From Ruegeria sp. 6PALISEP08 (GTDB lineage: Bacteria > Pseudomonadota > Alphaproteobacteria > Rhodobacterales > Rhodobacteraceae), in the NCBI RefSeq assembly GCF_001238295.1, contig NZ_LGXZ01000008.1:1-64000 (forward strand): DNA of 64,000 bases, given 5' to 3'. Shown here in pieces: positions 1 to 64,000 of this stretch; the first letter of the stretch is position 1; each line of letters opens with the position of its first letter. The translations under genes and the position numbers were made by a program. Below the pieces are notes generated by a model. The model did not search any database. It was not told the DNA's origin and saw nothing but the letters and a program-made list of their open reading frames with translations.

Positions 1-534
1 GACTAAGTCCAACAACTCCACCATGCGAAGCGGATCGGCGATTTGTGTTTTCCAATCGTCGAACCTCTGCGCATCTTGAAAATAGGATAGTTCGGCAACA
101 GGCCCTTCACCTGTGAACGCAGCTATTCGGCCAAACGTCCAAGCCGCAGATGCCCCATAGTTCAGTGGTGTCTGCTGCCGTTTCATTTCAGCATACCAAT
201 CTGCAATAGGGAGGATACCGGACTCCAACTCCAGAACGGTTGTTACGCCTTGCATCGCCTGCATACGCATGTCGCCCAAGTTCATGCCGTGTGCATGCAA
301 ATCGATGAACCCTGGCGCTACAACAAGATCAGTTGCATCGATCTCCACCGAACCTGCCATGGCAAACTCAGAAATGGCGGCTATTTCCCCGTCGTTTATT
401 CCTAGATTTCGGATGGCGTCCAAACCTGTCTCAGGATCGATGACCCGACCGTTCGTTATTACTATATCGTAGGCCTGCGCTGAGCAGGTCGTGGCTATAA
501 CCACAAGAATTGAAGAAACGAATGTGCGGTACAT
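1..534 (-). CDS. Secreted amidohydrolase, N-terminal part (cut by window edge)
   Basis: The frame reads from an ATG at 534 to the window edge without a stop (178 codons), so only the N-terminal part is visible. Residues 1-21 look like a signal peptide ending SAQA. A metal-dependent hydrolase signature, APGFIDLHAHG, follows at about residues 74-83, with the two metal-binding histidines at 80 and 82. The pattern of a short N-terminal beta-sandwich segment (DIVITNGRVIDPETG) and then the HxH strand is that of the amidohydrolase superfamily, most like the D-aminoacylase / N-acyl-D-glutamate deacylase branch. The substrate cannot be told from this part. An exported enzyme fits the neighbouring genes, most of which also have signal peptides. 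Confidence 0.8.
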   Translation of the reverse strand, partial: MYRTFVSSILVVIATTCSAQAYDIVITNGRVIDPETGLDAIRNLGINDGEIAAISEFAMAGSVEIDATDLVVAPGFIDLHAHGMNLGDMRMQAMQGVTTVLELESGILPIADWYAEMKRQQTPLNYGASAAWTFGRIAAFTGEGPVAELSYFQDAQRFDDWKTQIADPLRMVELLDLV

Positions 535-814
535 GACCTGATCCTCCGTGTCCCCAGCGTAAGGCGATGAAGTATCAGATCAATTCAATATTTTTGCCCA
601 GGTCTGTTTTGTCCGCATTGCGGATGTTCGCAACAATTTGGTGAACCTCTGCATCGATTCCAGACCTACAATGCAAAGTTAAAGGCATGCTGCACTTGCA
701 TCCGGCAACTCGCCGTCCAAAGCGTACATCGTCATTTTGCTCATCGAGCACAAAGCGCACGATGAAAAGATGGCCAATCGGTATCGGGCTTCTATTGCGG
801 TTTCCAAACAGCGG

Positions 815-1672
815 CTACTCAATTGCGGTTTGAAATGTTGAGGTAAGTCGTTTGTTCAAACCGTGATGAGGCTCGGCTGAGGAACCGTAGTGCAACTCTG
901 CCAAGGCAGCGATGTCATTGAAAATGACTACGGAGCCGCCCTCTTCATTCGCATAAACCAGTAGTTTTTGGCAAAAGGCATCCAAACCAATTGCCGGAAA
1001 GCCCGTCATTGCCACGCCACCGGGTGCTGGTCCGCCAAACAGTAAGAGAACTGCATCCGGCAGTTCCACCCCCAGGTGGGACGCTTCGGCCGCAAAATCG
1101 ATTTCCCCAAACCAGACAGTATCGTCCTGCTGCATCACAGTCGCCCTGAGACGTTTCACTGCCTCTGTAACGCTGAGCTGAGATCGCAGTTCGATGATGC
1201 CATAGTTAGTATTCAATCCGTTGGTCGGCGCTGGTGCTGCATCTAAGTCCTTAAGAACTTCGAGCAACTTGCTCTGAAACGAATTCAACGCCTGGGTGTT
1301 ATTCAGATCATGCCGAACTTTGATAAACTGAGAGTCTGTATAGACGATCTGCGGGCGACCATCCTGATCGAATGAGAGAACGCGAAAAGGAAGGTCCAGA
1401 CCTGCTCGTACGTTCTCTTCCAGAATGGGCGTGTTTATCTCTGGATCAGAGAAAATGAGTACACGTGATGCTGGCATTTCTACGCCTTCAGCTTTGGCCA
1501 AGCGCGCGTGATCTATTGATGCGATTGGAGTAGCTCCCACTTCGACAACGGCAGTCTCAAGCTCTAAAAAGTTTTTGTCCACCGCAGTCTGGACAGATGA
1601 CGATTGTGCCAGACCGGATGTCGAAACCGACGCTGTTGTAATCATCGAGAGAACAAAGAAAAACCTCAGCAC
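815..1672 (-). CDS. Secreted protein with two DUF302-like domains
   Basis: The 285-residue protein has a signal peptide (about 22 residues, ending GLAQ). Two copies of a DUF302-like fold follow, at about residues 35-125 and 190-275. Each contains a heme-free DUF302 hallmark: a short helix region with A...G, then a VLIF-DPEINTP or VLLLFGGPAPG strand-loop, then a strand with VVIFND or IVYTD. DUF302 proteins are usually single-domain; a tandem exported form is less common. The function of the family is unknown. The start at 1672 lies 16 bases after the stop of the DUF4345 gene, so the two are probably co-transcribed. Confidence 0.7.
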   Translation of the reverse strand: MLRFFFVLSMITTASVSTSGLAQSSSVQTAVDKNFLELETAVVEVGATPIASIDHARLAKAEGVEMPASRVLIFSDPEINTPILEENVRAGLDLPFRVLSFDQDGRPQIVYTDSQFIKVRHDLNNTQALNSFQSKLLEVLKDLDAAPAPTNGLNTNYGIIELRSQLSVTEAVKRLRATVMQQDDTVWFGEIDFAAEASHLGVELPDAVLLLFGGPAPGGVAMTGFPAIGLDAFCQKLLVYANEEGGSVVIFNDIAALAELHYGSSAEPHHGLNKRLTSTFQTAIE

Positions 1673-1688
1673 TTTAACACTTCCTGTT

Positions 1689-2063
1689 TCATTGTACTTT
1701 TCTCAGGGAAACCGCCGCCAGAGCTGCAAAAGCTATCTCGGCCGCAAGATAAAATAGAAGTAGCCCGTTTGGAACTCCATCGATAAGAATGCTTAGCATG
1801 CGTCCAACGGCCAGTCCCGACATAAACAAAAACAGAACCCAAAGCGCAGGGCGATGTAATTCTGGTTTCGAAGCGGCCGCCAACCAAAACAACGCGTTTG
1901 CCAGGTAAAGACCCATAATCGCTCGGAACACGTGGGTTTGGTTCGTCCCTTCCACCGGAAATCCCAGCAAAACTGGGATCGAACTGCCGGGCATCAGACC
2001 GTAAGATAACGCAATTGGCACGAGGCCGACGGTAGCAAGCAGAAGGACCAATCTAGAACTCAT
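1689..2063 (-). CDS. DUF4345-family small integral membrane protein
   Basis: Starting at the ATG at 2063 gives 124 residues with four predicted hydrophobic helices. A GGAG ribosome site lies a few bases upstream, which is why the longer frame starting at 2159 is not used. The middle of the protein (HVFRAIMGLYLANALFW, then a conserved arginine in VGRMLSILIDG) matches the layout of DUF4345 membrane proteins, whose role is unknown. It is the first gene of a probable two-gene unit with the DUF302-like gene downstream. Confidence 0.7.
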   Translation of the reverse strand: MSSRLVLLLATVGLVPIALSYGLMPGSSIPVLLGFPVEGTNQTHVFRAIMGLYLANALFWLAAASKPELHRPALWVLFLFMSGLAVGRMLSILIDGVPNGLLLFYLAAEIAFAALAAVSLRKVQ

Positions 2064-2121
2064 GGAGGACTCCTTCTCGTAGTGGTTTCGCTTTTTTGCG
2101 AAATTCCTAGTCGGTTTTTTG

Positions 2122-2150
2122 GGGCATCCGATGATCCGAGCCGGATGCCC
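2122..2150. repeat. Strong inverted repeat downstream of the proline-rich gene
   Basis: A perfect 9-bp stem (GGGCATCCG / CGGATGCCC, 2122-2130 and 2142-2150) with an 11-base loop lies between the repeat-protein gene and the DUF4345 gene. It has no T-run on the proper side for either strand, so it is not a standard intrinsic terminator. It may still slow or protect the 3' end of the tpsB-repeat protein transcript. Confidence 0.5.
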
Positions 2151-2309
2151 AAACAGCACTCAGAAAGGTATATTGTATGCCTCATTAACCTTCTGAGACA
2201 TGACACCTTCGGTTGATGTCTATTCTTCAACTTAACCTTGGTTGGAAACCAGCTTCCCACTCGGAAGAATTCCTCTAAGGTTTCAAGATGTGCCTTTACC
2301 AGACTGGCG

Positions 2310-3521
2310 CTACTGCTGCTTTCGTTTGACCGAAATAATGCAGCCAGAGTGTTTTGGATGTCGTGCCGGTACATCGCGTGCCATTGCGTCCACGTTTCCG
2401 AGGTGCCGCAACGCTCCGTTGTTCAGCAACACGCCTCGCCCAGCATCATAACGGCGCTGTCCAAATCCACTGGCGACGCATTCCCAGTCTTGCTTGGCCG
2501 CCTCGTTGCGGAACCTTGGTAGGTCGTGCGGATCATGCCGCCCAGGTGTTGCTGCGACGTGATCGTGTTTCTTCGCATTGCTTTGGTGGGTTAAATGGTG
2601 GGTCACTTGTGTTGTGCCAGGTTGCTGGACAGTACCGGTTGTCGGCCTCGGCTTGGGGCGCATGATTGTCACGACGCCTTGTGGTTTCGGATGCCCTGGG
2701 ACTGCCACGTGAGTTGCCGTAGGTTTTGGTGTCAACTGTGGAACCTGACCAGGAACCGCCGTGGGAACCTGATTGGGGGTTGCGGTTGGGACAAGCGGTG
2801 GTGTCGCTGTAGTGCCGCTGGGTTGCGGAACACGGCCGGGCACTGCGACCGGAATCTGGGTTGGTGTTGCAGTCGGGACGAGCGGTGGCACAGCAGTTTG
2901 ACCGGTGGGCTGAGGTGGGACCTGACCAGGAACTGCGACCGGTATTTGGTTTGGTGTTGCGGTGGGCACAAGTGGCGGCACCGCTGTTGGGCCGGTTGGT
3001 TGAGGCGGAACCTGGCCAGGGATAGCTATCGGAACTTGATTGGGAGTTGCAGTCGGAACTTGCGGCGGCACCGCGGTGGGACCAGTAGCCAATGGCGGAA
3101 CCTGATTTGGAACAGCTGTCGGAACCCGGTTTGGTGTCGCGTTTGGTGCCAGAGGCGGAGTTAGGGTCGGCGCTACTACCGGCGTGGGAACCTGACCGGG
3201 AACCGCTATTGGTGTCGCGATAGGAACTTGATTGGGAATCGCGTTCGGGACCGCGCCCGGCGCAAGGACTGGAACAGTAACGGACGTGGGCGTTTGCTGC
3301 GTTCCCTTAGGCGGTAACTGATTTGCCACCGGCTGAGTTGGGCCAGTAACTTGATTACCTGCCCCTTGCCCACCAGCCTGCCCGCATCCTTGGCTCGACT
3401 GGTGTGGGTTCCCTACGCCTCGGCACCACCCGTAGTGATTTCCGCGGGCAAAGACCTGAGTAGCGGCCAGTTCTGCAATTAGACAAGTTGCGGTAAGTAC
3501 AGCAATTCGGTTCAGTTTCAT
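2310..3521 (-). CDS. Exported proline-rich 30-residue repeat protein next to a TpsB transporter
   Basis: The protein has 403 residues with a signal peptide of about 26 residues. A Gly/Gln-rich head is followed by about six tandem copies of a 30-residue unit (residues 91-270) made of short VP and TATP steps such as VPTATPNQIPVAVPGQVP. The tail (271-403) is basic and His-rich, then ends in a small domain with two cysteines (Cys348 and Cys394). The repeat is likely an extended polyproline-type stalk. The gene lies 7 bases after the stop of the TpsB-type transporter gene and is very likely co-transcribed, which makes it the obvious passenger candidate. However, no haemagglutinin-type TPS secretion domain is visible. 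I do not recognise a named family. Confidence 0.7.
   Translation of the reverse strand: MKLNRIAVLTATCLIAELAATQVFARGNHYGWCRGVGNPHQSSQGCGQAGGQGAGNQVTGPTQPVANQLPPKGTQQTPTSVTVPVLAPGAVPNAIPNQVPIATPIAVPGQVPTPVVAPTLTPPLAPNATPNRVPTAVPNQVPPLATGPTAVPPQVPTATPNQVPIAIPGQVPPQPTGPTAVPPLVPTATPNQIPVAVPGQVPPQPTGQTAVPPLVPTATPTQIPVAVPGRVPQPSGTTATPPLVPTATPNQVPTAVPGQVPQLTPKPTATHVAVPGHPKPQGVVTIMRPKPRPTTGTVQQPGTTQVTHHLTHQSNAKKHDHVAATPGRHDPHDLPRFRNEAAKQDWECVASGFGQRRYDAGRGVLLNNGALRHLGNVDAMARDVPARHPKHSGCIISVKRKQQ
2712..3251 (-). repeat. Tandem 90-bp coding repeat
   Basis: Six in-frame units of 90 bp encode the 30-residue proline-rich repeat. The central three units are nearly identical at protein level and the outer ones are more divergent. 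Such an array can change copy number between strains by slippage or recombination. Confidence 0.8.
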
Positions 3522-3528
3522 AACATCC

Positions 3529-5082
3529 TCACCAACTTGTTGTCAGAGCAAGATACGCGCCAGGATCGCCAGAGTCGGTCAAAGGACCGTCTCTCAAAGG
3601 GACACCGACATATCCGGACAGGAATAGATTTTGCTTAAACTCAATGTCCAAACCCAGACCTGTCGAAGCCAGTGTAGCATTATCAACTTCAAAACTCGCA
3701 GGGTCATTGTTCGAGATGTACCCCACGTCGAAAAAGGCAAAGGGCGTTAAGCGATGTATGCTCTGGGAACTGGGGAAGTAGGAATGAGACACTTCGAAAA
3801 TCGCGGAAATCCCGGAATCACCATCCACTTCGTCAAAACGATATCCGCGCAAAGCATAACGATCACCAAGGAAGTACTCTTCGACTGAGGGCAGCCGGTC
3901 TGTTGTGTACTGCCCCCAGATCTCGGTGCGCCAAGCTGTGTTGGGCGACAAGCCCGTTAGAGGGCTTTCGTATCCGACGCCGCCTCGTAGATGCCAGAAC
4001 GAGGAGTCTCCGTCGTCAAAACTCGCGTCTGTCGTTTCATTGTCATTATCGCCAAAAGATAAGGTTAGCCCCGCTTCCAGAGCTTGTCCCTTTGGATAGT
4101 TTTGCCCGTAAAGATATGTAAGGCCAACGACACTCGCGTCACTGGATAGTGGAACGCCACCACTGACTGAGTCCGCTTTTGAAAGGCGATAGTCCAGCAG
4201 AAGATACCCATAACGGGCCACATCGCGGATCACGGGGTAACCCATCGCGACTGTGAAGTTCTCGCCGTCAATATCTGTTCTCGCAAAGTCCCCCGAGAGG
4301 TCACGTTTTGCGTTTATGTTCCCGTAGAAGATCTCACCGTACAGACCATTGCTGTTCAGCGGCGTGCGATAGGTAAGAGCGCCCCATAAAGAGTGTTCAT
4401 CGTCTTTGTCCCAATTGTAATTGCCTGATCCTTCAAATCGCAGCAAATCCCCGACGGTCAGCGTTGAATAAAACTCTTGTACGACATAGAAGCTGAGCGC
4501 TTCTCCAAGCTCACGCGGAGGGTTGTCGAGTGTCGCACTACCGGCTTGTTTTCGCAGTGGCTCTCCCAATACTCTCAGCCGAGCACCAGCCTGATCCGGA
4601 TAATCAAGTTCAGTCGACACGTCCAAGTCGGGTATGTCCTCGGCCAACATAACCGCCCGCTCAAATCGCTTGAGAGTTATTGGGTATGCGGTGGTGAGGG
4701 GGCGAAAGATCTTTTCTAGGGTTTGGAACGTGCGCGTATCTACGCCTTCAATTTCGATGGTTTGAATGCGCCCTTCATCAACAATTATGCTCTGCCCATC
4801 GGGACCGGGCCAGGCCTCAGCCAAGAAGTAACCGTCTTCTCGGTAGATCTGAGTGATCGTTGATGCGACCTCCACCGCTGTGATGCGTCCTGACCGATTG
4901 AAGGCCAATTGACCGGCAAAAGTTAACAGCTCATCCGCATCATACACCGTTACGCCGCTGACCGAGTGCTGGGATGCGATGTCCCAGGTTTGGGCAATGC
5001 TACTTCTTGGAACTGATGCAGTGGCCACAAGAGAGCAAATGATCGCAAAAACAACTGAGCTGAATACGCGCATTTTTGACAA
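3529..5082 (-). CDS. ShlB/FhaC/HecB-type outer-membrane transporter (TpsB)
   Basis: The 517-residue protein has a signal peptide (about 30 residues). A POTRA-like domain occupies roughly residues 38-115 (pattern SGVTVYDADEL, then TQIYREDGYFLAEAW, then DEGRI). A second POTRA-like segment follows, then a long C-terminal 16-strand-type barrel region ending in an aromatic residue (LALTTSW). This is the domain order of two-partner secretion pores that export large beta-helical proteins. The barrel contains the family signature near residues 405-420 (EEYFLGDRYALRGYRF), corresponding to the L6 loop VRGY/F motif. Usual length is about 550, so it looks intact. The gene downstream encodes the proline-rich repeat protein. 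Confidence 0.85.
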   Translation of the reverse strand: MSKMRVFSSVVFAIICSLVATASVPRSSIAQTWDIASQHSVSGVTVYDADELLTFAGQLAFNRSGRITAVEVASTITQIYREDGYFLAEAWPGPDGQSIIVDEGRIQTIEIEGVDTRTFQTLEKIFRPLTTAYPITLKRFERAVMLAEDIPDLDVSTELDYPDQAGARLRVLGEPLRKQAGSATLDNPPRELGEALSFYVVQEFYSTLTVGDLLRFEGSGNYNWDKDDEHSLWGALTYRTPLNSNGLYGEIFYGNINAKRDLSGDFARTDIDGENFTVAMGYPVIRDVARYGYLLLDYRLSKADSVSGGVPLSSDASVVGLTYLYGQNYPKGQALEAGLTLSFGDNDNETTDASFDDGDSSFWHLRGGVGYESPLTGLSPNTAWRTEIWGQYTTDRLPSVEEYFLGDRYALRGYRFDEVDGDSGISAIFEVSHSYFPSSQSIHRLTPFAFFDVGYISNNDPASFEVDNATLASTGLGLDIEFKQNLFLSGYVGVPLRDGPLTDSGDPGAYLALTTSW

Positions 5083-5292
5083 CCTTAAAGTGACTGAGCA
5101 TGTTGAAGTCCAATGTTATTATGTGGTTCGCATGTGTGAACCTGACGCTACTCGAATGTATTGATGGGTGATGCTTTTAAGAAACACAGTGAACAGAACG
5201 CAGATTTACTTAATACGCCGCACATACGACGGCGCTCAATTACACAACCCGGCTTTTCAACAAGTTAGAGTAGAGAACTAGTAGGACAGCCC

Positions 5293-6222
5293 TCACAATT
5301 CCGGTTGCTCAAAAACATAAAGCCGCGATTTCTTGGCATCGTCTGTTAGGACATAGAGAAGCCCTTTGGTCTCATCGAGAGCGATTCCTTCGGGATGTTT
5401 AACTTCCTTTTGTTTGCCATCTTCTGTGAATGTCAAACTGATAGACTTTACGGACTTGGACTCTGGATTGTAGACGAAGATTTGACGGCCTTTGTCACTT
5501 ACAATCCAAAGAGAACGTGAGGACGGGGACCATGCTAGGCCGCTCAAATCCAGTTCATCATCATCTACACGCTCGGAGATAAAACCTGCATCGCGGGCTA
5601 AAGGAATGATCTCAACAATTTCGTCTAGCGCTGGTGATACGACCATTAACAACCTTGGTTGTCCTTCAATGCCAATGAAGACCCGCCCCGATTCCGGGTC
5701 AACAGTGATACCTTCGGGTCCCTTGTTTAATGGGTTGCCGACGAGTAATTCAGCGGCGGCCGAGTAACCTTTAAGAGATGTGAGAGGTATTGTTGTCAAT
5801 TGAATGGGTTCGGTTGGGTGAACGACTAGAATTGATCGGTCAGTTTCCTGAAGCAGCAAAATAGACCCGTCTTTTCGTGATGCGACGCCCTCCAGATCTG
5901 ATCCCGCCAATAATGGCAGCTTGAAAGAGTTTCCTACTGCCCCGTCGATTCCAATTAGGTGCAGTTTAGGTTCAGCGTCGCTTACTGACCACAAGAAGCC
6001 TTCGGCGTTGGACAGAGACAATCCGGAAGGCTCCGAGAAGCCTTCCGATTTGTCCGCCACCTTGAATGAGTCGATGAGAGTCAAACCGGGACTTTCGGCG
6101 TAGGCGAGCTCGATCCATGCCAGAAATGCAACAGTAGCGCTTGCAAAAGAAGCCAGTGTTCCAAGCTTGGGGAAGCACCGTGAAAACCCAAGTTCCGACC
6201 GAAGCAGCTTGTGTTCTGACAT
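5293..6222 (-). CDS. SdiA-regulated/YjiK-like secreted beta-propeller protein
   Basis: Starting at the ATG at 6222 gives 309 residues, with a GAGAA sequence as a weak ribosome site. An upstream GTG at 6246 is possible. The N terminus has a hydrophobic export segment (residues 20-42). The rest is made of propeller-like repeats: EPSGLSLSN, SDLEGVASRKDG, GPEGITVDPESG, LSGLAWSPSS, HPEGIALDE. The repeated GLxxxx and PEGIxxD motifs match the SdiA-regulated (YjiK) family of periplasmic six-bladed propellers. Substrate is unknown. Confidence 0.75.
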   Translation of the reverse strand: MSEHKLLRSELGFSRCFPKLGTLASFASATVAFLAWIELAYAESPGLTLIDSFKVADKSEGFSEPSGLSLSNAEGFLWSVSDAEPKLHLIGIDGAVGNSFKLPLLAGSDLEGVASRKDGSILLLQETDRSILVVHPTEPIQLTTIPLTSLKGYSAAAELLVGNPLNKGPEGITVDPESGRVFIGIEGQPRLLMVVSPALDEIVEIIPLARDAGFISERVDDDELDLSGLAWSPSSRSLWIVSDKGRQIFVYNPESKSVKSISLTFTEDGKQKEVKHPEGIALDETKGLLYVLTDDAKKSRLYVFEQPEL

Positions 6223-6393
6223 TGGATTTTCTCGCGCTTGGACCACATCCCTGTATCAGCGTTCGTATCACAGTCCGGATGCGATGTCCGAAGAATGCAT
6301 GGTAATCTCTTTACCTGATCCCGCCTGTTGCGATTGAATTGGACAAGATGTGCCTTTGGCGGCACGTAATCTGCTAGAGTAAGCAGGAAGGAA

Positions 6394-7158
6394 GTGAAGT
6401 TGATCAAGACTTTCCCCCTTGTGGCAGGGTTATTTATGGTGCTGTTGCCAAGTGCTGCGTTGTCACAAATCGACCCTGCTACGATGCTAGCAGGGGCTTC
6501 GGAATCGGAAATTCTCATCGAACGTCGATGGACGCAATTTCGTGGCCAACAGGAACTGTATTTCTTTATTCTCGATGTAGTAGTCACGATCATTCTGACT
6601 GGCTTGATCGTCTATCATCCGGTGAGACGCAAAGCTCGTAGAAGCGTCAGCGACATAGTTATGCCAAGGCTTTTCTTCCTTTATGCGCTTATCGGCATGG
6701 CTGTTGGATTCCTGGTTGTTCAACACGGGTCAATGATTGGTTTTGTTATCTTTGGTATCGGCGCGTTGCTTAGGTTCCGCTCCAATCTGGATGATCCTGT
6801 CGATACAGTCGAAATGATAATCGTAACGGTTCTTGGTCTTGCGGTCGGTTTGGGCTTGCCGTTGATGGCCACTTTGGTGGCGATTGTGTGTTGGTGCTTC
6901 ATTTGGCTGGGAGGGCGAAACAAGGGCGTGGAAGTTTCGCTCAAAGCTTCAGATGAAGAGCACTCATTGAAAGTTAGCGGTGCCATTGAAGTCATGGCCG
7001 CAGACGCCGGCTGGAAGCTGGTCAGAAAACACCACGTTCCCGGAAAATCTCGCGTTTCATTGCTTTTCATCACCTCGGGTGGACTGACGGAAGCCCGGAT
7101 CGAAGAGATGATAAATGATCTGGTCCCTGAAAAAGTCGAACTGAAACTCAACCTCTAG
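6394..7158 (+). CDS. DUF4956-like membrane protein
   Basis: The protein has 254 residues from a GTG start at 6394, preceded by an AGGAAGGA ribosome site. It has a signal-like first helix, a long helix at about residues 55-75, then a hydrophobic bundle with the signature FGIGALLRFRSNLDDPVDT. That conserved RFRxNxxDPxDT loop, followed by two glycine-rich helices, is typical of DUF4956 membrane proteins. The C-terminal third is soluble and resembles a small alpha-beta domain. In other bacteria DUF4956 genes often sit with CotH and polyphosphate-polymerase-like genes; neither is present here. The gene converges on the metallophosphoesterase gene, with stops 1 base apart. Confidence 0.65.
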   Translation: MKLIKTFPLVAGLFMVLLPSAALSQIDPATMLAGASESEILIERRWTQFRGQQELYFFILDVVVTIILTGLIVYHPVRRKARRSVSDIVMPRLFFLYALIGMAVGFLVVQHGSMIGFVIFGIGALLRFRSNLDDPVDTVEMIIVTVLGLAVGLGLPLMATLVAIVCWCFIWLGGRNKGVEVSLKASDEEHSLKVSGAIEVMAADAGWKLVRKHHVPGKSRVSLLFITSGGLTEARIEEMINDLVPEKVELKLNL

Positions 7159-8100
7159 TCATTTCACAAGGTCTAAGCGTTTCAACACCGCATTCGGGGA
7201 TCTGATCTCTTTCGGGAGCGACTTGAAGTTTACCGACCTTTCGAAGTCAGGGCCTCGATATACTGCTATCCCAAACTCTCCGTTCGGCTGGAACGTAACA
7301 TGAGTGAAGCTGTGAGGTGATCTGGCGCTATCGCCAATAAGCCGCCGCGGACCACCTCCCAAACAAGCTTGAGAGACATAAGCCACACCGTCTTTCCAAC
7401 CGGGGTAGAAGGCATGATGGTGGCCTGACAGATGCAGAACAACACCGCTTTCCAGATAGATTTTTTCAAGTGTTGGGTCACCGATGATTTCGCGTTCGCG
7501 CTGGATCGCGAACGGCCAAAGTGGGAGGTGACTGAAAGTGACAATCGGGTCTCCGTCTGCACCCAGTTCCTGTAGACGGTCCTGCTGGTCACCGGATAGG
7601 GGTCCTAGGGTCGTTGCATCCAGCGACGCAAACGTAATGCCCTGCATCTCAAATGCGTAAAAGAACGGGTAGTCATCTGAAACCAGGAAATCGACGTCTG
7701 GTTTTCTCGGAGTCCATTCCTCTGCGTATATTTTTCTTTCACGCTCGAACCCACGGTACGCAGAGGCATCATGGTTTCCTGGCGTGACTGCAAATGGAAT
7801 GCTGGCAGCCTCTAAAGGATCTGATACAGCCTCGTGAAACGCCTTCCACATATCCCTGACCTGTTTGTCGGACAAGTTGGGAATGCGCTGTCCCGCAACC
7901 ATATCTCCGGTCGAAATAACCAGATCTGGATCAATCTCAATTATGCGCTCAATCGCGTTTTCGACGCGGGCATCGTACCTTACCGAACCATAGCTTCCAT
8001 TCAGATCCGATATGACGATGACATCCAACGCCGCCGCTTTGCAGGCGAGCAGAGCGGTCCAAATGAACACCGCAATAAGAGCAGAACACCTACGGTTCAT
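7159..8100 (-). CDS. Secreted calcineurin-like metallophosphoesterase
   Basis: The 313-residue protein has a signal peptide (about 24 residues). The metallophosphoesterase motifs appear in order: ISDLN (residues 30-34), STGDM, TPGNHD, FSHLPLW and SGHHHAFY. The first motif is D-x-N where the family normally has D-x-H, so one metal ligand may be changed. The enzyme would act in the periplasm on a phosphoester that cannot be named from sequence. It overlaps the end of the kinase-like gene by 11 bases, so it is translated from the same message. Confidence 0.85.
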   Translation of the reverse strand: MNRRCSALIAVFIWTALLACKAAALDVIVISDLNGSYGSVRYDARVENAIERIIEIDPDLVISTGDMVAGQRIPNLSDKQVRDMWKAFHEAVSDPLEAASIPFAVTPGNHDASAYRGFERERKIYAEEWTPRKPDVDFLVSDDYPFFYAFEMQGITFASLDATTLGPLSGDQQDRLQELGADGDPIVTFSHLPLWPFAIQREREIIGDPTLEKIYLESGVVLHLSGHHHAFYPGWKDGVAYVSQACLGGGPRRLIGDSARSPHSFTHVTFQPNGEFGIAVYRGPDFERSVNFKSLPKEIRSPNAVLKRLDLVK

Positions 8101-9523
8101 AACAGTCCACAGCCTCTACCTCGGTGCCGTTTCTCAAAAAGAATACGACAGGATCCAAGTCGAACATCAAATCGCCATTTGAACAATTGCTCTGGAGGAT
8201 GGACGTTGCCAGCGCAGTATTTTTGACAACTTGTGCAATCTGACTGTCTGACAACCCAAAGCTTTGCGATAGCCAGTCATAGACCGGGCCTTGGGTTTGA
8301 AGGTCACTATTCAATGTAACCAAGCGCCGGTACGTGCTTGGAGAGAAGTGGCGAATTTTCTCCAGCATTTGAGTAGATTTCGCGAAGTTGGCATACTCGA
8401 CACGCCCGCCAGCATCGTTGTCGTTTAGATTGCTGCGACGGATCAATAACGCGTCGGCGGGAACATCTCCATCGTTTGGCTCATGGTGCTTGGCTTTCTT
8501 CTGCTTCAGTTTTCCGTCTTCGACCCAATACCAATAGGGTGTGAAGTCTATGTTTCCCACACGGTCCTGCTGGCTAAAGATGAAGTCGAGGAGAACAATT
8601 TCGGTGAGTTCTTGCATCCAAAATGCCATCTGTTGGTCGCTGACATCGGGACCGAGATCCTTGTTGATCATCCGGTCTCTTCGACCTTCTCCGACGCCCT
8701 CTGCAATTGCCTCTGACAATGGCCTAGAAGAACGCAAAGCTAAGAAAGCGGGAGTTTCCTGAAAATCGCGGTTCTGACCTTTTCCCCAACCAGATTTGCG
8801 GGTGCCGTTGATTTCTGAGCCATATCGATGCCCAGGACTATCAAGCAGAACACCATATATTTGCGTTCGATCTGCGGTGAATAGATCGTCGGTGGGCTGG
8901 TATGATTTCGGGTCAGAATCCGCAGCTGCGAAGACCCGCCAGCCTTCATGGTTCATGCGCCCGCCATGAGAGCCACCAGAAATCGCAAGGCCAGGCTCTG
9001 CGACCTCGGAAAAATGCGCCTGGGCGTCCATGCTGCGCCAAACGGCGACTGGAACTTTTACAGTCGTGTCGAAATATCTGGAGAAATGATAGTAAAGCAA
9101 CGACGAGGTGGAAAACGTTCCACTGGTGCCCTTTTGGTTCATGGTGGATTTGAATTTGGCGATCCTGTCCTTGGCCAGCTCTTTTGCCGACTTGCCCTCC
9201 TTGCAAGCGTTTCTCTCGAACTCAGAGCGGTTCCCAACGTAGGGTCCTTCCGAAATATCGTAGACTGCCATTCCTGGGCTGGTGCTCCAGGTTTTTGGGC
9301 AAATGGCAATTTCGGAAGTATAGAAATCGATGTCGCAATAGGCCGTTTCTTCCTCAAGATCGCTTTTTTGATACGCGCCTGTTGGAACTTTTTCGATCCG
9401 AATGCAGCGTTCCGTAACACCATTGGGACTATCAAATGTCATGGCTTCACCGAGAACATCGTCGCTCGCCCACAAGGCAGTGGGTGCAATGAAAGCAAGT
9501 GACCCCAGAAGATTGAACCTCAT
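8090..9523 (-). CDS. Exported atypical kinase-like protein (Fam20/HipA-type motifs)
   Basis: The 477-residue protein has a signal peptide (about 19 residues, ending ALWA) and scattered cysteines suited to disulfides. No close named family is recognised. Residues 308-326 (EIVLLDFIFSQQDRVGNID) carry a DR-x-x-N catalytic-loop-like motif after a hydrophobic helix, as in Fam20C, CotH and HipA kinases. Residues 365-373 (NLNDNDAGG) could be the metal-binding D-x-G-like loop. This assignment is inference from motif order. The gene sits between a secreted phosphatase-like gene and a secreted phosphoesterase gene, consistent with a periplasmic phosphorylation module. It ends inside the start of the phosphoesterase gene. 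Confidence 0.5.
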   Translation of the reverse strand: MRFNLLGSLAFIAPTALWASDDVLGEAMTFDSPNGVTERCIRIEKVPTGAYQKSDLEEETAYCDIDFYTSEIAICPKTWSTSPGMAVYDISEGPYVGNRSEFERNACKEGKSAKELAKDRIAKFKSTMNQKGTSGTFSTSSLLYYHFSRYFDTTVKVPVAVWRSMDAQAHFSEVAEPGLAISGGSHGGRMNHEGWRVFAAADSDPKSYQPTDDLFTADRTQIYGVLLDSPGHRYGSEINGTRKSGWGKGQNRDFQETPAFLALRSSRPLSEAIAEGVGEGRRDRMINKDLGPDVSDQQMAFWMQELTEIVLLDFIFSQQDRVGNIDFTPYWYWVEDGKLKQKKAKHHEPNDGDVPADALLIRRSNLNDNDAGGRVEYANFAKSTQMLEKIRHFSPSTYRRLVTLNSDLQTQGPVYDWLSQSFGLSDSQIAQVVKNTALATSILQSNCSNGDLMFDLDPVVFFLRNGTEVEAVDCYEP

Positions 9524-9542
9524 TTGAATAGTCCTCCCGGTA

Positions 9543-10187
9543 TCATTTAGGGCAAATCGCTGCCTGTTGTTCGGTGGAGATTTTCAACTTTGGGTCGACA
9601 CTGAAGTTGGAAAATTTTGAGTCAATCCACTGGTCGCACCCGCCTGAACAAGGGGCTCCGTTTCGGGCATCATTCCAATATTCCTTGGCCCTTTCTTCTG
9701 TCCAACCGCAAAACTGAACGAGCGCCATCGCCGACAATGCACCTGAGGAATGAACGCCCCACATGCAGTGCACCAGAACAGGGCCCTTTCCAGGGTTTTT
9801 AATCACCTCGTGTATGGACGCCATGACAGCATCGGGTCGGGAGGATCTGGCGCTCTGATAGTCAAAGGATCCGTTTCCGCAGCTGGTGCGACCGTATTCA
9901 GTGTTTTTGCCGAAGTCGGCATAAAACCCTGTTGAAAACCCTTCACTGCACAGAGTTTCGCGTTGACCTTCACTTAGGCCAGTTCGATCCTTGTCGCCGC
10001 CCTTGAAACCGGATCGATACAACACTCCGCTTAAGACTGGGCGAAAGAAAGCGACACCATCAATGTCTCCGTCACCACCCTTTGAAAGCATTTGACTGTT
10101 GCTTGGACCGCCATTTCGACTGGTCACGTCAGAATTCGCAGCGGTTGCGAGAACACCAATGAATATGAGGGACGCCAAAAACCGCAT
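9543..10187 (-). CDS. Secreted dual-specificity-phosphatase-like protein lacking the P-loop arginine
   Basis: The 214-residue protein has a signal peptide (about 19 residues). Residues 134-149 read GKGPVLVHCMWGVHSS, the position of the HC-x5-R loop of tyrosine and dual-specificity phosphatases. The nucleophile Cys141 is present but the invariant arginine is Ser147. An aspartate-containing segment and the RSG start (VLYRSGF) also match phosphatase folds. Without the arginine, phosphate binding should be poor, so it may be a binding protein or a pseudo-enzyme. Its stop is 19 bases before the kinase-like gene. Confidence 0.6.
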   Translation of the reverse strand: MRFLASLIFIGVLATAANSDVTSRNGGPSNSQMLSKGGDGDIDGVAFFRPVLSGVLYRSGFKGGDKDRTGLSEGQRETLCSEGFSTGFYADFGKNTEYGRTSCGNGSFDYQSARSSRPDAVMASIHEVIKNPGKGPVLVHCMWGVHSSGALSAMALVQFCGWTEERAKEYWNDARNGAPCSGGCDQWIDSKFSNFSVDPKLKISTEQQAAICPK

Positions 10188-10307
10188 GCCAAATCCTTTC
10201 TATTCTTGAACCTTTAATGCTCAAACTCTTGCGACCTGATAGTTTGTCGGAAAGGCTAGTTCATGACAACCATATCAAGTGGGCAAATAGCTTTCCGCTG
10301 TGAAACT

Positions 10308-10481
10308 TTAAATGGGCCACACGAGATTGATGATAACGACGACTACGAAGTAGGCTAGAACAACTTTCCAGTTCCATTGGTGCTTGTTTTCTTCGTTGAT
10401 CACGCCAGCCGATTTCAATGCCAGGTTAGTGATGATTAAGGCGACAACGATGACCGCCGCGTGTGCCAGGTCGAATTGCAA
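10308..10481 (-). CDS. 57-residue single-pass or hairpin membrane protein
   Basis: This short gene begins with TTG at 10481, seven bases after a clear AAGGAG, and ends with TAA at 10308. The product has two hydrophobic stretches (residues 9-22, VVALII region, and 40-54, VVLAYFVVVVIINLV) separated by a polar loop with Glu, Lys and Trp residues (NEENKHQWNWK). The reading frame, ribosome site and amphipathic layout support a real gene. It lies between the lipoprotein and phosphatase-like genes on the same strand. Function is unknown. Confidence 0.65.
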   Translation of the reverse strand: MQFDLAHAAVIVVALIITNLALKSAGVINEENKHQWNWKVVLAYFVVVVIINLVWPI

Positions 10482-10523
10482 GTTTGAGCTCCTTCTTTTG
10501 GATTTGGGATTGATGGAATTTTG

Positions 10524-10829
10524 TCAGCAGTCACTTGATGGCAGCATAGCTACATCTGAGTACCTTCCCTCGGATGTCGTGATCCGAGCACATGCACCAG
10601 TATCCTTGTTAAACCAGTACGAGGTCAGACCTTCGCTTCGGATGAGTTCAAATCCGAGACTTTGGATGCCCATTTCAGCTTGGCCCGCTCTTGCCCCTTC
10701 AAATGACGAAAGATCGCTAGCGCTGCCTACAGTTGGTGCACTTGCATCCACCGATCCGTCACTCTCGTCGCATGCTGCAAGCGCAGCAGTACACGCCGTG
10801 CCGATCACAAATAAGAACTTGGGTTTCAT
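10524..10829 (-). CDS. Small lipoprotein
   Basis: The product has 101 residues, with a signal sequence ending in the lipobox LAAC (lipidated Cys19 or nearby). The mature part is acidic at first (ESDGSVDAS) and then a compact domain with the stretch LTSYWFNKDTGACARI and a final Cys. Similar small lipoproteins occur in Rhodobacterales, but I know of no assigned role. It is part of the minus-strand run that includes the 57-residue protein downstream. Confidence 0.75.
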   Translation of the reverse strand: MKPKFLFVIGTACTAALAACDESDGSVDASAPTVGSASDLSSFEGARAGQAEMGIQSLGFELIRSEGLTSYWFNKDTGACARITTSEGRYSDVAMLPSSDC

Positions 10830-10881
10830 CTGTTTTTCCTAGCTTCTTTGGGAATACATTTCCGGGTTTCTGGTTGATCAC

Positions 10882-11496
10882 CTATTCAATTCCGAAAATT
10901 ACGTTGTAGCCGACGGAAGAGTTGCTGCGATTGATAACCTCCACAACATGATCACCAGATTGCCAAAGCTGCCCTCGATACTCCTTGTCCGCCGACATTA
11001 ATCCCAACAGTTCAGAACCATCGGGGTTACGAATAACGTAGTCTAAGGAGCCATTTCGCGGGGCAACGCGGACGTAAAGAAACTGTTCGTTTTTTGCCCC
11101 GAGAACATATTGCTGTGACGCTCCGGGCGCGAGTTCACCAACGAGTTCGGCCCCGGTGGAACCAGCATCGAATTTGACACGTTGGCTACCAGTAGACCCG
11201 GCGGCGCCTGCCATGGCTCCACCGCCATCATCCATCGCTTCGACAACCGACATCTCGCCGATGCTACCATCCTTGTACGCGATGCAGCGCCAAAGTGTTC
11301 CGCCTGCGTCTCGTAGCATGACGAGCGTACCAGCTTCCGAGAACTGAGAGCTTTCAATCGTTCCGGATTGACCGTCTGGTCCACCAACCTGCCGCAAATG
11401 GTCGATACACGCGTCGTCGGCTTCTGATATTGCAAAAGCAGCTGTGCCCGCGATTGCGAACATGGGTGTGAGGAGCTTGAGTAAAACGAGTTTCAT
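10882..11496 (-). CDS. Exported beta-sandwich protein resembling lysozyme-inhibitor/PPC-type domains
   Basis: With the ATG at 11496 (AGGGA upstream) the protein has 204 residues and a signal peptide of about 23 residues. The frame extends to 11628 upstream, but that part lacks an export signal and a ribosome site. The N-terminal half contains a conserved cysteine pair and the phrase GTLWRCIAYKDGSIGEM. The C-terminal half (about residues 115-204) alternates strands such as QQYVLGAKNEQFLYVRV and GDHVVEVINRSNSSVGYNV. It resembles the single-domain beta-sandwich of g-type lysozyme inhibitors and pre-peptidase C-terminal domains. That assignment is tentative. Confidence 0.6.
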   Translation of the reverse strand: MKLVLLKLLTPMFAIAGTAAFAISEADDACIDHLRQVGGPDGQSGTIESSQFSEAGTLVMLRDAGGTLWRCIAYKDGSIGEMSVVEAMDDGGGAMAGAAGSTGSQRVKFDAGSTGAELVGELAPGASQQYVLGAKNEQFLYVRVAPRNGSLDYVIRNPDGSELLGLMSADKEYRGQLWQSGDHVVEVINRSNSSVGYNVIFGIE

Positions 11497-11551
11497 CAGA
11501 TGGTTCCCTGTTGGCTTGTCCTTACTGTTTTGTTCCGTACAAAGCGGAACC

Positions 11552-11851
11552 TCATTTAGCTTCTCGTAACTTTGACAGAAACTCATCGCATGCCTGTGCG
11601 CTGCCGACGATCTCGCCTGTCGTTTCAATTCCTTGCAGAGATGCCATCTCGGAATTTACGCGATTGAGGATCTGATCCGCTTGCTCGGCGGTGATAAAGT
11701 TCTCGGCTTGTGCTCCTTTCAATGTGGTGCAGACACCGGCGGACAAGCCTGTCGCAACACCGACACCCACCGCGGCCCCGCCACCCAACGTCATAGCCCC
11801 AACCACGCCAAGGATGAGCCCGATCACAATTCCCAAGATCACTTTTCCCAT
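11552..11851 (-). CDS. Small exported or membrane-anchored protein
   Basis: Starting at the ATG at 11851, behind a strong GGAGGAAAA, gives 99 residues. The first 30 residues are a glycine-rich hydrophobic helix with repeated small residues (ILGIVIGLILGVVGAM, then GGGAAVGVGVATGL). A soluble helical tail with two cysteines follows (VCTTL, QACDEF). The N-terminal glycine-zipper-like helix suggests a membrane-associated oligomer. No family is recognised. It is preceded by the 88-residue membrane protein and followed by the beta-sandwich protein on the same strand. Confidence 0.65.
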   Translation of the reverse strand: MGKVILGIVIGLILGVVGAMTLGGGAAVGVGVATGLSAGVCTTLKGAQAENFITAEQADQILNRVNSEMASLQGIETTGEIVGSAQACDEFLSKLREAK

Positions 11852-11886
11852 GTTTTCCTCCCTTTTGGTGAGACAGAGGTCCGCCT

Positions 11887-12153
11887 TCATTTCTGGTGTA
11901 AACTGCGAGCCCACCAGCAAATGAAAACCAGCGCCAAAATGTTGAGCACCGGTGCAATCGCCGCGAACCATGGCTTGGCGGACTCCGAAACTAAGTCCGC
12001 TACAAGTATCCAAGGTAGTCCCAACGGCAGTAGGAACGCTCCGGACAAAGGGTCTCGTTCCTGTCCCAACCAGCCAAATGTGCCCGTCAAGAATGCAACC
12101 AACGCCAACAGGTACAGGACCGAGAATACGATGATGGTGGTTCTACAAACCAA
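11887..12153 (-). CDS. 88-residue membrane protein starting next to the truncated integrase
   Basis: The frame starts with TTG at 12153, six bases after GAGG. That GAGG overlaps the TGA stop of the broken integrase. The product has two hydrophobic helices (residues 5-25 and 62-80) around a polar loop (LGQERDPLSG). The gene starts only a few bases from the point where the integrase is cut, so it may now be read from the integrase promoter. No family is recognised. Confidence 0.6.
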   Translation of the reverse strand: MVCRTTIIVFSVLYLLALVAFLTGTFGWLGQERDPLSGAFLLPLGLPWILVADLVSESAKPWFAAIAPVLNILALVFICWWARSLHQK

Positions 12154-12161
12154 GTCGAGCC

Positions 12162-13196
12162 TCAGAAGACCAAGTGCGACACGCCTGTTTCAGCGCGGCC
12201 CCGAAGCCGCTCTACGGTCTGTCGGGCGAGCATCACGACATGCGCTTTCCCATTCTTCGACCTGACGGCGGGCAGTGTCCAGGTTCCAGTATCGAAATCG
12301 ACTTCATCCCATTCCATGGACGAGACCTCGCCGATCCTTGCAAAGGTCTCCAACTGGATTCGAAGGATCTCGCCGTGCTGCCCCAGTTGATCGAGACCAC
12401 GGACGTAATTGCGGAGTTCGCGCGTTCCTGGGGTATGCTGACGCGGGTTCCTCTTGGGTAGCGTCACTGCCCCAACGGGATTGGGATGATCCGGAGGCAG
12501 CCAGGTGCCGTCAAGGGTGGATATCTTTCGCGTACGCCCACTGGCCACGTTGAACATGGTAGAGAGCACCGAGCGGACTTTCTCCGCTTCGCGCAAGGCG
12601 CCAGCGTTGACGATGTTGGATAGGACCGCCTTCGCTACTTCGTGGTCGAACTCCACCGCAGGAAGATCCTCATAGTACGGCAGAACAAACTTGCCCAAGA
12701 GGCGTTCATCCTCCTTAGACGACGAAGCGGCTTTGGTCACTCGCGCATAATCCGCGATGTAACGCTTGATCAAATCGCCCATGGTCAGGGCACTAGGAGA
12801 TTTAGATGTGGCGACAGTTGGCACATTACCTTCAAGCCGCTGAGCTCGCAGCCCCCGCCACGTCTCTCGCGCGTCGGCCGTGGACATAGCGGGGTAGCGG
12901 CCAAACTGAAATTCAATCTGTTTCTTGGTGTCAGGATGCTCGAACCGGTAGATCCAGACTTTCCCGGTGCGCTTGCCGTGACGCATCAGCAGACCGGGTC
13001 TATCCTTGTCGACGAGTTTGCCGCCAATCGTCAGTTGGCGGTACTCCAAATCAGACACATCAGTCACGCGTTCACCTGCTGCCAATGCAGCTGCCTTTCT
13101 AAGGAGCTCGCGCAATTCGCCTCGGACACCCGTGTCCAACGCGGCTTGGATGTGATTTGAAGCACGTTCGCGTGCTGATAGGTTCTTTTCACGCAT
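12162..13196 (-). pseudogene. Tyrosine integrase with catalytic C terminus missing
   Basis: The frame has 344 residues from the ATG at 13196. It shows an N-terminal arm-binding region, a central core-binding segment (about 135-235) and the first catalytic box, with Arg287 in ETFARIGEVSSMEWDEV. After SHLVF it stops at 12162. The H-x-x-R box, the H/W and the nucleophilic Tyr, normally another 60-90 residues, are absent. It lies next to tRNA-Lys in the orientation usual for tRNA-targeting integrases. It therefore looks like the immobile remnant of the recombinase that brought in region 1-13.4 kb. The break falls immediately before a new gene. Confidence 0.8.
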
Positions 13197-13409
13197 TGCC
13201 GGGCTTCCTAAATAGTTCGGCGATGTCGGGGCCAGCCGTTGCAGTGGCTGATCCCACTAAGAACCTAAGGTTTCTTCCAGGTTTTTTCCAGATTTGGCTG
13301 CATTGTCGTGCCCAAACACGCGCAAACACGCACTGCGCGCGCAATACAAATAGCCCCGGGCAACCTCAGTATTTCAGCGGATTAAGTCATATTTTATTGA
13401 GGTTTGGAG

Positions 13410-13485
13410 TGGTGAGCCGTGCAGGATTCGAACCTGCGACCCACTGATTAAAAGTCAGTTGCTCTACCAACTGAGCTAACGGCCC
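13410..13485 (-). tRNA. tRNA-Lys (anticodon TTT)
   Basis: Reading the minus strand gives a 76-nt cloverleaf starting GGGCCGTTAGCTCAGTTGG and ending in an encoded CCA. The acceptor arm pairs over seven positions, with one G-T pair. The anticodon loop is CTTTTAA with anticodon TTT, and the T arm contains the standard GTTCGAATC. The 3' end faces the truncated integrase. Confidence 0.95.
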
Positions 13486-13705
13486 ACTCTTTTGCTGGAT
13501 CTTTTAGATCCGTGGCGCTCTTTAAGGCAATTCCCTGATCAGGTTCAAGCCCTTATTTTACGCCTCGTTTCACCATCACAACTTGTGTTTCCGGCGACCC
13601 GATAGGCGGCCTAATTAGGCAGGTGTCGCAGGGGGGTCAACCCCTTTTTTCAGGATTCTGCGCAACAGGGTGGATTCATGTTCTGACCGGGGTTATATCG
13701 CCGCT

Positions 13706-14539
13706 ATGCAACAGAGACTCGATACCGGTTTGCCCTTCATGAAGATGCATGGGTTGGGAAATGACTTTGTCATCGTGGACGCGCGCGGCCGCGATTTCCA
13801 GATCACCCCGGCTCTCGCAAAAGGAATCGGGCATCGACACTTTGGTGTGGGTTTCGACCAACTGGCCGTAATCGAAAATGGCAAAGCGGACGCGCATCTG
13901 GTCTTCTACAATTCCGATGGATCGACCTCGGCCGCCTGTGGCAATGCCACACGCTGCATCGCGCGGTTTCTGATGGATGAGGCTGGAAGCGGGGAGCTAA
14001 CTTTGACCACCGAACGTGGAACGCTCTACGCGCAAGATGAGGGCGAAGGGCTGACATCGGTCAACATGGGGTCACCCCAGCTGAAATGGGACGAAATCCC
14101 ATTGGCCGAACAGATGGATACGTTGGAACTGCCGATTGAAGGGGCGCCAACGGCAACCGGCATGGGCAACCCCCATTGCACATTCTTCGTCGAAAACGCC
14201 GAGGCGATCCCGCTGGCGGAGTTCGGCGCGCGCTATGAATACCATCCCCTCTATCCTGAAAGGACCAATGTGCAGGTGGCGCAGATTACAGGGCCGGACC
14301 GCATCCGAATGCGGGTGTGGGAACGCGGAGTAGGCATCACCCTCGCCTCCGGCTCTTCGTCTTGTGCAACAGCCGTCGCCGCGGCACGGCGCGGGCTAAC
14401 CGGTCGTAAAGTTCAGATCGACCTGGACGGCGGTACTCTCTGGATCGACTGGCGCGAGGACGGAGTCTGGATGACCGGGCCAACAGCCCATGTCTTTTCG
14501 GGCACGCTGACACCGGAATTCTTGAGGTCGCTGGGATGA
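13706..14539 (+). CDS. dapF: Diaminopimelate epimerase, second catalytic Cys position replaced by Ser
   Basis: The product has 277 residues. DapF interconverts LL- and meso-diaminopimelate for lysine and peptidoglycan synthesis in the cytoplasm. The family start MKMHGLGNDF is at residues 12-21. The first catalytic Cys is present in SAACGNATRC (Cys78). In the second active-site motif the usual ETxACGTGAC reads ITLASGSSSC: Ser215 stands where the second catalytic Cys is expected, a Cys follows at 220, and the usual Glu is Ile. The start at 13706 keeps the short N-terminal extension; MKMHG at 13739 is the alternative. The gene overlaps mtaB by four bases. Confidence 0.9.
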   Translation: MQQRLDTGLPFMKMHGLGNDFVIVDARGRDFQITPALAKGIGHRHFGVGFDQLAVIENGKADAHLVFYNSDGSTSAACGNATRCIARFLMDEAGSGELTLTTERGTLYAQDEGEGLTSVNMGSPQLKWDEIPLAEQMDTLELPIEGAPTATGMGNPHCTFFVENAEAIPLAEFGARYEYHPLYPERTNVQVAQITGPDRIRMRVWERGVGITLASGSSSCATAVAAARRGLTGRKVQIDLDGGTLWIDWREDGVWMTGPTAHVFSGTLTPEFLRSLG

Positions 14540-15792
14540 ACCCGCCCAAGTTTACCACTCTGGGCTGCCGCCTGAACGCCTATGAGACCGAGGCGATGAA
14601 AGAACTGTCGCAGCAGGCGGGTCTGACGGATGCAGTGGTGGTGAACACATGCGCGGTCACAGCCGAGGCTGTCCGCAAAGCCCGGCAAGAGATTCGCAAG
14701 CTGCGGCGCGAAAACCCCCACGCCCGTCTGATCGTCACGGGCTGCGCCGCCCAAACGGAACCCGAGACCTTTGCCCAAATGGACGAGGTCGATGCGGTCA
14801 TCGGCAATACCGAGAAGATGCAGCCCGACACCTGGAAAGGTATGGCAGCCGATTTCATTGGCGAGACCGAGTCAGTTCAGGTCGACGACATCATGTCAGT
14901 CACCGAAACGGCCGGCCACCTGATCGACGGCTTTGGTACACGTTCACGTGCCTATGTGCAGGTCCAAAACGGGTGTGACCACCGCTGTACCTTTTGCATC
15001 ATTCCCTACGGCCGGGGCAACTCGCGCAGCGTGCCCGCAGGTGTTGTGGTGGATCAGATCAAGAGGCTGGTCGACAAAGGCTATAACGAGGTGGTTTTGA
15101 CCGGCGTTGACCTGACCTCTTGGGGGGCCGACCTGCCCGCTCAACCCAAACTGGGCGATCTGGTGATGCGCATTCTCAAGCTGGTGCCAGATTTGCCACG
15201 CCTGCGGATCAGTTCGATCGACTCGATCGAGGTCGACGAGAACTTGATGCAGGCTATAGCGACCGAGCCACGCCTGATGCCGCACCTGCATCTGTCGCTG
15301 CAACACGGGGATGACCTGATCCTGAAGCGGATGAAACGCCGCCACCTGCGCGATGATGCCATCCGATTTACTGAAGACGCGCGGAAACTGCGCCCTGATA
15401 TGACCTTCGGTGCGGATATCATCGCGGGCTTTCCAACAGAGACCGAAGCGCATTTCGAAAACTCGCTCAAGCTGGTCAATGATTGTGACCTGACATGGCT
15501 GCACGTATTCCCGTATTCCAAACGCGACGGCACACCAGCTGCGCGGATCCCACAGCAGATAAATGGGACCGTCATCAAAGACCGCGCCGCCCGACTGCGC
15601 GCGGCCGGAGACGCTCAGGTATCCAGGCACCTGTCGGAACAGTTCGGCAAGACCCATCACATCCTGATGGAAAACCCTCATATGGGCCGGACCGAGCAAT
15701 TCACCGAAGTAACCTTCGACACGCCTCAGCCCGAAGGTCAGATCGTAATCACGGCAATCACCGGACAGACCGCGACCCAGCTTACAGCCTGA
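14536..15792 (+). CDS. mtaB: tRNA t6A37 methylthiotransferase MtaB
   Basis: This 418-residue radical-SAM enzyme adds a methylthio group to N6-threonylcarbamoyladenosine at tRNA position 37. The N-terminal UPF0004 domain holds three cluster cysteines (GCR near the start, NTCAV, TGCAA). The radical-SAM core has CDHRCTFCIIPYGRG (residues about 148-162), which is the C-x3-C-x2-C site. A weakly conserved TRAM-like tail ends the protein. Length fits the MtaB branch rather than MiaB. The ATG overlaps the dapF stop (ATGA), so the two genes are translationally coupled. Confidence 0.93.
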   Translation: MNPPKFTTLGCRLNAYETEAMKELSQQAGLTDAVVVNTCAVTAEAVRKARQEIRKLRRENPHARLIVTGCAAQTEPETFAQMDEVDAVIGNTEKMQPDTWKGMAADFIGETESVQVDDIMSVTETAGHLIDGFGTRSRAYVQVQNGCDHRCTFCIIPYGRGNSRSVPAGVVVDQIKRLVDKGYNEVVLTGVDLTSWGADLPAQPKLGDLVMRILKLVPDLPRLRISSIDSIEVDENLMQAIATEPRLMPHLHLSLQHGDDLILKRMKRRHLRDDAIRFTEDARKLRPDMTFGADIIAGFPTETEAHFENSLKLVNDCDLTWLHVFPYSKRDGTPAARIPQQINGTVIKDRAARLRAAGDAQVSRHLSEQFGKTHHILMENPHMGRTEQFTEVTFDTPQPEGQIVITAITGQTATQLTA

Positions 15793-15793
15793 T

Positions 15794-15842
15794 CCACCTT
15801 CATCTGGCCAAAAATATCTCGGGGATGAATTGGCCGAAGGCC
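15794..15842. repeat. Rhodobacterales-type intergenic element after mtaB
   Basis: The segment CTTCATCTGGCCAAAAATAT followed about 20 bases later by GCCGAAGGCC recurs, in reverse orientation and with changes, downstream of petR (31195-31233). A weaker version of its first half follows ribH (21722-21743). All three lie just past a stop codon. The role is unknown. Confidence 0.5.
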
Positions 15843-15880
15843 AAGAAGGGGCTGGCCCCTTTGGCCCAACCTCAAACAAA

Positions 15881-15909
15881 AACCCCCGCAACCTGACGGC
15901 GCGGGGGTT
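15881..15909. terminator. Bidirectional intrinsic terminator between mtaB and petC
   Basis: A perfect 9-bp stem, AACCCCCGC / GCGGGGGTT, with an 11-base loop lies between the converging mtaB and petC genes. It is flanked by A-rich sequence on the left (AAACAAA) and T-rich sequence on the right, so it can end transcripts from both sides. Confidence 0.85.
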
Positions 15910-15933
15910 TCGATTTCTATCTCCCGAAAAAGA

Positions 15934-16725
15934 TCAATCTTCTTTGCGAAGCTTGCCTTTATGCGGTGCCCAAAGGCGCTTGTTAACCAGATAGAGCAGC
16001 ACCGAAAGTACGGTCAGGAAGATCACGCCAACAAAGCCAGCGTTCTTGCGCTCCATCATCTTCGGCTCGGCCGCCCACATCAGGAAGGCTGAGACGTCTT
16101 CCGACATGTGTTCGACAGAGTTTGAATGTCCGTCAGCAAAGTCGACCTGTTCGTCCGATAGCGGCGGTGCCATCGAAATCCACCCGCCGGGGAAGGCTTT
16201 GTTTTCGTAGAGGACAGAGCCTGCCTCTTCTTTCTCTTCACCGGTGTAGCCGTCCAGCAGCGAGGCGATGTACTCGGCACCGCCCATGCCTTTTACCAGT
16301 TGATTGATGCCCAGACCGTAAGGCCCGTGGAAGCCCGCGCGGGCCTTGGCCATCAGGCTCAGGTCCGGTGCGCCAACACCGGTATTGGCCGGGAAATGGT
16401 CTGTCGGGATTGCCGGGCGGAAGTCGTCCAGCTCAGGGTCGAACACTTCGAAGTTTTCTGCTGCATAAGCGATAACTTCTTCTTCCGAATAGCCCAGCGC
16501 TGTCAGATCGCGCAGAGGTACATATTGCAGGCCATGGCAGGCGGCACAGACCTCGGTATAGATCTGCAGGCCGCGCTGCAGCTGATGTTGATCCCAGGTA
16601 CCGAAGGGGCCTTCGAACGAGAAGGCGAAATCTTCAATATGCTGCTCACCGCCGCCTGCCGCAATGGATGCAGCAGGGGTCAGGGCCAGAGCAAACGCGG
16701 CGCCGATTGCAAGTTTCTTGAACAT
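15934..16725 (-). CDS. petC: Cytochrome c1 of the bc1 complex
   Basis: The 263-residue subunit of ubiquinol-cytochrome c oxidoreductase passes electrons from the Rieske protein to cytochrome c2 on the periplasmic side. It has a signal peptide (22 residues, ending ASIA). The heme c site is [10 protein letters not shown] at about residues 55-64. The axial-Met region lies in the C-terminal half, and a single membrane anchor ([19 protein letters not shown]) sits near the C terminus. It is the last gene of petABC, 17 bases after petB, and ends at a bidirectional terminator. Confidence 0.96.
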
Positions 16726-16742
16726 GTTTCCGGTCCCTCTTC

Positions 16743-18074
16743 TTACTCGGCCGGCGTGGCGTCGGCGTCAGCCTTGCCATAATGCGCGTTGAAGTCTTCT
16801 TCGATCGTCTCGGGCTGTGCCAGAGGCTTCTCGATCACACCGAGGATCGGCAGGATCACGAAGAAATAGGCGAACCAGTAGGCGGACGCGATCAGCGAGA
16901 AGGTCGCATAGGGCTCTTCCGCAGGCATCGCACCCAGCCACATCAGGGCAAAGAAGTCGATGATCAGCAGGTAGAACCACCATTTGAACATCGGACGGTA
17001 CTTGCCCGAACGCACGCTCGACGTGTCCAGCCAGGGCGCCAGCGCCATAGCCAGGATCGCACCGAACATCGCGATCACACCAAAGAACTTGGCGTCGACG
17101 ATGCCGCCGGTGATGAAGCTGGCGAACTGAACAACCCAGACCTCACCGGTGAAGGCCCGCAGGATCGCGTAGAACGGCAGGAAGTACCATTCGGGCACGA
17201 TATGCGCCGGTGTCACCAGCGGGTTGGCTTCGATGTAGTTGTCCGGGTGGCCCAGATAGTTCGGCATGTAGCCGACGATGGCCCAGAACACGACCAGGAT
17301 AACGGCCAGCGCGAACAGGTCCTTGATCACGAAATATGGCCAGAACGGCAGCGTGTCTTTCTCGGCCTCGGCTTTCGAGCCACGGCGAACCTCAACACCT
17401 GTCGGGTTGTTGTTGCCGGTGGTGTGGAAAGCCCAGATGTGCACGATCACCAGCGCCGCGATAACGAAAGGCAGCAGGTAGTGCAGCGAGAAGAAGCGGT
17501 TCAGCGTGGCATTGTCCACCGCGGGTCCGCCCAGCAACCAGGTCTGGATCGCTTCGCCGACAAACGGGATCGCGCCAAACAGGCCGGTGATAACAGTCGC
17601 ACCCCAGAAGGACATCTGACCCCAGGGCAGAACGTAGCCCATGAAGGCAGTGCCCATCATCATCAGATAGATCAGCATACCGATGATCCACGTGATCTCA
17701 CGCGGGGCTTTGTACGAACCGTAGAACAGGCCGCGGAAGATATGGATGTAGACCGCAACAAAGAACAGCGAAGCGCCATTCATGTGAATGTAGCGCAGCA
17801 TATAGCCGCCATTCACGTTGCGCATGATGTGCTCGATGCTGGCGAAGGCCAGATCGACATGTGGGGTATAGTGCATCACCAGAACGATACCGGTGACGAT
17901 TTGCAGCGCCAGGCAGAAGGCCAGGACGATGCCCCAGATCCACCACCAGTTCAGGTTCTTGGGGGTTGGGATCATCAGGGTGTCATACAGCAGGCCGACG
18001 ATCGGCAGACGGCTGTTCAGCCACTTCTCGCCGTTTGACTTCGGCTCGTAGTGATCGTGGGGAATTCCGGACAT
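16743..18074 (-). CDS. petB: Cytochrome b of the bc1 complex
   Basis: The 443-residue subunit has eight transmembrane helices and carries hemes bL and bH and the quinol-oxidising and quinone-reducing sites. The family signatures [21 protein letters not shown] (residues about 135-155) and [14 protein letters not shown] are clear; PEWY is the Qo-site motif. The start at 18074 is chosen because it follows a GGGAG site and gives [12 protein letters not shown], the usual alphaproteobacterial N terminus. The Rieske stop is 14 bases upstream. Confidence 0.96.
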
Positions 18075-18088
18075 AAACTGGGTCTCCC

Positions 18089-18673
18089 TTAGCCGAGTTT
18101 GATGGTTGTTGCGTCGACCCACTCAACAGGCGGGACAGGCAGGTTCTCAGGCGCGGGGCCTTTACGGATACGACCGGCAAGGTCGTAGTGCGAACCGTGG
18201 CAGGGGCAGAACCAGCCACCAAAGTCGCCAGCATCTCCCAGAGGCACACAACCGAGGTGCGTACATACGCCCATCTGAACGATCCAGGCACCTGCCGCTT
18301 CGCCTTCGGGCGAAGGCATCACGCGGTTGGCGTCAGTTGCAGGTGCATCCGGATTCAGGTTGAAGTTCCGTGCCAGCGGATCAGGCAGGTTGCCAACGGC
18401 TTCCTCGTCCTGCTGCTGCGCGTCGGCAATCTCGGCACCAGTGCGGTGGCGGATAAAGACGGGTTTGCCCAGCCACTTAACGGTCAGCTGTGTACCCGGC
18501 TCGACCCCGCTTACATCCGTGCGGATCGACGACAGCGCCTGCACGTCTGCTGACGGGTTCATTTGGTTGATCAGGGGCCATACGGCTGCACCCGTCGCAA
18601 CGACACCTGCGCCGCCAGCGACGTAATACAGGAAATCTCTGCGGGTGCCTTCGTGGTCTTCTGCGTGGGACAC
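18089..18673 (-). CDS. petA: Rieske iron-sulfur protein of the bc1 complex
   Basis: The 194-residue protein starts from GTG at 18673, preceded by CCGGAGA. A Tat-type N terminus ([15 protein letters not shown]) gives a membrane anchor. The [2Fe-2S] ligands are in [11 protein letters not shown] and [10 protein letters not shown], the two standard boxes. The protein swings between cytochrome b and cytochrome c1. The upstream ORF extension to 18712 has no support. As first gene of petABC it is preceded by a 464-bp region shared with cycA, which reads away from it. Confidence 0.95.
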
Positions 18674-19137
18674 GAGGTTATCTCCGGTTGTCTGGCGCCC
18701 GCGGACGGGCAAAAAGCTCGCGCACCGCGTGAAAGCGGCGTCTTAAACGCGCTTACTATCGGGGAGAATAGTGTTCGTCCAGCGTTCATAAACGCGCAAT
18801 ACGCCGCATGTGCCGCTTCATATGGCTACCGGAGCTGTTTTTTTGGTGAATCTCGCGCTCAACTTTGTTCGTGAGCTCGAATCAGGCCAGCTTGATTCGA
18901 TTGCCAGCGCATGCCCTCAATACGTTCTAACAGGTATGTATTTTTCATTTTGTGCACCACTGATTTGCGCGTTGGATGCTCACAATCAAGCCGGCAGGAA
19001 CTGGATTGTTTTCAGGAAAATCATATTCCCGAAATAGATGATTTAAATTGCAAATTGTGCACTTTTACTTCGTTGCACTTTTTGCGCGAATACAGGACAG
19101 CAGGCAAAACGCGCGAACTCCAGTAAGGAGACCCCCC
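18674..19137. promoter_or_regulatory. Divergent control region between petABC and the cytochrome c2 gene
   Basis: This 464-bp region has no convincing gene. It is more AT-rich than its flanks, especially near 18830-19080. It must contain outward promoters for petABC (left) and the cytochrome c2 gene (right). The petP/petR regulator pair at 29.9-31.2 kb is the natural candidate to act here, by analogy with Rhodobacter capsulatus. No operator was identified by eye. Confidence 0.5.
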
Positions 19138-19581
19138 ATGTCAAAAACCCTCCTGGCCACTGCTGTGTTTACATTGGCCCTATCCAATCAGGCCCTTGCC
19201 GCAGGTGATCCCGAAAAGGGAAAGGCGATGTATAACCGCTGCTCCTCGTGCCATGCCATCATCAAGGACGGAGAAGTGCTGGTCAAAGGTGGAATCACCG
19301 GGCCGAATCTCTATGGCGTTATCGGGCGAGTCGCCGGATCCGAGAACGACTACCGTTATGGTAGTGAACGCTTGCCGGTTGGAATGTTCACCGATGACAT
19401 GATCCGCGCCGGTGAAGAAGGTTTGGTCTGGACCGAAGAAAACATTGCGGCCTACTCCAAAGACCCGATCGGGTTCATCAAGGACTACCTCGATGACGAT
19501 ACCGCCCGCCCAAACATGAGCGTCAAGCTCAAGAAGGGTGCAGAAGATATCGCCGCGTATCTGGCGACGTTCAGCCAGTAA
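19138..19581 (+). CDS. cycA: Cytochrome c2-type class I cytochrome c
   Basis: The 147-residue periplasmic electron carrier links the bc1 complex to cytochrome oxidase. It has a signal peptide of about 21 residues (ending ALAAG). The heme-binding box CSSCH is at about residues 36-40. The sixth ligand Met lies near the C terminus in RPNMSVKLKK. The ATG at 19138 follows TAAGGAGA, while the long upstream frame extension has no ribosome site. Placement beside petABC, reading away from it, fits the functional link. The symbol is by analogy with Rhodobacter. Confidence 0.88.
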   Translation: MSKTLLATAVFTLALSNQALAAGDPEKGKAMYNRCSSCHAIIKDGEVLVKGGITGPNLYGVIGRVAGSENDYRYGSERLPVGMFTDDMIRAGEEGLVWTEENIAAYSKDPIGFIKDYLDDDTARPNMSVKLKKGAEDIAAYLATFSQ

Positions 19582-19603
19582 CGCAGGCGCGGCTGCGGAT
19601 GCC

Positions 19604-20212
19604 TTAGCCCGGTGGGCGGGTGGCCACCATACTGGGTCGCTCGCCAAATTCCGCAAACCAGGTTGCAAGCGCATCATTGCCCTCGCGCCAACCCCGCGCA
19701 TCGTGGCGCAGATCCAGATAGCCCAGCGCGCAGCCGACAGCGACCTGCCCCATGTCCAGCGGGCCGGACAAATGCGCCATCCAGCGCTGGTTCAGAACCG
19801 CGCAAGCACGATCGATCTTGACCCACTGCGACTCGATCCAGGCGTTCCACTTTTTGTCTTCTGGGCGCAGACGATCCTCGTAAGTCATCAAAAGGGCCGC
19901 ATCCAGAATCCCATCGGCCAGCGCCTCGAGCGTCAGAACGTCCCAACGACCAGCATTCTCAGGATAAAGCTTTCCGCCGGAACGGGCATCCAGAAATGCG
20001 CAGATCACGCGGCTATCGAACAATGTCGGACCATCCGGGCGTTCCAGCGCCGGAACTTTGGTCAAAGGCGCCTTGCTGACCAGCGACTCAGCCGGTGCAA
20101 TCGGCGTTCCAGCCACCGTCTCCAGCTCAACATCTTCAAGCTGATCTGTTTCATGCAGCAAAACCATGACTTTGCGCACATAGGGCGACGTCAGACTGTG
20201 GTAGAGTTTCAT
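19604..20212 (-). CDS. Glutathione S-transferase family protein
   Basis: The 202-residue protein has an N-terminal thioredoxin-like domain (residues 1-80), with SPYVRKVMV for the catalytic Ser/Cys helix and the cis-Pro box KVPALERPDG, then LFDSRVICAFLD for glutathione gamma-glutamyl binding. An all-alpha C-terminal domain follows. It is likely a cytoplasmic detoxification enzyme, with unknown substrate. It is on the minus strand, 70 bases after the PaiB-like gene ends. Confidence 0.85.
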   Translation of the reverse strand: MKLYHSLTSPYVRKVMVLLHETDQLEDVELETVAGTPIAPAESLVSKAPLTKVPALERPDGPTLFDSRVICAFLDARSGGKLYPENAGRWDVLTLEALADGILDAALLMTYEDRLRPEDKKWNAWIESQWVKIDRACAVLNQRWMAHLSGPLDMGQVAVGCALGYLDLRHDARGWREGNDALATWFAEFGERPSMVATRPPG

Positions 20213-20282
20213 CGGCGGACTCCCTGTTTGCGCCGACCTTACAGGAGGTCCGCAAAAACAAAAGACTACACTTTACCGACGG

Positions 20283-20897
20283 CTAAGCCTTGTGCATCAA
20301 CTCTTGCAGAGCCGTCAGTTCGGACCCGACCCCCGAGGACGCAACCTGTTCAGATGCCCGGGCGCGCGCATCATCGGTCTTGTTCTGGCTCAACTTCCAT
20401 GTGCCCTGAATATCCTCGACCTGCATTCGGCATGGCACGATCATCCGCATCATCTTGGTCAGAGCCTCGTCTGACATCTTGCCCGTACCCCATGGCAGTT
20501 TAGGCAGCAGGCGCTCTTCAAAGAAAGCCGATTGCCTGTTCAAAAGATCCAACATCTCGTCCTGTGGACGCAGCTCCAGCTGCCCGGTCAAATGCACGGC
20601 CACGTAGTTCCAGGTCGGAACCTGATCCTCCACCTCATACCAATCCGGCGAGATATACCCATCTGGCCCTTGCACCGCGATCTTGACGTTTTTCGGCGTG
20701 CGCAGCGCCCGCACGATGGGATTTGAGCGTACAAGATGCAGCTCGACCACCCGACCATCATCTGACAAAAGAAACGGCACGTGGCTCAACAGGGGGGCAC
20801 CAACCGCAGATAATGCCAGCACGCCGAATCCTCGGTCACGTGCAAAATCAATGTGGCGCGCGCGGTCCTCGGCGCGGAAGGCGGGGTTCGGGTGCAT
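20283..20897 (-). CDS. PaiB-type FMN-binding negative transcriptional regulator
   Basis: Starting at the ATG at 20897, directly behind AGGAGG, gives 204 residues. PaiB-family proteins have a split-barrel FMN-binding fold; the Bacillus protein represses sporulation and protease genes. Conserved phrases are FGVLALSAVGAPLLSHVPF, SNPIVRAL and PTWNYVAVHLTG. The long upstream frame extension runs through the FMN riboswitch on the opposite strand and is not real. The gene is divergent from ribH2, so an FMN-binding protein and an FMN synthesis gene share one control region. Confidence 0.88.
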   Translation of the reverse strand: MHPNPAFRAEDRARHIDFARDRGFGVLALSAVGAPLLSHVPFLLSDDGRVVELHLVRSNPIVRALRTPKNVKIAVQGPDGYISPDWYEVEDQVPTWNYVAVHLTGQLELRPQDEMLDLLNRQSAFFEERLLPKLPWGTGKMSDEALTKMMRMIVPCRMQVEDIQGTWKLSQNKTDDARARASEQVASSGVGSELTALQELMHKA

Positions 20898-20955
20898 GGT
20901 GGTCCTCCTGTCAAATCTGTTGCAGACAGGGTCCGATCTATGCAAGGTCCAACTT

Positions 20956-21148
20956 GTTCTCAGGGCGGGGCGAAATTCCCCACCGGCGGTATGCGGGCGA
21001 TGATCCGTAAGCCCGCGAGCGGCCCCGCAGTGTCTACGATCCGAAAAGTGGAAACCGGTTTTCGGACAAATTGTAGAAGCACCAAAGGGTGTCAGCAGAT
21101 CTGGTGAGAAGCCAGAGCCGACGGTTACAGTCCGGATGAAAGAGAACG
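20956..21148 (+). promoter_or_regulatory. FMN riboswitch (RFN element) upstream of ribH2
   Basis: The 5' core GTTCTCAGGGCGGGGCGAAA at about 20956 and the closing TCCGGATGAAAGAGAAC at about 21131-21147 are the hallmark ends of the RFN aptamer. Conserved internal pieces are CCCACCGGCGGT, GCCCGCGAGCG and CAGATCTGGTGAGAAGCCAGAGCC. The distance between the helix ends is longer than usual because of an extended variable arm (21030-21085). FMN binding should repress the riboflavin gene downstream. Confidence 0.95.
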
Positions 21149-21210
21149 TGTGAGTAGCGCCGCCCAGCGGCGTGCTTGCCCGTGATCGCCTTGGGTGACG
21201 TGTCATACCG

Positions 21211-21254
21211 TGCTGGCGGTAAAAAGTGAGAATCGATTTTCGCGACCGCCAGCA
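21211..21254 (+). promoter_or_regulatory. Hairpin between FMN riboswitch and ribH2 ribosome site
   Basis: A perfect 10-bp stem (TGCTGGCGGT / ACCGCCAGCA, 21211-21220 and 21245-21254) encloses a 24-base loop that can itself pair. It lies 13 bases before the AAAGGAGA of ribH2. It lacks a T-run, so it may be part of an expression platform that controls translation or termination. This is inferred from position. Confidence 0.55.
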
Positions 21255-21277
21255 GGCCACCAAACTGAAAGGAGATC

Positions 21278-21721
21278 ATGATGACACACACCCGCTATGC
21301 CTTCATCAAAGCCAACTGGCATTCCGATATCGTCGACCGCGCGTTGGATGGGTTTTTGGAGCTCATTCCCGCCGATCAGGTCGATGTCTTCGATGTCCCC
21401 GGCGCGTTCGAAATGCCCCTGCTGGCCCGCGACCTGGCCCAAACCGGCAAATACGCAGCCGTTACCTGTGCCGCTTTTGTCGTCGATGGCGGCATCTACA
21501 GGCACGATTTCGTCGCACAGGCCGTCGTCGATGGATTGATGCGCGCTGGAATGGACACGGGTATACCCGTCCTGTCCGTCTCGCTGACGCCGCATCAATA
21601 TCAGGAGACCGACCACCACAACGCCATCTACCGCGACCATTTCGTTCAGAAAGGGCGCGAAGCGGCTCAGGCCGCGCTGATGATCGCAGACACCCGCGCG
21701 AAAGTCGCGCAGGCCGCCTGA
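21278..21721 (+). CDS. ribH: 6,7-dimethyl-8-ribityllumazine synthase, type 2
   Basis: The 147-residue protein condenses 5-amino-6-ribitylaminouracil with 3,4-dihydroxy-2-butanone 4-phosphate, the penultimate step of riboflavin synthesis. Family features: FIKANWHSDIVDRALDGF (substrate pocket Trp), DVPGAFEMPLLAR, GGIYRHDFV and QKGREAAQAAL. The short, RibH2-like sequence matches the decameric type of Brucella and Rhizobiales. It follows an FMN riboswitch, which is usual for RibH2. The start could be either of two adjacent ATGs (21278 or 21281), both placed near AAAGGAGA. Confidence 0.95.
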   Translation: MMTHTRYAFIKANWHSDIVDRALDGFLELIPADQVDVFDVPGAFEMPLLARDLAQTGKYAAVTCAAFVVDGGIYRHDFVAQAVVDGLMRAGMDTGIPVLSVSLTPHQYQETDHHNAIYRDHFVQKGREAAQAALMIADTRAKVAQAA

Positions 21722-21743
21722 GCTTCATCTTTTCCCAAATACT
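21722..21743. repeat. Weak copy of the CTTCATC intergenic element after ribH
   Basis: CTTCATCTTTTCCCAAATACTC follows the ribH stop directly. It resembles the start of the element after mtaB (CTTCATCTGGCCAAAAATAT). Only this half is recognisable. Confidence 0.35.
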
Positions 21744-21846
21744 CAAATGCGCCGCCCACCGGGCGGCGTTCACGTCATCAAAGGCCAAATCCGCTTGAGG
21801 CCGGGGGCCTTGCCCGCTAATCACAACCCTCAAAGGAGTACACCCC

Positions 21847-22947
21847 ATGTCGATGAACAGCTTTGGACATCTTTTCCGCGTCACCACTTGGGGTGAAAGC
21901 CACGGCCCTGCTTTGGGCGCCACGGTCGACGGGTGCCCTCCGGGCGTTGCAATCGACGAAGCCATGATCCAGCACTGGCTGGACAAGCGCAAACCGGGGC
22001 AGAACAAGTTCACCACCCAACGGCGCGAACCCGATCAGGTGAAAATCCTCTCGGGCGTGTTTGAGGGCCAGACTACTGGCACACCCGTCCAACTGATGAT
22101 CGAGAACACCGATCAACGGTCGAAAGACTACGGTGATATCATGGACAAGTTTCGTCCGGGCCACGCCGATATCACTTACTGGCAGAAATACGGGATCCGC
22201 GACTATCGCGGTGGCGGGCGCAGTTCGGCGCGGGAAACCGCGTCACGTGTCGCCGCTGGAGGACTGGCACGCGAGGCGATTAAGCAGATTGCGCCCAATG
22301 TGCAGATCTCGGGTTACATGACCCAGATCGGACCGCATAAGATTGATCGCGCTAAGTTCGACTGGTCTCAGATCGAACAGAACCCGTTCTGGACGCCCGA
22401 CGCATCAGCCGCAGAAGATTGGGCCGCGTATCTGGACGACCTGCGTAAGTCCGGCAACTCAGTCGGTGCCGTAGTCGAGGTCGTCGCGCGTGGTGTCCCC
22501 GCCGGGATCGGTGCGCCAGTATATGCCAAGTTAGACACTGATCTGGCCGCCTCGATGATGTCCATCAACGCCGTCAAGGGCGTCGAGATTGGCGAAGGCA
22601 TGGCTGCCGCTGAACTGACAGGCGAAGCCAACGCGGATGAAATCTTCATGGGCCAGAATGGTCCACAATACAGCTCGAACCACTCCGGTGGCATTCTGGG
22701 CGGTATCTCGACCGGACAAGACATCGTGGTGCGTTTCGCGGTCAAGCCGACCTCGTCAATCCTGACAACACGAAAGACAATCACGAAATCGGGCGAGGAA
22801 ACCGAGATCATTACCAAAGGCCGTCATGACCCCTGCGTTGGTATCCGAGCCGTTCCAGTGGGGGAGGCGATGATGGCCTGCGTGATCCTCGACCACCTGC
22901 TGCTGCATCGTGGCCAGATCGGAGAGAACCGTGGACGGATCGGCTGA
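21847..22947 (+). CDS. aroC: Chorismate synthase
   Basis: The 366-residue, FMN-dependent last enzyme of the shikimate pathway makes chorismate from EPSP. Signatures are [19 protein letters not shown] at the N terminus, [16 protein letters not shown] (residues about 122-137), and the C-terminal [17 protein letters not shown]. The ATG at 21847 is preceded by AAAGGAGT. It follows ribH by about 125 bases and overlaps the HD-domain gene by 17 bases. FMN dependence of this enzyme is a functional link with the FMN-controlled neighbour upstream. Confidence 0.97.
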
Positions 22948-23593
22948 TCTGCGCACGCGCCTGCGGGCGGTGGTCGCGCACCGCATGGAAACCGATCCGG
23001 CCCATGATCTGGCCCATCTGGATCGTGTTTGGACCAACGCGCAGGCCATCGCGGATAAAAAAACCGATATGTCGGTTTTGCTGGCCGCAAGTTATCTGCA
23101 TGATCTTGTAAATCTGCCAAAGGACGATCCGGACCGGCATCTGGCCTCTCGCAGATCCGCAGCGATATCAGAGCCTATTTTGGCGGAACTAGGATATAAT
23201 TCGACCCAGATCCGTGCCATCCAACACGCGATCGAAGCCCATAGCTTCTCGGCCAATATCATCCCAAAAACGGCCGAAGCGCGCATTCTGCGCGATGCAG
23301 ATCGACTTGACGCCTTGGGTGCCATCGGTATCGCCCGTAACTTTTCCGTCTCCGGTGCTTTGGGGCGCACACTTTATGATCCGGCAGATCCTTTTGCCCA
23401 AAACCGGTCTCTGGACGACCTGCATTTCTCACTCGACCATTGGAAGGTCAAGCTGCTGTCCCTGCCCGGTGACATGCTGACCGAGACCGGAAGGCAGATT
23501 GCCGAACAACGCACCGAGCGTATGATCCGCTTTCTTAAAGAATTCGCCGAAGAAATCGGCAATTCCCTGCCTCAATCCTGGGTGAATAACTAA
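22931..23593 (+). CDS. HD-domain phosphohydrolase
   Basis: The 220-residue protein begins with GTG at 22931, behind GGAGAG. An HD superfamily metal site is visible: [10 protein letters not shown] (early His-Asp), [13 protein letters not shown] (the HD dyad), AIEAHSF and [10 protein letters not shown]. The layout matches small soluble HD hydrolases of the YpgQ/YedJ kind that act on nucleotides. Substrate is unknown. The start inside the aroC end suggests translational coupling. Confidence 0.85.
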
Positions 23594-23638
23594 ACCCAAC
23601 CGTTGATCTTTGTCCGCCAAAGGCGCAGGTTCGCGCCG

Positions 23639-24574
23639 ATGACAAAACCCTTAACATCGCATCGACCTCTGCTGGCAGTTACGCTGAAACTGGGCGCTCT
23701 GTTCCTTTTCACGTCGATGTCCGCCGTGGTCAAAGCGCTATCGGACGAGTTTCCTCCGGGCCAGTTGGTGTTTTTCCGTTCCCTGTTTGCGATTCCTGTC
23801 ATCATTGTTTGGCTCATCGCGCGTGGAGAGTTGTCCAGAGGCTTTGTGGTCAAGAAACCCATGGGCCATTTCTGGCGCGGTGTTCTGGGAACCGGCGCCA
23901 TGGGGCTTACTTTCACCGGCCTCAGCTTGCTGCCGTTGCCCGAAGTGACGGCAATTGGTTATGCCACGCCAATCTTCACCCTGATTCTGGCTGCTGTGAT
24001 GCTGGGAGAACGGATTCGCCTGATCCGCATCGGCGCGGTGGCTCTTGGCCTGTTAGGGGTCCTGATCATGATTTGGCCGCGCCTGGGCAGCACCGAGATG
24101 GAGGTCGCCGCCACCGTCGGCGCGCTGTGCGTTTTGGGGGCTACTATCGCTCGGGCTTTTGTTCAGATCCATATCCGGCAATTGGTCAAAGTCGATCATC
24201 CTGCAGCAATTGTCTTCTATTTCTCGATGACCGCGACGCTACTGTCGGCGCTGACAGCGTTCTGGGGGTGGTCAATGCCAACGTGGAATCAGGCTCTAAT
24301 TCTGGTCATGATGGGCCTGATCGGCGGGGTTGCGCAGATTCTGGTCACGTCCTCTTACCGCTTTGGTCAGGCTTCGATGCTGGCACCTTATGACTATGCG
24401 ACCATGCTGTTTGCGATTGTGATCGGCTATGTCTGGTTTGACGAACTTCCAACGCTTGCAATCCTGATCGGGGCTGCATTGGTAATCGCCGGCAATGTCG
24501 TTGTGATCTGGCGTGAACACCAGTTGGGGCTCGAGCGCGGCAAGGCCCGGTCGGTTACGGACCCCAAAGCGTGA
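23639..24574 (+). CDS. EamA/DMT-family transporter
   Basis: The 311-residue inner-membrane protein has ten predicted helices arranged as two EamA repeats (residues about 15-145 and 155-295). Typical features are FFRSLFAIP in the first repeat and the YATPIFTLILAAVMLGERIR box. RhaT/YdcZ-like DMT carriers export amino acids or other metabolites; the substrate cannot be told. The ATG at 23639 starts MTKPLTSHRP. It is on the same strand as the HD gene, 45 bases downstream. Confidence 0.88.
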   Translation: MTKPLTSHRPLLAVTLKLGALFLFTSMSAVVKALSDEFPPGQLVFFRSLFAIPVIIVWLIARGELSRGFVVKKPMGHFWRGVLGTGAMGLTFTGLSLLPLPEVTAIGYATPIFTLILAAVMLGERIRLIRIGAVALGLLGVLIMIWPRLGSTEMEVAATVGALCVLGATIARAFVQIHIRQLVKVDHPAAIVFYFSMTATLLSALTAFWGWSMPTWNQALILVMMGLIGGVAQILVTSSYRFGQASMLAPYDYATMLFAIVIGYVWFDELPTLAILIGAALVIAGNVVVIWREHQLGLERGKARSVTDPKA

Positions 24575-24630
24575 CTTTACCTTTTGTAATCTTCCCCTAG
24601 GTTGGGCCGGACAATCAAAGAGGTTCCCCC

Positions 24631-25230
24631 ATGAGCGACACGCAGGATCACAAGGAAAAGATGCAGAAGGTGCAAGCCAAGCACCGCAAGAAAGTGTCCG
24701 AGGCGGTCGACCCCGGTCGCGGTCTGGTTTTGATCAACACCGGCAAGGGCAAAGGCAAATCTTCGGCCGCCTTTGGCGTGGTTATCCGTGCGCTGGGCTG
24801 GGGCCAGAAGGTCGCCGTGGTACAATTCATCAAAGGCAAGTGGAAAACAGGCGAGCGCCGCTTCTTTGAGGAACGCGATCTGGTCACATGGCACACGATG
24901 GGTGAAGGTTTTACCTGGGATACGCAGGATCGCGAGCGCGACATCGCCGCCGCAAACGCCGCTTTCGACAAGGCGCGCGCCCTGATGTCCAGTGGCGAAT
25001 ACGATCTGGTTGTACTGGATGAGATCAACATCGCCCTTCGCTATGAATACTTGACAGTAGAACAAGTGATCGACGGCCTGAACGCGCGGTCGGACAAGAC
25101 CAGTGTGTTCCTAACTGGTCGTGATGCCCCACAGGCGCTGCGAGACTATGCTGATCTGGTCACTGAAATGACCGAAGAAAAACACCCGTTCCAGGCGGGG
25201 ATCAAAGCACAGCGCGGCGTAGACTTTTGA
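24631..25230 (+). CDS. cobO: Cob(I)alamin/cob(I)yrinic acid a,c-diamide adenosyltransferase
   Basis: This 199-residue enzyme transfers the adenosyl group of ATP to cobalt in corrinoids (CobO/BtuR family). The P-loop-like INTGKGKGKSSAAFG (residues 35-49) and the box TWHTMGEGFTWDTQD are diagnostic, and LVVLDEINIALRY is the Walker-B-like motif. The ATG at 24631 follows AGAGGTT. No other cobalamin genes are in the window. Confidence 0.94.
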   Translation: MSDTQDHKEKMQKVQAKHRKKVSEAVDPGRGLVLINTGKGKGKSSAAFGVVIRALGWGQKVAVVQFIKGKWKTGERRFFEERDLVTWHTMGEGFTWDTQDRERDIAAANAAFDKARALMSSGEYDLVVLDEINIALRYEYLTVEQVIDGLNARSDKTSVFLTGRDAPQALRDYADLVTEMTEEKHPFQAGIKAQRGVDF

Positions 25231-25265
25231 TCTGTATCTGACTTAGGCCTTCTGGAGCACGTCAA

Positions 25266-25484
25266 TCAGCCAAAGCGGCTCAGGGTCGTTTCAAGAATCT
25301 GTCTAAGCGAGGCACGTGGGGTAAGATCACCAACTTCTGATCTTTCAGGCGGCGTCGCTTCGACATTGTCGCGGCGCGGCTTTTGGCGGTCGACATAGGC
25401 GCAATAGTCACTGTCGCAACAGGTGCATCCACACGAAGCCAGTGCGTCATGGCGTGCCATTAATTCATCTAGAGACTCGCGCAT
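25266..25484 (-). CDS. Small cysteine-rich protein
   Basis: This 72-residue frame has the motif CGCTCCDSDYC at residues 18-28, with five cysteines that could bind a metal or cluster. The rest is charged, with an amphipathic helix at the C-terminal end (LRQILETTLSRFG). Several in-frame features support coding, but no family is known to me. It is convergent with cobO, and its 3' end is 35 bases away. Confidence 0.55.
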   Translation of the reverse strand: MRESLDELMARHDALASCGCTCCDSDYCAYVDRQKPRRDNVEATPPERSEVGDLTPRASLRQILETTLSRFG

Positions 25485-25648
25485 TTTAACCTCGTTCTGA
25501 TCAGACAGAGTCGTTTCCGGAGCGGCGGCAGGCTCTCACCAAGATCATGCTAAGCCTGCAAACCACCCCGAAACTTTGAGCTTGATGGTACATCATCTGG
25601 CGCCGCCTGCAACCTGACTGTTTTAGTCGGAATTTTCAAGTCAAAAAA

Positions 25649-25671
25649 CACCCCGAAAATAACTCGGGGTG
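25649..25671 (-). terminator. Intrinsic terminator after the phoD-like gene
   Basis: A perfect 8-bp stem, CACCCCGA / TCGGGGTG, with a 7-base loop is followed on the minus strand by TTTTTTGA. It lies about 20 bases past the stop of the phosphodiesterase gene. Confidence 0.85.
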
Positions 25672-25693
25672 CTAGACAGGTTCGTACCGGAAA

Positions 25694-27262
25694 TCAGAGC
25701 GCGCGATTTTGCGGGTCCAGCGTAACCGACCACAGTTCGGTATCTGCCCGGTCCATCAGGCGAACCGTCATCTGCTCGGTCTCGCCATCGATGTCCACCA
25801 GACCAAAGAACTGCAGACCTTCACTGGGCGGCAGGTTTACCCCCTGCCCCTCGGCGGGTGCTTTGACGAATTTGACCTCGGGGCCGAATGTGCCATCCAG
25901 CGCGTTTGGACCGAAAGTTCCCGCGTGCAGCGGGCCCGAAACAAACTCCCAAAACGGCTCGAAATCCTGGAATTGAGCTTTGTTAGGGTCATAGTAATGC
26001 GCAGCGGTATAATGCACATCCGCCGTGAACCAGACCGTGTTGGTGACGCCAGCCGTTTTGATGAAACGAAGCAGATCAGCGATCTCCAACTCGCGCCCCT
26101 TGGCCGGTCCACTATCACCGTTTGAAATCGCCTCTGCTCCGGCCTGTTCTTTCCAATTGTCCCAAACGATCAGCCCAATTGGCATATCCGAGGCAATCAC
26201 CTTCCAAGTCGCTTGCGAAGACGCCAGCTCTTGCTTGAGCCATGCCAGTTGTTCGATGCCCAGAATGCGGGACTGTTCTGTGATATCATCCTCCATCGAC
26301 GGTCCGTTCGGACCACGGTAGCTGCGTAGATCAAGGAAGAAGACGTCCAGCATCGGCCCGTACGAGATCTTGCGATACACACGCCCGGGCTCTGCTGGCG
26401 TGATGCGCAACGGTGTCATTTCGTGGAAGGCGCGCCCGGCGCGCGATTGCAGAACATGCACCGACTTCTCGGTGTACCGATCATCCGAAATCAGGTCTTT
26501 TGCATCAGACCAGTTGTTCACAACCTCATGGTCATCCCACTGGAAGAAGGTCGGGCAAACGGCGTTCATGGCGCGCACATGTTCGTCCATCATATTGTAT
26601 TTCCACTGAGCGCGGAATTCGTCCAGCGTTTCGGCCACTTTGCGTTTCTCGTCGATCAGGGTCGAGTTCTTCCAGATCAGCTGGCCGTCCTTCTCGACCT
26701 CATCCTTCATAGGGCCATCGGCATAGACGGTGTCGCCTGAGTGAATGAAGAAGTCCGGCTTGTGCTGTGCCATGGTTGCGTATGTGCGCATACCTTCATC
26801 ATCAATACCCCATCCCTGCCCAGCCGTGTCACCGGACCAGGCAAAACGAACGTTGCGGCGTGAAGTCGGTGCGGTGCGGAATTGCCCAATAATAGGCTCT
26901 GATACTGTATTGATGTCGCTCAGATCGGCGGCAACGAATCGGTAGAAAATGTCCTGATCTGACGGTAAACCTTCGACCAGGCGCTTGATGGCAAAATCGC
27001 TGTTCGGAATGGCATCCATCGGCGCGAGTTTGCGGGCGTCCGCAAAGCTTTCAGTAGTCGAAACTTCCATCATCACGCGAGATGGTCGATCAGTGCGGGT
27101 CCAGATCATGCCCGATGTCGTATCGACATCGCCAGATTGAACACCGTGTGTGAACACGGGGCGCGATGCGGCACGGCTGATGGCTGGCATGGCCAGCGAT
27201 GCAGCAAAGGCGGTACTGCCTGCCAGAAAAGAACGGCGGTTTGGGCGAAAGATCTTGGTCAT
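25694..27262 (-). CDS. phoD: PhoD-family alkaline phosphatase/phosphodiesterase
   Basis: The 522-residue secreted enzyme begins at the ATG at 27262, behind AGGAGAG; the ORF can extend to 27301 but the extension has no export signal. It has a Tat signal (NRRSFLAGSTAFAASLAMP), the PhoD N-terminal domain, and the metal-site motifs FAWSGDTA, FIHSGDTVYADG, FFQWDDHEVVNNW, SDMPIGLIVWD and WFTADVHYTAAHYYDP. PhoD enzymes hydrolyse phosphate mono- and diesters with calcium and iron. The gene is on its own, between two terminator-like hairpins. Confidence 0.9.
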   Translation of the reverse strand: MTKIFRPNRRSFLAGSTAFAASLAMPAISRAASRPVFTHGVQSGDVDTTSGMIWTRTDRPSRVMMEVSTTESFADARKLAPMDAIPNSDFAIKRLVEGLPSDQDIFYRFVAADLSDINTVSEPIIGQFRTAPTSRRNVRFAWSGDTAGQGWGIDDEGMRTYATMAQHKPDFFIHSGDTVYADGPMKDEVEKDGQLIWKNSTLIDEKRKVAETLDEFRAQWKYNMMDEHVRAMNAVCPTFFQWDDHEVVNNWSDAKDLISDDRYTEKSVHVLQSRAGRAFHEMTPLRITPAEPGRVYRKISYGPMLDVFFLDLRSYRGPNGPSMEDDITEQSRILGIEQLAWLKQELASSQATWKVIASDMPIGLIVWDNWKEQAGAEAISNGDSGPAKGRELEIADLLRFIKTAGVTNTVWFTADVHYTAAHYYDPNKAQFQDFEPFWEFVSGPLHAGTFGPNALDGTFGPEVKFVKAPAEGQGVNLPPSEGLQFFGLVDIDGETEQMTVRLMDRADTELWSVTLDPQNRAL

Positions 27263-27304
27263 AGTGGGGCTCTCCTGTCTGATGACCGATTCCTCGATCA
27301 CGCG

Positions 27305-27318
27305 ATTGGTGCACCAAT
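27305..27318. promoter_or_regulatory. 14-bp perfect palindrome upstream of phoD
   Basis: ATTGGTGCACCAAT is its own reverse complement and lies about 43 bases before the phoD start codon. It is placed between a strong hairpin (27320-27350) and the gene, where an operator would be expected. No known consensus is recognised. Confidence 0.35.
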
Positions 27319-27319
27319 A

Positions 27320-27350
27320 TGAGCCGCCGGTTTGTAAAACCGGCGGCTCA
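27320..27350 (-). terminator. Long inverted repeat between the small membrane gene and phoD
   Basis: A perfect 14-bp stem (TGAGCCGCCGGTTT / AAACCGGCGGCTCA) with a 3-base loop lies downstream of the 121-residue membrane protein gene. The T-rich tail is weak for the minus strand, so it is a probable rather than certain terminator. Confidence 0.55.
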
Positions 27351-27399
27351 GTTTCTTGACACTATCATGATGATACCATGACTGGTGTGGAAAACGTCG

Positions 27400-27765
27400 T
27401 CAGGCGGCGACTTCCTGCTCGGGCGCGCTGAGCGAGATAACCAGCACCACAGCCGCACCGTTCAGCCAATAGAATGCAGCATCCAAACCTGAGAAACCCA
27501 GAACGCTGGGCGCAAACAGGAAGGTGATCCCGACGATCAAGTCTACGGCCAGATGAAACTTGTAAGGCAGGACACGCCAGATACCCAGATGGTGATCTGT
27601 GAGAACTGTGAGAACAAACGCGGCTACGCCAGTGACAACCGAAAGCCACAGAGCCAACGGGTTAGACTGACCCAACCCCAGCAGGAACGGCAACGTCATC
27701 AGTGCAATGGCAACCGGGTAATCCAGATAGGCGTGGACAGAGCGGGTAACGAAACGCAGGGACAT
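27400..27765 (-). CDS. 121-residue integral membrane protein
   Basis: Four hydrophobic helices (about residues 15-32, 38-57, 70-88 and 95-113) form a small bundle. A conserved-looking DYPVAIALMTLPFLLGL and the loop HHLGIWRVLPYKFHLAVD are notable. Distant likeness to SPW-repeat membrane proteins is possible but unproven. It is on the same strand as, and 111 bases downstream of, the AraC-type regulator, which may control it. Confidence 0.6.
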   Translation of the reverse strand: MSLRFVTRSVHAYLDYPVAIALMTLPFLLGLGQSNPLALWLSVVTGVAAFVLTVLTDHHLGIWRVLPYKFHLAVDLIVGITFLFAPSVLGFSGLDAAFYWLNGAAVVLVISLSAPEQEVAA

Positions 27766-27876
27766 AAGAGCTTCCTTTTCTCAATCAGTGATGAAAAGAA
27801 AGTAGGAAGCCTGACCCGAACGTTGCATTCCTGATCGTTTCAGAAAACATGCAGATCGTTCAGAAAACTCGGCGTA

Positions 27877-28827
27877 TTAATGCGTGGCGCGGTACACCGC
27901 CGGTGACAACCCAACCTGTTTCTTGAAAACGCGCGAAAACGCGGCTTCAGAGGCATACCCAACCTCGGCCGCTGCATCCGCCACGTTCCAACGCGCCTCG
28001 GTCAGGCCGTGGCAGGCGATCTGCATCCGCCAGTCCGTGAGGTACTGCATCGGTGTTGTCCCCATCTTCTCAGCAAAAAGCTGAGCAAAGGCAGTGCGCG
28101 ACATACCGGCTTCTCGTGCCAAAGACGCAACGCTCCAATCCTCGGCCGGGGCTTGGTGGAATGCGGTCAGGGCCCGCGAGATGCGCAGATCAGCAAATCC
28201 TGCCAACGCGGAATCCTGTGGGCTCTGACGTTCCAGATAGGCCCGGATTGCCTGAGCAAACAGAACTTCGGACAGTTTCAAAGCGATCAGATCCCCGCCA
28301 ACCCTTGCGCCTGAAACCTCAGAGCCAATCATACGCAGGGTCGATTCCATCCACGACCCGGCCTCTTCGCCATAGTTTTCTAACAGAATATAGGGCGGCA
28401 AGCGGTCGATCAGCATGTGCCCTGCGCCCTTTCGTCCGGCTGGGCCAGTGAACGAGAAATGACCGCAGATCAGTTGCGTATCCCGTTCTTCATCATGACC
28501 GCCATAAACCAACACACCGTCGCCCGTGTAACCCGCAATCTCCAGCACCTGCTCCAGAGGCAACGCATCCAGCGGCTTGACCTCGGCACATAGCAACGCG
28601 TGTGGTGCGCCGTGTGGGATCAATATCAGATCCCCCTGCCTTAGCCGCAGGGTTTCCCCTGTGGTAGAGACGTATACCTTGAGCTCGCCACGCTGCACAA
28701 AATGAAACCGGGCCACGTTTTCGAACCCCGGCACCTGAATGCCGAAGGGTGGTGTGAACGATGTGCGGAAGTAAAACGTGCCTCGCAAGGACAGGCGGGT
28801 GAGAATATCGCTGAGAAGGTCCAACAT
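27877..28827 (-). CDS. AraC-family transcriptional regulator with cupin sensor domain
   Basis: The 316-residue protein has an N-terminal cupin_6 domain (about residues 20-190, with HFVQRGELKVYV and LILIPHGAPHALLC). The double helix-turn-helix of AraC regulators covers about 210-312; the second recognition helix region is VGYASEAAFSRVFKKQVGLSPAVYR. Cupin_6 AraC proteins usually sense small organic ligands. The target is unknown; the small membrane gene just downstream on the same strand is a candidate. Confidence 0.9.
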   Translation of the reverse strand: MLDLLSDILTRLSLRGTFYFRTSFTPPFGIQVPGFENVARFHFVQRGELKVYVSTTGETLRLRQGDLILIPHGAPHALLCAEVKPLDALPLEQVLEIAGYTGDGVLVYGGHDEERDTQLICGHFSFTGPAGRKGAGHMLIDRLPPYILLENYGEEAGSWMESTLRMIGSEVSGARVGGDLIALKLSEVLFAQAIRAYLERQSPQDSALAGFADLRISRALTAFHQAPAEDWSVASLAREAGMSRTAFAQLFAEKMGTTPMQYLTDWRMQIACHGLTEARWNVADAAAEVGYASEAAFSRVFKKQVGLSPAVYRATH

Positions 28828-28906
28828 GCGCTGAACATACGTGATCCGGGCAATTCGTCCAGATCACCGGACGGATTGCACAATAATTTGCACGTTCTGC
28901 AACAAA

Positions 28907-28926
28907 ACCCCCGCCTTGGCGGGGGT
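28907..28926 (-). terminator. Intrinsic terminator after ilvE
   Basis: An ACCCCCGC / GCGGGGGT stem (loop CTTG) is followed on the minus strand by TTTTGTTG. It lies seven bases past the ilvE stop and before the AraC-type gene. Confidence 0.75.
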
Positions 28927-28933
28927 AGAACGC

Positions 28934-29800
28934 TTACGAGCGGACCAGTTTCTCGTAATCTTCCGCGATGTCGCGTGTCAGGTCGCCGACCTCGAATGTG
29001 TACTCACCAATCTGCCCAACAGGCGTGACTTCGGCAGCCGTACCGGTCAGCCAGCATTGTTCGAAGTCAGCCATTTCCTCGGGCTTAATGCGGCGTTCGT
29101 GCACTGTGATGCCCTTGTCTTTCAGCATCTGGATGACAGTCTGTCGGGTGATGCCATTCAGGAAGCAGTCGGCCAGAGGCGTGTGAACCTCGTCATCTTT
29201 GACGAAAAACACGTTCGCGCCGGTGGCCTCGGCCACATATCCGCGCCAATCCATGAACAAAGCGTCCGAGCATCCCTTGGCTTCGGCCTTGTGCTTCGAG
29301 ATGGTGCAAATCATGTAAAGACCTGCCGCCTTGGCGTGAACCGGGATGGTTTCAGGGCTGGGGCGTTTCCATTCGGCAATGTCCAGCTTTGCGCCCTGCA
29401 TCTTGGCATCGCCATAGTAAGCCCCCCAAGGCCAGACCGCGACTGCCATGCGCACTGGGTTCTTGGCCGAGGCCACACCCATGTCTTCGCCGGATCCGCG
29501 CCAGACCAAGGCACGTATATAAGCGTCTTGCAGACCGCTGGCTTTCAGGACTTCTTCCTTGGCTGCTTCGATTTCATCAATCGAATAGGGCATTGGCATG
29601 TCCAGCGCCTCGGCCGAGGCAATCAGGCGCTCGGAATGTTCGCGGCTTTTGAAGATCTTGCCGTTATATGCGCGCTCGCCTTCAAATACGGACGATGCAT
29701 AGTGCATTGCGTGGGTCAGAATGTGCACAGTGGCGTCGCGCCAGGGCACCAACTTGCCATCCAACCAAATGGTGCCATCACGATCATCATACCCCGCCAT
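28934..29800 (-). CDS. ilvE: Branched-chain amino-acid aminotransferase
   Basis: The 288-residue, PLP-dependent enzyme of the class IV aminotransferase fold catalyses the last step of leucine, isoleucine and valine synthesis. Landmarks: HAMHYASSVFEGERAY, MPMPYSIDEIEAA, the PLP-lysine region around KHKAEAKGCSDALFMD, and EATGANVFFVKDDEVHTPLAD. The start at 29800 follows AGGAGG; the ORF extension to 29875 lacks a ribosome site. It faces away from petP, with 159 bases between. Confidence 0.93.
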   Translation of the reverse strand: MAGYDDRDGTIWLDGKLVPWRDATVHILTHAMHYASSVFEGERAYNGKIFKSREHSERLIASAEALDMPMPYSIDEIEAAKEEVLKASGLQDAYIRALVWRGSGEDMGVASAKNPVRMAVAVWPWGAYYGDAKMQGAKLDIAEWKRPSPETIPVHAKAAGLYMICTISKHKAEAKGCSDALFMDWRGYVAEATGANVFFVKDDEVHTPLADCFLNGITRQTVIQMLKDKGITVHERRIKPEEMADFEQCWLTGTAAEVTPVGQIGEYTFEVGDLTRDIAEDYEKLVRS

Positions 29801-29959
29801 GCGAAACCTCCTGAACCGGGTTGAATTTGCGATTGTTGCGCCGATTAAGTCCGATGCGGACATAATATTGCGCAAAAACTGCGAGTCGATACCGCTCTAC
29901 TCTTGGAATGTCAATAACGCTGACATAAACTAGGCCACGAGTAACGAATGAGGCGTACC

Positions 29960-30472
29960 ATGTCCGACATCCGCCCAGCCCCGCGTTATGGGGGCGAGAG
30001 CCTGTTGTTTTTGACCGATGAACAATTACGACAGGGGATCGAGGCCATGTTCTTCGCCTATCGCGGCTTCACCGCGGATCCTGATCGTATCCTCGCGGAA
30101 TTGGCCTATGGTCGCGCCCACCACCGCGCGATCCACTTCATCAACCGCGCGCCGGGCACTACGGTCAACAACTTGTTAGCTATCCTTGGCGTGACAAAAC
30201 AGTCTCTAAACAGGGTTTTACGAAGCCTGATCGAAGATGGTCTGGTGGAAAGCCGCGTGGGCACGGTGGACAAACGCGAACGCCACCTATTTCTTACAGA
30301 AAAGGGACAGGCGCTGGAAACCACGCTGTCAGATGCTCAGCGCTCAAGAATGCGCGCCGCTTACAAGGATGCCGGCCCCGACGCCGTGACGGGTTTCCGC
30401 AAAGTGCTTGAAGCAATGATGGATGCTGATATGCGTCATGCTTATACGAAACTTCGGGATACGACCTCATGA
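29960..30472 (+). CDS. petP: MarR-family regulator of the bc1 operon (PetP)
   Basis: The 170-residue protein has a winged helix-turn-helix of MarR type (about residues 45-150; NNLLAILGVTKQSLNRVLRSL recognition region and a wing with GTVDKRERHLFLT). In Rhodobacter capsulatus the petP-petR pair is needed for petABC expression, and the order petP then petR with overlap matches here. The start chosen at 29960 follows GAGG; a second ATG at 29948 is possible. It overlaps petR by four bases (ATGA). Confidence 0.88.
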   Translation: MSDIRPAPRYGGESLLFLTDEQLRQGIEAMFFAYRGFTADPDRILAELAYGRAHHRAIHFINRAPGTTVNNLLAILGVTKQSLNRVLRSLIEDGLVESRVGTVDKRERHLFLTEKGQALETTLSDAQRSRMRAAYKDAGPDAVTGFRKVLEAMMDADMRHAYTKLRDTTS

Positions 30473-31170
30473 GCGATATGGACGCCCATCTGCTGATTGT
30501 TGACGACGACGAGCGCATTCGCGATCTGCTTAAGAAATTCCTGATGCGAAACGGGTTTTTGGTCACCGCAGCGCGGGATGCCGCCCATGCGCGGCGGGTC
30601 TTGTCGGGCCTGGATTTCGACATGATTGTCATGGACGTAATGATGCCAGGCGAAGACGGTGTCAGCCTCACAAAATCCCTTCGTGAGACACACAGCACCC
30701 CCATCCTTCTATTGACCGCCAAAGGGGAAACCGAACACCGGATTGCGGGGCTTGAGGTCGGGGCGGATGATTATCTGGCGAAACCGTTCGAGCCAAAGGA
30801 ACTGTTGCTGCGGATCAACGCGATTCTACGCCGGATGCCAGAAACTCCAGCCGAGGAAACGGCGGCAAAGATCCTTTACCTCGGCCCGATCCGCTACGAC
30901 ATTGAGCGGGGCGAAATGTGGCAGGAAGAAGATCCGGTACGGCTGACCGCGACAGAGAGCCAGTTGATGAAGATTTTCTCGGCCCAGCCCGGCGAGCCGA
31001 TCAGCCGCGCGAAGCTGGTCGAGGATCTGGGGCGCGACAAGGGTCAGGCACAGGAGCGCGCGGTGGACGTTCAGATCACGCGCCTGCGGCGCAAGATCGA
31101 ACAAGACCCAAAGCAGCCACGCTATTTGCAGACCGTGCGGGGCGCAGGTTATATGCTGGCGCCGGATTGA
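30469..31170 (+). CDS. petR: OmpR-family response regulator (PetR)
   Basis: The 233-residue protein has a receiver domain (residues 5-120; LIVDDDERIRD, the phospho-acceptor in MIVMDVMMPG, and LLTAKGE for the Thr/Ser switch). An OmpR-type winged helix with VDVQITRLRRKIEQDPKQPRYLQTVRGAGYM follows in the C-terminal half. No histidine kinase gene is adjacent; in Rhodobacter capsulatus the partner is likewise the MarR-like PetP. It probably controls petABC at 16-18.7 kb. Confidence 0.9.
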   Translation: MSDMDAHLLIVDDDERIRDLLKKFLMRNGFLVTAARDAAHARRVLSGLDFDMIVMDVMMPGEDGVSLTKSLRETHSTPILLLTAKGETEHRIAGLEVGADDYLAKPFEPKELLLRINAILRRMPETPAEETAAKILYLGPIRYDIERGEMWQEEDPVRLTATESQLMKIFSAQPGEPISRAKLVEDLGRDKGQAQERAVDVQITRLRRKIEQDPKQPRYLQTVRGAGYMLAPD

Positions 31171-31194
31171 ATGTGCCGCTACGCGGCGTGTTCA

Positions 31195-31233
31195 GGCCTT
31201 CGGCGAGGATATTTTTAGCCCGATGAAGATGGG
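31195..31233. repeat. Reverse-orientation copy of the CTTCATC intergenic element
   Basis: Read on the minus strand, this gives CTTCATCGGGCTAAAAATAT and then GCCGAAGGC, matching the element after mtaB (15794-15842). It sits between petR and the deacetylase gene. Confidence 0.5.
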
Positions 31234-31239
31234 ATTCCA

Positions 31240-32166
31240 ATGACAACTGCCCTTCTGACCCATGCCGATTGTCTGGGCCATATCACTCCTGAGGGCCACC
31301 CAGAACGGGTGGCGCGCTTAGAGCATATATTGCACGCCCTGGAGGGGTTGGACCTGAAACGTGTGACGGCTCCGCTGGCGGCTGATGACGATCTGTTGCG
31401 GGTGCATCCGGAAGGTTATGTTCGCGATATTCGATCCACACGCCCTTCGGACGGGTTCGCACAGATCGATGGGGATACGTTCATGTCACCGGGCTCGGTC
31501 GATGCGGCCTATCGTGCAGCAGGTGCGGTGGTGCGGGCTGTTGATCTGGTGCTGAGTGGCAACGCGTCGAACGCGTTCTGCGCCATTCGCCCACCGGGAC
31601 ACCATGCAGAAACCGAGACAGCCATGGGGTTTTGCCTGTTTGGCAATGCCGCCCTGGCAGCGAAACATGCGCTGGACCATCACGGGCTGAACCGGGTCGC
31701 CGTCGTCGATTTCGACGTCCATCACGGTAATGGAACGCAGGATCTGCTGTGGGACGAAGCGCGCGCTCTGGTGATCACCAGCCAACAGATGCCTCTCTGG
31801 CCCGGCTCGGGTCGCCGGGACGAGACGGGTGTTCACGACACGGTTTTGAATATCCCCCTGGCACCGGGCAGCAGCGGCACCGAGATGCGCGCAGCGTACG
31901 TGTCTCAGGCGTTTCCGCGGTTGCGGGCGTTCAACCCTGACCTGATCATCATTTCCGCCGGATTCGATGCCCATCAGGACGACCCGCTTGCCAATCTGAA
32001 CTGGTCCACCGGTGACTTTGCGTGGATCACAGCCGAGCTGTGCAAGATTGCCGATGAGGTTTGTGAGGGCCGTATCGTCTCGACTCTGGAAGGCGGGTAT
32101 GATCTGAACGCATTGGCCGAGGCCACACGCGCCCATGTGGAAGAATTGATGAAGGCAGCACGATGA
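31240..32166 (+). CDS. Histone-deacetylase-family (acetylpolyamine/acetoin-type) amidohydrolase
   Basis: The 308-residue protein has the arginase/deacetylase fold. The zinc and catalytic residues are visible: RPPGHHAETETAMGFCLF (His-His dyad), VAVVDFDVHHGNGTQ (metal ligands), and ISAGFDAHQDDPL. Bacterial members remove acetyl groups from polyamines or small substrates rather than histones. It overlaps xseB by four bases and starts the deacetylase-xseB-ispA-dxs run. Confidence 0.9.
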   Translation: MTTALLTHADCLGHITPEGHPERVARLEHILHALEGLDLKRVTAPLAADDDLLRVHPEGYVRDIRSTRPSDGFAQIDGDTFMSPGSVDAAYRAAGAVVRAVDLVLSGNASNAFCAIRPPGHHAETETAMGFCLFGNAALAAKHALDHHGLNRVAVVDFDVHHGNGTQDLLWDEARALVITSQQMPLWPGSGRRDETGVHDTVLNIPLAPGSSGTEMRAAYVSQAFPRLRAFNPDLIIISAGFDAHQDDPLANLNWSTGDFAWITAELCKIADEVCEGRIVSTLEGGYDLNALAEATRAHVEELMKAAR

Positions 32167-32405
32167 CCGATACCCCAGTTGAGCAGATGACATTCGAGCA
32201 GGCCATGAAAGAGCTTGAGGCCGTTGTGGGCCAGCTTGAACGCGGCGATGTGGCGTTGGATCAGTCGATCGCGCTTTATGAGCGCGGAGCGGCCCTGAAG
32301 AAACGGTGCGAAGACGAGTTGAAGCGGGCTGAAGAGAAAGTGGCCGCGATCACTCTGGATGCCACAGGGCAACCCACCGGGACCACGCCTGTCGAAGGTC
32401 AGTAA
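32163..32405 (+). CDS. xseB: Exodeoxyribonuclease VII small subunit
   Basis: The 80-residue all-helical subunit binds the XseA nuclease. The family pattern MTFEQAMKELEAVVGQLERGDVALDQSIALYERG is clear across residues 9-40. It is placed, as in many bacteria, just before ispA and dxs. XseA is not in the window. Confidence 0.93.
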   Translation: MTDTPVEQMTFEQAMKELEAVVGQLERGDVALDQSIALYERGAALKKRCEDELKRAEEKVAAITLDATGQPTGTTPVEGQ

Positions 32406-33272
32406 ATGTTCCCCGAAAGACTGGCGCAGGATGCGGCGCGCATTCAGGATCACTTTGATCTGGTTCTGGGTGCGCTGGACGACATCAACGTAACGCGAGC
32501 CATGGCCTATGCCACACAAGGCGGCAAACGGTTGCGCGGGTTTCTGGTGCAGGAAAGCGCGCGTTTGCATGATGTGGATGAGGGCCGCTCGATCTGGCCT
32601 GCCACGGGGATCGAAGCGCTGCACGCCTATTCTCTGGTCCATGATGATCTGCCCTGCATGGATGATGACGATCTGCGACGTGGGCGACCCACAGTTCACG
32701 TGAAATGGAACGAGGGGATCGGCGTTCTGGCCGGCGACGCGTTGCAGACCCTGGCGTTCGAGTTGTGTACTCGGCCCGAAGTAGGCGATGCTCAAACGCG
32801 TGCGGATCTGGCTCTGACGCTGGCTCAGGCCAGCGGAGCACTAGGCATGGTTCTGGGTCAGGCGCTGGACATTGCCGCGGAAACAGCGGCCACGCCTTTG
32901 ACGCTGGAACAAATCACCCGTTTGCAGGCGGGCAAGACAGGCGCGCTGATCGAATGGTCTGCCTGCGCAGGTGCGCGGTTGGCGCAGGCTGATCCGGCCC
33001 CTCTGCGCGACTATGCGCGGGCCCTTGGGCTTGCCTTTCAAATTGCCGATGACATCCTGGACGTCGAGGGTGATGTCGTAAAAGCCGGAAAACGGCTGCA
33101 GAAAGACGCAGACGCGGGCAAGGCGACCTTTGTTTCGCTTCTGGGTCTCGAGGCGGCCAAAACCCGCGCGGCAGAGCTGGTTGAAACGGCCTGTGCTGCG
33201 TTGGACGGGTACGGTGCGTCAGCAGAAACCTTGAAGGACGCCGCCCGCTTCGTTATTGCCCGGGACAGTTAA
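32406..33272 (+). CDS. ispA: Farnesyl diphosphate synthase
   Basis: The 288-residue polyprenyl synthetase makes C15 farnesyl diphosphate from IPP and DMAPP. The two aspartate-rich motifs are [15 protein letters not shown] (residues about 78-92) and [11 protein letters not shown]. The first is a DDxx(x)D site with the insertion typical of bacterial FPPS. The start is the base after the xseB stop (TAA ATG). It feeds quinone, hopanoid and carotenoid synthesis together with dxs. Confidence 0.95.
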
Positions 33273-33288
33273 GCCAGGAACGCGCCAC

Positions 33289-35217
33289 ATGTCTGACCGA
33301 CCAAATACGCCCTTGCTGGACCTTGTGAACCGCCCCGCGGATCTCAAGCAGTTCTCGGACGCTCAGTTGAATCAGGTGGCGCAAGAATTGCGGGCCGAGA
33401 CGATCTCGGCCGTGTCCGTCACCGGCGGGCATCTCGGGGCTGGTTTGGGCGTAGTCGAACTGACAACGGCGCTGCACGCTGTGTTCGATACGCCGCGCGA
33501 CAAGATCATCTGGGACGTCGGTCATCAGTGCTATCCCCACAAGATCCTGACCGAGCGCCGCGACCGTATCCGCACCTTACGGATGAAGGACGGGTTGAGC
33601 GGATTTACGAAGCGCAGCGAAAGCCCCTATGACCCCTTTGGCGCGGCACATTCCAGCACCTCGATCAGTGCAGCTCTTGGTTTTGCCGTGGCCCGCGATC
33701 TGGGCGGTGTCACACCTGAAGGTCTGGGTGATGCGATTGCCGTGATCGGCGATGGTTCAATGTCCGCAGGCATGGCATTTGAGGCGATGAACAATGCGGG
33801 CCATCTGGGTAAGCGACTGATCGTCATTCTGAACGACAATGAGATGAGCATTGCACCACCAGTGGGCGCCTTGTCCAACTATCTGTCCCGTATCTACGCG
33901 GAAGAACCGTTCCACGATCTGAAAGCTGCCGCAAAAGGCGCAGTCTCGCTTCTGCCCGAGCCATTCCGCGAAGGTGCCAAACGCGCCAAGGAAATGCTGA
34001 AAGGCATGGCCGTCGGCGGTACGTTGTTCGAAGAGCTTGGCTTTTCTTACGTCGGCCCCATCGACGGGCATGATCTGGACCAATTGCTGCCGGTGCTGCG
34101 CACCGTCAAGGCGCGGGCGACCGGCCCGATCCTGATCCACGTTCTGACGAAAAAGGGCAAGGGCTATGCTCCTGCCGAGCAAGCCCGCGACAAGGGTCAT
34201 GCAACGGCAAAGTTCGACGTGGTGACGGGCGAGCAGAAGAAGGCACCGTCCAACGCGCCGTCTTATACGTCAGTCTTTGGCAAGACTTTGGTGGAAGAGG
34301 CCGCACGCGATGACAAGATCGTCGCCGTGACCGCCGCCATGCCGGACGGCACCGGACTGAACCTGTTTGCAGAACGCTACCCGTCGCGCTGTTTCGATGT
34401 TGCGATTGCCGAGCAGCATGGGGTGACGTTCTCGGCCGCGCTTGCAGCTGGTGGTATGAAACCGTTCTGTACCATGTATTCGACCTTCCTGCAGCGCGGT
34501 TACGATCAGGTGGTCCATGATGTGGCGATCCAGCGTTTGCCAGTACGCTTCGCCATTGACCGCGCAGGCTTGGTAGGCGCCGACGGTGCTACCCATGCCG
34601 GGTCGTTCGATATTGCGTATTTGGCCAACCTGCCGGGCATGGTCGTCATGGCCGCCGCGGACGAGGCTGAGCTGATGCATATGGTGGCAACAGCCGTTGC
34701 ATATGATAAAGGCCCCATCGCCTTCCGTTATCCGCGCGGCGAAGGCGTTGGTGTGGACCTTCCCGAACGCGGAGACGTGATTGAGATCGGCAAGGGCCGC
34801 ATGATCCAGAAGGGCGCGCGCGTGGCATTGCTGTCTTTCGGAACGCGGTTGGCCGAGGTGCAGAAAGCCGCAGAATCCCTCGCGGGCAAAGGCATCACCC
34901 CAACCATCGCCGATGCCCGCTTTGCCAAGCCGCTGGACCGCGCGTTGATCCTGGATCTGGCCGCCAACCACGAAGCGCTGATCACCATTGAAGAAGGTGC
35001 AATCGGCGGCTTTGGCAGCCATGTCGCGCAGCTTTTGGCGGATGAAGGCGTTTTTGATCAAGGGTTGAAGTACCGTTCGATGGTCTTGCCCGACACCTTC
35101 ATCGATCAGGCCAGCCCAGCGGACATGTATGCAGTGGCCGGTATGAATTCCGAGCAAATCGAAGCTAAGGTTCTGGACGTTCTGGGCGTGGCATCCATCG
35201 GAGAAAAGCGCGCCTGA
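33289..35217 (+). CDS. dxs: 1-deoxy-D-xylulose-5-phosphate synthase
   Basis: The 642-residue, thiamine-diphosphate enzyme is the first of the MEP isoprenoid pathway. It shows the TPP-binding [19 protein letters not shown] motif, [14 protein letters not shown], the transketolase pyrimidine domain ([15 protein letters not shown]) and a C-terminal domain with YRSMVLPD. The start at 33289 ([11 protein letters not shown]) follows CAGGAA; the ORF extension to 33256 overlaps ispA and is less likely. The IspA-Dxs pairing is common in Rhodobacterales. Confidence 0.97.
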
Positions 35218-35433
35218 GCAGAACCAAATTGCCTCAAGCCTTTCTTACCGCAACGAGAACCAGGACTCTTTGGGTTGCTGCCGTTGGAAGAAATTTGGGT
35301 TGGCACACCCTTTCAAAATCGTTGACGAACCGAACCGCATTCGTACACGCTCTATAAAGTGTACTGGTCACAAATTGACCAACAAAAGAATTAGAAAACC
35401 GATACGAAATTTCATTCATTGATGGGATAGCCA

Positions 35434-35880
35434 ATGGGTCAAAGACATTTTTCTACTGCCATTGTGATGTTGGCGGTTTTTTCATTAACTGCCGCCTGTG
35501 ACGACGGACCAAGTAAAGAGAAATCAGTTACAAAGGTAAGCTATTCAGGTACTTTCAATACCATCAGTGGCAAGCTGTCTGACGGGAGCGATTTTGACGG
35601 CGTCGCCTGGTGGCTTCCGGGCGCCTACAGAGGCAATTTTTGCCTTCAGACTTCAAACGCCGTGTGTTCCGGGAAGTTTTCTGCCAGAGCGTCTCGTGTC
35701 ATCTCGGGTGAGTTCGAATGTTCCGATATGACCACCGGATCCTACCGAACGGAACGCATCGAAGAAGGCGCCTTTCTGGAACCTGTTCAGGCAACGGGCG
35801 TATTGTCCGACGGTCGGACCAGCACCGCAGTTTTTGCACCCCGCCAAGACGGGTCAGGCGAGACTCTCTGCTTCCAATGA
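35434..35880 (+). CDS. Small lipoprotein
   Basis: The 148-residue protein has an N-terminal signal and a lipobox ending in SLTAAC (Cys22). The mature part has a beta-rich domain with several aromatic residues and paired cysteines (GNFCLQTSNAVCSG, EFECSD, LCFQ end). No known family is recognised. It stands alone between dxs and tRNA-Thr, and converges on tRNA-Thr. Confidence 0.65.
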   Translation: MGQRHFSTAIVMLAVFSLTAACDDGPSKEKSVTKVSYSGTFNTISGKLSDGSDFDGVAWWLPGAYRGNFCLQTSNAVCSGKFSARASRVISGEFECSDMTTGSYRTERIEEGAFLEPVQATGVLSDGRTSTAVFAPRQDGSGETLCFQ

Positions 35881-35949
35881 CGCGAAAGCCAAGGGCATTC
35901 CTGGCCGCGTTATTTGTTAAAATGCGATAGGCCAATTTGCTAAGACAAC

Positions 35950-36025
35950 TGGTGCCGCTGAAGGGACTCGAACCCCCGACCCCATCATTACGAATGACGT
36001 GCTCTACCAGCTGAGCTACAGCGGC
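35950..36025 (-). tRNA. tRNA-Thr (anticodon CGT)
   Basis: The minus strand gives a 76-nt cloverleaf, GCCGCTGTAGCTCAGCTGG to an encoded CCA. The acceptor GCCGCTG pairs with CAGCGGC, the anticodon loop is TTCGTAA with anticodon CGT, and the T arm is GGGGGTTCGAGTCCC. Confidence 0.95.
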
Positions 36026-36252
36026 ACCGAAATCACCCGCAACTGGTGATAACGGGTGCGATGGCTCGTTTAAACCGTCAGTATGGGGCCTGCAAGCCCA
36101 CTTGCACGCGTTTTTATGTTGGTATGCACTGACCGTCGCCATCTGTTCAGATCGCGACCGATCCAGCGAAAGGCAATCCCGGACTGTGAAATTTTTGTAA
36201 CGGTTCCGAAGTCGAATTGACTCAGCTTCATTATTTCAATATTTGATGAAAT

Positions 36253-37086
36253 ATGATAAAAGAGATTACCGATCAACTGGCCATCCTTGGCCACCCGCAA
36301 CGCATCACCGTGTTTCGCATGTTAATGCGACGGTTTCCTGACACTGTTCCCGCAGGCGAACTGGCGGCAGAGCTGGGTGTCAAACCCAGCACCATGTCGA
36401 ACTATCTGAATGCGTTGCAAAGGTCAGGGCTGGTCAAGCAGGAGCGATCCGGGACGTCTCTGCTCTATTCGATTGAAATGAAGAACGTGCAGCAAATGCT
36501 CGATTTCCTGATTGTGGACTGCTGCCGTGGCCGACCTGATCTTTGCATGCCTTCAACCAAGGGAAGTGACACCATGACTGACCGGAAGTTCAATGTGCTG
36601 TTCATCTGTGTTGGCAATTCCGCCCGCTCGATCTTTGCTGAATCCCTGCTGCGGGACATCGGCGGTGATCGGTTCAACGTCTATTCCGCCGGAACGCGGC
36701 CATTTTCCGAACTGAACCCGTTTGCCGTCCAGGTTCTGCAAGACAAGGGGCATGACACCTCGGTGCTGCGGTCGAAGAATGTATCCGAGTTTTCGGGACC
36801 GGACGCGCCTTATCTGGATTTTGTTTTTACGGTCTGCAATCAGGCCGCCAACGAAGAATGCCCGGCGTGGGACGGCCAACCGATCAGTGGACACTGGGGG
36901 ATGGTTGATCCGGTCAAAACGGACGGCACCGACGCCGAGAAGAGCCTGGCCTTCCAAAACGCTTACGGCGGGCTGAAGCGTCGGATTCAAGCCTTCACAT
37001 CTTTGCCGGTCGAAAGTCTTGACCGGATCGCACTGCAATCGGCCGTCGACGAAATCGGGCGGGCGCCACTCGAGGACACGAAATGA
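36253..37086 (+). CDS. ArsR repressor fused to an arsenate reductase
   Basis: This single 277-residue frame has an ArsR winged-helix domain (residues 1-88). A cysteine-rich linker, [10 protein letters not shown] (89-98), could bind arsenite. A low-molecular-weight-phosphatase-type arsenate reductase follows, starting near residue 113, with the P-loop CVGNSARS at 119-126. The fused protein would sense As(III) and reduce As(V). The order and 4-base overlaps with gap and arsJ show an operon. The fusion occurs in other Alphaproteobacteria. The start ATG at 36253 lies in AT-rich leader DNA that should carry its own operator. Confidence 0.9.
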
Positions 37087-38081
37087 CGACTTATGCACTG
37101 AACGGCCTTGGCCGGGTGGGAAAATTGGCCCTGAAGCCTTTGCTGGAACAGGGTGCAAATATTGCCTGGATCAACGATGCCGTCGGTGATCCAGAGATGC
37201 ACGCGCATCTGCTGGAGTTCGATACAGTGCATGGGCGCTGGGACGCAGAGTTCGGCCATGATGCTGACAGCGTCACAGTAAATGGAACCCGCCTGCCCTT
37301 CATAGGTACAAAAGACCTGACCGCACTGCCGCTGGACGGTGTCGACGTGGTGATCGACTGCACCGGCGTATTCAAGACCGAGGCCAAGCTGGCTCCGTAC
37401 TTTGATGCTGGGGTTAAGAAGGTTGTTGTCTCAGCCCCGGTCAAAGACGGCCCGACGGCCAATATCGTCATGGGTGTGAATGACAGCACCTATGATCCAG
37501 CGACCCATAAGATCGTGACAGCAGCGTCCTGCACCACCAACTGTCTGGCGCCTGTCGTCAAAGTGATCCACGAAAATCTGGGCATCCGCCACGGGTCGAT
37601 GACCACGATTCACGACGTGACCAACACGCAAACGATCGTTGACCGGCCTGCAAAAGACTTGCGGCGCGCGCGATCAGCACTGAATTCTCTGATCCCGACC
37701 ACCACCGGCTCGGCCACCGCCATCACGCTGATCTATCCGGAACTCAAGGGACGCTTGAACGGTCATGCGGTACGGGTGCCGCTGTTGAACGCCTCATTGA
37801 CCGATTGCGTGTTCGAAGTGGAGCGCGAAACCACGGTTGAAGAGGTCAACGCCTTCTTCAAAGCCGCCGCCGAGGGTGAGTTGAAGGGCATTCTGGGCTA
37901 TGAAACCCGCCCCTTGGTTTCGACTGACTATACCAATGACGAACGCTCCTCGATTGTCGATGCACCGTCGACCATGGTTGTGAACGGGACGCAGGTGAAA
38001 ATCTACGCGTGGTACGATAACGAGATGGGCTATGCGCATCGACTGGTGGATGTCGCATTGATGGTAGGGTCATCGCTGTGA
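37083..38081 (+). CDS. Arsenic-operon glyceraldehyde-3-phosphate dehydrogenase
   Basis: This 332-residue type I GAPDH has the NAD-binding start ([21 protein letters not shown]), the catalytic-cysteine box [13 protein letters not shown], and the phosphate-binding THR-like region TTTGSATAI. In ars operons with ArsJ this enzyme forms 1-arseno-3-phosphoglycerate from glyceraldehyde 3-phosphate and arsenate. Four-base overlaps with the ArsR-ArsC gene and with arsJ support that role rather than glycolysis. Common names are gapdh or arsenic-related GAPDH. Confidence 0.9.
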
Positions 38082-39343
38082 CACAGCGGCCCGAAGGACT
38101 GTCGGCCTATATCGCGGTTACGGCGGCCTATTGGGCTTTCATGCTGACCGACGGTGCACTCAGGATGTTGGTGCTGCTGCACTTTCACACCATGGGCTTC
38201 TCTCCGGTTCAGCTGGCATATCTGTTTGTACTTTATGAGATCGCCGGGATTGTCACCAATCTGTCCGCAGGCTGGATAGCAGCGCGGTTCGGATTGACCT
38301 CGACCCTTTATGCGGGGCTGGGGTTGCAGGTGGTGGCGCTGCTCGCGATGACGCAGCTTGACGCGAACTGGACCGTCGCAGCTTCGGTCACCTTTGTGAT
38401 GATGGTGCAAGGAGCCAGCGGAGTGGCCAAGGATCTGGCCAAGATGTCTTCGAAATCGTCGGTCAAGCTGTTGGCTCCGACCGAAGGCGGCGGTTTATTT
38501 CGCTGGGTTGCGGTCCTGACGGGATCGAAAAACGCGGTCAAAGGGCTGGGATTCCTGTTGGGGGCGGCCATGCTGGCAACGCTGGGCTTCATGACGGCAA
38601 TCCTAGTCATGGCAGCCGTTCTGGCGTTGATCCTGTTCGCAGTTATCCTGTTCATGCCGGCGGGCCTGCCGAAGGGACGCAAAGGCGCAAAATTTTCCGA
38701 GGTTTTTTCGAAATCCGCCAATGTGAACTGGTTGTCTGCGGCGCGCGTCTTTCTGTTCGGCGCACGAGATGTCTGGTTTGTGGTTGGCATCCCAGTCTAT
38801 TTTTACGCGGTCCTGTCAGACGGCACAGAAGAAGGCAATCGGGCCGCGTTCTTCATGATCGGGACATTTATGGCGGTATGGGTCATCCTCTACGGCGCAG
38901 TGCAAGCCAGCGCGCCGAAGATATTGCGTGCAAGAGACCGAACCGAAAGTGATCTAATCCGTGCCGCGCGCAGCTGGGCGGCCATCCTATTCTGTGTTCC
39001 CGCGGCTCTAACATTGGTTGTTTCGCTGTCAGATAGCCCAGAGACTTGGCTCACCATAACGCTTGTAGTTGGCCTGTTGATCTTCGGTGGCATCTTCGCA
39101 GTCAACTCATCACTGCATTCTTATCTGATTCTGGCCTTCACTCGGTCTGAGCGCGTGACGATGGATGTTGGCTTTTACTACATGGCGAATGCGGCGGGTC
39201 GGTTGGTTGGAACCGTACTGTCCGGCCTGACTTATCAGGTCGGGGGGTTACCCATGGTTCTCGGTACCGCAACCGTTATGGTTGCCCTTGCCGCGCTGAC
39301 GTCCGGCAAACTCACAGATCAAACTTACAAGGCGCTTTCATGA
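38078..39343 (+). CDS. arsJ: ArsJ organoarsenical efflux permease
   Basis: The 421-residue, MFS-fold protein has about 12 helices and exports 1-arseno-3-phosphoglycerate, which breaks down outside to arsenate. Position, overlapping both the GAPDH gene and acr3, is the main evidence. The sequence [19 protein letters not shown] in the second helix region and [19 protein letters not shown] match ArsJ-type proteins. Together with the GAPDH it forms a route for arsenate, parallel to the reduction-efflux route. Confidence 0.9.
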
Positions 39344-40362
39344 GCATTTTCGAACGATATCTCACGATCTGGGTTGCGCTTGCCATGATCGGTGGCGTCC
39401 TGATCGGACAAGCCGCGCCGGGCTTGGTGCAACTGGTCGCAGGGGCCGAAGTCGCCAGCGTCAACCTGGTTGTCGCCGTGCTGATCTGGGCGATGGTCTA
39501 CCCGATGATGGTCAACGTCGATTTCGGCGCAGTCGCCGGGGTTGCCCGCCAGCCACGCGGTTTGATTGTGACACTGGTGGTGAACTGGCTGGTCAAGCCC
39601 TTCACCATGGCTCTGCTGGCCGTTCTGTTCTTTGATTATGTCTTCGCGCCCTGGATCGCGCCTGAAGACGCTGCCCAATACACGGCTGGTCTGATCTTGT
39701 TGGGGGCCGCACCCTGCACCGCCATGGTGTTCGTCTGGTCACAACTCACCAAGGGCGACGCAACCTACACGCTGGTTCAGGTCTCGGTCAATGATCTGAT
39801 CATGGTCGTGGCCTTTGCCCCGATCGTAGCCTTTTTGCTTGGCGTCACCGATATTGAGGTTCCATGGCAGACGCTGGTTCTGGCTACGGTTCTTTATGTC
39901 GTACTGCCGCTGATTGCCGGACTGATGACCCGGCGTGTTTTAGGCTCTAAACAGTCAATTGAATCCTTCTCGGCCCGGGTGAAGCCATGGTCTGTAATAG
40001 GGTTGATCGCGACAGTGGTTATCTTGTTCGGCCTGCAGGGTCAGACGATTTTGGCCAGACCGATGGTCATCGTGCTGATCGCCGTGCCCATTCTGATCCA
40101 AAGCTACAGTATTTTTGCCGTCGCCTACGGCGCCGCTTACGTGCTGAGAGTCCCCCATCGGATCGCAGCCCCCTGTGCCATGATCGGGACGTCGAACTTC
40201 TTCGAACTGGCTGTGGCCGTTGCGATCAGCTTGTTCGGTCTGAACTCCGGAGCAGCGTTGGCGACCGTTGTGGGGGTTCTGGTCGAAGTACCAGTGATGT
40301 TGTCCCTTGTTGCTTTTGCCAACCGCACACGCGCGCGTTTTCCAGAACCAGTAACAAGGTAA
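39340..40362 (+). CDS. acr3: Acr3-family arsenite efflux permease
   Basis: The 340-residue, ten-helix carrier of the bile/arsenite/riboflavin superfamily has the key cysteine in [18 protein letters not shown] and the [14 protein letters not shown] half. It extrudes arsenite made by the ArsC domain of the first gene. It is the last gene of the operon. Its stop lies 7 bases before the attL repeat of the tRNA-Arg island, so the island has inserted right behind it. Confidence 0.92.
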
Positions 40363-40369
40363 ACTTGGC

Positions 40370-40412
40370 GACCCCGGCAGGATTCGAACCTGCAACCTGC
40401 CCCTTAGGAGGG
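40370..40412. repeat. attL: 43-bp direct repeat of the tRNA-Arg 3' part
   Basis: The 43 bases are identical to 56201-56243, within the intact tRNA-Arg gene, covering the T arm and anticodon-arm 3' side. Beyond it the sequence changes (AACCG instead of GGCTG), so this is only a tRNA fragment. It marks the far end of the island, next to its integrase. Confidence 0.93.
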
Positions 40413-40426
40413 AACCGTTCATAGCG

Positions 40427-41521
40427 CTATTCCTTCTTTGATTTCTTGCTCTTGGGTGTTTGTACAGTGTCCGGTTGTACGTGGTTTGTACGAAAGCGGG
40501 CCCTGACATCTGCCTCATCCGTCTCCGCATGGGCGTAAATGCGCATGGGCAAATTGGGGTCAGACCAGCGCCCAGCTTTGGCCGCTGTGACCGGATCGAC
40601 TCCTTGGCGCACGACCAATTCAGTGAAGAATCCGTGCCTTCCGGCTGGGTGCGCTGACAGGTACGGGATGCCCGCGCTTTTGCAGATCGTTTTCCAGCGC
40701 GTGTTGTAGCCTGTGGAGCTTCCGTAACCAAAGACACGGGGCTTCATGAACTTGCCGGTCTTGCGGTTCTTGGGACGCTTGGGCGGCAAAGCCAGGAGTT
40801 CGTCCATCATCTGAGGCGACACCGTGATCCAGCTTTCTGGGTGGCCCTTTTGCGCCTTTACCCTGACCTTGTTCTCGGCGGGTCGCAGATCATCAGGCTC
40901 AATCGAAACAGCCTGGTCGATCCGTGCCGCCGTCTCGAACATGAACCGGACCAAGGCGGCGTTGTACGGATCGGCGGCCCGACAGAAGGCCTCGATCCAT
41001 TCCTTGTCAGCAGGCGTACGTTCAACACGACTCAGCTTTCCTCGCCGCTTGTCCTGGGCGATTCGCTCGAACTTGTCGTAAGGCTTCACCCTGATCAGCG
41101 GTGTCCCCTCTAATTCGTGTGCGTTGTTGATCACGGCACTCGCTGGCGTCACGATCTCGCGCCACCAAGTGTCCGTCGACGCCTTCGGCTTCAGCTTCGG
41201 CCCCAGCCCCTTCAAGAGCGCCCCAGAAATCGCACCCAAAGGCATGTCACCGATCTCTTGAACAATCGGGATGAGTTGCTTGGCGGTCTTCGGGGATGCG
41301 TTGTAGATCATGATTGCATCCGAAAACGTCTTGCTCGGCTCGTCGCCCACCACATGGCGACGTATCTGCAACTCAGTTTCGCGGTTTATCCAGTCCCGTG
41401 CGCCCGCTTCTGTAGATGCCTTAGTGCTTCGCCGGTATGGGCCTGCGATTGGCCTGCCGTTGTACTCGACCCAGCCCTTTGCCCAGTAGACGCGGCCCCT
41501 TTTGTAGATGTGGAGCGGCAT
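40427..41521 (-). CDS. int: Tyrosine integrase of the tRNA-Arg island
   Basis: The 364-residue recombinase shows the catalytic set Arg200 (ETAARIDQAVS), His291 and Arg295 (SAHPAGRHGF), Trp319 (GRWSDPN) and the nucleophile Tyr329 (MRIYAHA). All are present, so it is probably active. It lies 15 bases inside attL. Its N terminus is overlapped by 136 bases by the xis-like gene in another frame. Confidence 0.93.
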   Translation of the reverse strand: MPLHIYKRGRVYWAKGWVEYNGRPIAGPYRRSTKASTEAGARDWINRETELQIRRHVVGDEPSKTFSDAIMIYNASPKTAKQLIPIVQEIGDMPLGAISGALLKGLGPKLKPKASTDTWWREIVTPASAVINNAHELEGTPLIRVKPYDKFERIAQDKRRGKLSRVERTPADKEWIEAFCRAADPYNAALVRFMFETAARIDQAVSIEPDDLRPAENKVRVKAQKGHPESWITVSPQMMDELLALPPKRPKNRKTGKFMKPRVFGYGSSTGYNTRWKTICKSAGIPYLSAHPAGRHGFFTELVVRQGVDPVTAAKAGRWSDPNLPMRIYAHAETDEADVRARFRTNHVQPDTVQTPKSKKSKKE

Positions 41522-41733
41522 GACTGGCCTCCTTCAAATATCGTGTCGATCTGCGCTGGCGTGATCAGCATCGTCCGCCCTAGACGGTAGAATGCGCCCG
41601 TGTCATTCGCCCTCTCACGCAAAGTGCGCTCGGAGATATCAATCCCCATGCCAGCCATGACCTCGACCCATTGCGCCGGTGTTTTACCAAGTCCCAGGAT
41701 TTGCGAGCTGTCTGAGTTGTCGGTCTCTGCCAT
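41386..41733 (-). CDS. Small helix-turn-helix, excisionase-like protein
   Basis: This 115-residue frame has an N-terminal DNA-binding-like core: LGKTPAQWVEVMAGMGIDIS, then ERTLRERANDTGAFYRLGRTML. The last 45 residues come from an alternate frame of the integrase gene and are low-complexity. The order, just upstream of int and overlapping it, suits an Xis or a regulator that directs excision. Confidence 0.6.
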   Translation of the reverse strand: MAETDNSDSSQILGLGKTPAQWVEVMAGMGIDISERTLRERANDTGAFYRLGRTMLITPAQIDTIFEGGQSCRSTSTKGAASTGQRAGSSTTAGQSQAHTGEALRHLQKRAHGTG

Positions 41734-41889
41734 TTCAGTCGTCCTTGTCCGCTAGGGTTGAACTCAGGGATACGCATAGAATCGCTTGTTTAGTACCTTC
41801 TGACGTGTTCAGATGGGTTCAGTCGGGAATATGCGTCATTTTGTGCGATGTTTATACAAAATTGCGCTGCCGTCAATTGGGAAGTCTGA
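41734..41889. promoter_or_regulatory. Divergent control region between xis/int and Xre gene
   Basis: This AT-rich 156-bp region is divergent, so it must hold both promoters. It includes a near-repeat of short TT-rich blocks at 41825-41870. No operator was identified. Confidence 0.4.
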
Positions 41890-42312
41890 ATGGCACATGA
41901 AGATGCTGATTTGTTTGCAGAGATTGGTGCACGCCTAGCCATCTCACGTAGCGAAATCGGCGTTTCGCAGGCCGCGATGGCGGAGGCGATTGGCGTCTCG
42001 CATCGGGCCTATCACAGCTACGAAAAAGGCAAACGCGGCATCCCTGTCGAAGCATTGGTCAAGATGCACAGCCGATATGAGGTTGACGTTTCCTGGTTGC
42101 TGCTCGGTACGAATTCAATCCGCGCCGGTCATGACTTCGAAGCACTGAAAAGGATCGAGACCTCGCTCGATCAGTACCTGGTAGGCGCTGGCATTGGCAT
42201 CAAAAGTGAGAAGCGCGGGGCTATCGTTGCGCGCTGGTATGAGTCCCATGTCAAGGGGCGGGAAGTAACGGATGATGACGTTCACACTTGGGTCGAATTC
42301 GTAAGGGAATAG
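41890..42312 (+). CDS. Xre-family regulator
   Basis: The 140-residue protein has a Cro/CI-type helix-turn-helix at residues 18-65 (SEIGVSQAAMAEAIGVSHRAYHSYEKG). The C-terminal half is a helical region. Divergent placement against xis/int suggests it governs the switch between integration and excision. The next gene starts 4 bases after its stop. Confidence 0.85.
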   Translation: MAHEDADLFAEIGARLAISRSEIGVSQAAMAEAIGVSHRAYHSYEKGKRGIPVEALVKMHSRYEVDVSWLLLGTNSIRAGHDFEALKRIETSLDQYLVGAGIGIKSEKRGAIVARWYESHVKGREVTDDDVHTWVEFVRE

Positions 42313-42316
42313 TCAC

Positions 42317-42628
42317 GTGAAGAAACCAAGCAAAAACTGGCTGATGTTAAAGCGCGCAACGTTAGAACGCGTCCAGCGTGCCGCCATCGACCCGCTGCAA
42401 CCCCTCTACACTTCGTTTGCCATTCTGAGTGCCATTTATCTGGGTGGGGTAGGCCGTTTTACCTTCTTCTCCGTGCGTGACGGCGATTACTCTTGGTTTG
42501 ATGCTGCGCAGGTTGTTTCGACGGCCTTGTCTGGATTACTGCTGCCAGTACTTGCGGGGTCAGTCGTCATTTTGTGTTTCGTTTCGAAGAGGATCGAGCA
42601 ACTTCTCCGCGAGTGTGACCGCCCCTAA
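42317..42628 (+). CDS. 103-residue membrane protein
   Basis: The protein has two hydrophobic stretches (about residues 34-50 and 72-93) and charged ends. It follows the Xre gene by four bases, so the two may form one transcript. No known family is recognised. Confidence 0.5.
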   Translation: MKKPSKNWLMLKRATLERVQRAAIDPLQPLYTSFAILSAIYLGGVGRFTFFSVRDGDYSWFDAAQVVSTALSGLLLPVLAGSVVILCFVSKRIEQLLRECDRP

Positions 42629-42774
42629 TTTCACTAGTTTGTCCATTGAACCGCATCGCCTCCGCCAGTCTTCATTTCTTGGGCGGAAGATGGTCGGATT
42701 TGGTGGTCGGCCCTGTTGCACGATAGTTTTGGGCTCGTCCCGCTCCCTTTTAGTAAGGAAAGGTTAAACCGCTC

Positions 42775-43191
42775 GTGGTCGATTTCGTTTCACAAGAAAA
42801 ACGCAGCAAAATCATGCGAGGAGTAAAGAGCGTCGACACAAAGCCCGAAATGCTTGTGCGGCGCGCCTTGCACCGGCTGGGCTACCGTTTTCGCCTACAC
42901 AGGAAAGACCTTCCCGGAAGGCCAGACATTGTTTTACCGCGACATAATCTGGTTGTGTTTGTGCATGGATGCTTCTGGCATCAGCACACGGGCTGCAAGG
43001 ATGGCCGCATACCTAGTAGCAACACGGAGTTTTGGGTGCGAAAGTTCTCAGCGAACCAAGCGCGGGACGCTAAGCACATTGCGGCGCTTAAGGAACTTGG
43101 CTGGCGAGTAGAGGTGATTTGGGAGTGTCAGGCTCGCGAACCGGATAGCCTAAGCGCACGGCTTACCGAATTGTTTGCGCGCAATGATTGA
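42775..43191 (+). CDS. vsr: Very-short-patch repair endonuclease (Vsr)
   Basis: The 138-residue, PD-(D/E)XK-type nuclease nicks next to T:G mismatches left when 5-methylcytosine is deaminated. The family marks SVDTKPEMLVRRALHRLGYRFRLH, LPGRPDIVLPRHNLVVFVHGCFW and the Cys-His zinc site (HGCFWHQHTGC) are all present. The GTG start at 42775 has only a weak ribosome site. It precedes the cytosine methyltransferase gene by 76 bases, the usual Vsr-Dcm partnership. Confidence 0.93.
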   Translation: MVDFVSQEKRSKIMRGVKSVDTKPEMLVRRALHRLGYRFRLHRKDLPGRPDIVLPRHNLVVFVHGCFWHQHTGCKDGRIPSSNTEFWVRKFSANQARDAKHIAALKELGWRVEVIWECQAREPDSLSARLTELFARND

Positions 43192-43267
43192 ATGTGATTC
43201 AATGCCTTGATCCTGGGTAGTTTCCCCAGGATTTTGGCTCCGAGAATTTGGATCCTCATGGTCGGCA

Positions 43268-44701
43268 ATGGAGGCCAAGGAATTGGTGCAAAGGAAGTAC
43301 ATCGATCTTTTCGCAGGTTGTGGTGGGCTGTCATTGGGCCTCGAAAAGGCCGGGTTTGATCTCGCCCTCGCGGTAGAGAAATCCGATATGGCTGCTGAGA
43401 CTTTCTTCCACAATTTTGTGGAGCGGATTTCGAACCCGGAAGATTGGAAACAGTTCTCAGCGTCCTTCACATCAGTTCACGAACAAGCCGCGAAAAAGCT
43501 GGTGGTCAAGGAACTCGCGGAAGTCTTGAAAAATAGGCCTCTACTTGAATCCCTGAGGTCCCAAGATATTGATCTCATAGCCGGTGGGCCTCCGTGCCAA
43601 GGCTTTTCTCTAGCAGGCAGACGCAACCCCGAGGACATTCGAAACCAACTTCCATGGCAATTCCTTGAGCTAGTGGAGTCCGTTGAACCAAAGGCTGTCT
43701 TGATCGAAAACGTATCGGGAATGAGCCAGGATTTCCGCAAACATGGAAGATCGTCCCCTTTCAATGATTTGCGCATCGCTTTAACCGAAACCGGCCCAGG
43801 TTACATCGTCCAACCCATGCACCTCAATGCGATGCATTTTGGTGTCCCGCAACATCGCCCGAGAGTTTTCATGGTGGGGGTTCGCGCCGATATTGCCAGA
43901 CGGCTATCCCTGAGTGTTTCACAGGATACTTGGCGTTCTGAGTATGACCATACTCCAAGCTCCCGCTTTTCCCACCGTCCGTCGCTTGCCCCAACGGCCA
44001 CCCATTTTGGCGACGCCATCCTGACTGTTTCCACGGCCATTTCAGATTTGGGTAGGCGCGGCTACAACCGTAAGAGGAGCGTGTCAGACTTCGCTCACGA
44101 GATGCGAAGTGACACAAGATGGGGTGTTTGCGAATACGAAAACGGTTCGCTCAATAGAAGCCTAGAAAACCATGTATTGAGGCGTCATGCGCCTCATATC
44201 GAAGCACGGTTCCGGGTGTATCAGTTTTTTCGAGATCAAGGGGTTCACCCACGGGTCATTGCTGTCCCCAAATCTGAAGAGCTTACGGACGACGGCAAGC
44301 GTATCTCGATAATGGCGGCACTCGAACACGCCAGGTTCCCAGCCAAGGCGCCGGACGGCACTGAAATCGCCCAGGACATCTTGGAATTGACTGATCTCGT
44401 CATGGGACTTGGCACCAAGAAGCATAGCCAACGCCCCTTGAAGTGGGATGCGCCCAGCCCAACAGTAGTTAGCTTGCCGGATGATTATGTTCACCCGCAA
44501 GAGCCCCGCACATTGACAGTTCGCGAACTTGCTCGGTTTCAATCTTTTCCTGACGCTTTTGAGTTCAGGGCTAAGGAAACAACCGGAAGCATGCGACGAA
44601 GGTTTGAGGTTCCCCAATATACGCAGGTGGGGAATGCGGTGCCACCAAAGCTGGCCGAAGCTGTTGGGCGTCACATACGGACAATCCTTTCTTTTGCCTA
44701 G
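43268..44701 (+). CDS. DNA (cytosine-5) methyltransferase
   Basis: The 477-residue enzyme has motif I FAGCGGLSLGL (residues 15-25), motif IV GGPPCQGFSLAGRRN with the catalytic Cys, motif VI ENVSG, motif VIII QHRPR and the C-terminal QVGNAVPPKLAEA. Its likely role is to protect host DNA at the target of the nuclease set next to it. Vsr pairing suggests a CCWGG-like target. Target recognition is carried by a long variable segment (about residues 235-400). Confidence 0.93.
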   Translation: MEAKELVQRKYIDLFAGCGGLSLGLEKAGFDLALAVEKSDMAAETFFHNFVERISNPEDWKQFSASFTSVHEQAAKKLVVKELAEVLKNRPLLESLRSQDIDLIAGGPPCQGFSLAGRRNPEDIRNQLPWQFLELVESVEPKAVLIENVSGMSQDFRKHGRSSPFNDLRIALTETGPGYIVQPMHLNAMHFGVPQHRPRVFMVGVRADIARRLSLSVSQDTWRSEYDHTPSSRFSHRPSLAPTATHFGDAILTVSTAISDLGRRGYNRKRSVSDFAHEMRSDTRWGVCEYENGSLNRSLENHVLRRHAPHIEARFRVYQFFRDQGVHPRVIAVPKSEELTDDGKRISIMAALEHARFPAKAPDGTEIAQDILELTDLVMGLGTKKHSQRPLKWDAPSPTVVSLPDDYVHPQEPRTLTVRELARFQSFPDAFEFRAKETTGSMRRRFEVPQYTQVGNAVPPKLAEAVGRHIRTILSFA

Positions 44702-44917
44702 TAAGGCAGGAAGTGCGCGGGACTGCCAGGTACACGCCAGCTGGCATCCAGCTTCCAGCCAAGCCGCAACTACCAATTTGCCGAACCCGGTCGTGGACGT
44801 GGCCTCATGTAGTGACACGGGCGATATCATGATCCAACCGGATCAGTGAACCGCGAAACTGACCGTTCTGGTAAGTGGGTAAGGCGCTTAAGCTTCAATT
44901 ACAGGTCAGGTGAGCAT

Positions 44918-45673
44918 TTACAGTCGCAGAAGGTCGAAACTTGGCGTGGTCGGGAACAGCGTTTCGACGTTTCTCGGCTGGATCTTGAACAGTGGCCCCT
45001 TTTCTACCGTACGGCCTCCGACAGCGCTGATGAGATGATCTACAGTTATGGTTCCCATCTCAAGCAAACGAGGTAGTTCCTTGGCACGCGGACGACCGGT
45101 AAATGTCACGTACCTAAAGTGGAAATACTCTTCGCCGTCACGCTTGCTAGGGATTGCAACAATCCAGGCTGAGGCAGGTTGGGTCTTGTCCAACCGCTCC
45201 TCAAGTTCGGCTAGTTGCCATGCCACGACGTCGCTCGTCCTTCCCTCGACCGACCTGTGCCTCTCAACCAGAAGCCCTCGCTCCCAGTCTACGGCCAGGT
45301 ACAGCCCTTGGCCGTTGGGCTGCTTTGCGCTGACGGTGCAATTCAGGCGGCGTTCGTCTCCCGAACCATATCCGAAGGCGTCAAGCAACTCCCGAGAGCT
45401 CTTCAGCGCGCTGACTTTCCAATCCGGGACTTTTGCGAACAAGTTAACGCGATTAATATCCTTGGCTTTGCTTCCTCTTCTCGCTGTCAAAACAATGCCT
45501 TTGAACTGGGCTTTTTTTGATGAAGTCATTGGGATGCCAAGGTGGGCAAGAAGGGTTTTCCCGACCGCAGTGTCTCCGCGCCCGATGGCCGGTAGTGGTC
45601 CCTGATGGGACAGTTCTTTCAAGACGCTCAAAAGCTCTTCTGAGTGTTCGGGGAGGCCATCAGTTATAGGCAT
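44918..45673 (-). CDS. MvaI/BcnI-family protein with catalytic residues replaced
   Basis: The 251-residue protein matches the family over most of its length: GDTAVGKTLLAHLGIP, NLFAKVPDW, SSRELLDAFGYG, NCTVSAKQPNGQGLYLAVDW. MvaI-type enzymes have a D-x4-E-x-K active site. At the same place here the sequence is KKAQFKGIVLTARRG, with Gln56, Val61 and Thr63 instead of Asp, Glu and Lys. It is probably unable to cut but may still bind its CC-x-GG-type site. Its start codon overlaps the stop of the helicase gene. Confidence 0.75.
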   Translation of the reverse strand: MPITDGLPEHSEELLSVLKELSHQGPLPAIGRGDTAVGKTLLAHLGIPMTSSKKAQFKGIVLTARRGSKAKDINRVNLFAKVPDWKVSALKSSRELLDAFGYGSGDERRLNCTVSAKQPNGQGLYLAVDWERGLLVERHRSVEGRTSDVVAWQLAELEERLDKTQPASAWIVAIPSKRDGEEYFHFRYVTFTGRPRAKELPRLLEMGTITVDHLISAVGGRTVEKGPLFKIQPRNVETLFPTTPSFDLLRL

Positions 45674-47340
45674 CAGAACGCTTCACCCCCAGGGAACCGA
45701 AGGCGAGCGCCCTCGTCTGAATCTTCAATGTTCGCGACATCGGCCAAGTATTTCCTGAAGAATGCGGCAGGCTGGTCGTTTTCGAATTTCACAATAGCGC
45801 CATCCCTGTAACGGACGACTTCGACTCCCGCCGCGTTCTCTTCCGCTGACTGGTTCAATGAAAGCCCTGCAGCAACTCGGCGGATATCTGCAACAAAATC
45901 GAGAACCAGAACCTTGTCCTTTTTTGTGCTAACTCGGAGACCACGACCGAGTTGTTGGAGGAATATCCTCCGACTGTGGGTAACCCGCATGAACGCCACG
46001 AGATTTACGTCCGGAACATCTATGCCTTCGTTTAGCATTTCAATGGAAATAAGCATGTCGATCTCACCCATTCGAAAGGCGCTTAGGTTCTTAAAGCGCT
46101 GCTCACGGGGGAGCCCGCTGTGCATCAATGCAGCTTTGACGCCTTCAGCCGCGAACAGTGGTCGCAACCTTTCCGCGTGGTCGATGGAGCGACAGAATGC
46201 CAAAGCTCGCGGGCCATCCATCTGGTTCATCTTGGAGCAAATCGCCTGAACCATCGCCAAATCCCGCTCGGGAACAAGTAGTCGTTGATTGAGATCTTTT
46301 ATGGTCAATCCATTTATTGAGGCTCGCGCAATCTCGTCCCAATCAATCCCATCTGTCAGCATGCGATAGTCGACTTCTGCGAGATAGCCCTGTTGCATAC
46401 CGTCCACGATATCCATCGTGTAAGCAGGCTCACCAAAAAGGTCAGTGACATCCCGATCGTCTCCACGCCAAGGAGTGGCGGTGAGTCCAACCAAGAAATT
46501 CGGATCAAGATGATCGATAAGGTTGCTGAAGCTGTCGGAAGGAGCGTGGTGGGCCTCATCAACAATCACAAGCCCGAATCTTTCGGACAACTCGTCCCCG
46601 CGTTCAATTGCAGCGTTTAGGGACTGCCAAGTCGCAAAGACTACCCCTCCGGGGTGTGCTGGCCGCTCACCGTCCGTCCACAAATGCGTCGCGCACTCTT
46701 TGGGAAGTTGGGACCAACTTGAAAACTCCAGTTGGCGAACAAGGTCGGTCATATGGGCAAGTACGAGGACCTCTTGTTCTGGATTACGATTAAATTCATT
46801 CGCAATGAGCTGGTTTGCAACGAGGGATTTGCCTAGGCCAGTGGCCATTAAGACAAGTGCACGTTGCTTTCCCTGACCACGATGAGCCTCAACAGCATCA
46901 ATTGCCTCTGCCTGATATTCTCGAGGGGTTTTGTGATCGAGAGAGGCAGAAGGCAACTTGTCATAGTATTGTAAGAGGTGGCCGCCATTCCATGCGCGGA
47001 CGTCAACGCCGGCATCCTTCTGTGCAGCCAGAAACTTGTAAGCGTTGGGATAGAAATCTTGGTTTGATGCAACGATAGCTATCTGTGCTTCGTATTTCCC
47101 TAGCGCCCAGACCGCTTCCCGAGCTCCGTTGTCGTCCACCCCACCATTCGACCGAAATTTCGCCTGCAATACCCAGCGCTTCCCACCGGAAACACCCACT
47201 ACATCCGCGCCGTGGTCGCCAGCACCACCTACAAGGGCCACATCCTTGAAGCCTGCGTGCTTTACTAAGCGCGCAACCATTCGTTCGAAAGCTTGCCATG
47301 GGCCGTAGGCTAGCCGTTCCTCGCTGACGAAACCCGGCAT
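45673..47340 (-). CDS. Mrr-type nuclease fused to a superfamily 2 helicase
   Basis: In this 555-residue protein, residues 1-110 are Mrr-like, with GGAGDHGADVVGV (Asp46) and LQAK (Gln59, Lys61), an intact PD-(D/E)XK site. Residues 135-480 form a SF2 helicase: Walker A MATGLGKS (165-172), DEAHH (261-265), LTATPWR (286-292) and QQLGRGLR (462-469). A short C-terminal extension follows. The fold order is that of restriction translocases. The start is directly after the stop of the ATPase gene, and the stop overlaps the MvaI-like gene. Confidence 0.9.
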   Translation of the reverse strand: MPGFVSEERLAYGPWQAFERMVARLVKHAGFKDVALVGGAGDHGADVVGVSGGKRWVLQAKFRSNGGVDDNGAREAVWALGKYEAQIAIVASNQDFYPNAYKFLAAQKDAGVDVRAWNGGHLLQYYDKLPSASLDHKTPREYQAEAIDAVEAHRGQGKQRALVLMATGLGKSLVANQLIANEFNRNPEQEVLVLAHMTDLVRQLEFSSWSQLPKECATHLWTDGERPAHPGGVVFATWQSLNAAIERGDELSERFGLVIVDEAHHAPSDSFSNLIDHLDPNFLVGLTATPWRGDDRDVTDLFGEPAYTMDIVDGMQQGYLAEVDYRMLTDGIDWDEIARASINGLTIKDLNQRLLVPERDLAMVQAICSKMNQMDGPRALAFCRSIDHAERLRPLFAAEGVKAALMHSGLPREQRFKNLSAFRMGEIDMLISIEMLNEGIDVPDVNLVAFMRVTHSRRIFLQQLGRGLRVSTKKDKVLVLDFVADIRRVAAGLSLNQSAEENAAGVEVVRYRDGAIVKFENDQPAAFFRKYLADVANIEDSDEGARLRFPGGEAF

Positions 47341-49665
47341 TTATTTCGCCCAAGACTCAAGCAATCGTAGAGAAGCCAGGGCACGTGTGAATCTAAGTCG
47401 CCAGTCTCGATCCTTGTTGATCGCTGAGGCGCCGTCTTCCACGAGCCACGAGGCATCCTTTAAGCATTCGACGACTTGGGACAACGTTTGTCTCCTTTGG
47501 TCTGTCGAAAGTGGCTCATAGGGGCGGTCGAAGAAGTCGCCATCCATTACGATAGAAGGCCAAATCTCCACGAGGTCTTGTAAATAGTCTTCCGAAGCGA
47601 AACGGGCAAATTCTCCATTGCGAATGCACTCATCTGCTTGCGCATTGGTCAAAGATTCCGAGCGAAATGCCACACGTCGAATGTGATCGAGCTCATGTGA
47701 CACAATGTCTTCTAAATCGATGGGTGCGACGTTGGGAAGGTTTTCGTCAAAATGCCGACGGAGTTCCCCAAGAAGCGCAGAAGCCGACTTAGCTGCCTGG
47801 GAAATGTCTCCCGAATTTGAGGGGAAGTACTTGTCTCTCAAAAGCCTGCCCACATACGACACTGGGTAGTCCCGAATGGACTGCGAAGCGACCGTTATGG
47901 CTTGCTGGGCAACATCTACGATCAAATAGTCTGAGGGCTGAAGGACATTATCTTCAAAATACGGTGAATCGCCATTGTAGTCGAATTGAAGATCGAAACC
48001 TTTCGGGGTCACCCTATAGGGGTGCCCACCCAAGTCTGTCTTGTGGCGCAATGCCGTCACCTTAATCAGAATATCGCCCGGTAGCTCTGGGACCTCGTAC
48101 GTTCTTGAGAGCGCCGGATCGGGGTCTGGCAGCTGAATTTCTTCTGCGCTGTCGTTGTGAGAAGTACCGGCGTCGTCATCAACATCACCTGTCGGCTCTT
48201 CGTCATTTCCGGAGCTTGCGGTTTCGTCACCAATTGGGAAGTCCCCAGCGAAGTCGTCGGCGCCGCTACTACCGCCACGCTTGGCTCTTTCAGCTTGAAG
48301 AACCAACTCGTACCATTTGTCATCATCTTGAAAGTCGGGATCGCCCGCGTAGAATTTGTCGACGTATTCCTTCACCAGACCAGCGTTCACCCCGGTTCCA
48401 TCACTTGTCCCTGGGACAAGAGACGACAATCCCGCAGTTCCTTTTCGATAGCCGGTAAACAGACGCGCCATCGGACTGGTATTCTGCGCAAGCCCTAATC
48501 GTTTTGCGATTTGTGGCTGCAGTGGTGAATTCCCGCGCACTAGATTCACCACTTTCTTCCATTCCGGGTCCAGTTTATCGAAGGAATCTTTTTGGTGGGA
48601 AACCCTCACAAAATCGATTTCCAACTCACCGACAATCCTGCCGCCCCAATGTATGGCATCAATGGGGTACTCCAAGATTGTATCGCCGTCTTCGCCACTA
48701 AACGTGAAGAACGATTTATCTAACTCCTGAATCACGCGTCCGTTTCGGATGAGGTCGATGCCAAAGGTTTCCTTGTCGAAGAACCTTTGGATACCTAACC
48801 AACCTGTTAGCTTCCTCGAGCGTTTTACGATGTTTTCGCGGTGGCCACATGCGGGGCAATCATCTTCCGCATCTGAAAGCCAGACCCAGCATGTGGAACA
48901 AAACTTTCTTGTGTCCAACGTTTCGTCGATCTCAATCCGAGCAGGTACGTTGCCAAAAGCCTTGGTTTCGACAGAACGCTTGGCATCCCAAACACAGTGT
49001 TTAGTTGGTGTTACGGCGTCCCCAGAATAGTTGATTTCGATCTCCAGGCGCCGCATTACCCGCCCATAAATCTTGCCAAGTTTCTCACGCGTACGTCGTT
49101 TTCCAACCCCCTTGATGAGGGGCATGACTCGATCAACTTCTAACCGGGTAATCTTGATCTCTGTACCATGAGCCTGGTCCTCAAGTTCTTTGTTAGTCTT
49201 CGCCCGTAGCTGCACAGGGGCATTGAAAGTCTTTTGTTGTTCCAGATGATCGAAATCGATCACAAGCCCTGTCCAGTCAGGGTCATCTGCGCGGGTGGTC
49301 CAAATCTCTGTTTTTCGCCCCATCCGCGCCGTGGAAATGTTGAAGCCCATACCGAAGAGGCCCATCTTCTCCACAGGGTCATTTCCCGAGTAACCCGCAC
49401 GAACTGCGTCTTGTAGAGTCGCAATAGACATGCCGCTGCCATTATCCCTTACGATCAACTCACCACGACCGGCTTTCAGCTCCTTCTCGCCAGGAACATC
49501 CACCCAGATTTTTGGTTCGACAGCAGGTACTCCATCGCGAGCTTGATCAATGAATGCATCGATGGAGTTGTCGATGAGCTCAGCAAGGCACTGCCAAGGG
49601 GCGAAATCGATCTGCCCTAACATCCGGAGAACGCGTGGAGAAGGAGTGATGTCCACTGTTGTCAT
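47341..49665 (-). CDS. MORC-like GHKL ATPase with zinc ribbon
   Basis: The 774-residue protein starts at the ATG at 49665, behind GGAGG. The GHKL ATP site is AELIDNSIDA (residues 28-37), DNGSGM (74-79) and MGLFGMGFN (101-109), followed by an S5-like fold. A four-cysteine ribbon lies at residues 256-273 (Cys256, 259, 270, 273). An acidic linker (about 480-540) leads to a C-terminal domain with SHELDHIRR, whose histidine pair could bind metal. MORC/MutL-type ATPases are known near restriction systems. It is the first gene of the ATPase-helicase-MvaI operon. Confidence 0.85.
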   Translation of the reverse strand: MTTVDITPSPRVLRMLGQIDFAPWQCLAELIDNSIDAFIDQARDGVPAVEPKIWVDVPGEKELKAGRGELIVRDNGSGMSIATLQDAVRAGYSGNDPVEKMGLFGMGFNISTARMGRKTEIWTTRADDPDWTGLVIDFDHLEQQKTFNAPVQLRAKTNKELEDQAHGTEIKITRLEVDRVMPLIKGVGKRRTREKLGKIYGRVMRRLEIEINYSGDAVTPTKHCVWDAKRSVETKAFGNVPARIEIDETLDTRKFCSTCWVWLSDAEDDCPACGHRENIVKRSRKLTGWLGIQRFFDKETFGIDLIRNGRVIQELDKSFFTFSGEDGDTILEYPIDAIHWGGRIVGELEIDFVRVSHQKDSFDKLDPEWKKVVNLVRGNSPLQPQIAKRLGLAQNTSPMARLFTGYRKGTAGLSSLVPGTSDGTGVNAGLVKEYVDKFYAGDPDFQDDDKWYELVLQAERAKRGGSSGADDFAGDFPIGDETASSGNDEEPTGDVDDDAGTSHNDSAEEIQLPDPDPALSRTYEVPELPGDILIKVTALRHKTDLGGHPYRVTPKGFDLQFDYNGDSPYFEDNVLQPSDYLIVDVAQQAITVASQSIRDYPVSYVGRLLRDKYFPSNSGDISQAAKSASALLGELRRHFDENLPNVAPIDLEDIVSHELDHIRRVAFRSESLTNAQADECIRNGEFARFASEDYLQDLVEIWPSIVMDGDFFDRPYEPLSTDQRRQTLSQVVECLKDASWLVEDGASAINKDRDWRLRFTRALASLRLLESWAK

Positions 49666-49830
49666 TGATACGCCTCCGTCTGATGGCAACCACTAGAAAG
49701 GGAAATTGCTGCGAGCTTGGCTAGTGCAATTCCCTTTTTGCGGGAGCTTCACGCATTTTCGTGTCGCGGGCAAGTAGGCGCCTACGTTAAGGCAAACTTT
49801 GAATTGGCGATTGGCAGTACTGTTTTTTAC

Positions 49831-49990
49831 CTAATTGGCTATTTCATGCGCAAACTCGACGAGCGGCCCGAACTCAAACCCATCAGCCGCACGCAGCGCC
49901 GCGATGTAGCGAGCGCGGTAGTCGCTGTCAGCCGTCAGTGTTTCGCCGCCTGACCAGTCTAGGAGTATTTCCGGATCATTCGCCGCCGAT
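49831..49990 (-). pseudogene. Remnant of a second fic gene, 3' end
   Basis: On the minus strand this encodes about 50 residues, ANDPEILLDWSGGETLTADS and onwards, ending FEFGPLVEFAHEIAN and a stop at 49831. They match the end of the intact Fic protein gene at 51633. The 91-bp core (49874-49964) differs from 51676-51766 at only four positions. No start is present, so it is a fragment. Confidence 0.85.
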
Positions 49991-49998
49991 CCGTCGTT

Positions 49999-51432
49999 CT
50001 ACTTCTTGCTTGCAGATTTCTTTGGAGTAGCGTCGATCACAACGATGTCTGAAGCACGTTCTCCGGCAAGAAGCTGGACTTTCCTGATTTCGTTAATCGT
50101 ATCCAACTTGTCACCTAGCTTCCCATAGTCGATCACAACGAAAATTCCAAAGAACGTTTCGGATGCCTCTTTGTAGTGCTCGAGCTGAGTCTCATAGCCA
50201 TGTCTGACAGTTCCTGAGTCTCTTTTTAGTTCTACAAGCACCCTTGCTTCGTAGCCCTTCGAGAACTTAAAATCGACTGGCCCGCCTCCCATATTGGTCT
50301 CTGGAGACATGTCGATGTTGTTTGCCTTGCAGAACGCATCCGCAATCGCTTGGAACATTAGCTGAGCCGCTCGTTCTTTTTTGGGTTTCCCGTCTACCCA
50401 AAGCTCGCGCCAAAGATCGCCGACTTCCACGTGCTGTTTAAAGAGAGCAATTGCTTCATGGACAACTGCCCTGATTGCCTCTGGTCCGGTCGAAAGATCA
50501 ACTTTGGATGGTGCAGATAGCGCATCAGGATCAGCGAGCAACAATTGTCGATACCTGTAATAACCCAAGGCATCTTCTATTGGATCGTAGTTGCTTGCAT
50601 TATCCTTCACCGACGCCAGGAAATGATTGAACGCATCAGCGGAAGACAGTGCTGCACCCCGCAGTGCGTGCTTCGTGTCAGTTACAGTCGGCTCTGTGAT
50701 GCCGGCTAGCAGCTGGCTAACCCTATTCCTAATCTCAGCATTTTTCATCGCAGCTTCGCGAACATCTGACCAATCATTTGCAATCGGGAGGTCCCTCACA
50801 ATGTCTTTGGGTACCAACAAAAACGGCTTTGAGGTACCTTTGCTGTCCACGAAGTGGGGCAAGCCGATGTCTTGCCTCTCTTCAGAGATCGGTGTTGTTG
50901 CCAAAGCATGTGAGTTGCAGAATTCAGAGGTAATCGTGGCCAGCTGAAGGAAGACGACTCGTGTCGTGAAGTCGCTGATCGTGTCAGGTCCGACGCCTTC
51001 CTCGAAGAAGCCCATCAAAGAAATCATCTCTGGGTCATTCGCACCCAATGTTATGATTTCCTTCGTCGTTCGCAGGATCATGGATTGGATTTCTTCCGGC
51101 CGCGAACTCCCAGAACGCGAAGCGCCCCCGTATCCCAAACCATTCTCCGAGGGCTCCTCTAAATTCAGCAGTCGTCTGGCAGCCAACCAAGCTACATCAT
51201 CCTCGGCCTGAGAAATGGTTAGGAGGCGGACGATTTTGGAAAAATGATCGCGAAATACTGCAATGGCATCCTTCGCGATCAACGGATGCCCAGACTTCTC
51301 CAACAGAACGGGATCGATAAACAACTCAAGATCAACGTTTAGGAACGGGTCGATTAAACCAGCTTTATCGATTTCTGCGGGGTTCACCCCAAAATAACTT
51401 GAAAAGAGAATAGGATTAACAATGCGTGCCAA
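49999..51432 (-). CDS. Predicted PD-(D/E)XK nuclease of unknown family
   Basis: The 477-residue protein is not recognised as a named family. The C-terminal part has a PD-(D/E)XK arrangement: GGGPVDFKFS (Asp387), then RVLVELKRDSG (Glu401, Lys403), then YETQLEHYK (Gln416), spaced as in nuclease cores. Upstream is a long helical region. The gene sits between the fic remnant and the intact fic gene, beside a defence block, so a role in phage or plasmid resistance is likely but inferred. It is not linked in one transcript with the ATPase operon. Confidence 0.65.
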   Translation of the reverse strand: MARIVNPILFSSYFGVNPAEIDKAGLIDPFLNVDLELFIDPVLLEKSGHPLIAKDAIAVFRDHFSKIVRLLTISQAEDDVAWLAARRLLNLEEPSENGLGYGGASRSGSSRPEEIQSMILRTTKEIITLGANDPEMISLMGFFEEGVGPDTISDFTTRVVFLQLATITSEFCNSHALATTPISEERQDIGLPHFVDSKGTSKPFLLVPKDIVRDLPIANDWSDVREAAMKNAEIRNRVSQLLAGITEPTVTDTKHALRGAALSSADAFNHFLASVKDNASNYDPIEDALGYYRYRQLLLADPDALSAPSKVDLSTGPEAIRAVVHEAIALFKQHVEVGDLWRELWVDGKPKKERAAQLMFQAIADAFCKANNIDMSPETNMGGGPVDFKFSKGYEARVLVELKRDSGTVRHGYETQLEHYKEASETFFGIFVVIDYGKLGDKLDTINEIRKVQLLAGERASDIVVIDATPKKSASKK

Positions 51433-51632
51433 CTCTGAAGACCTTTCTGCTCCCCGATAACCAACTTCTCTTCATAGTTGTAGCCTGCTTCTCTCCTACA
51501 GTCACGTTGGCAACCTCGACAATCTGACGATCAACGGCGACGACAACCAGTGTCCCGGGATTCCGTCAATGTCCACTTTGGCGCTGAGGCGTGTTGGGAC
51601 TGCTATTGCAGCGAAGGTTAGCTTCCCGCCGT

Positions 51633-52238
51633 CTATTCGGAGATCGCTGTCACGAACTCAACTAACGACCCAAATTCAAACCCATCAGCCGCACGCAGTG
51701 CCGCGATGTAGCGAGCGCGGTAGTCGCTGTCAGCCGTCAATGTTCCGCCGCCTGACCAGTCGAGGAAAACGTCAGGGTCAATCGTGGCCAGATACTCATC
51801 CGCCATGATCCGTGCCCAGCGTCCGTTGCCGTTGGCGAAGGGGTGCACCCAGACCAGTTTATGATGGAAGCGTGCGGTGGCTTCCAGCGGGTCGTAGGTG
51901 CCGTTCTCGCGCCAGTATCGGGCGTCATCTAGGCAGGTGCGCATTTCGGTTGAGATATGCCAGACAGGCACGCCGATGTTCTTCTCTGTTTGGCGATAGA
52001 CACCCGCCCAGTCCCAGACCTGCCCGAACAATCGCTTGTGGACCTCGCGGGCTGCATCGTCGGTCAGGATGTCGAAGGACTTGGGCCGCCGGTCCAACCA
52101 GGTCAGCCCCTCGATGATGTTCTCGCCCTCCAGCTCATTCAACTCGCCGCGCGTGGTAATGTGCTTGGCCTTGAGACCAAGCAACTCGTCGGGCGTGAGA
52201 GGGGTCGCGCCGGTGGGTTCGTGCAGTTCCAGAGTCAC
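51633..52238 (-). CDS. Fic-domain protein, mobile mystery protein B
   Basis: The 201-residue protein has the Fic core HPFANGNGRWAR (residues 132-143). The usual Asp or Glu of the Fic motif is Asn, as in the mobile-mystery B group. Fic proteins transfer nucleotide groups; the effect of this family is unknown. It overlaps the Xre gene mobile-mystery A by four bases, which is its usual partner. A duplicate of its 3' end lies at 49831-49990. Confidence 0.88.
   Translation of the reverse strand: MTLELHEPTGATPLTPDELLGLKAKHITTRGELNELEGENIIEGLTWLDRRPKSFDILTDDAAREVHKRLFGQVWDWAGVYRQTEKNIGVPVWHISTEMRTCLDDARYWRENGTYDPLEATARFHHKLVWVHPFANGNGRWARIMADEYLATIDPDVFLDWSGGGTLTADSDYRARYIAALRAADGFEFGSLVEFVTAISE
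51676..51766. repeat. Direct repeat copy of the fic 3' end (second copy at 49874-49964)
   Basis: The 91-bp segment matches 49874-49964 at 87 of 91 positions, with an offset of 1802 bp. The two copies bracket the predicted nuclease gene. This arrangement suggests that a gene was inserted at a duplicated fic end or that two fic copies recombined. Confidence 0.85.
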
Positions 52239-52696
52239 TTCCAGAAATCCCTCGGCATCTCACGCGCGATTTCGCCTGCCAGTTCCTCGATCATCTCTTC
52301 CTGGCCGCGCAAACCTTCGGTCTGCTCTTCCAAGGCCATATGCGCGCGGGTGCGTTGAATGATGCGTTTGGCCTTCTTGCGAGCCTGGGCCATGATGATT
52401 TCCTCGACAGGTCCTTCGCGCGGGATGATCGCGTAGACCAGCTTGCCACCCATGGCCTCAGCCATCTTGTCCAGCTGGTTCAGGGAGATTGCTCCAGCCT
52501 TTTCGTTCTGGATGGAGCTGTAGACGCTGTTGCGGGACACGCCCAACCGCTCGGCCAACGCGGGTGCGCTCATGCCGATTGCTTCCTGGAAAGTCGCAAT
52601 CCAACCACCCAGTGGCTTCGCGAAGGCTTGGGCCATCCGGACAGCTTGATTGATCTTGCTTTCAGCCTGCCGCTGTTTTGTACGTGAGACGGACAT
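52235..52696 (-). CDS. Xre-family protein, mobile mystery protein A
   Basis: The 153-residue protein starts at the ATG at 52696; the frame extension to 52807 has no ribosome site. A helix-turn-helix is clear in MSAPALAERLGVSRNSVYSS (about residues 42-61). The mobile-mystery A/B pair is found on mobile elements, and A is believed to repress the pair. The region upstream (52697-52826) has repeated TTTTGTAAT blocks that could be its operator. Confidence 0.88.
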   Translation of the reverse strand: MSVSRTKQRQAESKINQAVRMAQAFAKPLGGWIATFQEAIGMSAPALAERLGVSRNSVYSSIQNEKAGAISLNQLDKMAEAMGGKLVYAIIPREGPVEEIIMAQARKKAKRIIQRTRAHMALEEQTEGLRGQEEMIEELAGEIAREMPRDFWK

Positions 52697-52826
52697 TTGC
52701 CAACCTGTAGCTTTGCATCTATGACTGTTTTGTAATACAAAGATATGGCAGTATTTTGTAATTTGCAATACCATAGCATTGCAAACTGGTGAAATTCGCC
52801 ACGCCACAGCTTGGCATACCTGCCCA
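52697..52826. promoter_or_regulatory. Promoter region of the Xre-Fic pair with TTTTGTAAT repeats
   Basis: Two copies of TTTTGTAAT (around 52729 and 52755) and palindromic stretches such as TTGTAATACAAA occur in this AT-rich region. They are candidate operators for the Xre protein. Confidence 0.45.
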
Positions 52827-53144
52827 TCAAGCTTTACCGATCACGTTCTCGACGGCGCTTGCCGGTGCTAGCACATTCTCCCCTACCTTAAGTTCCTTCG
52901 CATCCACGCCAAGCTCCTGGATCAAATACCCATCGCGCCGCTTGCGAATGTTCCGCATATAGCCGTTCCCTCCGGCGTCAACAAAAAGGCAGCGGATGTT
53001 CTGGTAGTCTCCCCAGACACCCGCAACGGCAATGAGCGGAACGCCTTCGGGCAGGCGGCCCACCTTTTCAAAGTCGCGATAGTCGATGCTATAGTCGCGG
53101 GCCTGATGGTAGCTCATGGTGAAGTGGTCGTGTGCAAAACTCAT
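52827..53144 (-). CDS. 105-residue protein of unknown function
   Basis: Starting at the ATG at 53144, behind GGAAGGAAA, gives 105 residues. The central stretch GVWGDYQNIRCLFVDAGG, then YMRNIRKRRDGYLIQELG, looks like a small beta-rich fold. It is downstream of the relaxase on the same strand, 16 bases after it ends. No known family is recognised. Confidence 0.6.
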   Translation of the reverse strand: MSFAHDHFTMSYHQARDYSIDYRDFEKVGRLPEGVPLIAVAGVWGDYQNIRCLFVDAGGNGYMRNIRKRRDGYLIQELGVDAKELKVGENVLAPASAVENVIGKA

Positions 53145-53160
53145 CGGATTTCCTTCCTCG

Positions 53161-54723
53161 TTAATGTCCCAGACCATGGGTATGGCCCCGCTCGATCTGC
53201 GATTCGTTCAGTTCTGTCTCAGCCTCTCTTCGGCGGCCTTCGCTAAGCTCAAGCTCTCGTTCAACTTCGCGTCCAGCGCGTTGTAGGTGGCCTCTTCGCT
53301 CAGCAAGCCACGCAACGCCTGCATTGACGCGATCTGCGAGCGTATGAGCAACGTCGCGCAACCCGCGATACCATCCAACTGGGCTAGCAGCCTCTTCGTC
53401 GAGCGTGCTTCCAAACCGCTCAATTCCGCGGCTGAGGTTTCGCAGGCCGTCACCAACCGCTCGACGCAAGCGAGCAAGTCGCGCTCCAAGGCTGTCAGGG
53501 GTGTCGTCATTCATTTCTCCTCGATCTTGATGCAGATAACCGGCGTACCCGCCATCGTGCAGGTCTTCAGCTCGGTCCTGTCGGGGTCCAGCGTCAGCCA
53601 GGTCTCTTCCCCCTGGTCGATCCGCGTCAGGCCCAGCTCTGCTATCTCCGCGCGCGTCAGCAGCACCGTCCAGAACCAGCTCGCGGCCATCATCGAGGCG
53701 ATCCCCGTCACGATCAGTCCCGAGATCAGCCAGGGCGAGATCGTCAGCCAGCGCCTGATCTGTTCGGTCCGCGTCTCGAACAAGCTCCTGTTCTGATTCA
53801 GGAAGTGGCGCGTATCGCTCTCGATGGTACGCCGCGCGTCGCTCGCAATGGCCGTCAAATCGGTCCTGAAGCTCTCCAGCTGGGAGGACATCGAGGCGGC
53901 GTAGTCCTGGCGTATCGTGTCCAGCTCCGCGTTCAGCTTCTCGCTCAGCCGGGTCGGCTTGCCAGTCTTCATGGAAAATCTCTCCTTTCAGGCGCCAGCG
54001 TTCGCCGGTCTCGGGGTCTTGCGCGGTCAGATAGGCCTTGCCGACGCGGGGCAGATCGAAGCCCGCATCGGCGAGGGCATCGAGCATGCTGGCGCGATCC
54101 TCGATCAGACCCATCGAAATCTGATCGAGGATCCACGCATGCAGCTCGTCGCGACCCTGGGCGCGGGTCGGGGCCTCGATGGTGTCACGCACCTCCTGCG
54201 CGCGCTCCATCTCCATCGGATCGGCCCAGCCATGGCGCTGATTCATCAGGTCGCGCAGGCTGTCATATGCGTCCTGGTAGCCCGGTGGGGCGATGTTCAG
54301 GCTGCGGCCACTGGTCAGCTCCAGGCGCGGGTTACAGAAGTGCAGCTCGACGCGGCTCTCGTGGCTATGGCGGACCCAGAGCATATCATATTGCTCGCCG
54401 TCCAGCCCGGCGAAGGCCAACTGCTCGAAGGCGTCCATGACCTCGGCCTGCTGCGTCTCGGTGGGGGCGTCTTCGGCGGCAAAGCTGATCACGCCCGCCC
54501 GGTAGGTCCACTGGTGGCGGCTGGCGTCGATCAGGGCCTCAGTGCGGGTTGGGTCACCGCGTAGCACCTCGGGCAACGGGTCGCGCGTCACCGTAAGCGG
54601 CTGGCCGTCGGCATCGCGGATCAGGTCGCGATTGCCGTCATAGGCCAGCACGCGCTCGGCCACGAGGTAGCCGACCGGCCCCGCGCCCGCGCCCTTGCCG
54701 TTGGGAAAGAACTTGATCAGCAC
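53161..54723 (-). CDS. Relaxase (MobA/VirD2-type mobilisation protein)
   Basis: The 520-residue protein starts from GTG at 54723, seven bases into the end of mobC. Its start IKFFPNGKGAGAG and later the box VRHSHESRVELHFCNPRL (the HxH-type metal motif, about residues 119-136) match plasmid relaxases, which nick oriT and pilot the strand. The latter third is charged and helical. Two other mob genes are nested in it in another frame. Confidence 0.88.
   Translation of the reverse strand: MLIKFFPNGKGAGAGPVGYLVAERVLAYDGNRDLIRDADGQPLTVTRDPLPEVLRGDPTRTEALIDASRHQWTYRAGVISFAAEDAPTETQQAEVMDAFEQLAFAGLDGEQYDMLWVRHSHESRVELHFCNPRLELTSGRSLNIAPPGYQDAYDSLRDLMNQRHGWADPMEMERAQEVRDTIEAPTRAQGRDELHAWILDQISMGLIEDRASMLDALADAGFDLPRVGKAYLTAQDPETGERWRLKGEIFHEDWQADPAEREAERGAGHDTPGLRRLDVLPAGELQDRFDGHCERRAAYHRERYAPLPESEQELVRDADRTDQALADDLALADLGTDRDGDRLDDGRELVLDGAADARGDSRAGPDADRPGGRDLADAGPRQDRAEDLHDGGYAGYLHQDRGEMNDDTPDSLGARLARLRRAVGDGLRNLSRGIERFGSTLDEEAASPVGWYRGLRDVAHTLADRVNAGVAWLAERRGHLQRAGREVERELELSEGRRREAETELNESQIERGHTHGLGH
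53208..53510 (-). CDS. Nested small mobilisation protein (MbeD-like position)
   Basis: This 100-residue, all-helical protein is encoded entirely inside the relaxase gene in another frame. The ATG at 53510 follows the stop of the upstream nested gene directly (TGA ATG), with GAGGAG before it. In ColE1-like plasmids MbeB and MbeD are nested inside MbeA in the same way. The similarity to MbeD is positional and in predicted helices, not in named motifs. Confidence 0.6.
   Translation of the reverse strand: MTTPLTALERDLLACVERLVTACETSAAELSGLEARSTKRLLAQLDGIAGCATLLIRSQIASMQALRGLLSEEATYNALDAKLNESLSLAKAAEERLRQN
53511..53972 (-). CDS. Nested membrane mobilisation protein (MbeB-like)
   Basis: The 153-residue protein is nested in the relaxase gene in another frame, with an ATG at 53972 behind a GAGAGA site. 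Residues 1-70 form a coiled-coil-like helix with charged residues. A membrane segment (SPWLISGLIVTGIASMMAASWFW) follows, then a small beta-rich tail. The same layout, helix-membrane-tail, is known for ColE1 MbeB. It probably assists relaxosome assembly. Confidence 0.7.
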   Translation of the reverse strand: MKTGKPTRLSEKLNAELDTIRQDYAASMSSQLESFRTDLTAIASDARRTIESDTRHFLNQNRSLFETRTEQIRRWLTISPWLISGLIVTGIASMMAASWFWTVLLTRAEIAELGLTRIDQGEETWLTLDPDRTELKTCTMAGTPVICIKIEEK

Positions 54724-55190
54724 CGCCGCGCCTCGTCGAGGAGCTGGGCAAGCTGGCGTTCGATCACCAACAGGCGGCGCGCAACCGTCAGGCTGTCGAG
54801 GTCGGTGCAACCCACCAGCATCGCCCGGTTCAGCCAACGCGCGATCTGGTTGAGGTTGCCGCCGATACGCCCCACGGCAAGCACCAGCGCCGGATCGACG
54901 CGCGGCACGGGCTTCCGACGGCGCGCCTCGGTCAGGCTGAGCGCCTCACGCAGGAGCGTTGCGGCGGGCAGGCCTGCGGCCTCGGCCTTGGCGCGCAGCT
55001 CGGCCTTCTCGGCCGCCGTGCATCGGAAGACGAAGGTCTCCGTCAGTGGCTCCTTTGCGCGGGCTTTTCCCGCGCCGGTGGGGTTCGAAGGGGAGGCTTG
55101 CCGCCCCTCGCAAGGTCCCGGGTCATCCGCGCCAGCGTATGACATGGGTCGCCTTGCTGTTTGCGCTTCGGTCGGATCGGTGGCGCTCAT
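54717..55190 (-). CDS. mobC: MobC-type mobilisation protein
   Basis: This 157-residue protein is a relaxosome accessory with a DNA-binding start (LTETFVFRCTAAEKAELRAKAEAAG) and the MobC box VGRIGGNLNQIARWLNRAM. MobC proteins help open DNA at oriT. It starts at 55190, overlapping the upstream gene by four bases, and its end overlaps the relaxase GTG start by seven. Confidence 0.88.
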   Translation of the reverse strand: MSATDPTEAQTARRPMSYAGADDPGPCEGRQASPSNPTGAGKARAKEPLTETFVFRCTAAEKAELRAKAEAAGLPAATLLREALSLTEARRRKPVPRVDPALVLAVGRIGGNLNQIARWLNRAMLVGCTDLDSLTVARRLLVIERQLAQLLDEARRC

Positions 55191-56041
55191 GATCCGAGGC
55201 CCGCCGCCTGTATTTGCGCCTGTGTCACCAGCTTCGCGGCCAGCAATGCGTCGACCTGGCCCGGGGAAATGTGACGGCACAGCGGGTGGCGGTCCGTGAC
55301 CCAGCCAGCCAAGCCTGCCAGCATCTCGGCCTGTTTCGCCTTCGTTTCTTCGCGGCTCTTGGCGATGTCCTCGACATAGGCCCGCCACCGCCCGGACTTG
55401 AACCAGTTGTCGGAGAAACAGACCTTCGACCGGGTGAACCCGGCGCTCTCGGTTGCGTAGGCCTTCACAGCCTGCAACAGTTCCTCGACCTCTGTCCCAT
55501 CATCCAAGGCCTCCCTGATCCGCCTGAGACAGTCCGCCTTCCCCCGCACCCGATCCGGTGGATAGGCCGCTAACACCTTCTCAGCCTCTTCATCCTCCGC
55601 CACCACGCGCTCGCGCGTAGGAGGTTTCAGGGTGGTTTTAGGATGGTTTGGGGGCCGCTGTGGCCCCGGTACCCCGGCCACTGTGGCCCCCGTTCCGGGT
55701 CCAGTCTGGACGGGGTCCACTGTGGCCCCCGTCTCGATATCGGGCTCGGCGGTCAGTTCCAGCGCCTCAACCATCGCCAGGTCGATCCGGTACACGACCG
55801 TGAAACCGTTCTTGCACCCGCGCGCGCCGGTCTCGACCAGGATGCCTTCCTTCAGGAAGTCCCGGATCGTCCGTTTCACCGTGCTCTCCCCCAGCTCGGT
55901 GTGCCGCTGGATCGTTCCCTTGGAGCACCAGATACCCGACCCATCGTCGCTCGCCTTGTCGGCCAGGAACATGATGATCTGCTTACGCGTGGCGCTTCCG
56001 AATTTCCGCTCGGCACACGCGTTTGCCACCCGCCAGCTCAT
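55187..56041 (-). CDS. Helix-turn-helix protein, plasmid replication/initiation type
   Basis: This 284-residue protein has an N-terminal winged helix-turn-helix (about residues 15-85; WCSKGTIQRHTELGESTVKRTIRDFLKEG) as in helix-turn-helix_36 proteins of plasmids. The C-terminal half is charged. The linker is Pro/Thr-rich. It starts the minus-strand mob block. It may control or start element replication; this is inferred. Confidence 0.65.
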   Translation of the reverse strand: MSWRVANACAERKFGSATRKQIIMFLADKASDDGSGIWCSKGTIQRHTELGESTVKRTIRDFLKEGILVETGARGCKNGFTVVYRIDLAMVEALELTAEPDIETGATVDPVQTGPGTGATVAGVPGPQRPPNHPKTTLKPPTRERVVAEDEEAEKVLAAYPPDRVRGKADCLRRIREALDDGTEVEELLQAVKAYATESAGFTRSKVCFSDNWFKSGRWRAYVEDIAKSREETKAKQAEMLAGLAGWVTDRHPLCRHISPGQVDALLAAKLVTQAQIQAAGLGS

Positions 56042-56196
56042 CGGACCGCCCCAAAAGGCGCACGGACGTGCGAATTTTGTACAGGATTTGTACGAGAATT
56101 CCGCCGTTTCGGCAGAATTCGATGCGAAAGCTCACGGGACTTTCTGCAAGCTTCTGCACAACGCCCTGTAAATAAGCCATATTTTTCAGGTGTTTT

Positions 56197-56273
56197 TGGT
56201 GACCCCGGCAGGATTCGAACCTGCAACCTGCCCCTTAGGAGGGGGCTGCTCTATCCAGTTGAGCCACGGGGCC
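56197..56273 (-). tRNA. tRNA-Arg (anticodon CCT), island integration site
   Basis: The minus strand gives a 77-nt tRNA, GGCCCCGTGGCTCAACTGGA to an encoded CCA. The anticodon loop is CTCCTAA with anticodon CCT. Its 3' half (56201-56243) is one copy of the island repeat, so the tRNA is intact after integration. Confidence 0.95.
56201..56243. repeat. attR: 43-bp direct repeat in tRNA-Arg
   Basis: Identical to attL at 40370-40412. Left of it the sequence is island DNA, right of it is the remaining tRNA gene and then the chromosome. Integration here kept the tRNA whole by restoring its 3' end. Confidence 0.93.
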
Positions 56274-56388
56274 GCGCTGCGCCTTCTGTAACCGGGATTT
56301 TTCGGGTTGTCATCGCCTTTGCACAATTGTTGTACACCCCGACCTGTTCACGCTACCATCGGGCAAAACAACAACGCAGGTGCCTCCC

Positions 56389-57414
56389 GTGAACAGTGAA
56401 ACCAAACGCCCGCTTACCCTTCGCGATGTGTCCGAGGCTTCTGGAGTATCCGAAATGACGGTAAGCCGGGTTTTGCGGAATCGGGGGGATGTGTCAGACG
56501 CCACCCGCACCCGCGTTCTGGCCGCCGCCAAAGAGCTTGGCTATGTCCCCAACAAGATCGCCGGCGCGCTGGCGTCCAGCCGGGTCAATCTGGTCGCTGT
56601 GATCATCCCGTCGCTTTCAAACATGGTGTTCCCCGAGGTGATGACCGGCATCAATCAGGTGCTTGAAGATACTGAGCTGCAGCCTGTGGTTGGCGTCACC
56701 GATTACCTGCCTGAGAAAGAGGAAAAGGTGCTTTACGAGATGCTCTCGTGGCGGCCGTCAGGCGTGATCATTGCAGGGCTGGAACATACCGAAGCCGCGC
56801 GCGCCATGCTGGATTCGGCAGGCATTCCAGTGGTTGAGATCATGGACACCGACGGCAAACCTGTGGATGCGATGGTAGGTATCTCGCACCGCCGCGCCGG
56901 GCGCGAAATGGCGCAGGCGATCCTGAAGGCCGGGTATCAGCATATCGGCTTCATGGGCACCAAAATGCCGCTGGATCACCGCGCACGCAAAAGGTTCGAG
57001 GGTTTCACCGAAGTACTGGGCAAACACGGGATTGAGATCGAAGACCGCGAGTTCTATTCCGGTGGGTCGGCCTTGGCGAAGGGTCGCGAAATGACACAGG
57101 CCATGCTGGAGCGTTCTCCTGATCTGGATTTCCTGTATTATTCCAATGACATGATCGGTGCGGGTGGCTTGTTGTACCTTCTGGAGCAGGGTATCGACAT
57201 TCCGGGTCAAATCGGCTTGGCCGGGTTCAACAATGTCGAACTGTTGCAGGGCCTGCCACGCAAACTTGCAACGATGGATGCCTGCCGTCTCGACATTGGT
57301 CGTCAGGCAGCCCAGATCATTGCCGAGCGCCTGAAAGATCCCGATTCTGAGATTGAAACGCGCGTGACGCTGACCCCCAAGATCAGCTTTGGCGACACCC
57401 TGAAACGGCGATGA
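56389..57414 (+). CDS. LacI-family transcriptional regulator
   Basis: The 341-residue protein has the LacI helix-turn-helix LTLRDVSEASGVSEMTVSRVLRNRGDVSDATRTRV at the N terminus and a periplasmic-binding-like sugar domain after it. The GTG at 56389 is chosen because AGG lies eight bases upstream; GTG at 56380 is the alternative. It most resembles gluconate-type repressors in overall layout, but a ligand cannot be named. Its ATG partner gene overlaps its stop by four bases. Confidence 0.88.
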   Translation: MNSETKRPLTLRDVSEASGVSEMTVSRVLRNRGDVSDATRTRVLAAAKELGYVPNKIAGALASSRVNLVAVIIPSLSNMVFPEVMTGINQVLEDTELQPVVGVTDYLPEKEEKVLYEMLSWRPSGVIIAGLEHTEAARAMLDSAGIPVVEIMDTDGKPVDAMVGISHRRAGREMAQAILKAGYQHIGFMGTKMPLDHRARKRFEGFTEVLGKHGIEIEDREFYSGGSALAKGREMTQAMLERSPDLDFLYYSNDMIGAGGLLYLLEQGIDIPGQIGLAGFNNVELLQGLPRKLATMDACRLDIGRQAAQIIAERLKDPDSEIETRVTLTPKISFGDTLKRR

Positions 57415-58631
57415 CGGCAACCCTAAAACGGCTCGACAACCAAACAGCGCGGGCCTTTTTCATGGACCGCCATGCGCTGGCGGAACAGCCTTCGGGTGAG
57501 GCCAAAGGCAGTGCGCTGCTGGATCTGATTCAGCGGTTGGGGTTTGTGCAACTCGACAGCATCAACACGGTCGCCCGTGCGCATGACCTGATCCTGTTTT
57601 CGCGCAAGCCCAGCTATCGCAGCGAAAACCTCAAAAGGCTCTATGAAAGGGAAAAAGAACTGTTCGAGCATTGGACGCATGATGCGGCCGTGATCCCGAT
57701 GGAGTTCTACCCGCACTGGCATCTGCGCTTTCAGCGCGATGCGGATCTGCTGAAAGCGCGGTGGAAGAACTGGCGACGGGACGGGTTCGAGCAGCAGTTT
57801 GAAACGGTGTTACAGCACATCCGCGACAACGGCCCGGTGTCCTCCTCGGATGTGGGCAAGGATGAAAAGAAGGGCTCGGGCGGATGGTGGGATTGGCACC
57901 CCTCAAAAACCGCCCTGGAGTTTTTGTGGCGTTCCGGGGCTCTTACTGTTGTCGGCCGTGACGGATTCCAGAAACGCTACGATCTGACCGAGCGGGTCAT
58001 TGAAACCCAGCTTTGTCCGGGAAACTTGCAGTGCGACGCAGAGGCGACCGCGGATTGGCTGTGCAACGCGGCCCTAGACCGGCTTGGATTTGCAACCTCG
58101 GGTGAGTTGGCTGCGTTCTGGGACACGGTCAGCGCCGGTGAAGCCAAAGACTGGTGCGCGACGGCATTGGATAGGGGCGACATCGAAGAGATTGAGATCA
58201 CCTGTGCGGATGGACGCATCCGAAAGGTCTTTGCCCGCCCAGACTTGGTGGACAAGAAAGCCAACCTGTCCCAGCCGCCGGGGCGTATCCGCGTGCTCAG
58301 CCCGTTTGACCCCATGTTGCGCGACCGCAACCGGGCTGAGCGGTTGTTTGGCTTTCACTATCGCATTGAGGTCTTCGTGCCGGAGGCCAAGCGCAGCTAT
58401 GGCTACTATGTGTTTCCGCTGCTCGAAGGTGATCGTTTGATTGGCCGGATCGACATGAAAGCGCATCGTGATCGCGACGTGTTACGAGTCAAAGCCCTGT
58501 GGCCCGAACACAGAGTGCGCTGGTCCGACGCCCGCACCCGACGCCTGAACGCCGAGTTGGACCGGGTGCGTCGACTGGCAGGCGTGACACATGTCGAGTT
58601 TGCCAAAGATTGGCTGAAAGATCCTAAATAG
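57411..58631 (+). CDS. YcaQ-family winged-helix DNA glycosylase
   Basis: The 406-residue protein belongs to the crosslink-repair DNA glycosylase YcaQ family. It carries the family core LGFVQLDSINTVARAHDLILFSR (residues about 43-65), WTHDAAVIP, and the later SPFDPMLRDRNRAERLFGF. YcaQ/AlkX enzymes open DNA interstrand crosslinks. It overlaps the LacI gene by four bases. Confidence 0.85.
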   Translation: MTATLKRLDNQTARAFFMDRHALAEQPSGEAKGSALLDLIQRLGFVQLDSINTVARAHDLILFSRKPSYRSENLKRLYEREKELFEHWTHDAAVIPMEFYPHWHLRFQRDADLLKARWKNWRRDGFEQQFETVLQHIRDNGPVSSSDVGKDEKKGSGGWWDWHPSKTALEFLWRSGALTVVGRDGFQKRYDLTERVIETQLCPGNLQCDAEATADWLCNAALDRLGFATSGELAAFWDTVSAGEAKDWCATALDRGDIEEIEITCADGRIRKVFARPDLVDKKANLSQPPGRIRVLSPFDPMLRDRNRAERLFGFHYRIEVFVPEAKRSYGYYVFPLLEGDRLIGRIDMKAHRDRDVLRVKALWPEHRVRWSDARTRRLNAELDRVRRLAGVTHVEFAKDWLKDPK

Positions 58632-59333
58632 GGTCAATACTGCATCCGTGAGCGTCAGTTGAATTGGTGTGAGTCCGTCAATCTCACCGCTCAGAACATC
58701 CCCCGCCACAACCGGCCCAACACCCGCGGAGGTTCCGGTCAGGATCAGATCGCAGGGGCGTAAATGACAAAAGCCGGACAGATGACAGATGACTTCGTCA
58801 ATCTTCCAGATCAACTCCTCAAGCGTCGCGTCCTGCCGTATCTCATCAGTGACGCGCAGACGGATATGCTTGCCCTCGTCCGGGGACCAATCTTCTGCCC
58901 GGGTGAGCGGAGCAAATACAGCACCGTTTTCGACATCCTTGCCCAGATTCCAGGGCCTCTGCTTGTTCCGCTCTCGGATCTGCAAGTCGCGCCGGGTCAT
59001 ATCAAGAGCACAGCCATACGCATAGACCGCGTCCCAAGCCTGCTCAGGGTTGGCGCGGAACACCGGTTTTCCAATCGCCAGTGCCAATTCCATTTCATGA
59101 TGATAGTTCTCGGTCCCGGCAGGGTACGGAACCGTTGCCCCGGACAGAACCGCATTTGCGGCGGACTTGGTGAAATAGAACGATGCTTCGCGGTCTACCT
59201 CATTCCCCATCTCGGCCGCATGGGCCGCGTAGTTTCGGCCAACGCAAAAAATGCGACCAACGGGATACTCTGCCGGGATACCGACAACAGGAATAGTGAT
59301 GGGGTCTGGAAGGGAAAACAGACTGTTTTACAT
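58482..59333 (-). pseudogene. Fumarylacetoacetate-hydrolase-family gene, likely inactivated
   Basis: The in-frame ATG at 59333, behind AGAGAG, is followed at once by TAA. The next codons read on in family sequence (LPDPITIPVVGIPAEYPVG, then RIFCVGRNYAAHAAEMGNEV, ENYHHEMELALAIGKP, LILTGTSAGVGPVVAGDVL). So codon 2 looks like a CAA-to-TAA change in a real gene. The normal C-terminal end should fall near SGEIDGLTPIQLTLTDA, but no stop is found and the frame runs 150 bases into the ycaQ 3' end. A short product from the internal ATG at 59210 would lack the CVGRNYAAH active-site start. Confidence 0.7.
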
Positions 59334-59922
59334 AGTGCTCTCTGACTATTTTACTGGTTCATCTTACGACCGCTGGCCCGATCAGCAATACCGGAAAACA
59401 CGCCAGATTTCGCCAAAGCTTTGGCGGCGTTTCAGCGCGAACCCGCCCAATTCCGATGTGCAGTGCAATGTCCGTTTCAAAGCAAATTCACTTCCGCCTT
59501 TATGGCTTCGTCAGAGGAAGAACAAACGCGACTTGGCTCAGGCATAAGTTGAGCTATGTCATTAGATACGTGATGTTGCAGCCGACAACACGGCCTCAGT
59601 GAAGCCAAATGCAGACACTTGGTCAATGAACCCGCCGAGGTGACTTCAGGGCCCCACTTGCAAACGATCCATCGGTCGGCACTTGGCAACATCTATTTCG
59701 GAGAGCAAAGGCATGAGCCCGCCCCCCGGGAAATATGCCTTGTTTAGAGTCTGTTTTGACTCGGCACACACTCCGAAGCGCAGGTCGGACCGTCAGGCTA
59801 CACGTGACGCAACCGGCCTCGGGCCAGGCACATGATCCAGTACGAGTCTGGCCGCCCCGTCGGAGAATCCCCCTAAACTCTCCGGCGGGGTCCCTGAAGT
59901 GCGAATTCACTAAAACCGTGGA
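59334..59922. other. Gene-poor interval, 590 bp
   Basis: No frame here has both a ribosome site and a recognisable family. Several stop codons break all frames and the text looks like worn intergenic DNA. It separates the damaged hydrolase gene from the MarR gene. I see no tRNA, repeat or insertion-sequence ends. Confidence 0.5.
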
Positions 59923-60357
59923 TCAGGCTTCGAGATCTTTCAGGTCATTGAGAAGATCCAGCAAAAGCTCGTGCTTTTCCGGACCAAGCTGGGACCGAAT
60001 GCGTTCTGCCTGGGCGATACTTGCAGACAGATTGGCTCGAATGATCTGGGTACCGCTTGCGGTGACCTCGACAATCTGACGACGACGATCTGCCGGGTGG
60101 CACCGCCGCGAGATCAAACCGCGTTGTTCCAGTTTCTGCAATATGCGCGTCAGGCTGGGCAGCAACAGGCAGGCACGATCAGAGATATGTGTCGGCTCTT
60201 GTGGACCTTCCTCGTTCAGTACCCGCAAAACGCGCCATTGTTGTTCGGTGACACCGGCGTCAGCCAGCATTGCACGAATGGGTCCCATAACCTTTTCCCG
60301 CGCCCGCAACAGCGCAATGGGCAAAGATCGCGACGTCAGAGGAAGATCGTCGGTCAT
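59923..60357 (-). CDS. MarR-family regulator (HpaR-like)
   Basis: This 144-residue winged-helix protein starts at the ATG at 60357; the ORF extension upstream lacks support. It matches MarR layout: GVTEQQWRVLRVLNEEG, LLLPSLTRILQKLEQRGLI, RRCHPADRRRQIVEVT. The HpaR-type sequence and position across from an HpcH/HpaI aldolase gene suggest control of aromatic acid (homoprotocatechuate) catabolism. Confidence 0.85.
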   Translation of the reverse strand: MTDDLPLTSRSLPIALLRAREKVMGPIRAMLADAGVTEQQWRVLRVLNEEGPQEPTHISDRACLLLPSLTRILQKLEQRGLISRRCHPADRRRQIVEVTASGTQIIRANLSASIAQAERIRSQLGPEKHELLLDLLNDLKDLEA

Positions 60358-60576
60358 AGGAAAATTATCACTGAAATTCAGGTTTTTCGCAAGCGAGCCT
60401 CTCTTCCGATCAAAGTTCCCGAACACTTTTACCCGCAGGCTTTGCCGCAACATCAATAAAACCAATTAGAAAGCTGCGCCTTCAGGCTGGACAATTCACC
60501 ACCATCAAAGAAGATGCAGAGGAGGCCAGGCATGAGGTCTTTGCACACAATATCTTACGCAACAAAGGGAGATCAG

Positions 60577-61347
60577 ATGGCTGCCCCGGAAAACCCCTTC
60601 AAGACGGCTCTAAAAACGGGAAAAACACAGATTGGGTGCTGGATGAGCTTTGCAGAACCCATAACGGCCGAAATCATGGGCACAGCCGGTTTCGATTGGC
60701 TGGTGATAGATGTGGAACATGCCCCCAATGACATCCGCTCAATCCGGGATCAGCTTGTGGCCTTGGCAGCCAGCCCGTCGCATCCGGTGGTTCGGCTTCC
60801 GGTTGGCGAGACCTGGCTGATCAAGATGGTATTGGATGCAGGCGCTCAGACCGTGCTGGTTCCGATTGTGGAAAGCGCGGAACAGGCGCGGGAACTGGTC
60901 CGCGCCTGTCGCTATCCTCCGACCGGCGCGCGCGGCGTGGGCGCGATGGCGTCAAGGGCCACGATGTATGGATCGGTCGAGGAGTACATCCAAACGGCGG
61001 ATCAGGAAATCTGCCTGTTGCTGCAAGTTGAAACCCGCGCCGGATTGGCTGCCCTGGATGATATATTGCAGGTCGAGGGCGTGGATGGTGTGTTCATCGG
61101 CCCCGCCGATCTGTCGACCGACATGGGCTATCAGGGCAACAGCGCCGCCCCCGAGATGCGCGAGGTGATCGCTGACGCGCTGGCGCGGATCAAGGCATCC
61201 GATAAAGCGGCTGGCATCCTCGCTGTCAATGATGAAGCCCGACAGGCTTATCTGGACATGGGTGCGCAATTCCTGGCCGTTGGAATCGACGTTATGCTGT
61301 TGGCGCAATCGGCGCGATCACTGGTTGCGCGGTGGAAGGCGTCATGA
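60577..61347 (+). CDS. hpcH: HpcH/HpaI-family aldolase
   Basis: This 256-residue class II aldolase starts at the ATG at 60577, behind AAGGGA. Features: GCWMSFAEPITAEIMGTAGF, WLVIDVEHAPND, and the metal and phosphate-binding VFIGPADLSTDMGY near the end. HpaI cleaves 4-hydroxy-2-oxoheptane-1,7-dioate in the homoprotocatechuate pathway; close relatives act on other 2-oxo acids. No other genes of that pathway are in the window. Divergent from the MarR gene. Confidence 0.85.
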   Translation: MAAPENPFKTALKTGKTQIGCWMSFAEPITAEIMGTAGFDWLVIDVEHAPNDIRSIRDQLVALAASPSHPVVRLPVGETWLIKMVLDAGAQTVLVPIVESAEQARELVRACRYPPTGARGVGAMASRATMYGSVEEYIQTADQEICLLLQVETRAGLAALDDILQVEGVDGVFIGPADLSTDMGYQGNSAAPEMREVIADALARIKASDKAAGILAVNDEARQAYLDMGAQFLAVGIDVMLLAQSARSLVARWKAS

Positions 61348-61351
61348 CCCG

Positions 61352-62494
61352 TCAGCTGCGCATGGCAGCCGCGGCCTGCGCGTAGCCTCCCGAAGCCCCG
61401 TCAACAAAATGCACATGGTCATCCCGTGTGGCAGAGGGCACGATGCAGGTCATCATTGCCTCGTCCTGGGCGTGCAAACCATACCTGATCTTGCCGCGTG
61501 CCCGCGCCTCTTCCAGCATGTGTTCGATCTTTTTCAACGTCGCCGGATCGCAATCCAGCGTCATCTTCAAACCGTCATCGAATTTGCGAAAATCCGCATT
61601 GCTGCTGACCATATGCTTGTAATGCTCTGGCTCGAACTGTCCCATGCGTTTGCCCGATTTGAACAGAATCGCGATCAGAAGGTTCTGAAACAGCAGGGCA
61701 ATCTTTTGCAGTCCCATATGCCGCCCGTTGCGCGATACATGCGCATCAATGTCCAGCCCCGGAGGCGGCCACTTCATGGGTGGGCCGTTCTCGGGCACGG
61801 GGTGACCTGCACGCTCAAGCTTTTCTGACGCGGACAGTACGGATTGCGCAAGATCGGCAAAATCGCGTTCCGTGGCCGATGCGGTGGGTTGAACAACCAA
61901 CGAGACGATCTGACCATGCCGCGCCGTGCTGTTGGACCACCGGCACGACAGGCCTGTCAGATCCGGCAGCGCCCCCGGTTCTGCAGGTTCGACCATACTT
62001 CGCCCTGCTTTCATCTCGGCTTCGGCCCAGGCCAGCCCGCCACCTGAAAACATCGCATAGTCCACGCCGGTCGACGGTGCATATCGGGCCACGCGCAGGT
62101 CCCGGCCAGCGGCTCGGATCTCGGCAACTGATACCAAGGCCGCACGCAGGGACATGGAAAACTCTTCCTCCGCCCAACGCCGTAGGGCGGCCAGAGTATC
62201 GCGCGCCGCTTCAACCTGGCTGGGCGGAACCGCAAAGCCCGCGCCATCCCCGCCGAAGACATAAGGAAACAGCTTGCCATTCATGGTGTTGATCATGGCT
62301 GAAATCACGGCGGCCCCAACCGTGTTGACTGTCTTGTATCTGCCTCGCGCGATTTCGCCGGTTGAATCGACAATGTCCGCAATGCCCAGAACCCAGTCAT
62401 CCGGCATAGTCGAAAACTTCGTTGGATCCGCCAACAAAGTAAATTCCCGCAACAGGGGAAGATTTTCATAAAACGCGGACTGGAGGTCTTTCAT
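61352..62494 (-). CDS. DUF3095 protein (class III cyclase-like)
   Basis: The 380-residue protein starts at the ATG at 62494, behind GAGGGGG. It has a nucleotide-cyclase-like stretch, GIADIVDSTGEIARGRYK and YVFGGDGAGFAVP, and fits DUF3095, a family related to class III cyclases. Whether it makes cyclic nucleotides is unknown. A sensor-like middle part and a soluble C-terminal region follow. It converges with the aldolase gene and is divergent from the MFS gene. Confidence 0.75.
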   Translation of the reverse strand: MKDLQSAFYENLPLLREFTLLADPTKFSTMPDDWVLGIADIVDSTGEIARGRYKTVNTVGAAVISAMINTMNGKLFPYVFGGDGAGFAVPPSQVEAARDTLAALRRWAEEEFSMSLRAALVSVAEIRAAGRDLRVARYAPSTGVDYAMFSGGGLAWAEAEMKAGRSMVEPAEPGALPDLTGLSCRWSNSTARHGQIVSLVVQPTASATERDFADLAQSVLSASEKLERAGHPVPENGPPMKWPPPGLDIDAHVSRNGRHMGLQKIALLFQNLLIAILFKSGKRMGQFEPEHYKHMVSSNADFRKFDDGLKMTLDCDPATLKKIEHMLEEARARGKIRYGLHAQDEAMMTCIVPSATRDDHVHFVDGASGGYAQAAAAMRS

Positions 62495-62635
62495 GGTCCC
62501 CCTCAAGATCAATGCTCCAGTTATACTAGATGGAAAACGGTCCGGGTCCTGCGTTTGAAACATAGTACACATGCTTGTGCGTTGCATCACGACATGCCAA
62601 GCCTTTTCCTGAGGCGCGCAAAAAAGAGGCGGATC

Positions 62636-63808
62636 ATGCAGGCTGGATTGGTGGTTTTATGCCTGGGCTATGTGCTCAGCCAGTTTTTCCGCGCGTTTCT
62701 GGCTGTTCTCAGTCTGGATTTGGAAAAGGATATCGGAGCAACACCCGAAGATCTGGCCTTTGCGTCTGGGCTTTGGTTTCTGGTGTTTGCGGCAATGCAA
62801 ATCCCGGTGGGCTGGGCGCTGGACAAGGTTGGTCCCCGACTGACCACGGCGGTTCTGTTGCTGATTGGCGGCGCTGGCGGGGCTGCGGTTTTTGCCGTCG
62901 CATCCTCGCCGCTGCATATCAACATCGCAATGGGCCTGATCGGCGTCGGATGCTCTCCGGTCCTGATGGCCTCATATTTCATCTTTGCCCGAGAATATCC
63001 GCCGGCGCGGTTTGCCACGTTGGCGGCTGTGATGTTGGGTGTGGGTTCGGTGGGCAACCTCGTAGCATCCTACCCCACGGCGATCGCGGTCGAGTGGATG
63101 GGATGGCGCGCAACGATGGTTGGGCTGGCAGTGATTTCCGCTGCAATTGCTTTGGGCATTTTGCTGACCGTGCACGATCCGGAAAAGGTCGAAACGGAAC
63201 ACAAGGGGTCACTGTTGGACCTGTTGAAGGAGCCTGCACTATGGCTGATCCTGCCATTGATGATGGTTGCTTACGCGCCTTCCGCAGCGTTACGCGGACT
63301 TTGGGCAGGGCCCTATCTGAACGATGTCTTCGGTCTCAGCACAACTCAGATCGGCACCGCGACGCTGGTCATGGGAACAGCGATGATCGCTGGCACTTTT
63401 GTCTACGGGCCGCTGGACCGCGTGTTCGGCACCCGGAAATGGGTCATTTTCGCAGGCAACGCTCTAGGGGCCGTCGCGCTGACGCTGCTGTGCTTGTGGA
63501 TTGACAACGCTATCTGGCTTTCGGTTCTTCTGCTGGCCATCATTGGATTTGTCGGGGCCAGCTTTCCCGTCATTATGGCGCATGGCCGAGCCTTTGTGCC
63601 GCCACATCTCGTTGGCCGCGGCGTGACCCTGTTGAACTTGTTCGGGATCGGCGGTGCGGGCGTCGCCCAGTTCGTCACCGGCCGCATTCATGCCGCCACC
63701 GCTCAGACAGGATCAACTGCACCCTACACGGCGATATTCGGGTTTTTTGCCATATCGCTTGCCATTGGTTGCGTGATCTATCTATTCAGCCGGGATAGTG
63801 TCGACTGA
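62636..63808 (+). CDS. MFS transporter
   Basis: The 390-residue protein has twelve predicted helices and the inner-loop motif GWALDKVGPRLTT between helices 2 and 3. The ATG at 62636 is preferred, as it follows AAAGAGGCGG; longer starts at 62555 and 62594 have no such site and begin with charged residues. Substrate is unknown. It is 21 bases upstream of the glycosyltransferase gene on the same strand. Confidence 0.82.
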   Translation: MQAGLVVLCLGYVLSQFFRAFLAVLSLDLEKDIGATPEDLAFASGLWFLVFAAMQIPVGWALDKVGPRLTTAVLLLIGGAGGAAVFAVASSPLHINIAMGLIGVGCSPVLMASYFIFAREYPPARFATLAAVMLGVGSVGNLVASYPTAIAVEWMGWRATMVGLAVISAAIALGILLTVHDPEKVETEHKGSLLDLLKEPALWLILPLMMVAYAPSAALRGLWAGPYLNDVFGLSTTQIGTATLVMGTAMIAGTFVYGPLDRVFGTRKWVIFAGNALGAVALTLLCLWIDNAIWLSVLLLAIIGFVGASFPVIMAHGRAFVPPHLVGRGVTLLNLFGIGGAGVAQFVTGRIHAATAQTGSTAPYTAIFGFFAISLAIGCVIYLFSRDSVD

Positions 63809-63829
63809 AGCAGCCATCAGGAGAGCCCG

Positions 63830-64000
63830 GTGAAAGATCCCGTCGTCATAGCCCCAAATCTGAAACGCAGGCTTTCGGGCGTGACCGCAACCATCGCAAG
63901 GCTGGTTCCGCTGCAGGCACAATCAATCGACATCGCAGCCACCGGTCCGGGTCTGCCTGCCGACATCCCGCATATCCCATTGGGCCGCCTGCCTTTTCTG
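63830..64000 (+). CDS. Glycosyltransferase, N-terminal part (cut by window edge)
   Basis: The frame starts with GTG at 63830, behind CAGGAGA, and stays open for 57 codons. The beginning reads VVIAPNLKRRLSGVTATIAR and LVPLQAQSIDIAATGPGLP. This is the start of family-4-type glycosyltransferases, as in LPS-core mannosyltransferases (LpcC-like). Only the N-terminal part is visible, so the assignment is provisional. Confidence 0.65.
   Translation, partial: MKDPVVIAPNLKRRLSGVTATIARLVPLQAQSIDIAATGPGLPADIPHIPLGRLPFL

Follow-up and report, generated by a model that had tools for sequence, protein, structure and literature searches.

Genes of the locus and their mobile island

The window, that is, the whole stretch of 64,000 nucleotides that was analyzed, carries five genes between positions 42775 and 49665. 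Profile searches and a reading of the gene junctions showed that these are vsr and dcm, followed by an abutting operon encoding a MORC ATPase, an Mrr-helicase, and an MvaI-like protein. vsr and dcm lie on the plus strand and the operon on the minus strand, and the two units converge. The vsr gene (42775–43191, plus strand, GTG start) encodes a very-short-patch-repair endonuclease of 138 amino acids (TIGR00632, 147 bits against a cut-off of 98; PF03852), and dcm (43268–44701, plus strand) encodes a C5-cytosine methyltransferase (MTase) of 477 amino acids (PF00145, 192 bits). Within the operon, the helicase ATG follows the MORC stop codon TAA immediately, with 0 bases between them, and the helicase TGA has 1 base in common with the ATG of the MvaI-like gene. 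The MORC ATG (49665) is preceded by GGAGG, which ends 7 bases upstream. The original prediction had named the same five genes, described the last three as one operon with touching or overlapping stops and starts, and viewed the whole as a composite restriction-modification (RM) locus. The junctions confirmed the operon, and all five genes were found by profile, with family scores above the cut-offs (in addition to TIGR00632, 156 against 25 bits for PF15515 and 45 against 25 for HATPase_c_3).

The five genes are carried by a 15.8-kb mobile island in tRNA-Arg. Its left end is a 43-bp direct repeat (40370–40412, plus strand) that copies the 3' part of tRNA-Arg, its right end is the other 43-bp repeat (56201–56243, plus strand) within tRNA-Arg(cct) (56197–56273), and the island encodes a tyrosine integrase (40427–41521, minus strand; PF00589, 36 bits against a cut-off of 27). 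The gene upstream of the operon (49999–51432), which encodes 477 amino acids, had no matches at E 1e-4 in the 72 loci scanned and none in locus L122. Thus, it lies outside the conserved unit, and its candidacy as a fourth subunit was ruled out.

The first gene of the operon (47341–49665, minus strand) encodes a GHKL ATPase of the MORC type that contains a Cys4 insert resembling a zinc ribbon, and we propose that this ATPase acts as an ATP-driven clamp. It matched three PDB sequences at E up to 1, all of them MORC3 or MORC4 chains (E 0.021–0.14). Its GHKL N box, ELIDNSID (49558–49581, minus strand), contains E30, D33, N34, and D37 (numbering from 49668), and these four residues were found in all 88 aligned rows. 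The same was true of D75, G79, G103, G106, G108, and G168, and T169 was present in 87 of the 88. The pattern that defines MORC proteins in the S5 domain is GhXhhpXXRhl, as given in the text of PMC2292703, and the motif GIDLIRNGRVI at residues 303–313 (48730–48762, minus strand) matches it by eye. The Cys4 cluster CSTC...CPAC (48847–48900, minus strand) is a putative zinc site, of which C257, C260, and C274 were invariant in an alignment of four rows.

The second gene (45673–47340, minus strand) encodes a protein of 555 amino acids, the proposed translocase and cutter, in which an N-terminal Mrr nuclease domain is joined to an SF2 helicase of the ResIII/RadD/HsdR-like kind (Mrr_cat 54 bits, ResIII 114, Helicase_C 70). 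Its best NCBIfam matches were RadD and EcoAI R, XPB/rad25 being weaker. The Mrr catalytic motif D46...Q59-x-K61 (47158–47205, minus strand) is present, and its three residues are retained in 82, 83, and 83 of 84 aligned helicases, respectively, suggesting that the nuclease is intact, as had been predicted. The helicase motifs are likewise intact, with residues that hardly vary across the alignment.

The MvaI-like protein and its relatives

The third gene of the operon (44918–45673, minus strand) encodes a protein of 251 amino acids with the MvaI/BcnI fold (PF15515, E 2e-45), our proposed target reader. The PD-(D/E)xK catalytic residues of the MvaI/BcnI endonucleases are absent from it: positions 42, 56, 61, and 63 are L, Q, V, and T, where live relatives have E, D, E, and K. 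This degenerate active-site stretch, from L42 to T63, occupies 45485–45550 on the minus strand (coordinates confirmed by translation). Judged from these residues, the original description of the protein as dead appears to be right. An AF2 model of the protein (pLDDT 89.7) gave 2oaa as its best Foldseek match (E 1.1e-15, TM 0.81), indicating that the predicted MvaI/BcnI fold is retained despite the catalytic loss. Compared with the MvaI/BcnI endonucleases (PF15515; 2oaa, 2odh), the window protein has the same fold and core length, but its four catalytic residues are replaced and, unlike them, it is encoded with MORC and an Mrr-helicase.

E42, D56, E61, and K63 were lost in all three MvaI-like proteins encoded in MORC operons (window included) and were present in every one of 35 PF15515 proteins encoded elsewhere than in such operons, 14 of them distant and 21 closely related (18 at 95% identity). 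One search for PF15515 gave 22 genomes, of which the short fragments L120 and L121 were set aside. Apart from the catalytic residues, only 5 of 48 other conserved columns were lost in all three MORC-operon proteins (Fisher p 4.7e-4, a guide only because the rows are related). The three share a derived stretch, TLL...G[IM]V[LI]TARR, and formed one clade (support 85/80, unstarred) in a tree built without L135 and L136. Because there are only three such operons and their MvaI-like proteins form one clade, the catalytic loss is to be taken as a single event that was then maintained. Within the stretches covered, none of the 35 live genes had a pair of MORC and Mrr-helicase in its vicinity, the stretches of L133–L136 ending at contig ends. 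One live gene, L106 (region L212), adjoins a 618-amino-acid frame with a weak match of 22 bits to the MORC profile and without an Mrr-helicase; its MvaI-family protein is intact.

The genome of the window gave one PF15515 match, the MvaI-like gene itself, and no live partner MvaI was found elsewhere in that genome. The MvaI-like protein had no matches among phage records, and in a class-wide sample of 385 genomes only the window's own genome matched.

Among the relatives found, the closest to the window Dcm is the MTase of L123, a live RM system of MvaI type (65% identity). Between the window and L122, identity was 69% for MORC, 77% for the helicase, and 65% for the MvaI-like protein, but 39% for Dcm. 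The MTases of the three MvaI-type operons fell into two separate subclades, each among MTases of live MvaI-type RM systems, and their grouping as one clade was rejected (AU p 1.3e-60). Both MTase trees carry long-branch warnings; one omits L138–L141 and L149, and the other consists of 27 chosen rows. The MTase of L015, an operon with an unrelated third gene, lay in the same clade, indicating that the MTase clade is not bound to the MvaI-like reader alone.

Related loci and the gene after the helicase

We compared the window with 91 related loci (L011–L082, L122, L137–L150, and L183–L186, the window itself being excluded), which include near-duplicates such as L137–L141, L012/L013, and L148/L149. 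L122 was found first through PF15515 and again through MORC, and the other 90 through MORC. The genome scan for relatives covered the best 80 of 91 relatives, and its 11 weakest loci (L083–L093, mostly archaeal) were set aside from the comparison. MORC and the Mrr-helicase were adjacent in 86 of the 91 related loci; in the other five, the adjacency was not visible because of contig ends (L018, L074, and L144), short helicase frames (L075), or the lack of a helicase after MORC (L183). A search from the helicase side covered 390 genomes of the order, with up to three candidates scored in each. A full-length Mrr-helicase was found in six of them, one being the genome of the window, and MORC adjoins it in all six. 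Given this adjacency in 86 of 91 loci and family scores far above the cut-offs, the arrangement is not due to chance.

Partner genes were scored at any position within the stretch covered, the length of which varies between loci: a C5 MTase was present in 87 of the 91 loci, Vsr in 67, and an HhH-GPD glycosylase in 7. In six loci (L051, L055, L058, L063, L064, and L065) the order is compact, MTase, MORC, helicase, a small third gene, and Vsr, with nothing between. In L014 and L122, a glycosylase gene adjoins dcm, and Vsr was not found there.

The gene after the helicase varies. It belongs to an unnamed family of about 173–240 amino acids in 64 loci, is MvaI-like in three operons (window included), and comes from other families elsewhere. 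As a rule, therefore, the MvaI-like gene is absent, suggesting that it is a plug-in of a variable slot rather than a fixed component. The original prediction had expected neither the ATPase nor the MvaI-like gene to be missing from homologues as a rule; this holds for the ATPase, which stands beside all six full-length helicases found in the 390 genomes, and fails for the MvaI-like gene. The 173–240-amino-acid protein gave a confident model (pLDDT 90.5), with no PDB match to its fold below E 0.027. The idea that this family is a remote MvaI was rejected, as a profile comparison gave no similarity to the MvaI group; any reader role common to both is therefore hypothetical. A comparison with the 'GSGSSRNQPET' family was also negative. 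The third gene of L015 had no Pfam match at E 1 and no sensible PDB match. The slot is not always dead: in L076 the third gene is MspI-like and retains PKTD and K, with S in place of the MspI N, residues that we take to be catalytic in MspI.

Known systems and a proposed mechanism

Operons that combine MORC with an SF2 helicase-nuclease, Dcm, and Vsr were reported in 2008 (Iyer, Abhiman, and Aravind; PMC2292703), and the window system is therefore of a known kind, in agreement with the original statement that MORC ATPases near restriction systems are known. The text of that paper describes, for the first type of MORC RM operon, a GHKL and S5 ATPase with the MORC motif, a nearby cytosine MTase, Vsr, and an SF2 helicase that carries a restriction-fold nuclease domain, as in the window, and calls the helicase of that type Rad25-like; it also proposes DNA looping by the MORC ATPase. 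The words MvaI, BcnI, Mrr, and inactive are absent from its main text, one legend having unspecified 'Type II Endonuclease' genes, and its text mentions neither a dead type II reader nor variation in the third slot nor exchange of MTases. The new element relative to the known MORC operons is the third subunit. Among the matches listed from the open-licence literature, no title or abstract opening mentioned a dead MvaI-family reader or the exact operon.

Type I RM systems have a separate specificity subunit and a translocating R subunit. The window resembles them in dividing the work among a reader, an ATP-driven motor-nuclease, and a methyltransferase, and differs in its C5-cytosine MTase, added GHKL ATPase, and Mrr-type nuclease; neither HsdS nor an N6-adenine HsdM was found among the ten window proteins scanned. 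In CglI and NgoAVII, as described in the text of PMC4267653, the R-protein is a putative endonuclease, whereas the type II-fold protein is dead here. The paraMORC loci with HEF_HK or Response_reg_2 are similar in having a GHKL ATPase near a C5-MTase, Vsr, and, at some loci, MvaI_BcnI domains, but their description in PMC8011034 has no Mrr-helicase, and the window proteins scanned matched neither of the two domains. The word MORC is absent from the available text of the Caulobacter ScmA/VsrA paper (PMC12907096). With Hma of PADLOC, as outlined in PMC8565338, the window shares a helicase, an m5C methyltransferase, and an ATPase. However, no HmaA, HmaB, or HmaC model occurred among the PADLOC matches listed (the two ATPase rows, the best 25 of 33 helicase rows, and the best 25 of 63 Dcm rows), and these rows lend no support to the Hma membership once suggested. 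The label MZA was rejected, as the MutL-like MzaB matched only at E 0.0068 in PADLOC and reached 14.7 bits in NCBIfam, where the cut-off is 850.

We consider it probable that the locus encodes an ATP-dependent RM machine in which target recognition falls to a dead type II enzyme, cutting to the Mrr-helicase, and clamping to MORC. Dcm would mark the host sites, and Vsr would repair the T:G mismatches that arise from deaminated 5mC at Dcm sites. The MvaI/BcnI-fold protein, having lost catalysis, may bind the Dcm site in its unmethylated state, and the bound reader would load or trigger the MORC ATPase, which, judging from MORC and MutL relatives and the 2008 proposal, may close on DNA as an ATP-driven clamp or loop-former. 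The SF2 helicase would then translocate and cut through its Mrr domain. MORC and the Mrr-helicase would thus be a conserved engine and the third gene an interchangeable specificity subunit, derived from MvaI here and from other families elsewhere. At the level of sequence, a sensor role of the MvaI-like protein is consistent with the selective disappearance of its catalytic residues and with the kinship of the MTases to those of MvaI-type systems.

Other readings deserve consideration. The MvaI-like protein might be a site-binding regulator or shield that represses the operon or covers sites, with MORC or the helicase finding the target alone. A dead site-binding protein is capable of either role, and the presence of unrelated families in the slot elsewhere would allow it a function other than recognition. 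But the MvaI-like and helicase genes overlap, by that 1 base in the window and by 4 in L014, as expected of a stoichiometric subunit, and the MTases of the three operons, though from two separate subclades, are both times MvaI-type, so we regard this reading as unlikely. The absence of the catalytic residues is also what would be expected of a restriction enzyme in decay that no longer serves a function. Against this, all three genes are open frames at 52–65% identity from two bacterial families, with the derived motif in common, few other conserved columns differ in all three, and the predicted fold is complete; of all the readings, decay has the smallest chance.

The main function of the locus might instead be the repair of mismatches left by deaminated 5mC, not restriction, with MORC resembling MutL, the helicase resembling UvrD, and Vsr nicking. 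The text of PMC2292703 draws this analogy, and the frequency of Vsr, with the occasional glycosylase, agrees with it. It is not obvious, however, why such repair would require a nuclease-helicase of the Mrr type and a DNA reader with a type II fold. In addition, the window vsr gene lies outside the operon, and in L014 and L122 a glycosylase gene stands next to dcm, with no Vsr found, so we regard this reading as very unlikely. Hardly better or worse are the prospects of a type IV-like activity, in which the Mrr-helicase restricts foreign modified DNA and Dcm and Vsr are a separate neighbor: the best PADLOC match of the helicase is mREase_IV, a type IV methyl-directed enzyme, through its helicase part, but a C5 MTase accompanies nearly all related loci, and methyl-dependent cutting next to a cognate MTase would harm the host unless the targets differ.

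Returning to the RM machine with a dead reader, we tentatively raise the possibility of a modular class, in which a fixed engine of MORC clamp and Mrr-helicase can be fitted with different specificity subunits. Some of these would be domesticated type II enzymes with a discarded active site, paired with an MTase taken from the type II system that donated them. The dead-endonuclease subunit could then be a functional counterpart of HsdS, and the 173–240-amino-acid protein another such subunit. If the MvaI-fold protein is a dead reader, type II enzymes would be reused as recognition parts, and its position beside a nuclease with intact catalytic residues may show how defenses get rebuilt from used parts. 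The link between bacterial MORC and restriction dates from 2008, and the text of PMC2292703 does not give the component that chooses the site. Structures with DNA exist for BcnI and MvaI (2odi, 2oaa), so that the target, methylation sensitivity, and MORC recruitment are approachable through the MvaI-fold reader. The mechanism, if true, would also be relevant to the recruitment of eukaryotic MORCs to DNA.

The MORC/Mrr-helicase pair and its partners

The original prediction named five genes, and all five had strong family matches. On the forward strand lie vsr (42775-43191) and dcm (43268-44701), convergent with a reverse-strand operon encoding a MORC-type ATPase (49665-47341), an Mrr-helicase (47340-45673) and an MvaI-like protein (45673-44918). 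The touching or overlapping stops and starts claimed for this operon were present in the window sequence, as an abutting TAA-ATG between the MORC and helicase genes and a TGATG overlap between the helicase and MvaI-like genes. By its GHKL motifs and an S5 sequence, GIDLIRNGRVI, matching the pattern GhXhhpXXRhl, the ATPase qualifies as a MORC protein as defined by Iyer et al. 2008 (PMC2292703, main text). The 477-aa gene upstream of MORC (49999-51432, reverse strand) is not conserved with the operon; its product matches PADLOC PDC-M36A weakly (32 bits), and near its C-terminus a VELK stretch resembles a PD-(D/E)xK nuclease.

A scan of genomes with a MORC alignment gave the best 80 of 91 relatives, the 11 weakest loci of which were set aside, and an IMG/VR search with MORC gave 14 loci. 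In the 91 loci (L-numbers) compared here, with near-duplicates included and the window excluded, MORC adjoined an Mrr-helicase in 86; anywhere in the examined stretch, 87 had a C5 methyltransferase, 67 Vsr, 13 an Eco29kI-like gene and 7 an HhH-GPD glycosylase. A helicase-side search of the order found the full-length Mrr-helicase in 6 of 390 genomes, the window's own included, adjoining MORC in 6/6; MORC was present in 7, the seventh having no helicase after it. Mrr residues D46/Q59/K61, the helicase motifs and the GHKL residues were almost invariant across the alignments, so that the nuclease conserved in these systems is the Mrr domain. The Eco29kI-like GIY-YIG genes lie in L012, L013, L020, L025, L029, L031, L033, L036, L054, L138-L140 and L143; that of L013, the one scanned, scored slightly below the PF09517 cut-off, with motifs intact by eye.

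For prokaryotes, the main text of PMC2292703 describes MORC operons that also encode cytosine methylases, Vsr and SF2 helicases carrying a fused restriction-fold nuclease. MORC ATPases near restriction systems are indeed known from comparative genomics, and the window system belongs to this kind. The words MvaI, BcnI and Mrr are absent from that main text. The kind is known already, and what seems new is the dead MvaI-fold subunit. MvaI_BcnI and Vsr domains are reported in PMC8011034 near a GHKL/Response_reg_2 pair, but that pair differs from MORC/Mrr-helicase. The suggested membership in Hma, a trio of helicase, methylase and ATPase (PMC8565338), found no support among the PADLOC matches listed for the window proteins (best 25 of 33 for the helicase, best 25 of 63 for Dcm, both rows for the ATPase), none of which was to an Hma model.

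A variable third slot and a dead MvaI-like protein

The gene order was conserved for the MORC/Mrr-helicase pair but not for the third slot, directly after the helicase gene, which among the 91 loci is MvaI-like in only L014 (Agrobacterium) and L122 (same bacterial family as the window). A family of about 173-240 aa fills it in 64/91, including L051, L055, L058 and L063-L065, where the whole unit consists of methyltransferase, MORC, helicase, this small gene and Vsr. G46, L49 and K63 of this family were invariant in 38 rows; there was no match within cut-offs in NCBIfam (two members) or Pfam (one member), nor a Foldseek match of its confident predicted model to solved folds. Another family, in which a stretch HVDS..GSGSSRNQPET is strongly conserved and which gave no Pfam match above cut-off (two members scanned), fills the slot in 8/91 (L066, L069, L070, L072, L077, L080, L148, L149), and other loci have pairs or singles of further families, among them the MspI-type protein of L076. 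The third-slot proteins of L076 (14250-15509) and L052 (6629-7567) apparently have a common N-terminal domain (weak, 21% identity) and different C-terminal domains, that of L076 being of the MspI family; the N-terminal one is possibly a docking domain with an exchangeable C-terminal part. A PIN_8-domain gene (198 bits) follows the third slot at L012 5190-6284, and several other loci have genes of about 360-380 aa at this place.

In the MvaI proteins of the three operons, the catalytic residues E42, D56, E61 and K63 are replaced by L, Q/T, V and T. They were kept in 21/21 near relatives and in 14/14 distant PF15515 proteins; replacement in 3/3 against retention in 35/35 agrees with the predicted loss of activity. 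Among 48 other conserved columns 5 were lost, compared with the catalytic four (Fisher p 4.7e-4, kinship ignored). The predicted model (pLDDT 89.7) matched the MvaI-DNA complex 2oaa (E 1.1e-15, TM 0.81). These data are strong sequence evidence that the MvaI-fold subunit of the MORC/Mrr-helicase operon is selectively dead. In a tree without the catalytic columns the three formed one clade (support 85/80, unstarred), suggesting that catalysis was lost in a single event and the loss then maintained.

No MORC-Mrr-helicase pair was found near the 35 live PF15515 genes in the stretches examined. The near live relatives (plasmids, L123) are of 393-482 aa, each beside a dcm; the live system L096 has an unrelated DEAD/DEAH helicase gene two genes before its dcm, on the upstream side. 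L126 (7197-10004) has a tandem pair of MvaI-family genes with intact motifs beside one dcm. One of the 35 live genes, that of L106, is intact and adjoins a GHKL frame with a weak MORC-profile match but no Mrr-helicase; this region (L212 5688-10774, genome G768) also holds vsr and a methyltransferase gene and is possibly a helicase-less paraMORC-type system.

Probable methyltransferase exchange and a proposed mechanism

Between the window and L122 the MORC, helicase and MvaI proteins were 65-77% identical, but Dcm only 39%. The window Dcm was 65% identical to the methyltransferase of L123, a live MvaI-type system with no MORC nearby, and the Dcm of L096 shared 70% identity with that of L122 and 64% with that of L014. 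Grouping the three operon methyltransferases together was rejected (AU p 1.3e-60). The methyltransferases linked to live and to dead MvaI proteins formed, together with the one from L015, a single supported clade of 20 rows, separate from those of the 173-240 aa type loci; both methyltransferase trees gave long-branch warnings. On the simplest account, a methyltransferase of matching specificity took the place of the earlier one at least once; this would be understandable if target choice still lay with the dead protein. L015, whose third gene is unrelated, has a methyltransferase inside the MvaI-linked clade, and this third gene could encode another reader for the site that the MvaI-like protein would recognise. 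The kinships are good indirect evidence that the MvaI-fold subunit is matched in specificity to its methyltransferase.

Beside dcm, L014 (7752-8465), L122 (5155-5856) and L015 (14977-15642) have an HhH-GPD (MutY/EndoIII-like) glycosylase gene; the window has vsr there. Examples of such glycosylases with a T:G-repair role are known, and by analogy these may act likewise.

Beyond the observed gene content, conservation, dead active site and methyltransferase kinship, we propose that the dead MvaI-like reader would bind unmethylated sites, MORC would act as a clamp or DNA loop-former, the helicase would translocate along DNA and the Mrr domain would cut. MvaI and BcnI sites are CCWGG and CCSGG, which may not apply to the window system. 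DNA looping by the MORC ATPase is a proposal made in the main text of PMC2292703.

The integrative island

The 3' part of tRNA-Arg(cct) recurs as a 43-bp exact direct repeat (40370-40412 and 56201-56243), and an integrase gene lies just inside the left copy. In genome G036, the only near-empty one noted, the flank matches were 20 bp apart, as in an empty site; other genomes of the genus had them at varied distances and showed varied inserts at the site. Because of the repeats, the integrase and the near-empty site, we concluded that the system is cargo of a 15.8-kb integrative island (40370-56243). The island is probably mobilisable; NikA/MobC matches and weak relaxase matches lie near its right end. 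It also carries a gene (51633-52238, reverse strand) for a Fic-domain 'mobile mystery protein B' (TIGR02613, 228 bits), adjoined by a weakly HTH-like gene.
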